A stretch of 64,000 nt of DNA. Origin: Tubulanus polymorphus (Eukaryota > Nemertea > Palaeonemertea > Tubulaniformes > Tubulanidae). Below the pieces are notes generated by a model. The model worked only from the letters and a program-made list of their open reading frames with translations, made no database searches and was not told the DNA's origin. This document shows positions 1-64,000 of the stretch, piece after piece (position 1 is the stretch's first letter; each line of letters opens with the position of its first letter). The position numbers and the translations under genes are program-made. The stretch is from contig NC_134026.1 of the NCBI RefSeq assembly GCF_964204645.1, positions 8,629,450 to 8,693,449 of the forward strand, read 5' to 3'.

Positions 1-855
1 TCCAAACTTTGGCTAAAAAATTCGTTTTTATTTCAAATATAGCCAGGCCAGCACACACACAACGTCAACAGGGCCAGAAAAATTGACAGTGCGCGTTTAA
101 ACTTAATTCAAGAAGACTTTGGTTTTACGAATGCAACTTCTTGCGTTGGGAAACATCACTCAAAATATTGAGAAAACATGAAAATCGACTGTTTTTTACC
201 TGAAGGAGGAAGATTTGACAGGTGATTTTGAGCCGACTGTCCACGCGCAGCCATTTTGGAGGCCATTTTGAAAGAATCCGCAGTCCGACTGTCCGATCCC
301 GTGTCCGCTCCGCATGGCCGCCTCCACGAAAATTGAAAAACGAAAATAATTGCATTTTTTGTCCTCAAGTGTGACATATGATTGAAAAAATCTAGTTGGT
401 ATGTCATTATATCGTGAAATTTTCATGGAAAATACGATTTTGCTTGCTGTTTTGACCCTACACAGCTAGATAATGGTTTTAAACTGCGAAATGTCATCGT
501 TTTCTGCACAACACAACAAACCAATACAATTCAATCCATTTTTATTGTTCCATATCGTTATATAGCTCTACATTATTGGATGGTATACACTAAGACAAAA
601 AACTTCATACATATTTTGGGGCGCCGACTACAGTTAGGTGTCCCTAATGGTAATGTACATCGTTAACACACTATTCTTTATAAGCGTCACAGAGTCCCCC
701 TGGCCCTGGATCCGACATGTCATGACCCAGTTTGAATACCAGTCGTTGTTACCGGTCCCTACAGTTGTTTGTGGAACGACGGCTAGATACTAGACTAGTC
801 ATGACCTAGACTGCAGCAGGGGCTGATCCAGGGGGATTCCAGGGTGTCCGGAATA
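1..855. other. Upstream non-coding region, possible INTS2 promoter
   Basis: No open reading frame here looks like a protein. Two closely spaced GCCATTTTG motifs lie near 249-272, beside a locally GC-richer stretch (about 230-325). The motif resembles the YY1 site often found at housekeeping promoters, so the 5' non-coding exon or promoter of INTS2 may lie here. That is inference, because no upstream splice donor could be fixed. The short overlapping ORFs on the - strand are in mutually exclusive frames and match nothing I recognise. Around 817-840 there is a fragment of the CAGGGGCTGATCCAG type seen at hAT-like transposon ends elsewhere in the window. Confidence 0.3.
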
Positions 856-857
856 GC

Positions 858-1075
858 GGCATCAGTAGCTCAGTGAGATATGGCGTGATGCTGTTGCAAC
901 CGATATCAGTGCTGAGCGACAAGTGGGTTCGAGTCCTGCTGGCTGCATTCAGTGTGTGGGCAACACTTCAAAGGCCGTCCGGTCCCGTTGTGAGGTTAAA
1001 TCAATAATCCAGTAGTGTTAGTCTTGGGAAACCAAGATCCAAGCGACGTAAAGCCAAACAAACAAAACAAAACCC
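858..1075 (+). repeat. tRNA-derived SINE
   Basis: A tRNA-like head carries an A-box-like TAGCTCAGTGAG (866-877) and a good B box GGTTCGAGTCC (926-936), at the spacing expected for an internal RNA polymerase III promoter. The body continues to a 3' tail GCGACGTAAAGCCAAACAAA followed by a CAAA-rich run. That tail is familiar from tRNA-derived SINEs of marine invertebrates (established knowledge, recalled and not searched). It lies upstream of the first coding exon of INTS2 and may be intergenic or inside a 5'UTR intron. It does not fold as a proper functional tRNA because the anticodon arm region is degenerate. Confidence 0.7.
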
Positions 1076-1295
1076 ACTTTTAACACTGCTATTCCAAATC
1101 ATTTTGAAAAAAATCAATAGTAACTCCATCATTGAATGCAAAATATCCCAAACCACTGTCTTGACTCCACGATGCTTGACTGAAGTGTTTAAAAACACAG
1201 GCTCCATGTAGACCCTTTGATTTAGTTCTATGATAGACAAATCAAAGATTCGAGATTAACTACAATTCATTGAATTTTGAACTCATGTTTTCTAG

Positions 1296-4200
1296 GTGAC
1301 TGTGAACCAACCATCTCAGATATGGAAACGACGAACCCAGTTTCGGCGGAAGTATTTGAAGCCATCCGCGATATCGACATTACTAAACTATTGACGATAC
1401 CTAACGCCGCATTGCGTCCGATTCTGCCGTGTTTATCTCGAATGTCGCTATGTCAACCGGTGGACAGTCACTGCTCGAGATGGGTCAACGAGAAGAAGCG
1501 CATTTTGCAAATTTTGTCCGGAATCGAGGTCGTCAATGGCCTCATCAGTTTGCTGTCGATTGATTTTCATATGGTTGAACAAGATGCTCGCAAAGAACAA
1601 CAATTAAGGTTAGTTTTATAGAGTTTTGATGGTTTAGTGAATGAATGAGTTTGCCATCAAAGGAAGCTTGATGAAGTACCAAGCCTGCCTGGGAAGACAC
1701 AGCTCAAACCTCCTAGAACAGCTGAGAGCTGACATGAGTAGCCACAACCGAGGTCGGCTGATGATGCCACCTGTCTTCCCCGAGAAGACCGCACTCCCTG
1801 GTCACTGTTGGACTGATTGCTCCCTAGGATGCACCAGCTACTGAGGAGACGGAACCGATACATTAGATTTAAATTTCATTCTCAGGGTTAGATATAAGAA
1901 AATTAACTTATTTCTTATCTGTCAAACTCGGAATTATTTGAAACTGTATAGTTTCTACTCTGTCCTGAAAAAAATGAAGTTATCGCATATGAAGTAGATA
2001 AGACGATATATTTTTGTATGATTATATTTAATTGATATCTTGCGACTAAATTTGCATCTAAAATTGTATTTTTAGAGCGAAGCTCGGTGGGAATATGACG
2101 GATAGCATGCTCATATCAAACCTACAAAACGGGATCGCAATTGAATATGAACGAAGCGATGCCACACGAAAACTACGTCTGCTTCTTAGTGAAATTCTGT
2201 TTGTATTGGGTCAGGTACGTTAAATCTTGAAATGTGATTTTGGAGATAAAGTAGCCACTTATTTTTACCGATGCTGTCGTCAATACCGCTAGGGTAATTT
2301 TCCACTGTTGTTAATAAATGCGCTCATTTGCCGCCACCAGTGAATGGATATCACGTACATTACTTACCGGTAGTACTCATCAAATTGCCTTACCAGTGTA
2401 ACAAGACGCATATATTTGAATATAATCTAAGGTCTTTTATTCCTTAAGCAATGGAAGTTGTACAAAATATAAAGGAAAAAACACTTACTGGTTGTGTACC
2501 GATACTGCTTTATCAGTCTTGGATTGAAGATAAGAATATGTAATGAGAAATAATAAAAAAAGATTTTCAAATATGCTCTGAAGATGGGTGGAAGGATTCC
2601 ATCCGAAACTTAACGATACAGCGCCGTAGCTACCGGTGCGGTTTGTTCGACATATGTCGGACCAATAATTACCAAGGTGGTTCTTCTGTGCAGGTCTGAA
2701 AACTCCTCGGAATGCACCAAATTACATAGGCCTAGTCAATTTTCAAAAGTTTCTGCTGATCGAAACAGTGGCTACTGCCCCCCTCTCGCACTCTTCCCCC
2801 AGTTCCACGCTCCGGACCCTTAGTGCACAGCGCTTAGGCAATGATTAATTTATATTATATGTCTGACCAATAATTATTTGGTTGCTACTCCCCTGCGATA
2901 AAACAATATCTGAAATATCTGAATGGTTGTTTAGATTTATATTTTTGTGGGTTTCTCTCAATCAACCTTTATTCATTTAAATTTGACCTTGAAACTGACT
3001 GCATTTCGCAACATAATGATGATCTTCCTTTCTTTATACTTCAGATTCGTGAACCGAGAACTGACTTCTACCAGAAAAGGTCGGATCTTTTTGAGAGCCA
3101 AGTCTACCTGGAAGAGATATCCGATGTCCTGTGCATTGCTCAGGCTGGTAAGTAAATGTCAAAAAAGCTGCAGTAAACTGAGCATTTGTCAATAATTAAG
3201 ATCTGGACTTCAAATCATAGATATATTTATGCATTCTGTATATTTTCAGAGTTACCGTCTTTGCTTCCGATGCCTGATTTGGCCGAGGCATTACTCCACA
3301 TCAAATATGGACCTTGGTTGATGTGTCGGCTGGTGGCTAATGTTCCTGATAGTTTTATGGAAGGTAGTAGTACGCAAATGCCGGAATATTTTGTCAGAAT
3401 ATATGTGAAAGTGAAATTCTTAATTCTGAGATATTGCTCACATGCTCGTTTTCAATCTTTCAATTATACTTCGCGTAAACTACTACCGGGTATTCTGTAT
3501 TCGATGGACCAGTAGTTTTAACCAGCCCCGAATAAGTAAGGCGAAATTAGCAAGGCAAAATTAGCTGCTCGATCATTATTAGATTTCTTTCTTTTATATC
3601 ACAGTTTGCGGGAGTTTAGTCTTAAATGGAGAGAAACACGACGAGGATTCGATCGGAGGTCGTAAAAGAACGGCTGCATTACAGATGCTCTGCCAGATGA
3701 ACGTTTCACAAATTCTGAAAGTCCGATCATTATGCGTAAGTATGAGATATAAGACTTTCAATTACATTTTAGTATATCGTTATGGCACTGAGTAAAGCCT
3801 TGTCTACTGCTTAGTCAACCTTGAGTTCGATAGTATGCACCAAGGGGTCAGTTTCCACCCAATCGACTGTTCATAATTCAATTGGAGATAAGACCCACCA
3901 TTCTGATAAGAATAGAGTAGTGAAAATGGCTCGTGGTATTATTGGCCTATCACTGAGCATTGTTCTCCAAAACAGGTGTTAGAGGGCTGGCCACCCCTTA
4001 TAATATATCTGCTGCCCCTTTCTAGAGTGTATGTCAATATTCTATCAATGCTGATAATTGCTTTAAGATATATGGAGCTTATGTGAAGAAATAGAAGGAA
4101 ATTAAGTTTAATTTTCTTTTTCGGGGGAATGAAAGCCTTGCTACTTTAGCAGCCACAATGTCATATACTGAACAATAAACATGTCATGAATGCAGGCCCT

Positions 4201-7200
4201 TTGAAGTTCCTGCATATACATAACACTGCACTACTCTCATTGTTTTTCTCCATGCGTGAGGGTTTTGGTCAATACTGTTTTTAAGGAGTGCTGCTTCACC
4301 AATGATTTACCACGAACAATTTCTCAATATACACCAAAATTTGTATTCGTAGGTTGAGCATTGTAGACTTCCACGTTTGGCTGTTCTTTTGACGCTTCAA
4401 CACTGCGAACACGCGAGTCAAGTTCATGGCGATAAAGAGCTCTGTTCGTTTGTGAGTGGACTTCTACTGGGAAGCGATCAAGCTGTACGCAACTGGTTTG
4501 CTCAGTTCGTGAGAAATGGACAAAAAGTAAGCTACTGAATATTTTAAGCCATGTTAACCCTAACCTTAATCACTGAACCTGTGTGAGATATGTGTATTCA
4601 AGAGCTAAATTACGTTTTTAGTCTAATTACAAATTTCATAGCGGCATAGTAAGAATAGTTTAATTTTGATAGGGCCTTATTTATTATGTTTCCTTGATGA
4701 AAATAGCTAGAAATATTTCTTCTAAATTCTGACTACCATGCGAATGTGACAGAATGCAATGAGCCATGACCTGGTGCTACCAGTCACCCGACCACTCAAA
4801 CCAAGCGGCGAAAGTGTCACCATCTTTCAGAAAAAATCAGATCTTAGTTGTCTGGTATGCCGGTACATAGAGTAAAATGATGTGTGATGACTAGTGCTTA
4901 ACAATACTTATTGACGAGCTGAACTCATCATATGTACATCGTTTGTGAATTTTATGACGAGCCCAGCTCATCATGCGCAGGGAAAGGGTTTGGTCATTGA
5001 AAGATATCAATTTTTGCGATCAGAAGTTGATCCCCGTTTTCTGAGTTTTTACGTAAGTATTTACATGATTCGGTATTTGCAGAAAAAGGAGGGTCAAGCT
5101 ACAACATTACAGTTGCTTCGTGATAAACTGCTCGCAGCGCTGAGAAAACTGATCCCGCATCAAGGAAGCACCATCAATGAGGACAACGTTGTACAAGGAA
5201 GTGCTATTATTCGCTTGTACTGTGCACTGAAAGGAATTGCCAGTCTTCGGTTAGTCAAATAACCTCATGTTCATGTATTTCAGGGTTCCTACAGTCCTTC
5301 GAAAAACCCTCAAATTCCAAAATTCAATTTTGAGGTTACTAAGATTCTGAGTTTGAGTCCTTAGCCCCCTCAAATACCCCTCAAATTCTGAAAAATGTGT
5401 CTTAAAATAACTTTTTGTTCACATATTTCTAACGAACAATTCATTTCAAACAAGGTAAAAATTCCAATTTCAAGTGTTCAAACAATCCTAGATCCAGCAT
5501 TTTAGAAACAGTAACTTGAAGTTTGTAGTTGATCTTAAAAAGCCCCTCGAATTTCGGTGGTTTTATGTCCCTTGAAGCCCCCTCGAATACCCCTCAAATT
5601 TGAAAATTGTGGTTCTGTATGAACCCTGTAATTGTATACCAGTAATTTTCCTAGAAGAATATTCAGTTGCTCTCTAGACACTGTGTAAGAGTTACTAATT
5701 GAGCCTTACTGAATTGAATTACCATGTAATTAATTACAGGATAATTCAATTGATAGTCTTCACTTTGTTGTTCCAATGGCTGGTGAATGTTGGTAGCTCA
5801 AAGTTTCATCTTTTTTTTTCTAGGATAAGTGATGATGAATCGAAGGCTTTATTGCAGTTAGTAACTTGTCATCCACCCGCTACATCAGCTGGCATCAGAT
5901 TTGTCACTCTAGGACTTTGCATGTTGATCGGCTGTCCTTCATTACTAGGGTAAGAATAATATTGAGCAGTTGTCGAAATCACGATTCATCTTGGAACTTG
6001 GACCTTCACTTACTGCATTTAGTACAAGTTACTTTTTAACTGTATCTTATCAGTGCTGATGAAATGTACATTGAGATGGGGTGATGTTGTTTTCATATCT
6101 GAGAAATTCGTATGATTCATCATTTCTTAGGGAGATTCTCTGAAGCCTACTTATGTGAAAAAAAGCTACAATTATTGCGCGGGGGGGGGGGCTCTCAATA
6201 TAAGCAAACCGATAACAACTTAGCAGATTTTTCAATTCGTTTGTGTATTGTTTTCAGAAATACAGATCAAGAACGAACCGCTATAGATTGGATCCGTTGG
6301 CTTTTGCAAGAAGAGGAGAAATTCGAAAAGTACGTTCACCTACAGAAATAACTCGCGATAATTCTAAAACTAAAGGAAATTTTATTTAATCTTGATTCAA
6401 AATTGTCATTTCGAAAAAGCATACTCTGTTTCCAAGTTGCCCAGCAGATCCAGGGCATGTCATGATATTTTCAATGGCACTGCATTTCTAGATCATTGCA
6501 TTTCTACCTTTTTGGATCCATGTCTGAGTCCTGTCACCTTTTTGAAATTAAAAGAAATTCAAACATTTGCTGTTGGTCTTTTGAATCATTTCACATATTC
6601 GTTACTCTACATTTAACGCCTATAAATGACTGTTCTGTATGTAACAGGTACCTCTTTAATTGAGGCAAAATTGATCTATGATTTCAGGGCAACTGGAGAA
6701 CACGCATCATTCGGTGAAATGTTGTTCCTTATCGCCATCCATTTTCACAGCAACCAAACTCTAGCTATTGTCGAGCTTGTCTGTAACACTTTGGGCATGA
6801 AGGTTTGTATATTCTCATCGTATCCTAGATTGCATTTTGTTTTAACCCTTTCAGTGCGTCTACACCGCATTGCAGTGTAAAAATTGGTGATGGATTTTGC
6901 TAGTACACAATGTGGTGTATTGATGTAATTAGTATTTAGTTTTTGTCTCTATTGAAAAATGGCAGCACCTGTCAAATATAGTGAAATATTAGTAACTAAC
7001 AATACACCACACCACGGTGTAGATGCACTATAGCGGTATTCCCGCTCTTCAACACAGGGTGGAATTAATAAAAATTTTCAAATCATCTCCAGCACAATAG
7101 GGTATCAGTTAGTCAGCGCTGAAAGGGTTAAGGAAACCAACCATTGTGCTATATCTGTCTAATTTTGTCTTTATTTAGAGCGCTGTCAAGGCAAATGCCC

Positions 7201-10200
7201 TTTCGCGGTTAAAGATTATATTCACCCAAGAAATTTTCTCTGAACAGGTAAGCGATTAGAATTACATTTGATAAATCAGAATTTGAATACCGGTACATAT
7301 AACTCTCAGCAGTGGACAAGCAATCGTAATATAATCAAAGTCTATTATATAATGCCATTCTTCTTAATGCGACTGCTCTCTTAAGGCCAACATTTTTACC
7401 TGAACAAATTTGCTCATTCTTACCGTACTCAAATTCTATGAAAATACTATTCTTTATAACGACGAATTCGTTATAATGCCATGTTTTTCATTCGTCCCGA
7501 TAGTGGCATTAGAAAGGACTTAAACTGTATGCCAAAAGATTTGTGCACGTGTGGGTTGATGATGCCAACTACCCCGGTGAATTAGAATGCAAACTTTGAC
7601 CAGCATTAGTTATTTGTGTCATATCTCAAGCTCTGGACCCAATTCTGTAGTTTGCGGTTAACTTAAACTGCATTTTTTGTGCTATGCAAATTTTGACCAG
7701 CATTAGTTATTCGTGTCATGTCTCATGCTCTGGACCAAATTTGGTACTTTTTGGTTAAATTTAACACCGCATTTTTTTAACTATGGGACTTTGCTCTGAT
7801 AATCTGTTTGAAATTCAGGTGGTAACGTCTCATGCCGTCAAAGTGGCAACTACACCGAACTTGAGCGCGACGATACCCGGATTTCTACCGATCCACTGCA
7901 TTTATCAGCTACTGAAGAGTCGAGCATTTTCTAAGCACAAAGTTCACATCAAGGTACGTGTCTGTCAGTAGTCATCAGTATTAGACATGATATTCTAATG
8001 ATATAAGATTCCTACATCAAGAATAAAGAGAGATAGATATCATGTCGACATTAATATTCTAATCTAATGTACAGAGAAGTTTATTTCATTTTTCATATGA
8101 TTTTACTGTAGTATGTTTATCTCAGATCTCACAACACCAATAAATTCTGATGTGATAAGCAATTTCCAGAGCGGGAATGGGTCATCTTCACATGAATATC
8201 AATAAGAACATCTTAAATGCTTTGGAGGATGAGTTTTACTCGTGGTACACTTGGTTAACCTCTGTCCAATTATTCGCCATTTTCGCTACAATAATCTAAA
8301 GTCAATATTGTCTCTAATATCCCTGATTCGATTAACTGTTATATTTCGATTGACTTACTTCATCATTCCTTAGTTTTTCTCATGGCAAATCAATTAAGGA
8401 GTTAATCCTTCTTGTAAAACTGGGCCCAGTACCAGTACATAACACACTTCATCAACTCAAATTTCATTCCTTTGGTAGATATGGGACTATTGCATAATCT
8501 GTCTACATGGAAAGGAAATTTAGATCCTTTAGCCAAATGTTGCATACAACTTATGACCGATCTTATGATTTGAAATCATTCTTGAACATACATATCTTGG
8601 ACCTGTTATTAACCCAGTCCTAAATGGTTAACAATTTGTACTATCCAAACTATCCAAAAAATAAGTGCCCCTAGTCGATGATATGGCAGATAATCGAAGA
8701 TATGCTGTATATCTCAGTAATTTTCGTAATTTAACGTACAGGACTGGATTTATAAACAAATCTGTCAGACGACGACGCCCCTCCATCCTCTGCTACCTCC
8801 TCTGATCGAAGTCTACATCAATACCGTCTTGTTGCCGAGTTCAAAAACGAGTCAAACCAACGATCCGTTCACCGACGAGGAGGTACAAGAAGCGTTCAAA
8901 GGATCGGTGCTATACATCAGTAACACGTCTGCGGAACCAATGGAAACGGATGATTCAGTTCAGTACAGTTTTACGTGTCAGTTGTTGTTGTTGTACTATC
9001 TACTGCTGTACGAAGATTGTCGTTTGTCGAATATGAAAACGATCGGTAAGTTCGATACTGTATCGTTAATAAGTATGTTATCCTAAAGATTTTCAGGAAA
9101 AATATTGAAGAGGTAGTTGAAACTAATCGCAGACCACTCCCAAGATCAGACATGTTCTATTTCTTACCATAATGCGATTAGAATTGAATGGATCTTATGT
9201 GACCTGAGTATACTTACGACCGATCGTAAGATCATAGCCAAAAACAGGGATGTGCACGTCACATTACCTAAGTGTTCGGTTCAAAATTATTGGATCTCAG
9301 GTGACCTGAGTGTAGCTAAGATCTGACTAAAGATTTTTGGGCAAATCGGTGACTTGTGTTCGTTGCACTGAATTGCAGATGATCAGATTGGATCTTAGTG
9401 CAACCTGAGTTAAGCGTAATAGTTACATACCCTGTTATATTGTAATTATTATATAAGTGGTACAGGGAACATTCGATGACAAATGAATTACCAGATTAAA
9501 GGCGTGACTGGTAGTGTCTATCCTTCTGGTAATAATTATGCTATAGATATTCTTGTAATAGTTGCATACCACAGTTGTAGTCTCTATCTGAATTCATACC
9601 ACGGCGTCTATTTACAGTGGCATCCAATCGTAAAGTGAAGTCTTATTCGCAACGACTAATGAGTCAGATTCCAATCAAATATCTAGTACAACAAGCGCAG
9701 AAACGCCAGCATCAGTACGCTAGTCTCTTCTCACCACTAATCAGGTCAGTACATCTTGTAGCATCCATTCCATATGATTCTACTAAAGAACTGGGCTTCA
9801 TGCATGTACATGTACTAAACTGATGCCTTTACCCTTTACCTCTTATTTGATGGATGAAGTTTGAATGATCAGATTGTGGAAGGGGGTCAGGTACAGACAG
9901 CAGATTGACAGCTGAATTATTGCTTGAAATTCCAAATGATAGTACAATGTAATGTCTTTCAAACTGATAGTGCTCGCTCAAGAATGTGCCTCTGTACCTA
10001 AGTTTTCAGAATGATCAGCTTCTTGATTCTCGATATCATCAGCTCTGTTGTTTATTTATAAAAAAATGTGTGCATTCAATATCTGAATTGGAATTCTGAG
10101 GATTTAAACATCAACGTATCGACATTTTAATCCATCTCGCTTTTGTAAACAGATTGCTGTCGACGCATTACCCGCATTTGTGTCTCGTCGAAGACTGGCT

Positions 10201-13200
10201 CGACGAAGAAGTAAAAAAAGATCTGTGCGTCCTACACGGAGCCGATCTCGATACCATGGAATGTACGCTAGATTCGCTGAATGAAGCTTTCATGTGCGTC
10301 ACTGATTGTCCAATTAAAATCCTTCTGCTGCTGAAGAAGCTTCTCGGAATGGCTATTTCCGATATGGTACCTTACGCCGAAGTCATCACGAATAATTTAT
10401 TGAAGTTATTGGAACCGGATGTCCCCCGAAGAGTTCTTGATTTGGTGTGCAAAGTTTGGATACGTCTCAATACGGTGATGCCACGAAGGTAAATTTAGCA
10501 GTACAAGCCGATGTAGATCAAGGCCTTTGATTTGAGTTGGTATCTTATTCAGAAATTTCATTTACTCGGAAATCTGGGTTTAGTCATAGAAATTTGTATT
10601 AAAAAAAAAAACTTAAAAATCAGGGACAAATTCAGGGAAATTTGTTGACACAATGAGATCGCACATGAAATCAAACAGCTTCCATATATGTTTTGTATAT
10701 TTTCGCACTTGCTTGGATTCCAAACAGGTAAATTCAGGGTAAACAACTTAGATTTCAGGAAATAAAAGTAGCCACCCGGCTAATATACTCACTTGTCGTT
10801 AAAACCTTCACTATTGCATGCAATATATGAATAAAATTGATGACAATTTGAAAACATGCTCAAAACAAATGATCATTACTTCACATCGTTTCCCTCAACG
10901 TTTATCTGCTTTATTAACCCGACGTTCGACTTGTATCTCCGCAGAATTTATTTATTCAGGCAATCTAAAATATAAAATACACAACGTTTCGATCTCACAC
11001 TAGAGATCATCGTCAGGTGTGAGATCATCGTCTTATCTTACGTATCCTGAATTTCTGTTGATATGTTATTTCAGACTGTGGATGATGACCGTGAATTCAC
11101 TGAGAACCCCGTCCAAAGGGGTAGTTCCCAACTTGCCGTATAGTCAAGATGATATAACGGTCGATCCGTTGATTGTGCTACGATGTGACATCAGAGTTTT
11201 CAGGTCAGTTCTAGTTCTGCCGCTTGTTCTTTTAAGTGATTTTTATCCATTAATCACTTCATATGTACATAGCGTCCGATATCCAGAATGTACTGTACTG
11301 TCACTAAAATAAATGAATATAATAAGATAAATATAATAGGCTCAATAGTAAGAATGCTGATATACTATGGTCGAACCTTGTTGATACAATCTGGCTCGAT
11401 ATGAAAATCCCAACTCACTGACAAAAAAGTCGTAATCTGCAAATAATACTCGACTTACAGGGGTTAAGCAGTAACAGATATCATTATTTTGCACCATAAT
11501 TTGTTGAATTAAATTTAGTTAAAAGATTACAATGATTTCAATGTTGCCCACGCAATTTGTACCATTGAGGTGTAACTGCATTTACAGTACATATTTTCAC
11601 GTATCGAATCATTTTTAGATGCCCGCCACTATTGGACGTAACGTTGAGGCTACTGACGGCATACTTGAACGCATCGCGTGCGTACCATACATCTCATATA
11701 CAGTCTACGCCGACATTGGAACCGAGTGCGAAACAACCGAATGCGACGGCGAATATAGTCGACCGCGATGAGCTAAAAAAAGCATTGCTATCTGCTCAAG
11801 AAAGCGCGGCTATTCAAATACTGCTAGAATCTTGTTTATCGACGCCTAAAGATGAGGTAAAATGTGTGAATTGAAAATGCGTGGATATAATTGCAATGGA
11901 AATCGAAAAGTTCACTCTGAAAGCTATTGTCCCTTAAAAAACGATGTGACATTGTTCCTTTTGTGACAATGATTAAATTGTGTTTTCCAGGAACTAGGTG
12001 GCTCTTTAAATCTTCGTGAGGTTCACTGTCTTATTTGTACTCGTGTTCATCAGATGTTCATTTCTGATCCAAGCTTAGCTAAACTCGTTCATTTCCAGGT
12101 TTGTTATCTTTCCTATTTTTTACCAAAACGTTATTAGCTTTATTTTTCTCCATTCGTTGGCTCCCCGTGATTTTCGCTATTTCAGCAGTGTTAAATTTAA
12201 CAATAAATCATGTAATATGTTATATTTAATCATCTAATGTGTTATATTTGATAATCAATTACCGGTAGGTATTTATTGTCTTTGATAATGATTTCAGGGT
12301 TATCCGAGTGAATTACTTTCTATCACAGTACAAGGAATACCTTCGATGCATATATGTCTCGACTTCATTCCCGAATTATTAAGTCAACCATCGAAAGAAA
12401 AGCAGGTAAGTGATGAAATTTGTCGATGAAATTGTATAAACAGTTTGAATAAGTAACTGAAGTGAATTCTGCTTACTAAATGATGTAATGTAATCGATTA
12501 TATTTTACCACATTGTTGAGATTGATGTAGATGCGTAGAAAATACTAAGGATTTTAGTCGTATGGAGAGCTGATTTTTATACTATGAAAAGCTCTTCAAT
12601 GCACTAGCTCTATCGATTTCATTGCAGATGTTCGCCATTGAATTGACATCATATTTAAGTCTACAATATGCCTTACCAAAATCTCTCAGCGTCGCTAAGT
12701 TGTGCGTCAATGTTATGGGAACTTTACTCGGAGGTAAGATGCGCGAAACAATTCCTGAAATTCCCAGCCCTGGGCAGCTGTTTCACAGAGATTAGATATT
12801 TAAGTTTTAAACTTTGGACCTGCCTCGGAATTTTGGGTTAGACAGATAAATGATTATTGAATATCCATGGGCAAATAAATGTTTATTGCGCCGACTGAAA
12901 ATCAACCTGTTGTATGATCAGAAAAAGATTATCTTAATAGCTATCATCTAAATGCACATTGAATCTATTGTGAACATGAAAGGGGCTACCAGAGTACTGT
13001 GGAAGATTTTTCATGGATTTTGTAGAGTACATACTGGGTACATATGAAAATGAATTCATGATTTATTTTCTAGTTTTATCCTGTGAAAATCGACCTCGAT
13101 TCTTCTTGCCACTACTGCCGTCATTAGAACGGATATGTCGGGCTTTCCCACCACTGTGCGAGCACGTCGTTCCGTTTCTGACACAGCTAGGAAAAGTATG

Positions 13201-14095
13201 CGCCTCAGAAATTGCTGTGACGAGCAATAAGATATTATCAGGTTCGTATTGCAATTGTATTGTAACATTGCTTCCCTATACAATATACAAATAGCGTCAT
13301 TGAATATTTCATGTTCATATTTGATATCTGGACGCCAGATTTGTGAGTTAGATAATGGACTCTTAAATGATCTCTCTTCGTTTTAAAGTCAATGATTAGA
13401 CTCGACTCGCTGTCAAATTAATAATGTGAAGTGCAATGATTATGTTTTATAGAAATGCGCTTTATAAGTAAATAAATTATTATTATTATTATTATAAATT
13501 ACATAAACATGTCTTTTTCATTTAAAAAAACTCTTGGGATTGAATACCATATACATGTAGTCTGTTTTAATTAAAATGACTCTTGCAACAAATGTATCTC
13601 AGCTGAACTGGATCCTGAATATAAACATTTTACTCACAACTTTCAATAGAAATAATATTACTATTGATATTTTCACGGTATTTCAATATTACAGTTAACC
13701 TCACCTTACTCAACTTTTGTCTAACTTGGACAAAATCGAAATTATTTTCTGATTCCTATCCTTAACTCAGACTTTGCTTACCTCAGACGAATTTCGGTTC
13801 CAGTTAACCGAGTTAGTCGACGTTTACTGTAGTTCGATTTTTGAGAAAATCTTCATGGATGAAGGCTTTCATAATGTCATCGCAACAACTTCTTATTGCA
13901 GGTGCTTTCGATGACGATTTCAAGCCTCAGGAAAAGGCGGCGAATGCCAAGCATAGAAACGAGAAAGATATCGTTCGTAAAGTGAAAGAAATCAAAATCG
14001 AAGTAGAAAAAGTGAAGGATTTGCCACTTTATCATAAACTCTATACAGCTGTGCAGGATACGTACAGCGCCATAGTCGATTCGTCAGCCTTGTGA
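1296..14095 (+). CDS. INTS2: Integrator complex subunit 2, complete coding gene, 22 coding exons
   Basis: INTS2 is a nuclear scaffold subunit of the Integrator complex, which attenuates RNA polymerase II transcription and cleaves snRNA 3' ends. The translated exons follow vertebrate INTS2 along their whole length (recalled family sequence), e.g. KEQQLR at the end of exon 1, LVANVPDS in exon 4, RPPATxAGxRFV-like in exon 8, GFLPIHCIYQLL in exon 12, YPHLC in exon 15, DPLIVLRCD in exon 16, GIPSMHICLDFIPEL in exon 19. My model: ATG 1322-1608, 2076-2214, 3045-3147, 3250-3363, 3605-3735, 4353-4526, 5083-5249, 5824-5949, 6258-6329, 6688-6802, 7179-7247, 7819-7953, 8742-9045, 9618-9744, 10153-10488, 11075-11203, 11619-11856, 11991-12098, 12298-12405, 12628-12733, 13074-13241, 13902-14095. 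All junctions are GT-AG and phases agree, giving 3450 nt, 1149 residues; human INTS2 is about 1200. The first coding exon has an acceptor at 1294-1295 before the ATG, so at least one 5' non-coding exon lies upstream. Introns carry many MITEs. Confidence 0.95.
5281..5628. mobile_element. hAT-like non-autonomous element in INTS2 intron 7
   Basis: The left end reads CAGGGTTCCTACAG and the right end is its imperfect reverse complement, GTTCTGTATGAACCCTG. No coding capacity is visible. CAGGG ends are typical of hAT-superfamily MITEs. Related ends occur in the flotillin introns at about 39695 and 43040, so this is a local family. Target duplication is not clear. Confidence 0.5.
6842..7131 (+). mobile_element. 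piggyBac-type MITE, copy 1 (INTS2 intron 10)
   Basis: A 290-bp element begins TTAACCCTTTCAGTGCG and ends GCGCTGAAAGGGTTAA, so the termini are inverted repeats starting CCCTTTCAG and are bounded by TTAA on both sides. TTAA target duplication with CCC/GGG ends is the hallmark of piggyBac-type insertions. The interior contains several diverged copies of a CACCGCANTGNGGTGTA palindrome and no ORF. Three more copies occur in the flotillin gene. Confidence 0.75.
7589..7780 (+). repeat. Two-copy tandem repeat of about 97 bp in INTS2 intron 11
   Basis: The segment starting GCAAACTTTGACCAGCATTA at 7589 recurs at 7686 as GCAAATTTTGACCAGCATTA and the two stay alignable through GGTTAA and a GCATTTTTT run. 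This is a diverged local duplication with no coding signal. Confidence 0.7.
9105..9400. repeat. Interspersed repeat copy in INTS2 intron 13
   Basis: The block containing ACTTACGACCGATCGTAAG (a near palindrome) followed by a TCATAGCCAA segment, and flanked by GACCTGAGT-type motifs, recurs at about 60040-60290 in astacin unit B. It is a non-coding MITE-like family. Boundaries are approximate. Confidence 0.55.
13428..13495 (+). repeat. LINE 3' tail fragment
   Basis: The sequence GAAGTGCAATGATTATGTTTTATAG followed by TGCGCTTTATAAGTAAATAA and a TTA microsatellite matches the 3' end of the better preserved LINE at 17.6-17.9 kb. CR1/L2-type elements commonly end in a GCGCTATATAA-like stem and a short tandem repeat. 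Only the terminal part is left here, inside INTS2 intron 21. Confidence 0.6.
13694..13830. mobile_element. MITE in INTS2 intron 21
   Basis: The block starts with TTAACCTCACCTTACTCAAC and has an internal GACAAAATCGAAA segment. It is related to 49388-49515, which has CTCGCCTAACTCGACAAAAT and GGTATA at its other end. It is non-coding, and boundaries are approximate. Confidence 0.4.
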
Positions 14096-15069
14096 TATCG
14101 GTTATCCCCGTATGAAGTTGTATCTTGTTTGTTATTGACGTGTATACCGGTACGTAGATAGTGCGTACCGGAATGTATTACCTCAAGCCTTTCCACAATA
14201 CAGTCAACCCTTGATATACCGGCCTCGCATATACCACCACCGCCAGGTTTTCTTAATCTGCATCTTTAAACAAATGCATAGTAAAACACCCCCGATATAG
14301 CGCCATACTCGCTGTGCTGCCAAAATCGTTCTGCACCGATGTGGGCTGTAGTAGCTACTAGGTAAACACAGTACTACTTGAATGTCATCGATAGGAAAGA
14401 TTTCATCCTTCAAGGATCGAATAGAATGGAGGACTTCTGTGCAGTCATCCGTCATACGTAATACATGTATAACCGACAAATTTCGATAAACTTGTCTTCA
14501 AATGCATTTTTACTTCACCTTAGAATGTCACATTATGTCTTTACACAGTTTACCACAAAGTAACTTTCGACCGTTCTCCTTCGCATGAACACTGAGGGAA
14601 TGTGGTTTTGTACCAGGGGCCGGTTGCGTAGTCATGGCTTAGACTTAAGACCAGTCTAAGACCAACTTAATTTATAGCCAATCTCCCAACTTTAGACCAG
14701 TCTTAAGATTTAAGACCACTTTTAGGACTTAAGTCACGACTGTGCAACTGGCCCTGTTCCACTAATTATGTACATCCATACATAATTAGTGGAATTCAGT
14801 TTTTGGAATTTTGTTTTTACTTAAGATACCCAATTGTAAAAAATCCTTGATAGAAACTTGATATCTGTTGTCTTTGATTTAAAAAAAAACAATTTCTAAG
14901 ATATGCTTCATAAGGGTATTATGCTTCATATACTTTGAGTTGTAATAAGAATAATTTCGAAGTAGCAATATAAATACGACTTTAGCTTATATTTTGTACA
15001 TATTGTGTATATATTTTTACAATAAAATATGTGCTTTAAAATTAAAAGATTCGAAGTCTTCTTGAATTT
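14096..15069. other. INTS2 3'UTR and downstream DNA
   Basis: The region downstream of the INTS2 stop has no protein-like ORF. A MITE sits at 14615-14756. The first strong AATAAA is at 15021-15026, about 930 bp past the stop, and is the best candidate poly(A) signal for INTS2. It lies just before the MULE-like element. Confidence 0.45.
14615..14756. mobile_element. Palindromic MITE, family 1, copy 1
   Basis: This is a 142-bp element with inverted ends: CAGGGGCCGGTTGCGTAGTC on the left and the reverse complement of CAGGGCCAGTTGCACAGTCG on the right. The interior is full of CTTAAGACCAGTCTTAAG-type palindromes. Sister copies are at 27533-27664 and 43476-43610. Confidence 0.7.
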
Positions 15070-15949
15070 CCTTGAAAGGGTCGTCATTAGTTCCAAGACG
15101 AGTTTGTCGATGACGTCATATATAAATAATAACATAACCACGTGCGTCCTGGTACGCGCTCTTATCTGTTAGAGCAGTTGGAAATGTCTATTTCAACTTG
15201 ACTTGAGAGAGAGCATCAGACCGTGGCCTAGCCCAGTCGGGCTTGATAGTAAATACCTGATAAAAGTCTTATCAGGACTAGAAAGGACTGGCAGTTGACC
15301 TAAAACATCGTTTTTTAATCCATTCTTTACTGTAATGAAGGATTGCAAAAGACATGTCGGTCTGAATCGAACTCTACTGAGAAGGCTTAATCAAGAAGAA
15401 AAATAAAGAATGTTTTGTTTCGTGTGTTATGTTTTTTTCTGAAATCTCTTATGATAAGCTATCAGTTAGTTCATACTACTGAAATAGGACAGGGTTTCGA
15501 ATTGATATTTTCAGTAGACCCAGTTTCACATATCATACTGAATTTAAGACGAATTGAAGAACTTTGAACTATTCTATGATTCCGGCTATTGTTGAATGGG
15601 TATCTAAAAACACATCAATAGTCTACTAGCAAGAGTTATTTGATTTTATCATTATAAGTCTTGCAAGAAAATAAACATTACTACTTCTACGCAAGTAAAT
15701 AATTCATTTTTTTTATTTACAAACTAGTGGTTATTCGTTTTTGAATAATGTTGAACAAAGAATCATCAAAAGATGATAACGAAGGAAAAGATTGCGGCAA
15801 TTTGTTTATGATCATACAATTCGGCGCACAGAATTTGTTGAATAAAGTCTTTGTATTTAAATCTGTTCCTCACGCACGTGGTTATGTTATTATTTACCAA
15901 TGACGTCATCGACAAACTCGTCTTGGAACTAATGACGACCCCTTGAAAG
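15070..15949. mobile_element. MULE-like non-autonomous DNA transposon with 9-bp target duplications
   Basis: Terminal inverted repeats of about 70 bp (15079-15147 and 15871-15940) start GGTCGTCATTAG and are near perfect, including the shared CCAAGACGAGTTTGTCGATG segment. The element (15079-15940, 862 bp) is bounded by identical 9-bp CCTTGAAAG at 15070-15078 and 15941-15949. Long TIRs plus a 9-bp duplication are typical of the Mutator (MULE) superfamily. No transposase ORF is visible, so it would need mobilisation in trans. A nested repeat related to 38836-38967 lies at about 15183-15303. The near-identity of the TIRs and intact duplications suggest recent insertion. Confidence 0.8.
15183..15303 (+). 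repeat. Repeat nested in the MULE-like element
   Basis: It starts AATGTCTATTTCAACTTGAC and continues with a GGCCTAG-CAGTC core, ending at AAAGGACTGGCAGTTGACCT. The same block with both terminal inverted repeats lies at 38836-38967. Here the right inverted repeat is missing. It is either part of the MULE interior or a nested insertion. Confidence 0.6.
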
Positions 15950-17390
15950 TCTCGAGACAGACTGGCTACAGCTTGCTCCCATGACTAGCTTCCATACAGC
16001 CGGGGATACCTCCCGAAACAGCCAAACTATAGCTCCGAAACTTCCATCGCCGCATTTTCAGTGGTATCGGTAAAATTGTTATTCGAAAGATTTCCCATTT
16101 CATGTTTGATTCATGTGCGAATCGCAATAACAGATTCGGTTTTAGTGGCCACTTTTTGACAGCGGGGATTCTGTCGAGAATTTTTAAGCTTATACTTCGC
16201 CAAATAGAACTCTTGACTCGGACGCAGATAATGATTAGAATCTTACGATTGAAACTGAAGGATTGAAACAATACACGGTTGAGTTAATCGGAATATGAAA
16301 ATACGTGTATTTGTGTGGTGTAAATATTGAGCTGACATATGTCTACATATATATTCGTTCATTTAGATCTTCCAGCAACCACGCACGATCGCGAGTATTC
16401 TCTGGAATCTGTGCGTCCCGTATAGAACGAGACTATGTGCATAGAAAAAGATGTGCAAAATTTGATTGATAATGATAAGATATATAATATGAATTTAAAA
16501 CTAAGGATCTAGGTTAACTGGAGGTGTGCCAGGGATACCAGTCTCCTGAAAGATCCATGCATCCGGTATTACGTATATTTCGGAGATTTCCATCGATTTT
16601 TTCTGATTGGAAAATTCGGAGATTAATTGCTGCCGAGTTTCATAACTGATTAAATATTAAAGATATGAAATTACTTCTACACAATTCGGGAAGGAAAACT
16701 GCGTCGTACAGCCATTATTATTTTAGTCGTGCTCCAGTACAGTGCGTTGATTTCTTTTGTTTTTCTGCATAGGAAGGTCATTGCAAATGTTCTTTATTTG
16801 ATAACATATTTATTTCATCAATATTAGAACTCCAAATTCATTTGAAACCACGTCTTCAATACGCTTAAATTTGAAATTTTATTACGCACTTTTTACGCGG
16901 TTTTGGTTCTTTAGTCCTTTAGCAATACTGAATCAAGCAGAATTGTTTGAAATCATGGTGCATGGTCCAGGTGCTGGGCGTCACCAGAAATTTCAGCGGC
17001 GTGGGAGATCAAACCGGCAATAGAATACGAATGCCAAAGGAGCAAACTGATTCCCCAGAGCCGGGGATGTAAGCGCCCCTTCGCGAGAACATTTTGAAAA
17101 TCAGGTGCCTCAGATGAGTTTTCCAGGAATTTAAGCATGCAGTTTCGAATCCAAAAGTGCGTGTTAAAGTGTGACCTCATGAATGAGATAAGCTGAAATT
17201 TCGACCCCACGTTTAGTTAGATTCAATAACTGGGGAGCTAGGGCCTGGACTTTCTTGTTGAAAATTAACTCTACACCAAGCACAAATTAAAACGTAAATA
17301 TTCGATAACCAATATATACGCATTTGAATATTGATATTAACCTATAAAGAATGATTATATGATATCGATACCAAAATATGACCAGAAATC
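15950..17390. other. Intergenic DNA without recognisable genes
   Basis: Two - strand ORFs (15966-16271 and 16953-17210) have no recognisable domain, no splice context and skewed composition, and I treat them as chance. Nothing else could be supported. Confidence 0.4.
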
Positions 17391-17394
17391 ACGC

Positions 17395-17470
17395 ATGCAT
17401 TAACTGCACCTCGGCAAGGATTTGAACTTGATCATATCGTGAGACTCTGCCACGTTCCTCCCTCGGCACG
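17395..17470 (-). repeat. tRNA-derived SINE head, minus strand
   Basis: Read on the - strand, the stretch contains an A-box-like GTGGCAGAGTCTCAC and a B-box-like AAGTTCAAATCCTTGCC. It resembles the element at 59690-59790 (also - strand), which has a better preserved B box. It is probably a diverged SINE. Confidence 0.45.
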
Positions 17471-17559
17471 GATTTGGCATCACAAGGCTCTACCATGTTG
17501 CCCTCTCCATGTCACCTTGATTTGAATCTCTACTGGAGTAGAGGATGCACAATTTACAA

Positions 17560-17935
17560 AGCTTTTAACCGGATTACCTCAAGTCACTTCTCGATGTTCG
17601 ATTCCTTCGCTCTAGTCAATCAAAACAACTAGTCAAGCCAACATCAAACCGCAATTTTGGCGAAAGGGCTTTTCAGATTGCTGGTCCAAGTCTTTGGGAT
17701 GCAATTCCTGATCAAGTTAAATCTAGTCTCACACTCGAATCTTTTGAATCGAATCTTAAAACATATCTTTTTATACGCACCTATTTCCCATGATCTCATT
17801 ATAAATTGTGCCTTTTTAACTTCTGTATTGTCTTGATTTTATTGTAAACATTGTAAAGCGCAGTGATTATTTTATAGTACTGCGCTATAAAAGAAAATGA
17901 ACTATTATTATATTATTATCATATTATTCCAAGGA
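17560..17935 (+). mobile_element. 5'-truncated non-LTR retrotransposon (CR1/L2-like), ORF2 C-terminus and 3' end
   Basis: Translation of the + strand frame ending at the TGA at 17791-17793 gives the motif FGERAFQIAGPSLWDAIPDQ, followed by a SLESFESNLKTYLF-like stretch. This is the conserved C-terminal end of CR1/L2-type reverse transcriptase ORFs. About 50 nt of 3'UTR then lead to TGTAAAGCGCAGTGATTATT, a GCGCTATAA stem and a TTATTA tail. Earlier frames are broken, so it is a dead 5'-truncated copy. A similar 3' tail occurs at 13428-13495. Confidence 0.8.
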
Positions 17936-19017
17936 GCAATTAAATGCATAAACCGTATATGCAGTTGAGCCCATTCCAGTAGAGTTCAACGTAAAACGAA
18001 AAATATAACCCGACTAAAGCACCAATTTTACTACATTCATCATTAGACCGCAGTACATCATAATGAGGACAAACAGTATTCTAACTAATATGATTTACAG
18101 GAAGTTTTGATACGTGTGTGCTTAATGAAAATCTAAAAACAAGAAAAGTTACCTGATAATTCATCTATCTAGGAGATGATATGCAACTCATTCATTATGA
18201 GCTGATACTGTCTGAATGCGGGCCAGGAGGTGTACGTAGTTATGGAAACGTCCCCTACTCGGGAGTTCGTGACCGTGACGGATGCTCTGCAGGCTTAAAA
18301 CTCGGAATTCTCGGAGACAGATTGATGTGTAACAAATAATTCTTTTTTTGATAGTCATCTGTCACCTTGAGTCAGACCTACACACATAGGATTTGATTTA
18401 AAGTAAGTTTTATTTTCCTTTTTAGCGTTTCATCTGAATATCTTGTGGTGTGGGAATATAAAGAAAAATTCGCTAAAATTTCTCATTCTTAACAAACTTC
18501 TTGAATATGTGTATATAATTTGATATTCGAGGATTTTGTTTTGTATTCTACCGATATTTCATATTCAACACATTCGCTGAATAAGGCCAGACTCCCTGCT
18601 CCATCTGAAATTATGGTGACTGGAAATCTGATCTTTTTTTCGGGGCATATTTCATGTACGTATATATGGACAGTTTTTTCTGTGAAACTTGCCGTGCGCG
18701 TATGAAACTTCTCTGAATGGAAGTCATAAATTCAATTGACAATTATTCCTTTCACGGACACGTTAAGGCACCACAGTGCTTAGTACGTAGAAATTCTGTG
18801 CATTCTGTAAATTTTCTGATTTCATCAGAAGCAGCAATCTTCGGTTCTGTGACAACATTGCTAATGCGCGATATTGAACGGATGATGACGAGCACAACAA
18901 AGAATAACGACTCACAGAAAGAAAGCTGTAGATGAGATGTACTTTTCAACTCATTGAAACTTCTACTGATGAATTCATTCGCGTTCAGTGCAATAGAACA
19001 CTCAAACGTGTTTCGAT
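17936..19017. other. Intergenic DNA upstream of GPCR pseudogene
   Basis: I see no gene-like ORF and no clear repeat. The short overlapping ORFs at 18520-18935 have no recognisable motif. Confidence 0.4.
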
Positions 19018-20030
19018 ATGTTTCAGAACAACCACACTACAAGCAGTAGCGTATTGACGACATTTCAACCCAACATGTGTCAAAGGATTAAAACTCGCCC
19101 TATTAACCGGTTTAACCTAGTCAGCATTTCAACGTATTTAGGCTGTTATCTACCGGCGTCAGCACTGGTTATAACATTCAACGCATTCACGTTGATAGTT
19201 CTAAAACGATTTAAATCTGAAAATTATTTTCTCATAAAAGTTCTCGCTATTAACGATCTTTTGTTCATGATCACCACGTTCATTCTTTACGCACTGAGAT
19301 CTGTCTATATCTACGTCGTTTTGGGAGATATTGTGTTTCGCAGGAATGACTGGCATTTTGGTTGGATTTTTATCTCAGTTGCCATGCCGTTTTTCTACAT
19401 ATTTCATATGACGCGTAACTGGTGCACTGTACTGCTCAGTCTGGAGCGGTTAGTCGTCGTATTGTTCCCAATAAAATCTCGTAAAATACCCAAAAAGAAT
19501 ATATCAGCATGGTTAATCGCATTCATTTCACTTCTTAGTTTTTGCGGGCATTTCATTCAATTTCTACCCGACTCTGGTCTTAGATTTATGAACTGTCCCG
19601 AACGTTGGCCTTATATTATGATTCGCGCAAAGAGATATCGCTACTGGCGTGGTTGGTTTAACTATACGAAATGGCATGGCGTATCTGAGCTATTTCTATT
19701 CTTTTATCTTAGTGTCACGTTCCCGATTTGCTTTTTAATTTTCATCAATTCCATTCTTATTTCGGCGACATTCCGTCGTCGGGTTACTCGACGTTCGGAT
19801 CTCGGTGTTACTGATGATGAATCGTCTAGAAGGGAAATGAGAGTTTTTAGTTTTATCGACCGTTTTAGTCGAATAAAATTTATGCCCATATTCAAGTATC
19901 AAAGACTAATCGGCTTAGCATTTTCTATCATCGATTCGTCAGTAAACTTTATCGTGTATTGCACAACGAATGGAAATTCAGAAAAGTAGCTATTGATATT
20001 CTAAACTTTTAAACGAAAAAGAACCTTCTA
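19018..20030 (+). pseudogene. Rhodopsin-like GPCR pseudogene (TM6 deleted, late frameshift)
   Basis: The single-exon frame from ATG 19018 to the stop at 19987-19989 encodes 323 residues with clear TM1-TM5. These include FNAFTLIVLKRF after TM1, the LAINDLLF motif of TM2 (Asp present), SLERLVVVLFP at the TM3 end (ERL in place of DRY), and a TM7-like SSVNFIVYC (NPxxY region). Between the basic third intracellular loop and TM7 no hydrophobic TM6 and no CWxP motif are found in any frame, so a deletion is likely. Right after VYC the reading frame shifts: the +1 frame restores a plausible WKFRKVAIDILNF tail ending at about 20011. Both defects point to a decayed receptor of the class of lineage-specific single-exon orphan receptors. 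The intact relative at 33521 has a similar layout. A function for a six-TM product cannot be excluded. Confidence 0.75.
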
Positions 20031-20454
20031 CTAGTACGAATACATATATAAACATATGTTAAACAATATATCTGTATTCATACTAAATCAATCCCCTTAA
20101 ATATCCTCATTGCGTGGGCGTCCCCAGGAATTTTCAATTCTCCTAAAAATGGCCAAATTCTATATCCAGCTCCATGCACTGTTGTAAATGACTGCTGAAT
20201 ACCGGGATTAGGTCTTTGTGTTCCAGTGACATGACGTACCCTGTATGTTTCTATTGATCTGACATCAGGAAACATAGCGTAGCGAATGAACCCCCTTAAG
20301 TGCTTCTCATAAGTCAGTGTCGAAAAATTTTTGTCCAGATTTTTTCGAAATTTGGATGCAGTTTTGATGATTTTTTTGGAAAATGAACAATTTTGAAAAA
20401 TCATAGGGATCCCATATGCATTTTAATGTATTCTAAGAACAGCACTAAATGCCT

Positions 20455-20506
20455 ATTATTATTATCATTATTATCATTATTATCGTTATCGTTATCGTTA
20501 TCATTG

Positions 20507-20538
<32 letters not shown>

Positions 20539-20565
20539 TTTATTATTATTATTTTACATTAAATA
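20455..20565 (+). repeat. ATT/ATC/GTT microsatellite
   Basis: Imperfect trinucleotide and hexanucleotide repeats (TTATTA, TTATCA, TTATCG) run for about 110 bp. The leucine/serine-rich ORF covering it is an artefact of the repeat. Confidence 0.85.
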
Positions 20566-23254
20566 CATTTTCCAAAAAATCTATATGTTTTTCATTTTTG
20601 ATCCTGTCGGACCTGTGGCGACGTCACGGTTAATTCCCATTTAAGGGCAATTGCCATATTTTAGTGAAAACAAGAATATTTATATGGATTCGAAAAAGTT
20701 ATACCATACTAATGATCAATGGCTATTTGACTGGATATTTGCAGTGTATTTTCATGCAGAAATATTCACGGATTTCTCGTCCCGGTAAAAGATATATGTA
20801 GAGATTTACCGCGTAGTTTCAAACATGTAATTGTGTGAAAATGCCGAATGAGGAATCTCTGTATTCCGGGGAGATTGGTAAAAATGCGATAATAGTGGAT
20901 GGAAGTGTAAATACTGCATTTGAATTTGAATTTGGTATAACTGCTGTACGGTCGACCAAGTTAAATCTGAGTAGAATTCATCATTCACGATAATCGACCC
21001 TTGGAGCTGTGGACTGACTGTATCAATAGACCGACGCAAGTTAAGGCCATGTTTTATTTTTTGCAAATCACATTCTATTGTGCGCGTGAAACGAAATATC
21101 TTCTCTCATAAATCTGATACAATTAACTCAATGTTTTATTATTGTGTTTAGATGAAACTAAATTGAATGTGAATATTTGTTGTACACGAATTCATTCTAA
21201 ATGGTAAAAATGTCTATGTTTTATTTGAACAGATGCAGAAGTTCAATTCATCAAATCACGCTAAAGATTTTACTTTTTTACTTAAAAAAACAGCTTACAA
21301 CGCTCCACCTGAGAGCTTGTTCAGAACTTTGCTAGACACTGCGGGGCTCTACCAAAACTCTCCAAAACTCTTTAAAGCTATGTTTTAACTTTCAAAATTC
21401 TGGCGGCCCTATTTAAATCTACCTTTCTGGTGTCAAAATTGTGATTTAATTCCAAGAAAATGATTATCTGTGATTGGCATCTCATCTAGGAACTAATATT
21501 TTGATTGGCAGATCCCATTAGAATTGATATTTTCATGTATAGTTGTAAGTTGATATAGAATACAAATTTCATATTAACATCGTCGAAGACAACGTTGACA
21601 AAAGCGACGTTTATGTAGATTCTATTTTATTGTACCGTAATTAATCTCACAAATTTTCTTCCTTTGAAACTGCAATTTCGCGTTCGCAGAATCATGCGAT
21701 GCTGTTCATCGCAGACAAAAATAGCCATTGTTCTAATCACTTTGATTCGTGGTGATTTGATACAACACTTATCGTTCTGGTAAACATTCATTTTATTTCT
21801 AAGCGTATACAAATTGTAAACAGATGAATCTGACATGAGTAAAATATCGTATTTACTGCGAAACATGCAGTAGTAGGAACACACGCGTGATGAAATCACG
21901 AACTCGGGTTTCATTATAGGCTCGAGTTTCATACATAATAAATTCACGAGAATTCACTAATCATTACTGCATGCAAAACCCTTAGTAGATAAACTTATGC
22001 ATTGTATGGGGAGCTCATCTGATTTATTAAAAGAATTACGGATCGAAATGCCACAGGCGTGTAACAGACAGTATAAATCAGCCCTTGCCCATCGATTAAA
22101 AGATATAACCTCCGCAGCGGGGGCCAACTAAGAAAATTGGAAAGCCGGGGTCCAGAAGAAAAGAAAAGAAAAGACATTTCTCGAGCGGAGTTGCCATGTC
22201 AAAGGCCTAGCCGGGTACAACCATGTATTAAGATATTTCACTTTTGAATAAATACATCCTAAAAGATGCAAATTCCGAGAGGATGAGTGTCATATTTTCA
22301 CGTTTTAACTACATGAATCTCGTGAGGAAAAGGGCAGCCTCAATGGGAAGGCAGGGGCCCGGACTCCGATACCAACCCTAAATCTACCACTTAACGTGAG
22401 GTCCTTGCTTTGATTCAACTGACTGTGAGCATCAAAACCGTTCTTCGTATATTTTTTTTTTACATACACAGGTTTTATCATGGACTTGTTGTATTTTGAG
22501 TCCATGGTTTTTATCCAACCGAAGACTTACCAGGACTCAATGTCTTAGTGGATTATGGTTATATAGCCATCCATCAAAGAGATTTAAACCGTTCCGAGTT
22601 AGCCACGTTTCCCGACAACGCGAATGTGCTTTTTGTTACTTCTAGAACAGTACGTCACTAACAAATATATCGCACGTTGCATTGCGCGTGCTTCTCGGTA
22701 GTTTGCGTTGGTGATCATCAGTGTTGCGAGATCAGTGCTTTCATGGGTACTTTCACTGATTACCAACTCATGAAAAGGGAATACATGAACTGACCGGGTG
22801 AAAATTATGCGCTTGTCGACGTCATTATTAGCATCATAATTCATCGACGTACTACAAATTTTAGGGCACATCATATCTCATATAAATTTAATTCAATTTA
22901 ATTTCTTTACTTCGTACCGAAGAGTACAACGCTCATTCAGCTGGAAAAAACACGATATTTATAACATGTACAGTATGTGAGACATAAGAAAAGATCCAGT
23001 ATAAGAAAAGATTCAGTATTTTGTATCAATAGTAATACCAGTATGTGTTCTATTAAAGATCTATTTCATGTGATTTATTATATACTTAAACATGTGCAGA
23101 AATAATCTAAAAAGGTGGATACTTCATTATAAGTGAAATTGGTAATCGGATAATTCAGAAGTTCTGAATTGTACCGTACTTTTCATAATTGCTAAACCAA
23201 ATAAAACTATTGTATTACTGTTAGAATAATGTTCATATACATCGATATATAGTA

Positions 23255-23480
23255 TGGGTTCTGCATGAGTCGATGTGCACTACGTCATCAATATTGACCT
23301 TTTCAATCATGAATTTTGGCGCTTATTTTGTTATTAGATACATTTCACGACCCTTATCTCATTTTTGATAAATTTTGATAATCACTTTTGAGACGATGTG
23401 CACTACTACATCATCAATATATCGGCGCTAAGACTGGTTGCCGGTCAATTCTATCCTTTACCGAATATGCCGTAATTTGT
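23255..23480. repeat. Dispersed repeat, family 2, copy 1
   Basis: Shared blocks include GAGTCGATGTGCACTACGTC, the GATAAATTTTGATAAT segment, and GACTGGTTGCCGGTCAATTC. The same order is seen at about 29040-29360 and, more diverged, at about 62010-62290. It is non-coding. Confidence 0.65.
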
Positions 23481-23772
23481 ATCTAGATGATAATTTATCA
23501 TTTTAACACGTTCGCTGCCGATGACGAGATAAATCGTTATGGTGGGTGTACCGCAGTTATATCGTCATCGATTCAACGTCATTTCATAGAATTATGAACG
23601 GTCTGGCAGAGGCGAGAAACCAGCTAACAATCGTCATGCGGTATGAAGAGACAAATATATTGTTGATGGGGGTAACGAAATGTGACAAATGTTTCAAAAA
23701 TTGGTGGAGCTTGGATCTTATTTTTTTTAATGTGGCCCCGGATCAGCCTTTAATTAGCTTAATGTACACAAC

Positions 23773-23922
23773 GCATAGAAACACGGAAAAAAAATGTTTG
23801 ATCTCAGAAACGCTAAGAAACATGTTCTGTCTCCTTTTTTCATGTTTCCCGCGGCGTGTACGTTTACGAGAAAGGAGAACAACGTTTCCGAGATCAAACA
23901 TGTTTGTTTCCGTGTTTCTATG
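23773..23922. mobile_element. Foldback MITE
   Basis: This is a 150-bp inverted repeat. The left arm CATAGAAACACGGAAAAAAA, continuing through TGTTTGATCTCAGAAACG, is answered by the right arm CGTTTCCGAGATCAAACATG, continuing through GTTTCCGTGTTTCTATG. The 168-codon ORF at 23546-24052 runs straight through both arms and is therefore spurious. Confidence 0.8.
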
Positions 23923-24313
23923 GGCCTTACCAGATTTTGAGCAACTAGCCCCGCGATTCTTATTCAATGACAGCATGAGCAGTAAAAAGGAACTATTTGT
24001 AGTTTATTCATATTTGTATCTTACTAACAGAAAAATGGAAATATATTTGTAGCCAATGCAGAGACTCAATGCAGGATCGAGAGGGAAGGAGGGTCCTTCT
24101 CCAGAAAATCATACCCTTCGTATTTTTACGTCTGAAGGCTTTGCTAAATTGTGGATCGAGTTGAATGGCGCGGTACAGTTTAAATCAATTAGAAATGGCA
24201 AAGAAATTGACGCCCCGTAGTACGAATGTATTTACGATACTGTGAAATCAGCAACTGATTTTGTTTTACCACAAATGGATTTCATCGTCACGCAGCGGCG
24301 TTGGTGATGTCAT

Positions 24314-24379
24314 AGAAGGAGAAGAAGAAGGAGAAGAAGGAGAAGGAGAAGGAAAGGAGAATGAGGAGGAGGAGGAGAA
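24314..24379 (+). repeat. Polypurine (GAA/GGA)n tract upstream of opsin
   Basis: About 65 nt of uninterrupted purine (one T-free, C-free run of GAAGGA/GAGGAG units) end about 210 bp upstream of the opsin ATG. Such tracts can form triplex DNA and are variable in length. Any regulatory role is speculation. Confidence 0.8.
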
Positions 24380-24591
24380 CACATTGTGTTGGCGGGTTTC
24401 AACGGTCAATAAGTCACCAGTTGATCTAGGTACCGACAGCTTCTTAATAACCAGTATTTGATTCCATCTTCAGAAGCAGTTAAGATCGTTACGAACATGA
24501 TCAGACGCATTTGTCAGTTAGAGTAATCCGGCACGCGCGTAACTCGCGGTGAAGAAACACGCATATATAAATATCATACGTACCAGGATAC

Positions 24592-27500
24592 ATGGATATG
24601 AATGATCACTCGGCGAATGTTACGATGACGGAATCAACGACTCGAATGAATTTGAATCCCAACTCAACCCTTCCTCCGGGTGATGCGGCCGCCTTACCGA
24701 TGCCAATACTGTTCGTTATCGGCGCAATATTGTCAGTATGCGCCGTGGCAGCCGTTCTGGGCAACGCGCTGATTCTATTCATTTTAGTCAGGTAAGCGTA
24801 TTGAAAATTTTTCTGAAACCCGTGTAATATATTTTTCAATATGCAAGCAATGTACGTCAGATGTATCGATTTGCGGAAATGGAAGATTAGATTCTGTGGT
24901 CAGTTGTCCAAAATTTTGTTCAAGAAAACTTCTGCTTCAATCACCGCGCAGCTTGTTATAGTTACCGCCATGTGGAGACAATCGAACAAGCCTGACATTA
25001 TCTGACGTTTTACTCTAAACCTCTAACTTTCGAATAACTGACTCCGGGCTTGTTATCGTTGTTGTCTATTTTCCGCGCAGTAACAGTGTATTATCTCACA
25101 GTCGGGAGTTCTATTGTGAGGAAACAGGTCACTTCGCAATAGATATCGTCACAACGTCCATTCACAAAACAAGTCAGAGCCGTGCAATAACATCAACCGA
25201 TTTGCACACTTTACAGCAGTCAAGAGATATAAACATAATAACGAAATACGCGTTTGTTGAATGAAAAACTTAATGAGTGAAAAAATATATTTCTCTCTGA
25301 AAACAAAATAATTTTTTAATACAAATAAATAGTTTAAGGCATTCTCAGCACTAAATTTATAATTTCTCAGAAAACTCTTCTCAGAAAAATTTCTTTTAAA
25401 TATCATCCATAAAATCTGTTAGGATATCGAAATTCGGGATATTTCCATCGCAGAACTTCAGCAAATCTGCATCCGATATTTCACAGTAACGCTCGTCGAA
25501 CAGGCCGAACTGAGATGAAGACTTATTTAGTAGTTTTTCAGCCTGTTGTACTGATTTCACGAGGGAACTGTCGTCTATTCCGTTGTCGTCGAAAAACTTT
25601 GTTAGTTTTTCTTGCGGATCTGCGGGGCCATACAATATGAAATCGTTTTCAGCAAATTCATCTGCTGACAGGCAAAAATTGTTGTAATCTGGGATAGGTA
25701 GTAATGCTCTCTGCGGTGTCTGTATTTCATTGATGTCAGCAGGTGTGTCTAATAAGTGGCTGATTTCTGCGTGTTGTTCATTGCTTGTTTTCTTATATGC
25801 TCTAACAGCAGTTGACCGGTGTCCTGTTCGTTGCATAATTAACTGCTCGTCGATTCCTTCTCGAAACAACTGGGTTGCAGTAGTAACCTTGCCACTATGA
25901 CCGGTGAAGTGACCAGCAAAACCAGCTTCTTGCACCATATTTGGTATATAACTTGCGAACTTATTAACGCCAACGGCTGTAGTGAGAAACGGATATCTCC
26001 TTCAAACAGCGATTCCAATGGCCTTCTATAAAACCTTCCGAAAGGTGGTATTTTTGACAAGTAGAAATAGAGAATCTTGTACACGCTGTATAAATTGTCG
26101 CTGATGTCATACTGTTTGATATTTTTCATTTCAATGTGTCGTTGAGATAATCCGCCACTTGTATTTTTTGAGTTCTTGCCCTGGAATCTGATAAATCTGC
26201 CGCCGTCGTCTTCACCGAAACTAAACTGCTCTACGTCCAGGTTTAAGTGCTCATCTCGTGATCTTAAGCCGAAGACTTTGCAAGCATAAGAATACACAGT
26301 TCTACTAAGGGCCAATGAACTGCTGATCCCCAATAATCCTTTTTCCTACAGAACACGTTCTTGTTCTTGGGTGATAGGTTCTGCTTGGCGTTTATTAAGA
26401 GTTATCGCGGCCGTTAAACTCTTCATCTCAGCGTCAAGAACTTGGCGAAATCGAAAGAAGTAATTGTTACTACTGTCAATGAAATTGAACTCGGCTCTTC
26501 CACATTCAAATCTTACGTAACGTTGGATGCCAGCCACAATCGAATACAACGTTTTTGGGGGATATTTATCTCCATCCTGTTTCCGTATCTCTAGTACAAA
26601 ATAGCAGAGCAGCTCATAAAATTTTCCAGCAGTTATGTATTTTAGTTGCTGGATTCCTGGTATTATTGGCTGTCCCATCTGCCTCGCATTGTTTCTTTCA
26701 TTGCTCCAGTCAGTCCATATCTTTTTTGCCCAGTTTGTTGTCCGCTGGGTGTTTCTGGGCACACCAGTATTTATTTTCGCAGATATGTCCTTCTCAGAGA
26801 CACATCCAAATCGCGACATCGCTCAAACGCTGTGCTATTGTCAAATGCGGTGCAATCGATTCGTAAAGGCTGTAAAGTGTAGCGATATCAATGAAAATGC
26901 ATGGGTCAAAACGCTTTTCAAAGGGTGTGAGATAAATAGGCTATTGCACGTTGGAAATCTCGGCGCTAACGCGCCTCGATTTCCACCGTGCAATAACCTA
27001 CACATAGTTGCCGAAGTACGTAATTAATACCGATCACAAATTCATACAAAAGTCAGATATGATTTTAGCATTCTTTGCCTTTATGGGCGGTATAGGGTTC
27101 AACAGTTTTCTGATGGAACGTTAATTCTAGAGCCAAACTTTACCGTTATTTGCGTAACTAGATGGTTCACCCAGTTCCAGACTGTTTGCGTCCAGTTCCA
27201 CTATTATTAGAATAGAGTGGAATAGAATCGCAATTGAAAAGTTTTCGTTAAAAAGTTTGAAGTTAGATTAAAATTAGTTAGTTTGTCAATTTTCAACTAC
27301 TAAGCAGTGAAATTAACTGGATGAAGGACATGATTTGTCGGATGTTAAGCGCTTCTGGCAGACGTGACGATCTGTAATCAAATTGCCACTATCGATTAGT
27401 TAGCTGATTTGTTTATGCGGCTCTAAGAGATTTGTACGTACGTCTGATTTCGCAATATCAGGAGTCCCTGTTAGGCCGTATTATAATCCTAATACCATAG

Positions 27501-30138
27501 CATAATCAGTCGAGACGCTCACTGTAGTCGTCTGGGCCCGGTTCAATAGTCAATAAGGCTGAGATTTAAGGCCAGTTTAAGACCATCTTAGCTCTATGGG
27601 CAATCTAACAACTTAAGACCAGCCTTAAGATATAAGACCACTTTTCGACATGGAACCGGCCCAGGATCTAATCTCACGGAAAAGTTTACCTGAAATTCTT
27701 GGTTCAATGTTTTGTTCGTAAAAAATCTCAACGATTTTTGAATGACCATTCTGATCTCATTGCCCGGAAAGCATTCGCGTTGACGCATGTGAATTTCATT
27801 TGCTTAAAACGCGCGAAAGGGCGTTACCACTATTCTATAGATTATATTTCCCTAGATTTACGTACATTTAACAATCCGTATCATTTCAAGGAATTTTTTG
27901 TTAAGATTTTGGACTTAAGTTTGTTTGATTGGTTGAAGAACCAAAACGAATCTAATCTAAGGCCCCAAAAAAATGAAACCTTGTTTTCATTTCACCTCTT
28001 GTGTAAGCCAAAAGAGGGCGAAGGTATCATGAAGAAACACCCACAATATCAATTCAACTAGTTATTGTTTTTCTTTCTTAGTCCTGGAACTACTTAACCG
28101 GATTTTTACACTTGGGCCGGATTGTGCGCATCGTGACGGATACAACTGGCAGGGTCGTAGAGACCAACTAACATAGCTGCGTCATCGTTTTTCTTTTGCT
28201 TATTTTGATATTTTAATATTCTAGTCTTCAACTGCGTGTTCATTTTACACCAGTAATAAGATTCATTTCTTAATTTTTCAGACACAGATGTTTTTCTGGC
28301 TATACACATTACCTGACTGTAAACCTAGCCGGTTGTGACCTGGCTCAAGCTTTGTTCGTAGCGCCTATGGTTGCAGGAGCTTGTTTTAAAGGAAAATGGA
28401 TAAGTGGGGAATTTGGTGAGCTTACGACTGTTGTATTCATTCGATTCCATTCAATGTTTCGTTTATCATAAAATCTTACACGCATTGTGGATGATATGAA
28501 TTTCAAGGCTAAAAAATGACACCTTGATTCTCATAATCGGCCGGGTCACTTGTAAACTGCCATAGAATTTGTAATCAGTTCTTTTCTATAACTGCCGGGT
28601 CTGTTATTGTAAGCTGGATGGCCATTTCTTGTTTTAAAAAAGTAATACACATGCGGCCGGCCGGGTCAACTTTTTTTAGCTCAGCAGAAATGAGAAACAA
28701 GGTATCAATTTTTCAGCCTTAGGCGATAATGAAAAAGAATGCTAAACGATTATGTGTAAAAAGTAACCACGAATATCTAATATCAACAAGTCAACTGGGA
28801 GATGGCGAAAACGGAATAGATTTAGATATTCATGGCCCAAATGCCTTGTCTGTAGATCTGCCGATAATTGTGGCTAATGAATGCGATGAAATGAATATTC
28901 TAAATTGGGCTTCCGTGTGGATATTCTCAAATTGGGTGGACATTTCATTCACATCGTTGAAGATGCAGATTTTCCTATCTAGGGCACACCGTTACAGTTA
29001 ATGAGATTTGGCCTTCAATCTATTCATAACTACTATGCGTTGGTTCTGTCTGGAGTCGATGTACATAACATCATCAATGGCGTTCCCTTCAAAACAACAA
29101 TATTACATCCTGTGAATTCTTGCATTTAACTTGTAATTAGATATTTCATAACTCTTATTTCATACTTGGTAAATTTTGATAATTTGAGAGGATGTGCCCT
29201 ACGTCATCAATCGGGGCTAGACTGGTTGCCGGTCAATTCAATTATCGATATATTCAAATTCACATAACTTTATTGATCCCTGATATTATGTAATTATATG
29301 TTATATTATTCATTTACGATAATGCGTTATTTTTCAAGGTATCAATAAACGTTCAAGTTTGTTTTCTTGTACTAAAGTCTACTCCGCTCGGGGGGGGGGG
29401 GGGGATTTTTATCGGTACCGCTCTCCGGATATTGAGTGACAGATATTTTCCCGAGTAAAATTCCGGCTGTTTAACTAAGGCATATTTAGCGTATTTCCCT
29501 GCTTAATATATTTCATAACGCTCACAGATCATGTTTGAATTTAGTTAAGAAATTCTGTCTTATTCAAAAAGCGCCTGTATGAGTCGAGAGAATAGATGTA
29601 AATCTTAGGCCAATTCCAGTCATGTTTCCAGTCCAATCTAGTTTGATACACGTGTATCTAGAAAATTTTGACAGTCCCGGGGCTGGCGCTATAACGAGCT
29701 TTGACTGTAGTTCCCTTGATATTCCCGATGGTGGCTCAGGGATGTAGGGAGGGTTTCGGGGGTCTTGACTTCCCACCTTCCCAATGAAGATGCCATTCTT
29801 TCAAGGCTCGATAATTAAAACAGGTTGATTCGATTTTAATTCAAATGTAGAAGAAACCGAGTTAAGTATAAACTCTTCTAGCGAACCCGTTTCTCGTGGA
29901 ATCCTCGCTTGTCCAGGCCCATCCAGTTTTGATGGAATTTTGAAAAATTTTGAAAATTAGATAAAACAACAAAAGCTGATATTGGAGTGGAAATGGATGG
30001 AATTCCTTCTAAGCACCTTGTCCTCAAAAGCTTTGCTTCAGCTTTTTTTTGCAAATTGTCCTTGAATTAAGTGAGTTCGGAACCTATCGTGAGAACTAAC
30101 AATTAAGTGTTGACAAGTAAGTCAGTTTTTTTAAAACG

Positions 30139-30231
<93 letters not shown>

Positions 30232-31939
30232 TTTCAATATAGAACTTTTCATTTCTGGCTGAATTTATCGTAGCAGGGGCGGATCCAGGGGGATGGGTAG
30301 ACAGTATTGGAAGGAAATTTAAGGGCACCTTTCTGATCTTAGGACACACCCAGTATCCAGGTCAATGCGAGCGCCGAAGGCGCGAAGTCCTTAGATGGGG
30401 GTCTGGGGTCATTTTGAAAATATGGTACCATTTAAAGGCTTTTAGAGGGCTTCTAGAGGCTAGCAGAGCAATCCAGAATAAACGAATTCGAGACAAGATT
30501 TCAACAGATGCGGATAAAAAATGAAGCTGGCGAACCCATGAAAGAATGGTTGTCCCCAACTTCGCCTAGTGCCCCTATAATCTTTAAAAGTGCCCCTTAA
30601 CAATTATACAGAATACGGCTAAGTGCCCCTTCATTGTTAACAATCGGCAAAAATTGCCTCGTCTTCATATTTATCCTTATGTCGTGTGCCATCTTCCAAA
30701 CCAAAAGTGCCCCTAAAATTTTAAAAATTAGGTAAAAAAGTGCCCTTTTCTTCAACATTTTCCGCGTATAGTGCCCTCTTCTAAAGTACGAGTGCCCCTT
30801 TAGCCCTCCCTGAAAATGCAAGGACAAGGTGCCCTCATCTAAAGCATGAGTGCCCCTTGCAAAAGGAAAGTGCCCTTTTTAATTTAACATGATTAAATGC
30901 TTTACAAATATGATTATCTCTCCTCACTTTCTCGGCAGCAGTATATACCGATTAATTTTATAATTATGCCCGGATTACGGACACGGAATTAGCGGTTGCT
31001 GAAATAATGCCGTCAAAAATATTGCCGGTGAAATTTCGAAGGGCACTTAAAAATTCTAGACCGTATTGGGCAATACGGCTAATACGGTCTGGATCCGCCC
31101 CTGCGTAGGATTTCTCTCGTTGTGAATCTGTATATATTTCTATGTACTTTCTTTTATTAGGTTGCTCGGTCGATGGCTTTTCGATGACAATGTTGGGATT
31201 CATTTCGATATATTCGACGATGGGGATCGCGCTGGATCGCTGCTTCGCTATCAAAACTTCATATAAACCTATGAAAGGAAAACTATCCGTCTCCAGGCAG
31301 ATGGCTGTTGTATTTGCTGTTTGGTCAGCGGGGTTTATCTGGGCTATGCCCCCGCTAGTAGGCATTTGCGGTTACGCGAGTGAGGTTACACCCGTTTCCT
31401 GTTCATATGATTTTCTGAACAAGGAGAAATCGTGCGTCTCGTTTATAATATCCGCTGTCGTCGCGGGATTCATCATTCCACTTACAGCTACGTTATTTAC
31501 GTTCCATAAAGTATACAGCGCGGTCGTCGAGTATCAAGATCGAATTCGCGAAACCGACTTCAAGAAAGGGCTTCGTTCTAAAGGGCGCTGGAAACGCCGT
31601 AAGATGGCGCTCGCCACTGATTTAGCCCGAATGTCTATAGCCTCAATGGCGTTGTTCTGTGCATCGTGGTTGCCCTACACGATCTTCGCTCTTGTCACCA
31701 TGTTTTACCACTCGCCATCTTCATTTTCATGGCTCTCGGCTCTACCGCCGATTCTCGCTAAGATATCCACCATACTGCATCCGGTAATGTTCGGACTGCT
31801 CGACCATAAAGTTCGGAAACGCATATACTCGATTTTCTGCATGAAAAGAGGCCCCGCATCCATTTATAACTCAACAGAAGAGCAATACGTTTTTGCAAGT
31901 TTGGATGTCAGTAGATCCGAGGATTCCTCATTGCAATAG
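24592..31939 (+). CDS. Divergent opsin, three exons
   Basis: Exons: 24592-24791, 28282-28415, 31161-31939; GT-AG, phases 2 and 1, 370 residues. The N-terminus has N-glycosylation sites at N9 and N24. TM1 has GN at 57-58, TM2 NLAGCDLA with D86, and the TM3 start Cys113 pairs with Cys192. TM4 has W166 and TM6 SWLPY at 280-284. TM7 holds the retinal Schiff-base lysine K312 in LAKIST, the residue that separates opsins from other GPCRs. Glu186 lies six residues before Cys192, matching the E181 counterion site. Asp116, three after Cys113, falls at the vertebrate E113 counterion position. Atypical features: DRC (137-139) for DRY, HPVMF (318-322) for NPxxY, and DHK where r-opsins have HPK and c-opsins NKQ. 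These place it outside classic r- and c-opsins; it may be a xenopsin or a tetraopsin-like lineage, which I cannot settle by eye. Introns of 3.5 and 2.7 kb hold a Crypton remnant and a hAT-like element. An AATAAA at 32398 could be the poly(A) signal. Confidence 0.88.
25396..26819 (-). pseudogene. Broken Crypton-type tyrosine recombinase (DUF3504-like) in opsin intron 1
   Basis: Read on the - strand from 26819, the product starts with a DUF3504/ZMYM-type N-terminal segment (NTQRTTNWAKKIWTDWSNER and a following IRKQDGDKYPPKTLYSIVAG stretch). It continues across a TAG at about 26345 (ERVL, stop, EKGLLG, probably TGG to TAG) into the recombinase core. A frameshift near 25975-25995 separates this from the last part, which contains HFTGHSGK, EQLIMQRTGHRS and the likely nucleophile Tyr in VRAYKK. 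The usual HxxR arginine appears as Lys. DUF3504 proteins derive from Crypton tyrosine recombinases. With one stop, one frameshift and a substituted catalytic residue it should be inactive. Its antisense position within an intron is typical of a transposon insertion. Confidence 0.75.
26940..27001. repeat. Short palindrome next to the Crypton remnant
   Basis: CTATTGCACGTTGGAAATC pairs with GATTTCCACCGTGCAATAA around a GCGCTAACGCGCC loop. The CGTGCAATAAC part also occurs at 25181 on the far side of the recombinase, so the motif flanks it. Whether it belongs to the element is unclear. Confidence 0.45.
27533..27664. mobile_element. Palindromic MITE, family 1, copy 2 (opsin intron 1)
   Basis: The ends are TGGGCCCGGTTCAATAGTC and CATGGAACCGGCCCAG; the interior has AGACCAGCCTTAAG-type repeats as in copies at 14615 and 43476. 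Confidence 0.65.
29040..29360. repeat. Dispersed repeat, family 2, copy 2 (opsin intron 2)
   Basis: It shares GGAGTCGATGTACATAACAT, the GGTAAATTTTGATAATTTGA block and GACTGGTTGCCGGTCAATTC with 23255-23480, and continues into a TATTCAAATTCACATAACTT region that matches 62150-62170. Confidence 0.6.
30143..30229. repeat. (AT)n microsatellite in opsin intron 2
   Basis: An uninterrupted TA dinucleotide run of about 87 bp. It creates a spurious Tyr-Ile ORF on the - strand. The length is likely polymorphic and collapse-prone in assemblies. Confidence 0.95.
30269..31108. mobile_element. hAT-like non-autonomous element ending 52 bp before opsin exon 3
   Basis: Ends are CAGGGGCGGATCCAG (from 30274) and CTGGATCCGCCCCTG (to 31103), perfect 15-bp inverted repeats. 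Directly outside both lie copies of CGTAG (30269-30273, 31104-31108), an apparent 5-bp target duplication. The interior repeats GTGCCCCTT/AAGTGCCC motifs and has no transposase. Fragments with the same end are at 35848 and 47289. Confidence 0.78.
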
Positions 31940-33420
31940 ATTCAACCAAAATTCATAAAGACTAGTCTTTATGAATATTTCGATTCAACGCATAGTGTAA
32001 TATGACCATCCAATCTTTGACCACACACTGTGGACGGACTCACACACAGTGGGCTTCTCTATTTGACCACACTCAGTGGACGACCACACCTAGCAGGCAA
32101 CTCCCGGGAAACAGCCTCCAGACTGCACACAGAAAGTCCCTCAAAGACTTTCATGGTAACAAAGCCAAGCCGTAAACAACCACAACGTACAAGCACGTCT
32201 AATAGCGTGGAAAACCAAAGCCAAACTGATTTCTTCCGTCTGTCCGCAGCCCGACGTACTGAGAATACGTATATATATATATGACGTATCAACTCGGAGC
32301 CATCCCCTTCGCCTGCCTCCGGGCAAAATTCAGCCTTGAACTTCTTATGCGTACAGCACACACCTTGCACTGAAAAGAAGAAACCGATATAGAATCTAAT
32401 AAAGTTGCTCTCTTGCTTATCTTGTAAATGATTCCCGTGGGCAAAAACTGGATCATAAAATCGAAGTTCATCAAAATTTTCTTCAGTAATTAATGAAGCA
32501 AGAAGCACTTCCGCCATTAGCGAAATGTGGAGAGATTGCTAATTCGGGTCTATACAATTCATATACCGACAAACGATATCAGCATTATGTAGTGGAATGT
32601 ATCAGTACAAATATAATACAATCCGTCAATTTTGTCCCCAGCACGTCCTAAAAGCCGTAAAAATATATATTTAATGTATGTATATTTAAGCATATATTCT
32701 TCTATATGCTTTAACGAAATCTACGTCATTTTACCTTTCTGTTTCAATTTTTTATCGAGCCATTTTCACTTCCCAAAGCAATTATCGCGGGTCATTAATG
32801 TACAACACTATTTACATCCTATTTCTAGGACCCGATCTGATCGTCGTAGCTAATCAGCGACGAGTTATGCGTCACCTTTAGACTCGGTGATGATCTAGTC
32901 GTTGTCGTCGACCTGAGTTCACTAGATCGTGAGACGGACGGACCTACGAGCAATTATCTCAACTGTTGAGACGATTGCTCGTATATAGGTGAGACAAATG
33001 ATTCGGCAATCAACGGTCATGTTTACTACTGCTGTTTGGGTCGTAAGTCGACCTGAGCTTAGCTTAAAGATAAGTCAGATTTAGGGAGATCTCCTGAAAA
33101 AATTCGATTCACTATCTGTGTATATAGTATAATACAATGGGTATAATACAATGTATATTCTATGCTTCGAATTATTTTTGGTCTGTGGAGATTTTCGATC
33201 AAATCTTGTACGTACAACAAATATTGATATTTAATCTAACTAAATTCATTTTCTATACATTAAAGTCTAACCTATTTGTGTCAGAATTATGAAAATATCT
33301 TTGATTCGTACTCACAATAGATCTTAAAAAAATGAATTGTACCTGTAACAAAGACTTTGGATATCTCTGGATCGAAGTTGAATTGATTTTTCCAATACTG
33401 TTACGCGAGAAGACACCCCA
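31940..33420. other. Opsin 3'UTR and intergenic DNA
   Basis: After the opsin stop there is a short inverted repeat (CATAAAGACTAGTCTTTATG, 31956-31975), which could form a hairpin in the 3'UTR. CACACTGTGGACGGACTCAC-type near-repeats (32022-32090) follow. An AATAAA is at 32398. Another hairpin, GAGCAATTATCTCAAC/GTTGAGACGATTGCTC, lies at 32949-32981. No coding gene is seen. ORFs overlapping on both strands at 32030-32517 are mutually exclusive and unrecognised. Confidence 0.45.
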
Positions 33421-33503
33421 GTACACTCTCAGACAGTCAGTATGCTCAGACAGTCAGTACTCTCAGACGGTCAGTACACTCTCAGACAGTCAGTACACTC
33501 TCA
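33421..33503 (+). repeat. Short minisatellite just upstream of GPCR start
   Basis: Four to five copies of CTCAGACAGTCAGTAC with 0-4 nt spacers end 17 nt before the GPCR ATG at 33521. They would fall in the 5'UTR or the core promoter. Confidence 0.85.
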
Positions 33504-33520
33504 TCTGATCCCCAAGAATC

Positions 33521-34468
33521 ATGAATTCTTCTGAGATGCAAATTGGTCGAGCTTACAGCAGTAACATGGTTCTCATGTCTGTGGTAAACAAGTCTGGAAT
33601 GTATCGCACTGTGACACTGGTAATTCTATCAGTCGTGTTCCTGTTGGGAGTCTTCGGAAATTCAGCTACGTTCTTGATAATGACAAGTCGCAAATTTCGC
33701 AGGTTATCTTACGCTAATTATCTCATAGTTTTATCTCTCAGTGATTCTATATACTGCATTAGTATAACTTTGATGCCTGTTTTACAGTTTTTTCTCTTGC
33801 ATTTAAGAACAGGTCCTGTATTGTTGATGAATTCACTGATCAGTTGTCAAATATATTATTTTGTAGTGACGCTGGCCGGCTGTAATAGTTCATGGTTTAT
33901 AGTAGCTATGTCTTTAGAACGTGCGGCAGTTGTGCTCTTCCCGTTCACATCTCGTTTGATATGTACACCGAGATTCGCTAGATTCACTATATTGATAATT
34001 ACTACAGTGAATGTACTGTTTCTATATCTTGCAGCGGCTTTGTTGATGCACTTCGACTTTTTGTTTGGTTGTTATTTTCAATTAGTTTACCAAATAATAT
34101 ATTTCATCGTAATTGTTGTCTACGTTTACGTTATACCGTTAACTTTGATCATTTTGTCAAATTCTGTAATAATATTTCAGTTATTCAGAGGTTCAAAAAT
34201 GGTTTCGTCTGATCAGAAAACTACAAAATCAAAACGTACAACAATAATGCTTGTAACAGTTTCACTCGCATTCGCAATATTCACACTTCCGACCACTGTT
34301 ACTTCATTGTTACCAATCTCACCAGAAAAGAGAGAATTTCTATATGACATTTTCAATCAGCTCTTTATGTGTAACTATGTGGTAAATTTCTATATATATC
34401 TTTTGCTGGGACGAGAAATCCGTGAATATTTCTTTATGAAAATCCGCTGTAGAAATTCAGTCAAATAA
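33521..34468 (+). CDS. Intact single-exon rhodopsin-like GPCR, orphan
   Basis: This is a seven-helix plasma-membrane receptor of 315 residues with one uninterrupted frame. N-glycosylation candidates occur in the N-terminus (NSS at 2-4, NKS). TM1 contains GVFGNS, TM2 LSLSDS (Asp2.50 kept), TM3 ends SLERAAVVLFP, so ERA replaces DRY. Cysteines at the top of TM3 (LISCQIYY) and in the second extracellular loop (FGCYF) can form the conserved disulphide. TM6 follows a Lys-rich loop (TTKSKRTT) but lacks the CWxP signature (FTLPTTV), and TM7 reads VVNFYIYLLLG where NPxxY is usual. Short loops and absence of introns match lineage-expanded invertebrate orphan receptors, perhaps peptide or chemosensory. 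The ligand is unknown. The decayed receptor at 19018 shares the ER-VVLFP motif and the VNF-Y variant of TM7, so the two are probably members of one family. Confidence 0.88.
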   Translation: MNSSEMQIGRAYSSNMVLMSVVNKSGMYRTVTLVILSVVFLLGVFGNSATFLIMTSRKFRRLSYANYLIVLSLSDSIYCISITLMPVLQFFLLHLRTGPVLLMNSLISCQIYYFVVTLAGCNSSWFIVAMSLERAAVVLFPFTSRLICTPRFARFTILIITTVNVLFLYLAAALLMHFDFLFGCYFQLVYQIIYFIVIVVYVYVIPLTLIILSNSVIIFQLFRGSKMVSSDQKTTKSKRTTIMLVTVSLAFAIFTLPTTVTSLLPISPEKREFLYDIFNQLFMCNYVVNFYIYLLLGREIREYFFMKIRCRNSVK

Positions 34469-37400
34469 CCATCAATTTCAAGTTTCAAGTTTTACTTATA
34501 TAATTTATCCGACAAAGATAGATGGCTGGATTACTACATAAAATTTGTCGGTACACCCCCCGAGACAATCGAGGACGTGTATGTCGATGGCTTGGCGAGG
34601 ATGTCTAGTCTTTTCGCTTGTAGGCCTACATCTTCACCCGTCAAAGGATTCAAACTCACTAAGCTAAAGCCATTCCCGAACCCCTTGACCTGGCGACTCT
34701 TTGGAGTCGTTACCAGCTGACCAAAATCGGGCTTATCACAGCGATTGTAACAAACGGCATTAGACTTCTGTTGAATTTCCGGTTAAATGGAACATTTTAG
34801 CGAATAATCGGTAACTACTTTCGGTCATAATCGGATAGGAAAAGAAAATTGTAACCACAGTTACGCATATAGGACGAGCTGGGCCAAGTGGATGGTATGA
34901 TATGCACACTGGTCAGTGTTCTCAGCTCCACGGTGTTATGGTGGATGGGGAGAAACAGAAAACAACCTTGGTCCTGGCAAACAAACCACAGCTCCCACCA
35001 CTCTACCCCTACCACATAAAATAATCCCCAACCTCACAAATAAAACCCTAACCTCCTAACCTAACAGCCGACTGAAAAGAGGCCCTAATGAATCGAACTG
35101 CAGAATATAAATCAAGAAACAAACGTACACTCGAACACTTATTAAAAACAAGTATATCATTATTGAGAAGTCGGAAGCCCTAATCTCGGTAATACATTAT
35201 CCTGCGCTACGAGCAATACAGCTCGTAGTCATGCATGGGCGACGATATGTTTGATAATGATAATGATTTGCTCATGATATGAATAATTTACAAAAATATA
35301 AATCAGCTGAGGACAGTCGAAATTAAGAGGGGAGAGCAGTGTTACGCATACGTAGGACAAGCTGTAAACCACTTGCCAAGTGGACTAATTCTACTGGTTA
35401 GCACGCTTGCAAATATGCAAATATGCAATTATAAGGAAAGTTGGTAAATTTCTAAATGAAGGAACTCGCAATAAAAAAACAATAAATCGGATTAGAAATT
35501 TGAATAGGCATTCGAAAAAAATACTCTGCAAAATCAACTCATGCAAACGAATCATCTTTCATAACATTTTGTACGGATGACAACGAATGTAATTGAAAAA
35601 TGCAATCAGATGAATTGCAAATTAAGAAATTTAAGAGAAATGACAGCTGTTAATGTCAAATGTGAATGTGGAGACACAGATACAGGATACAGATATTTCA
35701 ACAACTGTTAATCCCCAACAACAGAATGAATCACACCCTGGAACATTAGTTGAGGTCAAATCGAAAAAGCCAAGGCCACAAAATGTCAGATAAAACGTTT
35801 TCAGGAACAGAGTAGTAAATATCTGAGTCCAGCTCGCGCAACGAGGGGCGGATCCAGGGACCACTATTGAGATGTAACCCACGACTAATAAGGGAAACAA
35901 TTTGAAGATGTACTGCGTTTGGTGCAAATTTCCGAGCAATAATGAAAACCTGATGCAAAGAAGTGCCTTTTTGTTGAAACTATCTTCCTCGTTTAGAAAA
36001 TATGTGCCCTTTTAATTTCTTTGGAATTCACAAAGGCGACTTTAAGTGCCCTTTCTCATCAATGGCATATCCAGGGAGTGCGCCGGGTTCGCGCGATCCC
36101 CTTTTTTCGACCAAGTGACCTTGGAATTTTCTCCCCAAGATTTTTGTTTAGAAATTGGTGAAATTGTGGGCGTATTTTATTCCATATTTTAAGCAGGAAA
36201 GTGCTCAGAATGAACCAAGATGTATCTACTATACTACGGGCCGAAATGTTTGCGTCGGTAGCTCGTGCCTACGGTGCTACCGCCTGAATCCGCGCCTGAG
36301 ACCTGTAGATGCTCCATCCGTAAATAGTTTCAAGTCTCGCCTAGACAAATTTTGGAACATCAAACAGCATGAAGTGTAAAAAGATATTAACTCGAGAAGC
36401 TGGGAAATCCCCTAAAACCAATGTTGGCTACATAGCAAGAACGAAGACTTGTAAAACAACGAGGCAACCACTCGTCAAGGCCAGATCGCCCTTAGTTATT
36501 GCAATTTTCCCGCAATTTTTCAATTTATTTCTTGGGTTTTAAAATATTTACAAGCAAAACAGAAAATAGAAGGCTTTCTAATGAGAGCCAAGCAAATGCC
36601 AAAGGCCGCTACAGTAAGAACCCATGAAAGAAAAGAGGAGAAAAAATGAGAAAAGAGTAGACAAGACAAAGAAAAAGAATCGGAGCTGACGAATATTAAG
36701 CGATCGAATTACGAACATAACAACTACGATTTTCGCAGAGATGGGAGTTTGAATAGCAGGAGGTGAGAATGCATTTCATTTTGCGTCTGAGAGAATATTT
36801 GCTGGTTGAAAAGGAATTGGTGTAGATTGTGCAAAATTTTCTTTTGGGTTTCCCGTTAATCTCTATGCTCAAAATTTGTGCAAAAATGTCATTCAAATCG
36901 AATTTTGAAATTGACCTTGCAAATCTATCACCACTAAAATTAGGAATTTCTTCAGTCGCTGAAATGGCTGACCTCGGGAATCCTTAAAAGCTAAATCTAC
37001 TAATACGTTTGGTTTAGGGTTAATTCTAAACATGGCATGGCATGAACATTCGAAGTGCCTTTATTCGAATTATCAGCTTATTCGAGTTAGAAATTAACCC
37101 ACGTGAAACCTGGCCCCTGTTCACATCCCTATGTCGGGTCTTGGGTCATCGCGGGATATGAGCCATCTGTGGTGATGAATGAGAACGATGGAGATCACAG
37201 GCTGTTCACTCGACTTCAATCAATCTCCACCCCCCCCCCCTATACTACTATACTACTTTCAGGTTTTTCTTATGATGAATTTTTAGGCCTTTTATGGTGA
37301 TATTTTACCGGTTCGATATTTATTCGAAATAAATGCACGCGTTATGTATAACAGACAAACATTTTTCCAGGCGCACAGAAAAATGGAACATGCAAATTAG

Positions 37401-38058
37401 TTTGTAAAAGTAATTGTTATTCAACGTACTGACAGCGTAGAGAACATAATAGGCTACTATAAAAGATAATGAAATTCATTAAAAATGCACAATGAACAAA
37501 AAAAACCAAAAAAAAACTATTTTACTTAAATTGAGTCGTCGCATCCCATTCGCGTGATCCTGGCAGGTTCGAGACACGGAACCTATATCTAAAGCAAAAA
37601 TGCGAAATCAATTGTAACTATCGCTACAAATATTTATTACAAAATATTTATATTAGCTAGCGCAGTCAAAAACTTTATAAAATCATTTCCATTACATTTT
37701 ATTTGATTACGTTTCGCATTTACGACCATCACTAAATTGATGATAAGCCATACAATAGATTCCTAAAGTGAATTCATACTTAGAAATATTCACGGCATAT
37801 TAACTAATTATTTTGCCCTCACGAGATATCCGATCAATGCAGGTGGACATGGTTTTGAAATAACCCGTTTGTTTGTGTGATAAAAACAATACACCTTATG
37901 TTTCAGTTGCTCAATAAAGTATATAATTGAATTCAATTGAATCGAATCTCAAGTGATTATGAACGAACCATCACCTCTGTTTATAAACCCGGAAGTTGTA
38001 AACAAGAAGAATTCGTTCCACCCGAAATAGATACAAAATACGACAATTATAGAAAACG
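34469..38058. other. Intergenic DNA between GPCR and FLOT1
   Basis: It holds a B-box-like SINE fragment on the - strand (about 34640-34675), a hAT-like end GAGGGGCGGATCCAGGG (35848-35864), a LINE ORF C-terminal fragment (36280-36379) and a C-homopolymer (37229-37238). An isolated AATAAA (37911) near the FLOT1 start may end an unseen transcript. No gene could be supported. Confidence 0.45.
36280..36379 (+). mobile_element. LINE ORF C-terminal fragment
   Basis: The frame ending at the TAA at 36377-36379 reads VDAPSVNSFKSRLDKFW, which is the conserved end of CR1/L2-type LINE ORF2 proteins (the 'SVNSFKxRLDKxW' motif, recalled). Upstream frames are disrupted, so it is a relic. It belongs to a different LINE lineage from the 17.6-kb copy, which has the GERAF/LWN-type ending. 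Confidence 0.65.
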
Positions 38059-41000
38059 ATGGGCTTCAAAACATGTGGGCCCAACGAGGCCATGGTTATA
38101 TCAGGTATTTAATCTGGTTGGGTCCGTCTTCAAGAGTCACCACAGAACCGAAAGCAGGAGCTACATTTTTAGGCCTAGCCTACTCATTTTTTCTGATCAA
38201 TCCAATGCAAATTACAATTTTATTTATCAGAATATGACGTGCGTAGTTACTGACCTGTTTTTTCACCGACACCGATCCAATCGAAAATTTAAAACAAACA
38301 AATCATTTGTAGTTTATAATATGACTGCTTGTACAATCACAGGTGTTTGAAAACATTCTCGCTAGCCTTCGGTTCCAGTTCACTCGGAATTCAAATCTTA
38401 ACACAAAACCGTGGTAGTGGGTCCAGAATATTTTTCAAGAACTGTCGTCCTAATCAAATGGTAGTTTCATTAAAAGTTGACGCTGACCGAAATTGAGCGA
38501 ATCTTAAGTACCATGATTATTTTCTTGTTTCAGGCTGTTGCTATCGACGCCCCTCTATAATTCCAGGCGGTCGAGCGTTTCTGTGGCCTTGTATACAAAG
38601 GCTTCAAAGGTACAACACTATAAATATCGACCAAATCAGCGGCGTATCGTCGGCGCACTTATATTTGAACGAGAAATCGGTCTCAAAACTGTTTTCAAAA
38701 TGAGAAACATTATTTCTTACATAGTTTTTCCTCATAAAAGTTGATTTTTTCCCTCAATTGAATTAAGCTAGACATGATAACGACGAGATAAGTAGTACTT
38801 TATAGGTTAACTATTTTATTGGAGCTTTCGCTACTAATGTCTATTTCAACTTCACTTGAGAGCACATCAGGTGGCCTAGCTCAGTCAGTTTTGGTGGTAC
38901 ATACCTGATAGAATTCTTATTGGGACCAGAAAGGACTGGCAGTTGACCTGAAGTTGAAATAGACATTAGCGTATAGTAGCTTCAGGTGAGTCAAGCTTGT
39001 GCGTCTAGTAAGTTATCTATAAAGTAGGCCTACTACTTCAACACCCGGTGAATATTTCTCCTCTACAAATCTTTTCCCAAATGATTTAGACAGTCACTGG
39101 TCTATGGAAACTTAAATTTTTTACCTGGTTTTACTACCTTGACGATGTGATTCTGGTAATTTGCAGGATATCTCTGAACACCATGACATTATCAATTGAG
39201 TCGACTCACGTCTACACACAACTAGGTGTACCGGTTAATGTGATGGGCGTTGCGCAAGTGAAAATCTCATCGACGAATTCCGAAATGTTACACGCCGCCT
39301 GTCAACAATTTCTCGGAAAATCCGAAAAGGAAATACGTCAAATTGCGAAGGAAACGCTTGAAGGTCATCAGCGAGCGATCATGGCTCATATGACTGTTGA
39401 GGTCAGTTCGCAAACTGGAATTCTATTTATAGAAATTAGAAAACAACAAAGAAAAATTATATCAATTGATTTCAAAAAATGAAAATACAAATATACTTTT
39501 TGTTTCCAAGATTATTAACAGCGATAATTATATGAAATTGTCTCTTTCAGGAAATCTATCAAGACCGTAAGAAATTTTCTCAAGCAGTTTTCGAAGTGGC
39601 GTCATCGGATTTGATCAATATGGGAATCAGTGTCGTTAGTTACACGTTGAGAGACATCAGTGATTCTGGCGTGAGTATACCCTAAACCGGACATCAGGGT
39701 ACCTACGACTCCTCGGTTCCTTAAAACCTCTGAACCAGGGTCCCTACAACTCCTTGGTTCCTTAAAACCTCTGAACCAGGGTTCCTACGACTCCTTGGTT
39801 CCTTAAAACTCGTTCTAAAGGGTCCCTACGACTCCTCGGTTCCTTAAAACCTCTGAACCAGGGTTCCTACGACTCCTTGGTTCCTTAAAACTCGTTCTTA
39901 AGGGTCCCTACGACTCCTTGGTTCCTTAAAACTCGTTCTTAAGGGTCCCTACGACTCCTTGGTTCCTTAAAACCTCTAAACCAGGGTCCCTGCGACTCCT
40001 TGGTTCCTTAAAACTCGTTCTAAAGGGTTCCTACGACTCCTTGGTTCCTTAAAACTCCTGCTTACCACAAAATGCTTTTAAAGCTGCTTGAAACTCCTTT
40101 AATTTGAGCAAAATGCCATAAACTCGTTTGAAACTTCTGCAATAAACCAGTGCAATGATACTGCAGTAGGCTAGCTACAAAGGCTCCATTTTATATTATG
40201 CTACAAGTGAAGTGTATGTATGTTCACAAAAAACTTTCGGACTATTTGCATGTGGAAAACGACTAAAAAAACATAGACATGGGTAATATATGATCTTAGC
40301 CTCTCGTAGTTATTTCCAAATCCTTATGTGTTAATTTAGGCTGCCTACAATAATCGACTCAATCAGCAGCTTGCCAGTTCAGGCTGGATAGAAGATTTTT
40401 TACACAAACTGTAGCCGAAATTTCCAATTGTGTACTTCGATTCAAACAAACATCTTTCTAATTCCAACTGACCATCCACTTCAATTTCCATTTTCTAAAT
40501 CAATTCCCCTGTATATCATTCCTGGCAAGTATGGAAAGCTTGTAAGGGACACCAGGATCCAGTTCCACAGTTCTGAGTTAGAGTTAACTCTTTGAGTTAA
40601 AATCTATTCATTTTCAATGAGTTAACCCTAAGCCAAATCTTAACTCACAACTGTGTAACTGGGTCCATAGCATGAAAAAATATGAGGGACGATCATCCCT
40701 GTTTCAAAATAAAAAATGGTCTAAAAAATGTTAGCATCCATTTGAAAATACGCAGCTATGGTATTTGAGTGGGTATTAGAATAGTCTTACGACAAGATGA
40801 TGAGCCTTCCTTTTGTCAGCATGTTTAAAGTCTCCTCTTTCAAAGCTACTCTTTCACATTGCAATGTCTTTGAGTAATCATGTTTTGCTATCCAATGACA
40901 CTAAAAATGCTGGCATTGCTTAATTTATTTCATAAGAAATATATGAATAAATATATAATAAGAAAAATATAAGATATGTATCTTATATCTATCCAATGAC

Positions 41001-44000
41001 TCTTTCCGTAGTTTTCGGATTGGGAAGCCTAAAAATCTAGTTCAAATTTCATTGAAAATGAACTGATTTTTGCTACGAGTAGCTCAGTGTTTTGTTGCCC
41101 CATCTGGTGTTGCCGGTATCCCATTCACTTTGTAATCCAATGTTTTCGTTACCAAATTCATCTAGTCTGTCTTCATCATTTAGTCAGTACCATTGCCTTC
41201 TCTCCTAATTCCTGAACCAGTTTTCCTCGTAGTTCATTTTCTTTTCAACTACAATAATTGGAACTACTCAAATCGTTCCTCACGAGGAACTGTATGGATG
41301 GACCCTGAATTGAAGTGCGTTATCTTCTTCTAGGGTTACCTCAAAGCTCTCGGTATGTCCAGAACTGCCCAAGTCCAAAAAGATGCGAGAATGGGAGAAG
41401 CAGAGGCATTACGAGACTCCGGGATAAAGGTACGTTTAACTAATCTCTTAGAATAACTAGGCTTATCGTGTCTCTTGCAGAGCTGCCAACTGTTCCTGAT
41501 TTTCAGTATTTTATTTGCTAATATTTTCTAATGAGAAATACTGATTTGATCTGTTTAGATGCATACAGAAATATGAAAGATATTTCATGAGGGTCTTATG
41601 ATTATTGATTGATTTGCATGTTTTCTTTCATATTTCCAGGAAATAATACTGAAAAATATTCAGTTTGTAACTGATAGCACTTTTTAGAGGTTGGCAGCCC
41701 TGCTCTTGATTTTTCTGGTAGTCAGGCGCACGCTGTCATGCCCTAATACAATAATAGACTTTTGTTGATACCGTTCCACTTACCTGGAAGTCAGGGAAAA
41801 GTCAGAGAATTTGCTTTTCTTTAACCCTTTCAGTGCTGAAGATAATTTGAAAATTCTGAAAAATTCCACCCTAGTGTGTTGAATAAGGGGAATAGCACTA
41901 TAGTGCGTCTACACCCTGGCGCGGTATATCGTTAGTTACTAATATTTCACTATATCTGACAGGTGCTCCATCTTTCAAGAGAGATAATTATCAATTACTA
42001 ATTAAATCAATACACCGCAATGCCGCAATGCAGTGTACTAACTAGCAAAATCCATCACTGATTTATACACCGCACTGTGGTGTAGACGCACTGAAAGGGT
42101 TAAAAACATCGGTATTCGGTATAAAAACAAATAACAATCAGGGATAAGTCGGGGAAATACGTTGAAATTGCTATAATGCGCGTATAATCTAATAGTTTCT
42201 GTCGACATCTTACGTCTTTCGGTCGATGCTGTATTGACTGTGCTGATCAATTGGATTCTTACTTAGCAGATCAAGTCGAGGAACGATGTGCACGTCGGGG
42301 AATAATCGGGTAAAAACAGGTCAAATATAAGTGGTCACCCTGTAATCTAGCGACGAATGAAATGTTGACCTTTTTCACGGGGATAGAATTCTCGCTACTA
42401 ACGGAATAACGTTTCGAATCGATGAATACTGGAATGAAACTCGAATTTGTATTTTTACGATAGGAAGCATTGGCTAAGGAAGCCCAGATGGCAGCTGAAT
42501 ATTCGAACAAGACGATGATCGCCGAAGCGCAGCGCGACTTCGAACTGAAAAAAGCAGCGTACGACATGGACGTGGAAACGAAAAAAGCCCAGGCGGAATT
42601 GTCTTACTCATTACAGGCACGTGTTCACTTAATTCCAGTGTCCCTACGCCTCTTTGACTTTGATTCCTTACGAACTCCTTCAAAATGGAGAATGCTTTTG
42701 AAGTTACTTGAAACTTCTAACAAAAGTGTCCAAAACTTCTTCAATTTTGAGAAATAGGCAATTGGAAGTTTTGTCTAGTTAGTAGTAGACTACCCCTATA
42801 TCGGTACAGTTGGGACCAGGATTTTTTCATCCAATTAGGCAGTTTTATCGCATAGTTTAGATAGTGTATAGTGTTAAAATTTTCTTACAAAACCACCGAA
42901 CTATCGGTTTACCGAGATTAACAGTACCGGTTTAGAAGGAGTCTCCTGTAATTGGGATATGAATGATGCAGACGTTTTCTTGAAATTTGAAATTTTCTTG
43001 AAAACTCCTCATATCCAGGAACGACTGATCTGTAGGGACCCTGTAATTATTCGCTATCCAATAATCTTGATAATCGATCGTTGAGATCAATCTCTCATCA
43101 TCTCTAACGAATCGTAATCAATCTGCGATTTCAGGCAGCGAAAACAAAGCAGCGAATCAAAGAGGAAGCGATGCAAATCAAGGTCGTCGAACGAGGACAA
43201 CAAATCGCCCTTCAGGAACAGGAGATTATGCGACGCGAACGAGAATTGGACGCGACCATCAACAAACCGGCCGAGGCCGAGAAATTCAAGATGGAGAAAT
43301 TAGCCGAAGCTCAAAAGTATGTTTTAGATCACGAAATGGCTGGCGAAATGAATATACTTCGTGTTCTTGCCCTAAGATTAGCTATTCGAAATTCAATAGG
43401 CTTTCTTTCTTAATCGGTGCAGCGTTCAAGGCTAACGGAAAGTCTTACCGTTGTAATTATATATGTAGTAGACTCCTCGAGCCAGTTGCATAGTCATGGC
43501 TTAAATTTATGACCAGTCTAAGACCAACTTAGTTCTGTAGCTTATCTAACAACTTAAGACCAGTCTAAAGATTTTAGTACCATTTTTGGGCTTAAGTCAC
43601 CTGAGCCCCTGAGGCTTTACTTATAAATGGCACTTATATGTTTCTTCCAAGTTTTATGGAAGATCTCGACGGGCGGATCTGGATTAGACATGGGGGAGAT
43701 TCCAAGGTTAATGGTTAACAGTGTGTAGCAACTTCTGAGCGCCTAAGGAGTGAAGCGATTTTTTTTGGGGGGGGGAGGAAGGGACACTTTGTATGGTTGA
43801 GCACAAAATAACATTTATGCTTATTGAAAGGAAATCAGTAAATAGTAGTTACACAATTTTATCAAATTTTTTCAGATTGAAAGTTGTCTTGGAAGCAGAA
43901 GCAGATTCACAAGCTATTCAAGTGCGTTTCAGTTTTGAATTCCAAAGTATTGTATTGTTTTTAACCTATTAGCCCTCAAGCTGCCGCATCCGTCCTGGCT

Positions 44001-46366
44001 ATTACTCCTCAAGCCACCCAAATCAATTATAGTGGGATTCGAACCCAATAGCTTGGGATAAACTAGACACCCAAGATGTCAAAATTCCGTACACAAATCA
44101 ATATCTTCCTAGCCTATTTGAAATTCTCGATTATTTGGATTATAAACATGACAGATCAAAGCGCTCACTTGTATCCAAGTATGTCTGGATGATTTTCCGG
44201 GGGCAAAAAAGGTCGCGACTTTGGTGACCCACCTCATCTAATCTTATATCGTTTGAAAGCATAGTGCGTTTAAAACAAAATAACACGAACTGGAATACAT
44301 GAAAATTAACTGAAAATGAGCTGATTCTGTATCCTAATAAATTTTTTTCCCTTGAACTTTCTGAGTAGTAAATGACACTACATGGTGAAATTCCTGTGTG
44401 CTAATGGGTTAATGGATATTTCGTCGGTTCGAAAAGTATTTGATTTAGTAAAAACGATCTTACCTTGACCCGACTAAGTTACCTAAGTCCTTAAATCGTG
44501 CTTGCAGATGAAGGGCGAAGCCGAGGCATACGCGATTGAAGCTAAGGCTCGCGCGGAAGCGGAACAAATGGCGAAGAAAGCAGATGCCTGGAAGGACTAC
44601 CAGGATGCAGCGATGGTTGACATGATCCTCGAGATGTTACCGAAGGTACTGAACCATTTTTGCAGCATTGATTCAACATTTCTAAGAATGAATTTTACAT
44701 TATATTTAGCCCTAACTAACTTCATTCTTCCGGGTCCTACTCATATGAGCCAAATATTATTGATAAATTTGTTCATTTTTGTTTTATTTTTTATTTAAAT
44801 TTGTTTCCTTTTACATGAACGTGTATTCATAAATGATATCCCTCACTCATAATGATAATAATATTAATTATGATTGACATATTTTATATTGATAGTGCAT
44901 GAGTACATGTACTATATTTGATACAGTTCAAATGCACACATTGCCAAATGCATCAGCAACAACTGTTCACATCGGCACCAAATGGGCCCTTGCCTGTTTG
45001 GTCCGGGAAAAATTTGGCCCGACCATAAACGGCGGACCAGGTCCAAACCAAATTTTAGCAGGGCTCAAATTATCGCGTGTGAATCAGAACTTGTTCCGTA
45101 AGTGATTTTATTAGCGGTATTATTTAGTATCAAGCAAGTGGTTTAAGTGTGATCACAACTGTCTTTATTTAGTATAGACCAAATTTGACCTGGGCCTGAT
45201 CCGTGCAACTAGCCATCTTTCTGTTGGGAGATGAAACAGCAAAGCTGCTACTTGCTGCTTACGTGTCTTTATTAGGTGCTCAACATACCCATTGCTCCCT
45301 GGATGAGAGAGGCAATGAGAATGAAATGTCTAGCCTCGGGACACTAAGGTGTACTGCTGGATTGAAACTCAAAGCCGAGATTCTAACGCTCTTACTACTT
45401 ACCCACGCTGTCCGCTCCACCACTTTCAATCCTACGTGAATGTTTCATATTTTGTTATAGATGGCAGCTGAAGTTGCGGCGCCGTTGTCAGCATGCAACA
45501 AGATTACGATGGTTTCATCTGGAAATAGTGATGTCGGCGCTGCCAAACTGACCGGCGAGGTCATGGAGGTTATTGAGAAAATGCCGAAACTGATAAAGAA
45601 TCTAACGAGCGTGGATATTCATAAGGTAAGTTCATTGTACTGGTGTGTTTCATGTGTTAAAAAGTTTTCAATGAAAACTGATTAACCCTTTTAGTGCATC
45701 TACACCGCAGTGTGGTGTATGAATTGGTAACAGACTTTTTAGTACACCGCAACATGGTGTATTGATATTATTAGTAATAAGTTTTATCGCTACTGAAAGA
45801 TAGCAACAACTGTCAAACATCGTGAAACATTGGTAACTAACAATACACCGCACCACGGTATAGACTTGGTATGCCTGTTATTCAACAACCTGGGGTGGAA
45901 TTTTCAAATTATCTCCACTTTCGGCATGATAACTAAAAGGCATTGGTTTCACATGTTAGAAATTGTGTCACTGAAATTACAGGCTACAAAAGTGTAATTC
46001 ATTAACACTTTCAGTGCGTCTACACCACAGTGCAGTGTATGAATTGGTGATGGATTTTGCTTGTACATTGCGCTGCGGTGTATTGATGTAATTAGTTTTT
46101 ATCTCTATTCAATGATGGAAGCACCTGTCAAACATAGTGAAATATTAGTAACTAACAATACACTGCACCACACTATAGTGGTATTCCCGTTATTCGACAC
46201 ACTAGGGTGGAATTTTTCAAAATTTTCAAATTATCTCCAGCACTATAGGGTATTGATTAGTCAGCACTGAAAGGGTTAAGTCTATTTGAATTTGGTGATA
46301 TTAGAAGGAATATAACATTTCATTTTCTATTTTCAGAGCATGAAAGCCGCCATGCGTAATACATAA
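38059..46366 (+). CDS. FLOT1: Flotillin-1, complete, 11 coding exons
   Basis: Flotillin-1 is a membrane scaffold protein of cholesterol-rich microdomains that oligomerises with flotillin-2 and acts in endocytosis and signalling. Exons: 38059-38104, 38534-38609, 39167-39401, 39551-39670, 41334-41429, 42464-42616, 43135-43316, 43876-43921, 44508-44645, 45461-45625, 46337-46366. They total 1287 nt (428 residues; human FLOT1 has 427) and all phases agree. CGPNEAMV at 6-13 opens the SPFH/PHB domain (about 1-180); Cys35 in LWPCIQ matches the palmitoylated Cys34 of mammals. [16 protein letters not shown] and [16 protein letters not shown] identify the FLOT1 rather than the FLOT2 branch. An EA-rich coiled coil (about 185-355, e.g. 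[20 protein letters not shown]) follows. An in-frame TAG at 38050-38052 directly upstream fixes the start. The MG-start with Cys6 is close to a myristoylation/palmitoylation signal, more FLOT2-like. Intron 6 starts with GC instead of GT. Introns carry MITEs and a minisatellite. Confidence 0.96.
38830..38979. mobile_element. MITE with perfect 18-bp inverted repeats (FLOT1 intron 2)
   Basis: AATGTCTATTTCAACTTC at 38836 is matched exactly by its reverse complement ending at 38967. Outside it, GCTACT and AGTAGC extend the symmetry. The interior (CCTAGCTCAGTCAG through GGACTGGCAGTTGACC) also occurs inside the MULE-like element at 15183-15303. The GCTCAG motif resembles a tRNA A box but no B box follows. 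Confidence 0.75.
39695..40066 (+). repeat. 41-bp minisatellite, nine copies (FLOT1 intron 4)
   Basis: Copies start at 39697, 39738, 39779, 39820, 39861, 39902, 39943, 39984 and 40025, each beginning GGGT(C/T)CCTACGACTCC and exactly 41 bp long. Two subtypes alternate, one ending AACCTCTGAACCA and one ending AACTCGTTCT(A/T)A. The unit start CAGGGTCCCTAC equals the terminal repeat of the transposon in intron 6. Sequence after the array (AAAATGCTTTTAAAGCTGCT onward) is also related to that transposon. Confidence 0.92.
40553..40668. mobile_element. Palindromic MITE, family 3, copy 1 (FLOT1 intron 4)
   Basis: The ends GGATCCAGTTCCACAGTTCT and CAACTGTGTAACTGGGTCC are inverted. The interior has GAGTTAACTC and GAGTTAACCC palindromes around TTCATTTTCAATGAG. 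The sister copy is at 47560-47660. Confidence 0.65.
41821..42103 (-). mobile_element. piggyBac-type MITE, copy 2 (FLOT1 intron 5)
   Basis: The element is flanked by TTAA, starts TTAACCCTTTCAGTGCTGA and ends CGCACTGAAAGGGTTAA. It is inverted relative to the copies at 6842 and 46002. Confidence 0.75.
42636..43052. mobile_element. hAT-like MITE filling much of the FLOT1 GC-AG intron
   Basis: The left end CAGTGTCCCTACGCC, 20 bp inside the intron, is mirrored by CTGTAGGGACCCTG ending near 43052. The interior CTTCAAAATGGAGAATGCTT and TTGAAGTTACTTGAAACTTC matches sequence next to the minisatellite at 40070. No ORF is seen. Confidence 0.55.
43476..43610. mobile_element. Palindromic MITE, family 1, copy 3 (FLOT1 intron 7)
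   Basis: It begins GAGCCAGTTGCATAGTCATG and has the AGACCAGTCTAAG palindromes of the copies at 14615 and 27533. The right end is degraded (CTTAAGTCACCTGAGCCCC). Confidence 0.65.
44030..44085 (-). repeat. SINE-like fragment with B box, minus strand (FLOT1 intron 8)
   Basis: On the - strand the stretch reads GGGTTCGAATCCCAC, a perfect B box. A weak A-box-like GGTGTCTAGTTTAT lies only about 15 nt upstream, so the head is shortened. Confidence 0.4.
44945..45215 (+). repeat. Dispersed repeat, family 4, copy 1 (FLOT1 intron 9)
   Basis: The block from CACCAAATGGGCCCTTGCCT through CAAATTTTAGCAGGGCTCAA and AGAACTTGTTCCG is related to 63465-63605. GACCTGGGCCTGATCCGTGC near the end may be its other terminus. 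It is non-coding. Confidence 0.5.
45682..45945 (+). mobile_element. piggyBac-type MITE, copy 3, degraded right end (FLOT1 intron 10)
   Basis: It starts TTAACCCTTTTAGTGCATC and follows the other copies through AACAATACACCGCACCACGG. The right terminus has decayed (CATGATAACTAAAAGG) and no clean TTAA remains there. Confidence 0.65.
46002..46279 (+). mobile_element. piggyBac-type MITE, copy 4 (FLOT1 intron 10)
   Basis: It starts TTAACACTTTCAGTGCGTC and ends GCACTGAAAGGGTTAA, TTAA on both sides. It lies about 60 bp downstream of copy 3 in the same orientation and about 57 bp before the final coding exon. Confidence 0.75.
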
Positions 46367-47288
46367 TTATATGTCACCGGATATTGTTTATATGAGGGCC
46401 ACCTAGAATCGAAGCTAGCAATTTACCGACAGATGGATTGCGCGTTTTGACTAGTGGGTGATGCGTTCATAACCGGAATTAATGCTATCGATTTGCATCA
46501 TGTCGTTCAAAACTACCGGGTAAAATGAATCAACGTTCATTTTGTGTGAAATACTGATAGCAGAAAATGAAAACGTTGTTACATTTATAATGTTATTTGA
46601 TCAAAACTGTTAAAAATTTGTGAATTTACATCGATAGAATCTGTTCTAAATAGAGTTAGACTGCGCCTTAAGAAGTTAGAAATCACGAAATTGCGGCAAG
46701 AATTTCGCAATGTAGAAAATCTTTGATGAAGTGGTTTGCTGTCAACCGAATAGGGAGGAGTCTACATTCTGTATCTAGGCATAATCTGTTGATATTTTTG
46801 GAAAATAGTTGTTTGACCTCCTTTTTTAAAAGTTTAAAATTTTGATTTCATTTTTTGTTGAAGAGAGTTCGTTCATAAAACGTAGATTCCCTTGCTTCAT
46901 TAATATCCTATATACATAGTTTTACTCTTGTATTAAAATATCTTACTAACTCATTACTAATTATACGATACAATACTGTATGAAATATTTTCTATGGATT
47001 TTTCGGCGAAGGGTTGATGTTTGCTCACGTGAATAAGTTCTTCCATGAACAGCGATTAGAATTAACCCCATTGAAGTGAGTGCCAAATTATGCTGACCGT
47101 ATAACAGTTAAACGCCTAATCGACAGGCAATGCAGTGGTTGCACCGCGATTTTCATAGACCGATCAATGGTCAAAGATATGTAAATTATGTCTTGTTTGA
47201 AATTTATCGAACCGTCAGTTCCGTTACCCAGAGTCGACTGCCTCTGATTATCGAGTGCCCCAGATATTTTACAGATTTTCCCACTCAG

Positions 47289-47555
47289 CAGGGGTGGACC
47301 CAGAGCCCAATTTTAAAGTGCCACATCGCAAAAGGGCACTGCGATGTCCAAAAAGGTGTACTCCCGCACTGAGGGGCCAGTTTTGAAGAACTCACTGGTC
47401 ACGAGCCAAAAGAACACTTTGATGTCCACAAAATTAATATTAGGGGCTCTACTATGAAATGCACCATTTATCTTTGTTATCTTTGTTTGTGTAATGAAAA
47501 AAGGCACTCAAAGATTTCGATGGACTTGTACAAGTCCCCCTGGATCCACCCCGGG
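47289..47555. mobile_element. hAT-like short element
   Basis: The left end CAGGGGTGGACCCAGAG and right end CCCCCTGGATCCACCCCGG are inverted repeats of the CAGGGGCGGATCCAG type. The interior has AAAGTGCCACATCGCAAAAG and GGGCACTGCGATGTCC, an internal palindrome. It is non-coding. Confidence 0.6.
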
Positions 47556-47559
47556 GCTC

Positions 47560-47660
47560 GGTTCCACAGTTGTGAGTTAAGAGTTAACTCTTGAGTTAAA
47601 ATCAATTCATTTTCAATGAGTTAACTCTAGATTCAAATATTAACTCACAACTGTGGGTCA
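47560..47660. mobile_element. Palindromic MITE, family 3, copy 2
   Basis: GGTTCCACAGTTGTGAGTTA pairs with TTAACTCACAACTGTGGGTC. The interior TTCATTTTCAATGAGTTAAC equals the copy at 40553. It abuts the hAT-like element directly. Confidence 0.7.
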
Positions 47661-48330
47661 CGATCCTGATCTTCTTCGCGATAATTACCCATCCCTGTTC
47701 CGGCTGCATCGGAATTTATTGCACCCGCGAGATCGGAGGCAAGCAAAGCTTACTGAATTCTCATTTGGGTCGTTACATCTGATAAATTGTTATGGAACCT
47801 CCAACAACCACGACGAACTTCAGGGAACCAAAAAGTCATTCATTGTTCTATCCATTATGAAATTAATCGAATTTTCCTATTAGGGACGAACTATCTTAAA
47901 TAGGTTTGTTACACCGTTAACCAAAACTTCACGAAGACCATGCAGTCTTTATGAAGTTTTGCGTTTCTTATAGATGATGTATCCCAGTTTGTTATATAAC
48001 AAGGTTCCATTGCATTTAAAACTGCAGAATTTCACATGAAAAAAAACCAATTATTTTTCCGATGTACGTTTTATAGAATCGGTGATTTTTATCTACATAT
48101 ATTGTATAATATTTGACTACAACATCACGGTCAGTGTGACGAACTATATAGCGCCACCTGTGCTTATTTGACGTCAACATATGTTAAGAACTAATATGCC
48201 AAATGTAACTGAAATTCGATGAAAATACATACGTACTGTTCATGTTTGCTCGGTCGCAACGGCGGCGTTTGTAACGGACACTTGACCGCGTGTCGCTGTT
48301 TTATTGAAATACTGCATTATCGTCATAATA

Positions 48331-48785
48331 CGGAGCCCCGGAGGTGACATGGTGAAAAATATTTCTTTATTTTGTTCGATGCGTTCGAACGAAATAATCT
48401 ATGCGCGCAACTGAAAAGTTTTTCGCGGGAACGAAATGATCTTTTCATTCGCGTACGAAATCTTGTTCACGGGAACGAACTACCTTTTTTTTGTTCGAAC
48501 GATTATTTCGTTCCCACGAAAAACCTTTTCGTTCGAAAGAAAAGATATCGTTCCCGCGAGAAGCATTTCGTGCGAACGAAACGATTATTTCGTTCCCACG
48601 AAAATCTCTCCGTTCAATGAAAAAGATTTCGTTCGAAAGAAAAAGATTGCGTTCCTGCGAAAAACTTTTCGTTCGAAAGAAAAAATTAATTTCCGTCGAA
48701 CGATACGATTATTTCGTTCCCGCGAAAATAAGCGGCTATTTTTTCACTATTCTCACTACCTCCGGGGCACCAATCCGTATCATTA
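48331..48785. mobile_element. Foldback element with internal TTCGTTCGAA-rich array
   Basis: The left end ATACGGAGCCCCGGAGGTGA is mirrored on the right (CTACCTCCGGGGCACCAATCCGTAT), and both arms continue into GTGAAAAA-type sequence. Between them (48375-48730) runs a degenerate array alternating CGTTCCC(A/G)CGAAAA and TTTTCGTTCGAAAGAAAA palindromic units every 25-45 bp. ORFs here on three frames are artefacts of the repeat. Confidence 0.7.
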
Positions 48786-49674
48786 TATATATCTATATAT
48801 AATTGATGCAATATGTGTTTTATATGATGTTTCTTACGACGAGTCTTCCACCGTTGGTAAAACTGGGTATGCACGCTGGATTTTATACTATACATACAAA
48901 TCATTGTCTTCTCTATTTTCCGATCGATATACCACTGTATACTGTACATGTGAAATAGAATGATCTATTATATATATATATATATGTTTTGGATATGGTT
49001 AATTTGCATTCATAATAATAAAATATATTTCTCGCATGTTATCGACTAAAAAATCGTTTTAGTTATTTTGTTCGAGTATTTGCGCGTCGGTCCTGTGTGG
49101 CGTGATCTATGTTTGGTGATGCTTCAGTTTCGAACGTCTTTTCATAAGAGGGACTCCGTAATACATATACAGTTAGGCTAGAAAATAATTCATACCTTGT
49201 TTCTCCGCTCTGCTGTGCTTAAAAGTTGACCCGGTCGGCCGCCTACCTACCCTGTACAATAACTTTTAAAAATCATGATCAATCTTACCACTTACCACAA
49301 CAGACCTAGAAATAAGCTGATTACAAATTTTATTATATTTTACAAAAATGACCTGGCCGCTGCGGAGAAACACGGTATCATTTTTGTTTAGCCTCAACCT
49401 CGCCTAACTCGACAAAATCGGTCCGAGTTAAGGATAGGAAGATACGTTGGGAAGTCTGGAGAAATTATTTCATTTTTTAGTCGAAAGTCTCATGTTGGCC
49501 ATTTCCAAGTAAGGCGAGGTATACTGCATACTATCAAATATCTAACCTTAGATTTTAACGTTAACTTCATTAACATAACTCTCGAGTCACAAAAGGACAG
49601 TAGAGCAGGTTTATACAGTATTAGTGATAAAAAATAACAGAAAGACGATTAAACAAGTATGAATTTTAATACAT

Positions 49675-50092
49675 CGGGGTTTCCAGCGGTCCTTCAAAGT
49701 CCTTCTTTTGGAAAAAGTTTGGACAAACATCATCTTTTTGATTCTATGTCCTTCCTTTTGATTAAAGTCCTTCCAAATTTAATTCTATTTTTCGCGCGCA
49801 ATTTTGTCGCGAATTCGACTGTTGAAGTATTTTATTACTCAGGCCTGGTAATTCAATTGTCAGTAAGATTGAATATACAGGAAAGTGTTAAGGAAATTAT
49901 CCTGGAATGTATGACTGGTCTACATGACTAGTATTCCGGTGAAGGCATTGCGATAATGCTCCCTTATGGGCCCTCATTTTACTGGAAAGAACTTCTTTCC
50001 GAGTCCAAAAGTCCCTCCTTTTGGGTCTTAAATTGCCGAAAAAGTCCTTCTTAGTACTTCTGTTTACCCTGGCCTTACCACTGGAAACCCTG
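49675..50092. mobile_element. hAT-like element private to unit A
   Basis: The ends CGGGGTTTCCAGCGGTCCTT and GGCCTTACCACTGGAAACCCTG are inverted repeats. The interior repeats AGTCCTTC(C)TTTTGG motifs. Unit B reads straight from AAACAAGTATGACTT into ACATGAAAACATAGATATT at the same place, which is an empty site. Confidence 0.72.
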
Positions 50093-50994
50093 AACATATA
50101 AACATAGATATTAATGTAAAAAACAGAAGCTTCATGATAAATGAACACAATTTATAGGGTTTGGCGCGACAGTTATTTGTCGTCATCAGGCAATTTAAAG
50201 TTACTGGGATTGGAGTGGAATTCGATCCGTACACTTTGTACGATATTTTGAAAAATATGTCCGTACTAACGGAAAATAGTATTCATCGTCGACAGTGTTA
50301 TATGCTTGATGTAATATTTCTATCGACTTTGTCCATTTTCAGGGTTACTGGTACGGAATTTGGTAGTAAACAGAATGCGTGCATATGCAAATGAGGCATA
50401 TTTGTTTGAAATCGGTTTGTAAAAACCGGTTGCTATCGGTTTATTGTGTCCCAAACTGGTTTGCTATAGGTTTAACAAATACGACAAAACGAAAAGTCGG
50501 TTTGAGTCAGCTACCGGAGGAAATTTGCTTATTCCGCCGTATTGGAAAAGTAGGTTTGTTGTTGCAAACCGCTAGCCGCCGAACGGTTCCGTTTTACGAA
50601 CCGTTTTATTAATAGCTTTACGCCTAAACAAAGACGCCAGTTTATCACAACCAGTATGTAAACCGGTATGAACACAGACGATTTGCCTAAAAACCCGAAG
50701 CGATTTGTGCAGACCGATTTCAAACAAATGCGCCTCATGTCACAACGGCAAATAGTGGAATAAAAATTCCCCCGTCGATGAAATATCGCTCTTGAATTCA
50801 GCCAATTCAAACGACGTCTATATGATTTTATTCTAATTCATTTAGCCGCCGATAAGAACGGAAATAAGCGCGATTACATACCCGAGCACATCCGAGTAAA
50901 CATTAACAGCCATAAATGAGTATTTCTAAAAATATATACCACACATATTCACGAGAGCACGTGCCCCTTCCCACGAGATTGCACTAAAGCAGAA

Positions 50995-53900
50995 ATGTTT
51001 CGGGTCGCGTTTCTGGGATTGTTTTTGTCATCCATTTCGGCTGCTCCTGTACAGGTATGGACGGGAACGTAATTTTCTTGTTTTTTTATTACTCGAATTT
51101 CTTTCGGATGATATCTGTGATTTGGTAATTTTTTACTGACATGGTGCCCTGAAAAATTGTGATCAATGGCCACACTTGTCTAGGGGGAAACAGATTTGAA
51201 GACTTCATTCAAAATGTTCAAATGTTCAAGATCGTTGATTATGACAAAAATAGCCTTTCTATATTGAATCAATTCTCGTTCACTTTTTGAATGACACGCC
51301 TGAGCCCACTTCAGTCTTGATCCACCCTGTAGTGTGTGGAGCAACTGTACGACATGTCCCTTGTAATTTCGATTCCTAAAAGGATGCTAAGTTTCTGATA
51401 TGACCAAACAATTCGTGATAATGATCTGAATGAAGGTCATAGGTTTTCAGTAGTTAGTAAGTAGCGTTCAGTTCTGAAATATAGATTTTACCGTTATTCA
51501 AATTGCAGTTAAGATATATACATTTGTTCTAGATCGCGCATGACAATGACGATGTATGGTTGAATTCAGGTAAAAAAAAACTGTATATATATACGAAAAG
51601 TAACTTATCGCCTTGTTTTGGGGTGAAATTGGTATCGAATTTGCTTAAAAAGTCTACTTGTTTCTATGGGTTCGAATCCAGTGTCATGCGATTTCTTTTG
51701 TTCTGGTTTGTTTCTTATAGTGGCTGATTCGGGCCATAACGTAAAATGCAGGATATGCAAATGAGGGCGCCAGAACGCCAAAACGAAAAAAATCGTCTAG
51801 TTTTTTTTTTTAAATCCATTTTGGTGCGCCGTAATCAAATGATATCCCGTTTTGGAGCGCCAAAACAGAATAGAAGTCCATTTTGGTGCGCCGTAAACCA
51901 ATGATGCCCGTTTTGGAGCGCCAAAACAGAATAGAAATCCATTTCGGTGCACCAAAAGAATTTTGGAGTTTTGGCGCGGTTATTTTCATTTTGGCGCCTT
52001 CGCCAAAAAAAACATTCGACCACAGTAAAGTTATTCTATATATGCAAATATTGCAAGTATATGCAAATCAAACTCAAGGTCAACGCGCCAAATTGAAAAA
52101 CAATTTTACTGGTTGAATGATGTTTGACTTGCCCGAGGCGCCAAAACAAAAGTTCGTTTTGGTGGGGTGCCAACACGGATTTTCTAAAGGAAATTCCACG
52201 ATTTTTTGGTGTTCAGGCAGTCTGGCGCCCTAATTTGCATATCGGGAATTTTACGTTATGCCCCGAATCAGCGACCATTAGTTTCTCCACCTTAAGCGAG
52301 AAAAGAAACTTACTAATGCCCTAAGTGGTTCTCTAAGTAGACTGAAACACCTGAAGATAACCACATTAATCGTAAATATGAGGAAACGGGATATCGATTT
52401 TAAGTTCAATATTCATAATATCATCTACAGGTTTCTATCAAGGGGATATCGATATTGATGAGGTAATTTTTAAATTGCTTAAAAATACTTATCGAAACCC
52501 AATAACATCTGGTCTCAATCAGTGACCGAATTCTCAACGTAAACATTATTACAGTATCGCAATGCGATGGGGACGAAAAACAAACTGTGGAAGGACGGAA
52601 TCGTACCCTACATCATAGAAGATGAATTGATAGGTCTGTATTTAATTCCCACAAAAAATGGAGTACGTGTATCTTTACGTATCAAAAAAGCTATCTTCTA
52701 AAGCCCGCCGCATACGGCTTAACAAAAAAAACGTGAAAAAAACATTTTTTTTTCAGTGCTGCGTGTGGCGGGCTTAAGTCAGCGTTCTTGAATTTTATCA
52801 AGTTTATTGAAAAAGACCACCCAGGTCCTTAATTTCACTACAATAAATTTCAATACAATACAATACATTTGAAAAATATGATTATTACACTTTCTGATAT
52901 ATATCGTCGTTTTATTGCTTTTATAGAAAGTTATTCGAACTTTAAGATTCAAGCTGCCATGGATATACTATCAGAATACGTCAACAAGGCTGGTCGATGC
53001 ATTACATTCAAAAAGCGCACCAACGAAGATGCGTATATCTCGTTTTATAAAGGCAACGGGTAACTGCGTGTTCCGGTCATATTATGAATGAGTCAGACAC
53101 TTTCCAAAAATTTGAGTCGTGAATTTACAGAATGTATATTTTGTGAGCTGTGCAGTAAGAAGCCCGCATGACTCGTTTGACGTATGACAAACTAGGGACC
53201 GATCACGTCATAACCAGCTGTGTTTATCTCTGATTATATCTGCTATCTCATTGGCCCGTGTGTACGCAATTTTTCTTAAGATATTTGAACTGCTACATGA
53301 AATAATTAGTTTCAATTAGCGGTACAAAACAAAACGATCGTGATCTTGTTTAATTCACCAATTTTGGATTTTTGGTTTCTGGGTGAATTTCGATTGAAGA
53401 TCATCTCTAAAGAAAATATCAAGAATTTTCGATTATTTTCCTTATCGTAGAAAATAGGGATTGACCCTGTAATTTATTTGATTGGTAGATTTCGTTTGAT
53501 TTGTTTTTATTTAGTGTCCCTTAGATACACACCACACCTGCCGGGATCGATATGGGGGTTTGATTTTGAAATCGGAAATCGTAGTAAAGTTACAGTTGTG
53601 TGATCGGCGGTCAGAATACATAATCTTTTGTTTAAAAATCGTTGTACACAATTGGGAAATTCGGTTCCGGTTCATTCAACATTCAAATAATCTTCCAACC
53701 AGCCTGAAACAGCGTGACTGATTGAAGTTTACTTTGTTGGCTGCATAAATCAATTCATCGAGATTTTGGAAATAACTATTACAAGGTTTATTTTTAACAT
53801 GGACGTTTGAACTATAAGGATGGTGCACTATTCACCAGGGGCCGGATTTAGACTGCTATTATCTTTAAACCCATGCGCCCCGGGTTAAGGTTGATACCAG

Positions 53901-55671
53901 TCTAATAAGAAGCCGGCCGCAGATCGTGGGTGGAAGTCCTTGGTTTAAAATCAGTTTCGCCTATTTTCAGTTGTCATTCACCGGTTGGATCAAACGGCAG
54001 GGTACAACGTGTTTCGATCGGTGAAGGCTGCGCACAAATCAAAACAGTTCAACACGAAATTCTACATTCGCTCGGTTTTTGGCACGAACAATCCCGACCC
54101 GACAGAGATCAGTATGTTACCATACACAGGGAGAATATCGAACCAGGTAAAAAAAAAATGCTTTTACTTGCTTCTTTTCATGGTGGCTAATTCGGGCAAT
54201 ATCCTAGAATTCCTGATATGAAAATGAGGGCACCAGAAGGCCAGACGAAAACTTTTGGCGGCACCCAAAAAACGCACTTCTTTTTGGTGCGCCGCTAAAA
54301 CGGAATTCCGTTTTGGTGACCTCGCCAAAATGACGAAAAACGTCAGATTTTCTCAATAAATCACTTTTTAGAAATCCATTTTGGACGGATTTTTTCGGCG
54401 TTTTGAACAAACATTCAAACACGGCAAAATTATTTTTCAACTTGGCACGTTGACCATTAATTCAATTTGCATGCATAAAAGTGCTCGCAAAGAATAATTG
54501 AACCGCGGTTGAATGTTTGAAAAACGAAAAACGGGCACCAAAACCGATCTTTTTGAGAAAATCCGTTTTTGTTTTGGCGTTCTGGCGTTCATTTTCATAT
54601 CAAATTACGCTATAGCCTGAATCCACCACCTTGACTTCGATTGTATAAGTGAGACTAATCGTTCCACAGTCCTTGGTGAAATTCGATTCTAGATTTAAAA
54701 CTATTCGAATAAAAAACCTAAAAATCTAAACTTCAAAATATGATAAACCAAATTCACCCGGCACCTGGTGGAACTGTGTCCTGATGAATCCTTATTTTTT
54801 CTGACATCAAGCTAATAGGTATAATTTCAACATCCAGCCGGATATCGATACGCTCGGAACTCCGTATTCCTACTACTCGATCATGCACTACAAGGGAAAC
54901 GCGTTTTCGATGAACGGTAAACCGACTATTACTGCTAAAGACCCGGAGATAAAGTATCTGGGCGCTGACATGCTTTCACCTTTTTACATCGACGTAGAAC
55001 GAATCAGAATACTGTACGGATGTCCCAAGAATACACGTAATTATAACCATTATCTGTATATTTCTATGATTTTTCTTTGTTTTTATATCAAATAAATCTT
55101 TGTTAGATAATAAAGATAACAAACAGTGTATACATGACGTACCAAGTGCTAAACAACACATTTAAGGCATGTTTATTCGTCATTTTACGGTCAGCCTTTG
55201 TACATAATTAAAGATAAATATTCATTAATGAAAATAATGGGTGAAATCGCGCAATTCGCCATTTGATGCATGAGAAATATCGTTGAATGACGATTTTCTT
55301 GGATGTCTGCTGAAAAAAATCGCTTGAAAGAGAGATTATAGATATGCCCTACGAGCCCACTTCGATATGCTTCCCTCCTAATTCGATTTTCATATCAAGG
55401 TTGAAATGTAACTCATTTTTGAACTGGGCATTTTCTCATATCTACTTAATAGAATTTAATTTTGATTCATCCTTATCGCCGGTTCATTTTTCGTGGTATC
55501 TAATGAATATAGTAACACAGTTTGATTTCAGAGAGAACCAAACGAGTAACCCCAAAACCCGATTGCGTGGACCTGGACGACGATTGCGCATTGTGGGTCT
55601 CTATGGGTCAATGCATACACAATCGTTTGGGTATGGCTATCAATTGCAGAAAATCTTGTAATGTATGTTGA
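50995..55671 (+). CDS. Secreted astacin metalloprotease with C-terminal ShK domain, copy A (intact)
   Basis: This is a zinc endopeptidase of the astacin (M12A) family, secreted as a zymogen. Exons: 50995-51054, 51533-51569, 52431-52462, 52555-52633, 52927-53059, 53971-54146, 54812-55036, 55532-55671; 882 nt, 293 residues, all phases agree. Residues 1-16 form the signal peptide. FYQGDI (34-39) is the propeptide latch with Asp38 expected to bind the zinc. The mature enzyme probably starts near Asn46. HEILHSLGFWH (142-152) gives zinc ligands His142, His146, His152 and catalytic Glu143; SIMHY (195-199) is the Met-turn with Met197 and Tyr199. Six cysteines (259, 266, 275, 286, 290, 293) form a ShK domain that ends two nucleotides before an AATAAA overlapping the stop. 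Retaining intron 7 would instead give a stop and an AATAAA (55092), i.e. a form without ShK. The exon 7 acceptor is 54812, because 54819 breaks the frame. The likely role is in extracellular matrix or digestion; the substrate is unknown. Confidence 0.92.
51721..52277. mobile_element. MITE, family 5, intron 2 of astacin A
   Basis: TGGCTGATTCGGGCCATAAC at the left is mirrored by GTTATGCCCCGAATCAGCGACCA at the right, with ATATGCAAAT just inside both ends. The interior is rich in TTTTGGCGC/GCGCCAAAA. The orthologous insertion is at 58111-58733 in unit B, so it predates the duplication. Confidence 0.75.
54184..54629. mobile_element. MITE, family 5, intron 6 of astacin A
   Basis: TGGTGGCTAATTCGGGCAAT and TAGCCTGAATCCACCACC are inverted ends and the GGCGC-rich interior is as in intron 2. 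The counterpart in unit B is 60884-61260. Confidence 0.7.
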
Positions 55672-55676
55672 ATAAA
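55671..55676 (+). terminator. Poly(A) signal overlapping the astacin A stop codon
   Basis: The last A of the TGA stop (55669-55671) is the first A of AATAAA. Cleavage would leave a 3'UTR of about 15-30 nt. The arrangement is the same in unit B (62516-62521). Confidence 0.6.
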
Positions 55677-57390
55677 CATCATGAAATGAAAAATATTGAT
55701 TTCGTGTTTATTAGTTGTTCCGATATTCGGACCATATCGAGATAGATATTGTTTTTCCCCTTCTTGTTGGTTTTCGAACTTGTTCGGGAATTGAATCATT
55801 TTTAACTTAAATAGGGATTGTCCATCTGTTACATATTTGATTGGTCGATTTGATTTGATTTGTTTTGATTTGGTGTACAAACCACCGCACCTATCCAGAG
55901 GCGAAACGGGGGTTTTAATTGAAATCGGAAATCGAAATACAGTGCATGTAAACGCCAAGGTAGATGAAGCACTGTGACTTGACAGGATGATTCGCCATAA
56001 GAATCACGTATTTTCAGTCATTGGAGTACGTTTTCATTATTATCATCATTATCTTTTTCTTATTCATGAAACATATTGCACATATTCTTTGGTTCTGTAT
56101 TATGTGTCCTTTAGTCGTCTCTACATAAGCAAAGTGTGTCAGTCAATCCTGAAATGTGAAATGTGGATTTTGCGAGGAAATTGGGATATATTGGTTTATC
56201 GATCCATTGCAAAAAACGCGATGGAAAAATAACGATCCCAGTCAAAATATCAACATTACTCCGCTTCGATTCGTTAGTAACTAAATCAAGCGAAATATTA
56301 GTATCTAGTTAATTGTTTATGCCGTGTTAATAGTCGCGATCACGCACGTATTCCTGAAGACGACTGTTAGAATAAAGTAGAAACGTTGAATAAACTACAT
56401 TAGCTCAAGGAAACATTATCGGACTTTATTTTTTCGTCTTGATTCTGGGATATTCGTAATATTATCGTCACAACACGGATATACTGTCCACTAGAGTGGT
56501 TTGTTCAATATTCTGCGGATTTCATCGAAAGTGAAATGTCGCATGATGCGACGGAAATCGAATTTCTAACCTGAAATTTTTAACGCTAACTTCATCAACT
56601 GACTCGAGTCACAAAACGATAATATGTTCATACAAGTGATCAAAATAGAAGAACCAAAAAGCAGAACGACGAGTGACGAGAAAACAAGTATGACTTACAT
56701 GAAAACATAGATATTCACGTCAAAAATCAGAAGCTCCATGATAAATGAATACAATTTATAGGGTTTGCCCGTGTTATTTGTCGTTATCCGACAATTCAAA
56801 GTTTCTGGGATTGGGGTAGAATTAGATTCGTATTAGAATTATAAGCCGATTAATATCGGTTAAGTGTGTCGCAAACCGGTTTGCCCTAGTTTTATCAAAA
56901 CGAAAAGTCGGTTTGAATCAGCTACCGGAGAAAATTTGCTTATCCCGCCATATTGGAAAAATCGGTTGTTGTTACAAACCGCTCGCCGCCGAACGGTTCC
57001 GTTTTACGAACCGTTTTATTAATAGCTTTACGCCTAAACAAAGACGCCGATTTATCAAAACCGGTTTGTTAACCGGTATGAAAACAGACTATTTCCCTAA
57101 AAAACCGTAGCGATTTGTGCAGACCGACTTCGAACAACTGCGCCTCCTGTCACAACAGCAAATTGTAGAATGAAAATTCCCCCGTCGATGAAATATCGCT
57201 CTTAATTTAAGCCAATTCAAACGACGTCTATGTATTATTAGCCGCCGATAAGAACGGAAATAAGCGCGATTACATAACGGAGCACATCCGAGTAAACATT
57301 AACAGCCATAAATGGGCATTTCTAAAAAGATAGATACCACACTTATTCAGCAGAGCACGTGTCCGTTCCCACAAGATTACCAAAGCAGAA
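55677..57390. other. Intergenic DNA between the astacin copies
   Basis: Non-coding and homologous to the flanks of the other unit: 55677-56500 matches 62522-63430, and 56565-57390 matches 49545-50994 apart from the hAT-like insertion. The segment AACGGTTCCGTTTTACGAAC followed by CGTTTTATTAATAGCTTTAC near 56994 is almost unchanged between units (50582 in A), as is the last 100 bp before each ATG, which probably contains the promoter. Confidence 0.55.
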
Positions 57391-60300
57391 ATGTTTCGGG
57401 TCACGTTTCTGGGATTGTTTTTGTCATCAATTTCGGCTGCTCCTGTACAGGTATGGACGGGAACGTAATTTTCTTGTTTGTTTTTTTATTACTCCAATTG
57501 CTTTCAGATGAAATCGGTTATTTGGTAATTTTTGACTGACAAGGTGCCCTGGAAAATTGCGATCACGGATTAATGCCCGGACTTGTCAAGGCGAACAGAT
57601 TTGAAGACCTCATTTAAAATGTTCAAGGTTTGATCGTTGATTATGACAACACTGCAACGCTGAGGAGCTGACTCAGGGTTTTAATTAAGTTGTTCAAAAT
57701 TAACAATTCAATATTGAATCAATTCTCGTTCACTTTTGGGTGACACGCCGGAGCCATCTTCAGGAATTGATCCACCCTGTAGTGTGTGAACTGTATGACA
57801 TGTCCCTTATAATTTCAATTCCTAAGTTCTGACATGATCAAATAATGCGTGATAATGAACTGTGAAGATCTGTTCAGTTAGCGAGCAGCTCTGAAATATA
57901 GATGTTAACGTTATTCAAATTGGACATTTGTTTTAGATCGCACATGACAATGACGATGTATGGTTGAATTCAGGTAAAAAAAATTATAGCTAAATCATAA
58001 GACAATTAACATATCACCTTTTGGGATGAAGGTGTAATCTAATACAAAAATTTTACATTTTACATTCTGGGTTCGAATACGGTGGCATGCGATTTCTTCT
58101 GTTCTTATGATGGCTGATTCGGGTTATAACGTAAAATGCCTGATATGCAAATGAAGGTGCCAGGAACGCCAAAACAAAAAAAAACAAATCGTCTAATTTT
58201 CTTTAAAAATCCATTTTGGTGCGTCGGAAACAACTGATATCCCGTTTTGGAGCGCCAGAACAGAATAGAAATACATTTCGGCGTGCTAAAAGATTTTTTG
58301 GCGTTTAGGTGCGCCAAAAAACAATCATTCGACCACAGTAAAGTTATTCTATATATGCAAATCACAGGGCTCGTATTGATGTTTGGGGTGAACTGTAGCT
58401 TAGATCATCCAGTATCCCTGGTACTAAAAAAGAACCAGGGATACTGGATGATCTAAGCTACAGTTCACCCCCAAACATCAAATACGAGCCCATGTGATGC
58501 AAACATTGCAAATATATGCAAATCAAACTCAGGGTCAACGCGCCAAATTGAAAAATAATTTTACTGGTTGAATAATGTTTGACTTGGTGGTGGCGCCAAA
58601 ACAAAATAATGTTCGTTTAGGCGGTGTGCCAAAGCGGATTTTTAAAAGGAAATCCGACGATCTTTTGGTGTTCAGGCGTTCTGGCACCCTTTGAATATCA
58701 GGAATTTATCGTTATGCCCTGAATCATCGACCATCAATTTCTCCACCTTAAGCGAGAAAAGAAACCTACTAAAAATGCCTTAGTGGTTCTCTAAGTGGGC
58801 TGAACTATCTGAAAATAACCACATCGAAATATGAGGAAATGGGATATCGATTTTTAAAGTTCAATATTCATTATATCATTTACAGGTTTCTATCAAGGAG
58901 ACATCGATATTGATGAGGTAATCTTTAAATCGAAACCCAATATAACATATTGTGTCGATCAGTGACCGAACTCTAAACGGACACCTTTTTACAGTATCGC
59001 AATGCGATAGGGACGAAAAAGAAACTGTGGAAGGACGGAATCGTACCCTACATCATAGAAGATGAATTGATAGGTCTGTATTTAATTCCCACATAAAACG
59101 TAGTACACGGCATAACAGAAAACATCGAAAACTTTTTCAAGAGGGGAAAAACTTTTTTTTTCGGTGCCGTGTGTTGTGGGCTTTTATGTCAGCGTTCTTG
59201 AATTATATTACGTTTAAGTTTAAGTTTATTGAAATAGACGACACAAGCCCTTAATTTCATTACTATGAATTTTGATACAATACAATACATTTGGAAAATG
59301 TGATTATGTCACTTTCTAATATGTATCGTAATTCTATTGCTTTTCTAGAAAGTGGTTCGAACTTTACGATTCAAGCTGCCATGGATATACTATCAAAACA
59401 CGTCAACAAGGCTGGTCGATGCATTACATTCAAAAATCGCACCAGTGAAGATGCGTACATCTCGTTTTATAAAGGCAACGGGTAACTGCGTATTCCGGTC
59501 CTATGAATGAAAGTCAGACACATTGCAAAAACTTGAGTCGTGAATTTACAGAATGTATATTTTGTAAGCTGTATGGTATAGAGCCTAACTCAGGTCGCAC
59601 AAGATCAGACGGGTCGTACGGAATTGGGAGCCAGTCAATGATTTTTCAGTCAGGGATTTTTTACTTTAGATCGTTAAGCCGATCTATCCTCCCCCGGTAG
59701 GGATTCGAATCCGATGACATGGAGATCGCCACGGTACGAAACCCTGCCACACTAGACCGAGTGCGCAGCTACACGCGCAGCTTAGATGATGTCATTATCA
59801 TCCAATCAGATATCCCGTTTCATTTTAGCCCGGATTTTCCCATTTATAGTTATTCCGTAAAATTCACCTCAGCGATTATACAACGAGCAATCTGATTGGT
59901 GCCGCAAGTTTTCGCGCAGCAAATCTGCGCTTTTACCTGCGTACCCGGTCTACTATGGCAGGAGTTCGTGCCGTGGCTGAGTGTAGCGATACCATCCGGT
60001 TCGATGCCGAGAGAGGATGAAGCCGATCGGGCATTCTATTTCTTACGACGATCGGAACGGAACTGAGTGTACTTACGACCGATCGTAAGGTCATAGCCAA
60101 TGAACAGCGATGTACAAGTCACAAATTCATTTATTCGTCGTAAATCAAAAGTACATGATGGCGAATGAAATAGAACAAAAACAGAAAGGTTGAACAACAT
60201 AAACAATAAAGAGAAGAGACAAACAATATAATGTTATATCTAACATGACCTGATGAGTATAGCTAAAGATCCGACAAACGAGTCTTGACACGAGCGTTCT

Positions 60301-62390
60301 TAAGACCGAATCGTAGACTCTCGCGTTGTAAAAACCCGCTGTGTTTATCTCCATTTTCTGTTATCTCATCGGCGCGTATATAAAAGGCCGTCACATTTTC
60401 TAAGGATATTTGAACTGCTCGGTACAAAGTAAAACATTCAATGGTCAATATCATTTAATTCACTATCGTTAATTTCGGGTTTTTGATGAAATTCGATTAG
60501 AGATCGTTTTGACGATCAACAGATCGTTCTCAAACACACACATTTAGAATCTAAAGAATACCCAATTAGTTTTTTAACACGGGCGTATAAACTATATAGG
60601 GGCGATGCACTATTCACCAGATCATGGATGTCCACGATTTTAAATCAGTTTCGCCTATTTTCAGTTGTCATTCACCGGTTGGAGCAAACGGCAGGGTACA
60701 ACGGGTTTCGATCGGTGAAGGCTGCGCACAAATAAAAACAGTTCAACACGAAATTCTACATTCGCTCGGTTTTTGGCACGAACAATCCCGACCCGACAGA
60801 GATCAGTATGTCACCATACACAAGGAGAATATCAAACCAGGTAAATTGCTTTTACTTTCAGAGTGAGAAACACGCCGATTTCATGGTGACTGATTTAGGC
60901 CTTAACGTAAAATTCTTCATGCGCGCCAAAAGGTCATAAGATAAGAAAAACAAACTTTCCTTTTGGTGACCTACCAAAACGAAAAAAGACAAATTTTCTC
61001 AAAAAATCTCATTTTGCCCACGCTAAAACAAACATTCAACCACGGCAAAAAATTATCTTATTTTCAATTTGGCGCGTTGACTCTACATTTCATATATCTG
61101 CATAAAAGTTCCCACAAGGTATAATTTCACCGTGCTGGAATCGTTGAAAAATCGTCACCAAAACCGATATCTTTGAGAAAATTCGACGATTATTTTCATT
61201 TTGGCGTTCTGGCGACCTCTCTTGCATATCAGATTGCGTCATAGTCTGAATCAGCCATCATACGATTTCGATGTAAGTGAGATTGATCGTTCCACAATCC
61301 TCGGAAAAAAATTGATCTAGGTTTAAAACATTCGAATAAAAAACATAATCTAAACTCTAGAATAGGGATCTGATGAATCATTTTTTTCTGTCATCAAGCT
61401 TACAGGCGTAATTTCAAGATCCAGTCGAATATCGATACGCTCGGAACTCCGTATTCCTACTACTCGATCATGCACTACAAGCGAAACGCGTTTTCGATGA
61501 ACGGTAAACCGACTATTACTGCTAAAGACCCGAAGATAAAGTATCTGGGCGCCGGACCTTATCATATCGACGTAGAACGAATCCAAATACTTTACGGATG
61601 TCCCAAGAATACACGTAATTATAACTATTATCTGTATATCTATTTCTATGGTTTTTTTCGTTCTATATCAAATAAATCTTCATTAGATAAGAGAAAGATA
61701 ACAAACAGTGTATACATGAGGTACAGTGCTACATAACACATTTTAGGCATTTTTATTCATTTCTGTGACTCATTTATGGTCATCCTTCTTACATAACATC
61801 TTTAATGTAATATTCGGTGCAATAACGCAGTTTGACATTTGATGGATGAGAAATATCCCTGAATGATGATGATGATTTTCCTGAGATGTCTGTTGAAAAA
61901 TAATCAATTGAAAGAAAAATTATAGATATGCACCGAGCTTACTTCATCAAAAAAGGCCATACTAAAATGGATTTCTGTATCGTCTATAGACAGAAGAAAA
62001 TGTAAAAAAGTTTTCATCGTGCCGCTAGCCGATGCACATTTCACAACTCTTCTTATATTTTTTCATAAATTTTCATAATTATTTTGAGAGGATGACGTCA
62101 TAAATATATCTGGTTACACTAGTTGCTGATCAATTCAATCCAATTATTAATATATTCAAATTAAAAAAATCTTTATTAATCCTTAATATGATATAATCTA
62201 TATTGTAATATTCTATGATCTATCGTTGACAATATCAAACAATAAAAGTGTTAACTCTCAGGGTGTTGATAAACTTTCAAGCAAGTTTTCTTAATTAGTA
62301 TGGCCTGAATCAGCCACCAATCGCCTGTTCATTTTTCGGCATATCTAATGAACATAGTAACACAGTTTGATTTCAGAGAGAACCAAATGA
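57391..62390 (+). CDS. Astacin metalloprotease copy B, ShK domain cut off by a nonsense codon
   Basis: Exons: 57391-57450, 57937-57973, 58886-58917, 58995-59073, 59349-59481, 60665-60840, 61399-61614, 62377-62390. Phases agree and give 248 residues. Signal peptide, propeptide latch (FYQGDI), the zinc motif HEILHSLGFWH and Met-turn SIMHY are all kept, so the protease domain should be active. Exon 7 is three codons shorter than in copy A (around GAGPYHID). In exon 8 the codon that is CGA (Arg252) in copy A is TGA here (62388-62390). The following 126 nt remain in frame with all six ShK cysteine codons and end at a second TGA (62514-62516) overlapping AATAAA. It could be a truncated working enzyme, a young pseudogene, a polymorphism or a sequencing error; I favour real truncation because flanking splice sites are intact. 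Confidence 0.88.
58111..58733. mobile_element. MITE, family 5, intron 2 of astacin B
   Basis: It is the counterpart of 51721-52277, with ends TGGCTGATTCGGGTTATAAC and TATGCCCTGAATCATCGACCA. It is interrupted by the hairpin at 58361-58499. Confidence 0.72.
58361..58499. mobile_element. 139-bp near-perfect hairpin, private to unit B
   Basis: The left arm (58361-58424) runs ATCACAGGGCTCGTATTGAT onward to CCAGTATCCCTGGT. The right arm is its reverse complement with one or two single-base differences and ends CATGTGATG. The loop is about 9 nt (ACTAAAAAAG region). Unit A lacks it and reads TATATGCAAATATTGCAAGT across the site. Confidence 0.85.
59690..59795 (-). repeat. tRNA-derived SINE head, minus strand (astacin B intron 5)
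   Basis: On the - strand an A-box-like CGGTCTAGTGTGGCAGGG is followed about 40 nt later by the B box GGATTCGAATCCCTACC. The spacing suits an RNA polymerase III promoter. The surrounding 0.7-kb block (59584-60330) is absent from unit A. Confidence 0.6.
60040..60300. repeat. Interspersed repeat, second copy of the 9.1-kb family
   Basis: It contains ACTTACGACCGATCGTAAGG and a TCATAGCCAATGAACAGCGA segment, and AGTATAGCTAAAGATCCGAC near its end, matching 9105-9330 in INTS2 intron 13. Confidence 0.55.
60884..61260. mobile_element. MITE, family 5, intron 6 of astacin B
   Basis: It has diverged ends TGGTGACTGATTTAGGCCTT and CATAGTCTGAATCAGCCATCA with GCGCGCC-rich interior fragments. It is the counterpart of 54184-54629. 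Confidence 0.65.
62010..62290. repeat. Dispersed repeat, family 2, copy 3 (astacin B intron 7)
   Basis: It has TTTGAGAGGATGACGTCATA, a diverged GTTGCTGATCAATTCAATCC and TATTCAAATTAAAAAAATCT, in the same order as 29160-29290. It is absent from intron 7 of copy A. Confidence 0.5.
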
Positions 62391-62516
62391 GTAACCCCGA
62401 AACCCGACTGCGTGGACTCGGACGACGATTGCGCGTTGTGGGTCTCAATGGGTCAATGCATACACAATCGTTTGGGTATGGCTATCAATTGCAGAAAATC
62501 TTGTAATGTATGTTGA

Positions 62517-64000
62517 ATAAACATCATAATATGAAAAATATTCATTTCGTGTTTATCAGTTCACGTAGTTCCGATATTCAGACCATATCGAGATATATAT
62601 TGTTTTTTCTTCTCGTTGGTTTTTCCAACTTGTTCGGGAATTAAATCATTTGTCTAACTTAAAATAGGATTGTCCATTTTATTTATCTGATCGGCAGATT
62701 TAATTTGGTGTCCCTTACAAACCCACCACACCAACCAGGAGCGAAACGGGGGGTTAATTGAAATCGGAAATCGAAGTACGGATATAGTACTGTTGTGTGT
62801 GATCGGCGCTGGAATTTACAGATATTTTGTTTTTTGTTCATATTGAAGTAAAATTTTAGAAATTTCGGTTCCAGTTCACGTAATCGCCAAGGTAGTGGAA
62901 GCGCTCTGACTTGGCCGCCATAAGATTCACGTATTTTCAATTATAGGAGTGCGTTTTTATCAATATCATCATTGTTTACGAAACATATTGTACATTTTCT
63001 TTGGTTCTGAATTATGTGTCTTTTAGTCGTCTCTACATATGCATAGCGTGTCTGTCAATCACGAGATGTGAAATGTGGACTTAGCAAGGGAATTGGAATA
63101 TACTGGTTCATCGATCCATTGCAAAAAATGCGATGGAAAAATAATGACCCTTTGAAGATATCCCATTCAAAATATCAAAATTACTCCGTTTCGATTCGTT
63201 ATAAACTCAATCAGCGAAATGCTATAGTATAAGTAGTTACGTAAATTGAATATGCCGTGTTAACAGTGTCGACCACACGTATTCCTAAAGACGACTATTA
63301 GAATTTAGCCGAAACGTTGAAAAAACTACATTGGGTCAAGGAAGCTTTTTCGGACTTAATCTTTTCGTCATTATTGTTGGATTTTCGTAATACCATCGTA
63401 ACAGCACGGATATAGTGTCTCTTCAGTGGTGAGTAATATTATCACACGAGCTTTGTTGACCAGTGCAAACACGGGTGCCAAATAGGCTCGTGCCTGCTTA
63501 GCCCGACAAAAACGTCGGACCTGGCCCGAGCCAAATTTTAGCACTGGTCAAACTAATGCGTGGGAATTGCAACTGGTTCCGGAAGTACCTGGCCCGGGCC
63601 AAATCGTCTCCGGCTAATGATATCTAGAAGATTTCTTTTGTTAAATGATCTACGCGTGCATCCTGTCCGAATGAATTTATGTCTTATTTTTCTATCGCAC
63701 GAAGTCACTCTTAAGCAATATACGCTTTCGTTGAAACTGAAACGTTTAAATTGGCATTCGACGACGGCGTCGAGATTGCGCGAATGAAATTTTCATTTCC
63801 TCCGAGTCTGATGGAATAACAACCGTTAGTTGTAAAATCCACTGACGCGACACCGGGAGCAAAGAACTTCGTTTCCTATCGATTTGGCGCGAATCTTTCT
63901 ATTATAGATAAGATTTTAAGCGGCGTTTTTAAGTGACAAGTCGCGTCAATCTTGTTGTTTAATATTGACAGTACTCTTAGAACGCGCTCGCAGCTCGTAT
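62517..64000. other. Downstream flank of unit B and right edge
   Basis: Up to about 63435 the sequence is homologous to the unit A downstream flank. At 63465-63605 lies a second copy of the family 4 repeat also found at 44945-45215. The rest has a higher GC content and only one short unrecognised ORF (63560-63787). Confidence 0.45.

Follow-up and report, generated by a model that had tools for sequence, protein, structure and literature searches.

A tandem astacin gene pair in Tubulanus polymorphus, one copy of which has probably lost its ShK module to a single stop codon

Introduction

When a duplicated protease gene carries a stop codon between its catalytic domain and a C-terminal accessory module, has it become the gene of a shorter enzyme, is it decaying, or is the module still made? 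This question is raised by two neighbouring genes in the nemertean Tubulanus polymorphus, located in a stretch of 64,000 nucleotides (contig NC_134026.1, positions 8,629,450 to 8,693,449; hereafter the window, in whose own numbering all positions below are given). The genes belong with the astacin-ShKT proteases, in which an M12A protease domain is followed by a C-terminal ShK module, and which are described in sections of two papers from molluscs, brachiopods, cnidarians, nematodes and other groups (PMC9848320; PMC6409789). The likeness lies in the plan of the upstream gene, copy A (a hydrophobic N-terminus, a prodomain with FXGDI, an astacin domain and one C-terminal ShK), whereas the translated product of the downstream gene, copy B, is without ShK, although the DNA behind its stop codon encodes one.

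Results

Both genes were rebuilt from exon anchors and by inspection of splice sites, and the eight exons that the original prediction had assigned to each copy agreed with this reconstruction in number (8 of 8 per copy) and in position. Intron phases are equal between the copies, and GT...AG borders were found in 7 of 7 introns of copy A and 7 of 7 introns of copy B. Exon lengths are also equal apart from exon 7 (225 nt in A, 216 nt in B), and because this 9-nt difference is in frame the codon numbers are offset by three, codon 249 of B matching codon 252 of A. The frame of copy A is open for 293 codons, encoding astacin and ShK, while copy B encodes 248 residues before TGA. Each gene sits in a tandem unit of about 7 kb, the outermost collinear blastn matches being 49533-49597/56557-56619 and 55940-56512/62872-63440, and the full-length copy A begins 6.4 kb upstream of copy B. 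A search of the window with A (tblastn) revealed no third astacin copy, the remaining matches having E-values of 1.7 or worse.

49533-56556, plus strand: tandem unit 1, holding copy A; borders approximate (blastn of the left against the right part of the region)
56557-63440, plus strand: tandem unit 2, holding copy B; borders approximate (same blastn comparison)
50995-55671, plus strand: copy A, 293-residue astacin with ShK (splice sites and frame; Pfam Astacin 174 bits, ShK 31 bits)
50995-51054, 51533-51569, 52431-52462, 52555-52633, 52927-53059, 53971-54146, 54812-55036 and 55532-55671, plus strand: exons of copy A (splice sites and frame)
57391-62516, plus strand: copy B, 248 residues up to the TGA (splice sites and frame; Pfam Astacin 174.9 bits, product without ShK match)
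57391-57450, 57937-57973, 58886-58917, 58995-59073, 59349-59481, 60665-60840, 61399-61614 and 62377-62516, plus strand: exons of copy B (splice sites and frame)

Several other features were noted in the window. A repeat rich, by eye, in words like TTTTGGCGC occurs in both orientations in introns 2 and 6 of the astacin pair (51713-52281, 58103-58705 and 61156-61265). Intron 2 of B also contains a near-perfect hairpin of about 120 bases (58366-58500; arms 58382-58425 and 58431-58474, 95% complementary) which is absent from A and for which a blastn search turned up no further copy in the window. This hairpin is probably a foldback transposon (MITE), since its flanks, ATGCAAAT and ATGCAAAC, look by eye like an 8-base target duplication. 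Further away, three neighbouring frames on the minus strand (25399-26822) match Phage_integrase (just under the cut-off), DUF3504 and QRICH1, and we take them to resemble a decayed Crypton-type tyrosine-recombinase transposon. Three long open frames on the plus strand (18997-19986, 31109-31936 and 33509-34465) match 7TM receptors; two are above the Pfam 7tm_1 cut-off and the first is just below it, yet above the 7TM_GPCR_Srv cut-off, and by sequence that first frame found no match among solved structures. A tandem array with a 41-base unit and a 123-base higher-order period lies at 39695-40057, and scans of the window found no tRNAs or Rfam families.

The features around the stop codon of B are the following.

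62388-62390, plus strand: in-frame TGA, codon 249 of B; A has CGA at 55543-55545, codon 252 (reconstructed frames, codon comparison of A and B)
62391-62513, plus strand: open ShK-coding remnant with six cysteines (Pfam ShK E 5.9e-9 on this piece alone)
62390-62391, plus strand: AG, candidate in-phase 3' splice site 15 nt 3' of the main one, with exon start 62392 and the TGA left in the intron; GAG type, also in A (AG scan around exon 8)
62516-62521, plus strand: poly(A) signal AATAAA, overlapping the old stop codon, at the same place in A (55671) (sequence scan)

The TGA of B against the CGA of A was borne out by the rebuilt frames of both copies, and exon 8 of B aligns with that of A without gaps. 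B's stop codon would be a single C-to-T change, made probably after the duplication; as a mutation this is not improbable: of single changes placed at random in codons 1-251 of A, 4-5% create a stop. The description of the change as a typical CpG transition found no backing: the C of A's CGA does sit in a CpG, but the window is not depleted in CpG (o/e 1.09; TpG/CpA o/e 1.07) and bears no sign of methylation-driven decay, and CpG decay was rejected as the cause. Because the stop lies in the last exon, with no exon junction 3' of it and with the poly(A) signal in place, the RNA of B would be expected to be stable; under the exon-junction rule, nonsense-mediated decay is not expected for such a stop. 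A ShK-less form of both genes through intron retention, with AATAAA shortly 3' of exon 7 (55091 in A; 61671 in B), was considered but not built on, because 50 AATAAA occur on this strand of the window.

Behind the stop, the original account of an in-frame stretch with six ShK cysteines and mostly silent changes held. After the TGA, the frame runs uninterrupted through 126 nt (62391-62516) to the terminal TGA that A also uses, with all six cysteines retained. Over these 126 bases the copies differ at 6: four codons have changed silently, and one has two changes that exchange Leu and Ser. Pfam recognises a ShK domain in the 41 codons 3' of the TGA alone (E 5.9e-9, 36.8 bits), as it does in a 39-residue piece of A (5.2e-9). 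The product of A, with a ShK score of 31 bits (cut-off 20.9), is thus an Astacin-ShKT protein, while that of B, assuming standard decoding and the main acceptor, has no Pfam ShK match and falls outside this class. A comparison of dN/dS in exon 8 had also been called for, and for the part behind the stop it gives a ratio of 0.08 (1.5 nonsynonymous, 4.5 synonymous), below that of every earlier exon of at least 20 codons for which a ratio exists. Gene conversion was rejected as the reason for this conservation, as the identical run there (69 nt, end of exon 8) ranks second to that of exon 6 (77 nt).

Such a low ratio could point to continued translation of the stretch. B may then still make its ShK, through a second in-phase 3' splice site, stop read-through or editing, and it fits with this that the remnant differs from A by one amino acid and that two of the six AGs around the start of exon 8 in B are in phase (the main one and that 15 nt downstream). 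The acceptors of both genes (n=14), however, comprise 12 CAG/TAG, 2 AAG and no GAG, and a CAG lies 15 nt upstream of the candidate. Acceptors of the GAG type are weak. The same AG is present in A, and hence the candidate did not arise with the stop; being of GAG type and common to both copies, it was rated low. As for read-through, TGA followed by G is not known to be a strong context for it. Continued production of ShK from B is therefore considered unlikely. Even less credit is given to the idea of a switchable gene, in which the 62377 acceptor would yield the bare protease and the 62392 acceptor protease plus ShK with a linker five codons shorter, selection holding the ShK; this we regard as very improbable.

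The protease part of both copies matches Pfam Astacin over profile positions 2-189 of 189 (174.9 bits in B and 174.0 in A; cut-off 22.5). The zinc-binding and following motif, HEILHSLGFWHEQSRPDRD, is present in both copies, as are the Met-turn motif SIMHY and, behind a hydrophobic N-terminus judged by eye, FYQGDI, the aspartate switch of the prodomain. The motifs of B (HEILHSLGFWH, EQSRPDRD, SIMHY and FYQGDI) follow the definitions HEXXHXXGXXH, EXXRXDRD, SIMHY and FXGDI given in a section of PMC9848320. Seventeen matches among solved sequences were obtained for A and 17 for B, including meprins, hatching enzymes and crayfish astacin. In single-sequence scores B falls below A for meprins, for the hatching enzyme 3vtg and for Limulus astacin (92.3 vs 104.6 bits), and slightly exceeds it for crayfish astacin; the match to meprin beta ends at residue 218 in B and reaches 245 in A. 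For the C-terminal segment B scores below A with the hatching enzymes 3vtg and 3lqb and with meprin alpha (36.3 vs 41.0 bits with 3vtg), and above A with crayfish astacin 1ast (23.1 vs 21.1 bits). Exon 7 of B, with its 9-nt gap, was considered as the site of a second lesion, but this was rejected because the length of the loop there varies too in the alignments with 3vtg, 3lqb and meprin alpha: A has a longer loop than 3vtg and 3lqb, and B has a shorter one than all three, so that neither copy is plainly damaged there.

Between the two copies, the protease parts differ by 23 replaced residues and a three-residue length difference, which with two copies only are unpolarised. The counts are 26.5 nonsynonymous and 13.5 synonymous, giving a dN/dS of 0.58 with exons 5 and 7 at about 1, a value compatible both with relaxed constraint on one of the copies and with functional divergence. 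The original claim that the remaining domain stays intact thus stands for the motifs and the Pfam score, but amino-acid change is greater in the protease than in the ShK part. The contrast between the two ratios is suggestive only, with a Fisher P of 0.19 or 0.028 depending on the rounding of half counts. The product of B has a charge of +7 (pI 9.1) against -2 (pI 6.4) for codons 1-251 of A, B being nine more positive. A directional charge change was not supported by a sign-flip test over 11 hand-listed charge changes (P = 0.12), which sum to +8 instead of +9 because the aspartate in the gap was left out.

Decay of B was judged against the noncoding sequence. In the alignable parts, the copies differ by 9.5% in the 5' flank, 13-30% in introns 1-4, 6 and 7, and 16% in the 3' flank. 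The yardstick for indels was 78 gaps in 3271 aligned noncoding bases, gap counts in the diverged introns being approximate; this count excludes intron 5 (53% differences, no whole alignment) as well as the 5' flank, which has 5 gaps in 483 bases. One coding indel, in frame, was observed in 744 bases against 8.9 expected if B alone had drifted since the duplication (P = 0.0014), and no further stop occurs before the ShK, against 1.7-3.7 expected if B had been free since then (P 0.19-0.025). It is unlikely that B has been dead since the duplication. That the 126 nt behind the stop contain no indel is not very informative (1.5 expected, P 0.22). Other disabling mutations, which had been named as evidence against a functional B, were searched for and none was found besides the TGA, the start codon, seven introns and motifs being intact. 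In place of the several disabling changes and neutral-rate decay of a pseudogene, B has one stop, no frameshift and no broken splice site.

Of the pseudogene readings, only recent silencing survives the indel and stop tests. On this account the TGA would be the first visible lesion of a B only recently silenced, and by our own arithmetic the protease dN/dS of 0.58 is about the average of a constrained copy (about 0.15) and a free copy (about 1). The intact introns, start codon and motifs, a Pfam Astacin score not below that of A, and the same shortage of indels and stops speak against it, and we think it unlikely to be the case.

The age of the stop was modelled through f, the share of the post-duplication period over which B has carried it, with a neutral divergence of 0.16 and an earlier ratio (w0) of 0.15 as the base case. 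An f of 1 predicts about 9 nonsynonymous changes behind the stop, whereas at most 2 were observed; the probability of two or fewer rises from 0.006 at f = 1 through 0.08 at f = 0.5 to 0.24 at f = 0.25. At a neutral divergence of 0.10, P for f = 1 is 0.05-0.12 and a stop as old as the duplication is not clearly excluded. As far as this model of the substitutions goes, the duplication probably came before the stop, whose age is only loosely bounded. The view that the nonsense change is very young is one of several permitted answers, as the stop may have been present for up to about half of the post-duplication period at 16% divergence and for the whole of it at 10%.

A stop age of zero also fits, together with the nearly unchanged ShK remnant (6/126 bases), and this would be expected if the TGA were a segregating allele or an assembly base error in a species in which B is normally full-length. 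The window represents one sequence, with neither quality values nor reads attached. Nothing speaks directly against this account, but the change is one substitution rather than a homopolymer indel, in an exon 8 that is gapless against A. An allele or error is regarded as possible but rather improbable.

Discussion

The reading preferred here, with a probability of roughly 0.6, is that an astacin-ShK gene was duplicated in tandem and that in one paralogue, B, a single C-to-T stop in the last exon yields a bare protease. B would make a secreted zymogen composed of a signal peptide, a short prodomain with the FXGDI aspartate switch, and the protease. This predicted protease would end eight residues past its last cysteine, as a minimal astacin like that of crayfish, and may keep proteolytic activity while losing whatever binding the ShK module gives. 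Loss of function in B would be confined to the role of ShK in this protein. Since copy A would keep supplying the full-length enzyme, the loss in B could be tolerated. The proposal of a secreted protease without its ShK module is thus upheld as regards a truncation before the ShK in an otherwise functional-looking gene; the loss itself is only probable, through standard decoding. The further suggestion of neofunctionalisation by domain loss is not supported, the changes in the protease part being unpolarised between A and B. For astacin-ShKT proteins in general, a section of PMC9848320 mentions that they are expressed in barrier epithelia and in the digestive tract and may play a role in challenging hosts.

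The plan of the predicted B product is that of crayfish astacin (PDB 1AST; zymogen 3LQ0), which has a signal peptide, a short prodomain and the catalytic domain only, and B matches 3LQ0 at 1.9e-29. In a tree described in part of PMC9848320, crayfish astacin, which has no domain beyond these, clusters with astacins that carry ShKT. Bare astacins are thus already known alongside relatives with ShKT, and B would be a further, probably recent, example. It differs from crayfish astacin in that the DNA still spells out its lost module, which suggests a much more recent loss. Loss and gain of repeated domains are called frequent in evolution in a general statement in PMC6409789. Our literature search among open-licence papers found no report of ShK loss through a nonsense change.

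The observation itself is real and clear, but the truncation is an ordinary step in the evolution of duplicated genes, and the truncated B opens no new class of system. It gives a clear view of how a single step may strip a multidomain protease paralogue of an accessory module whose sequence can still be read, and the case could help to explain the origin of bare astacins inside ShKT clades.
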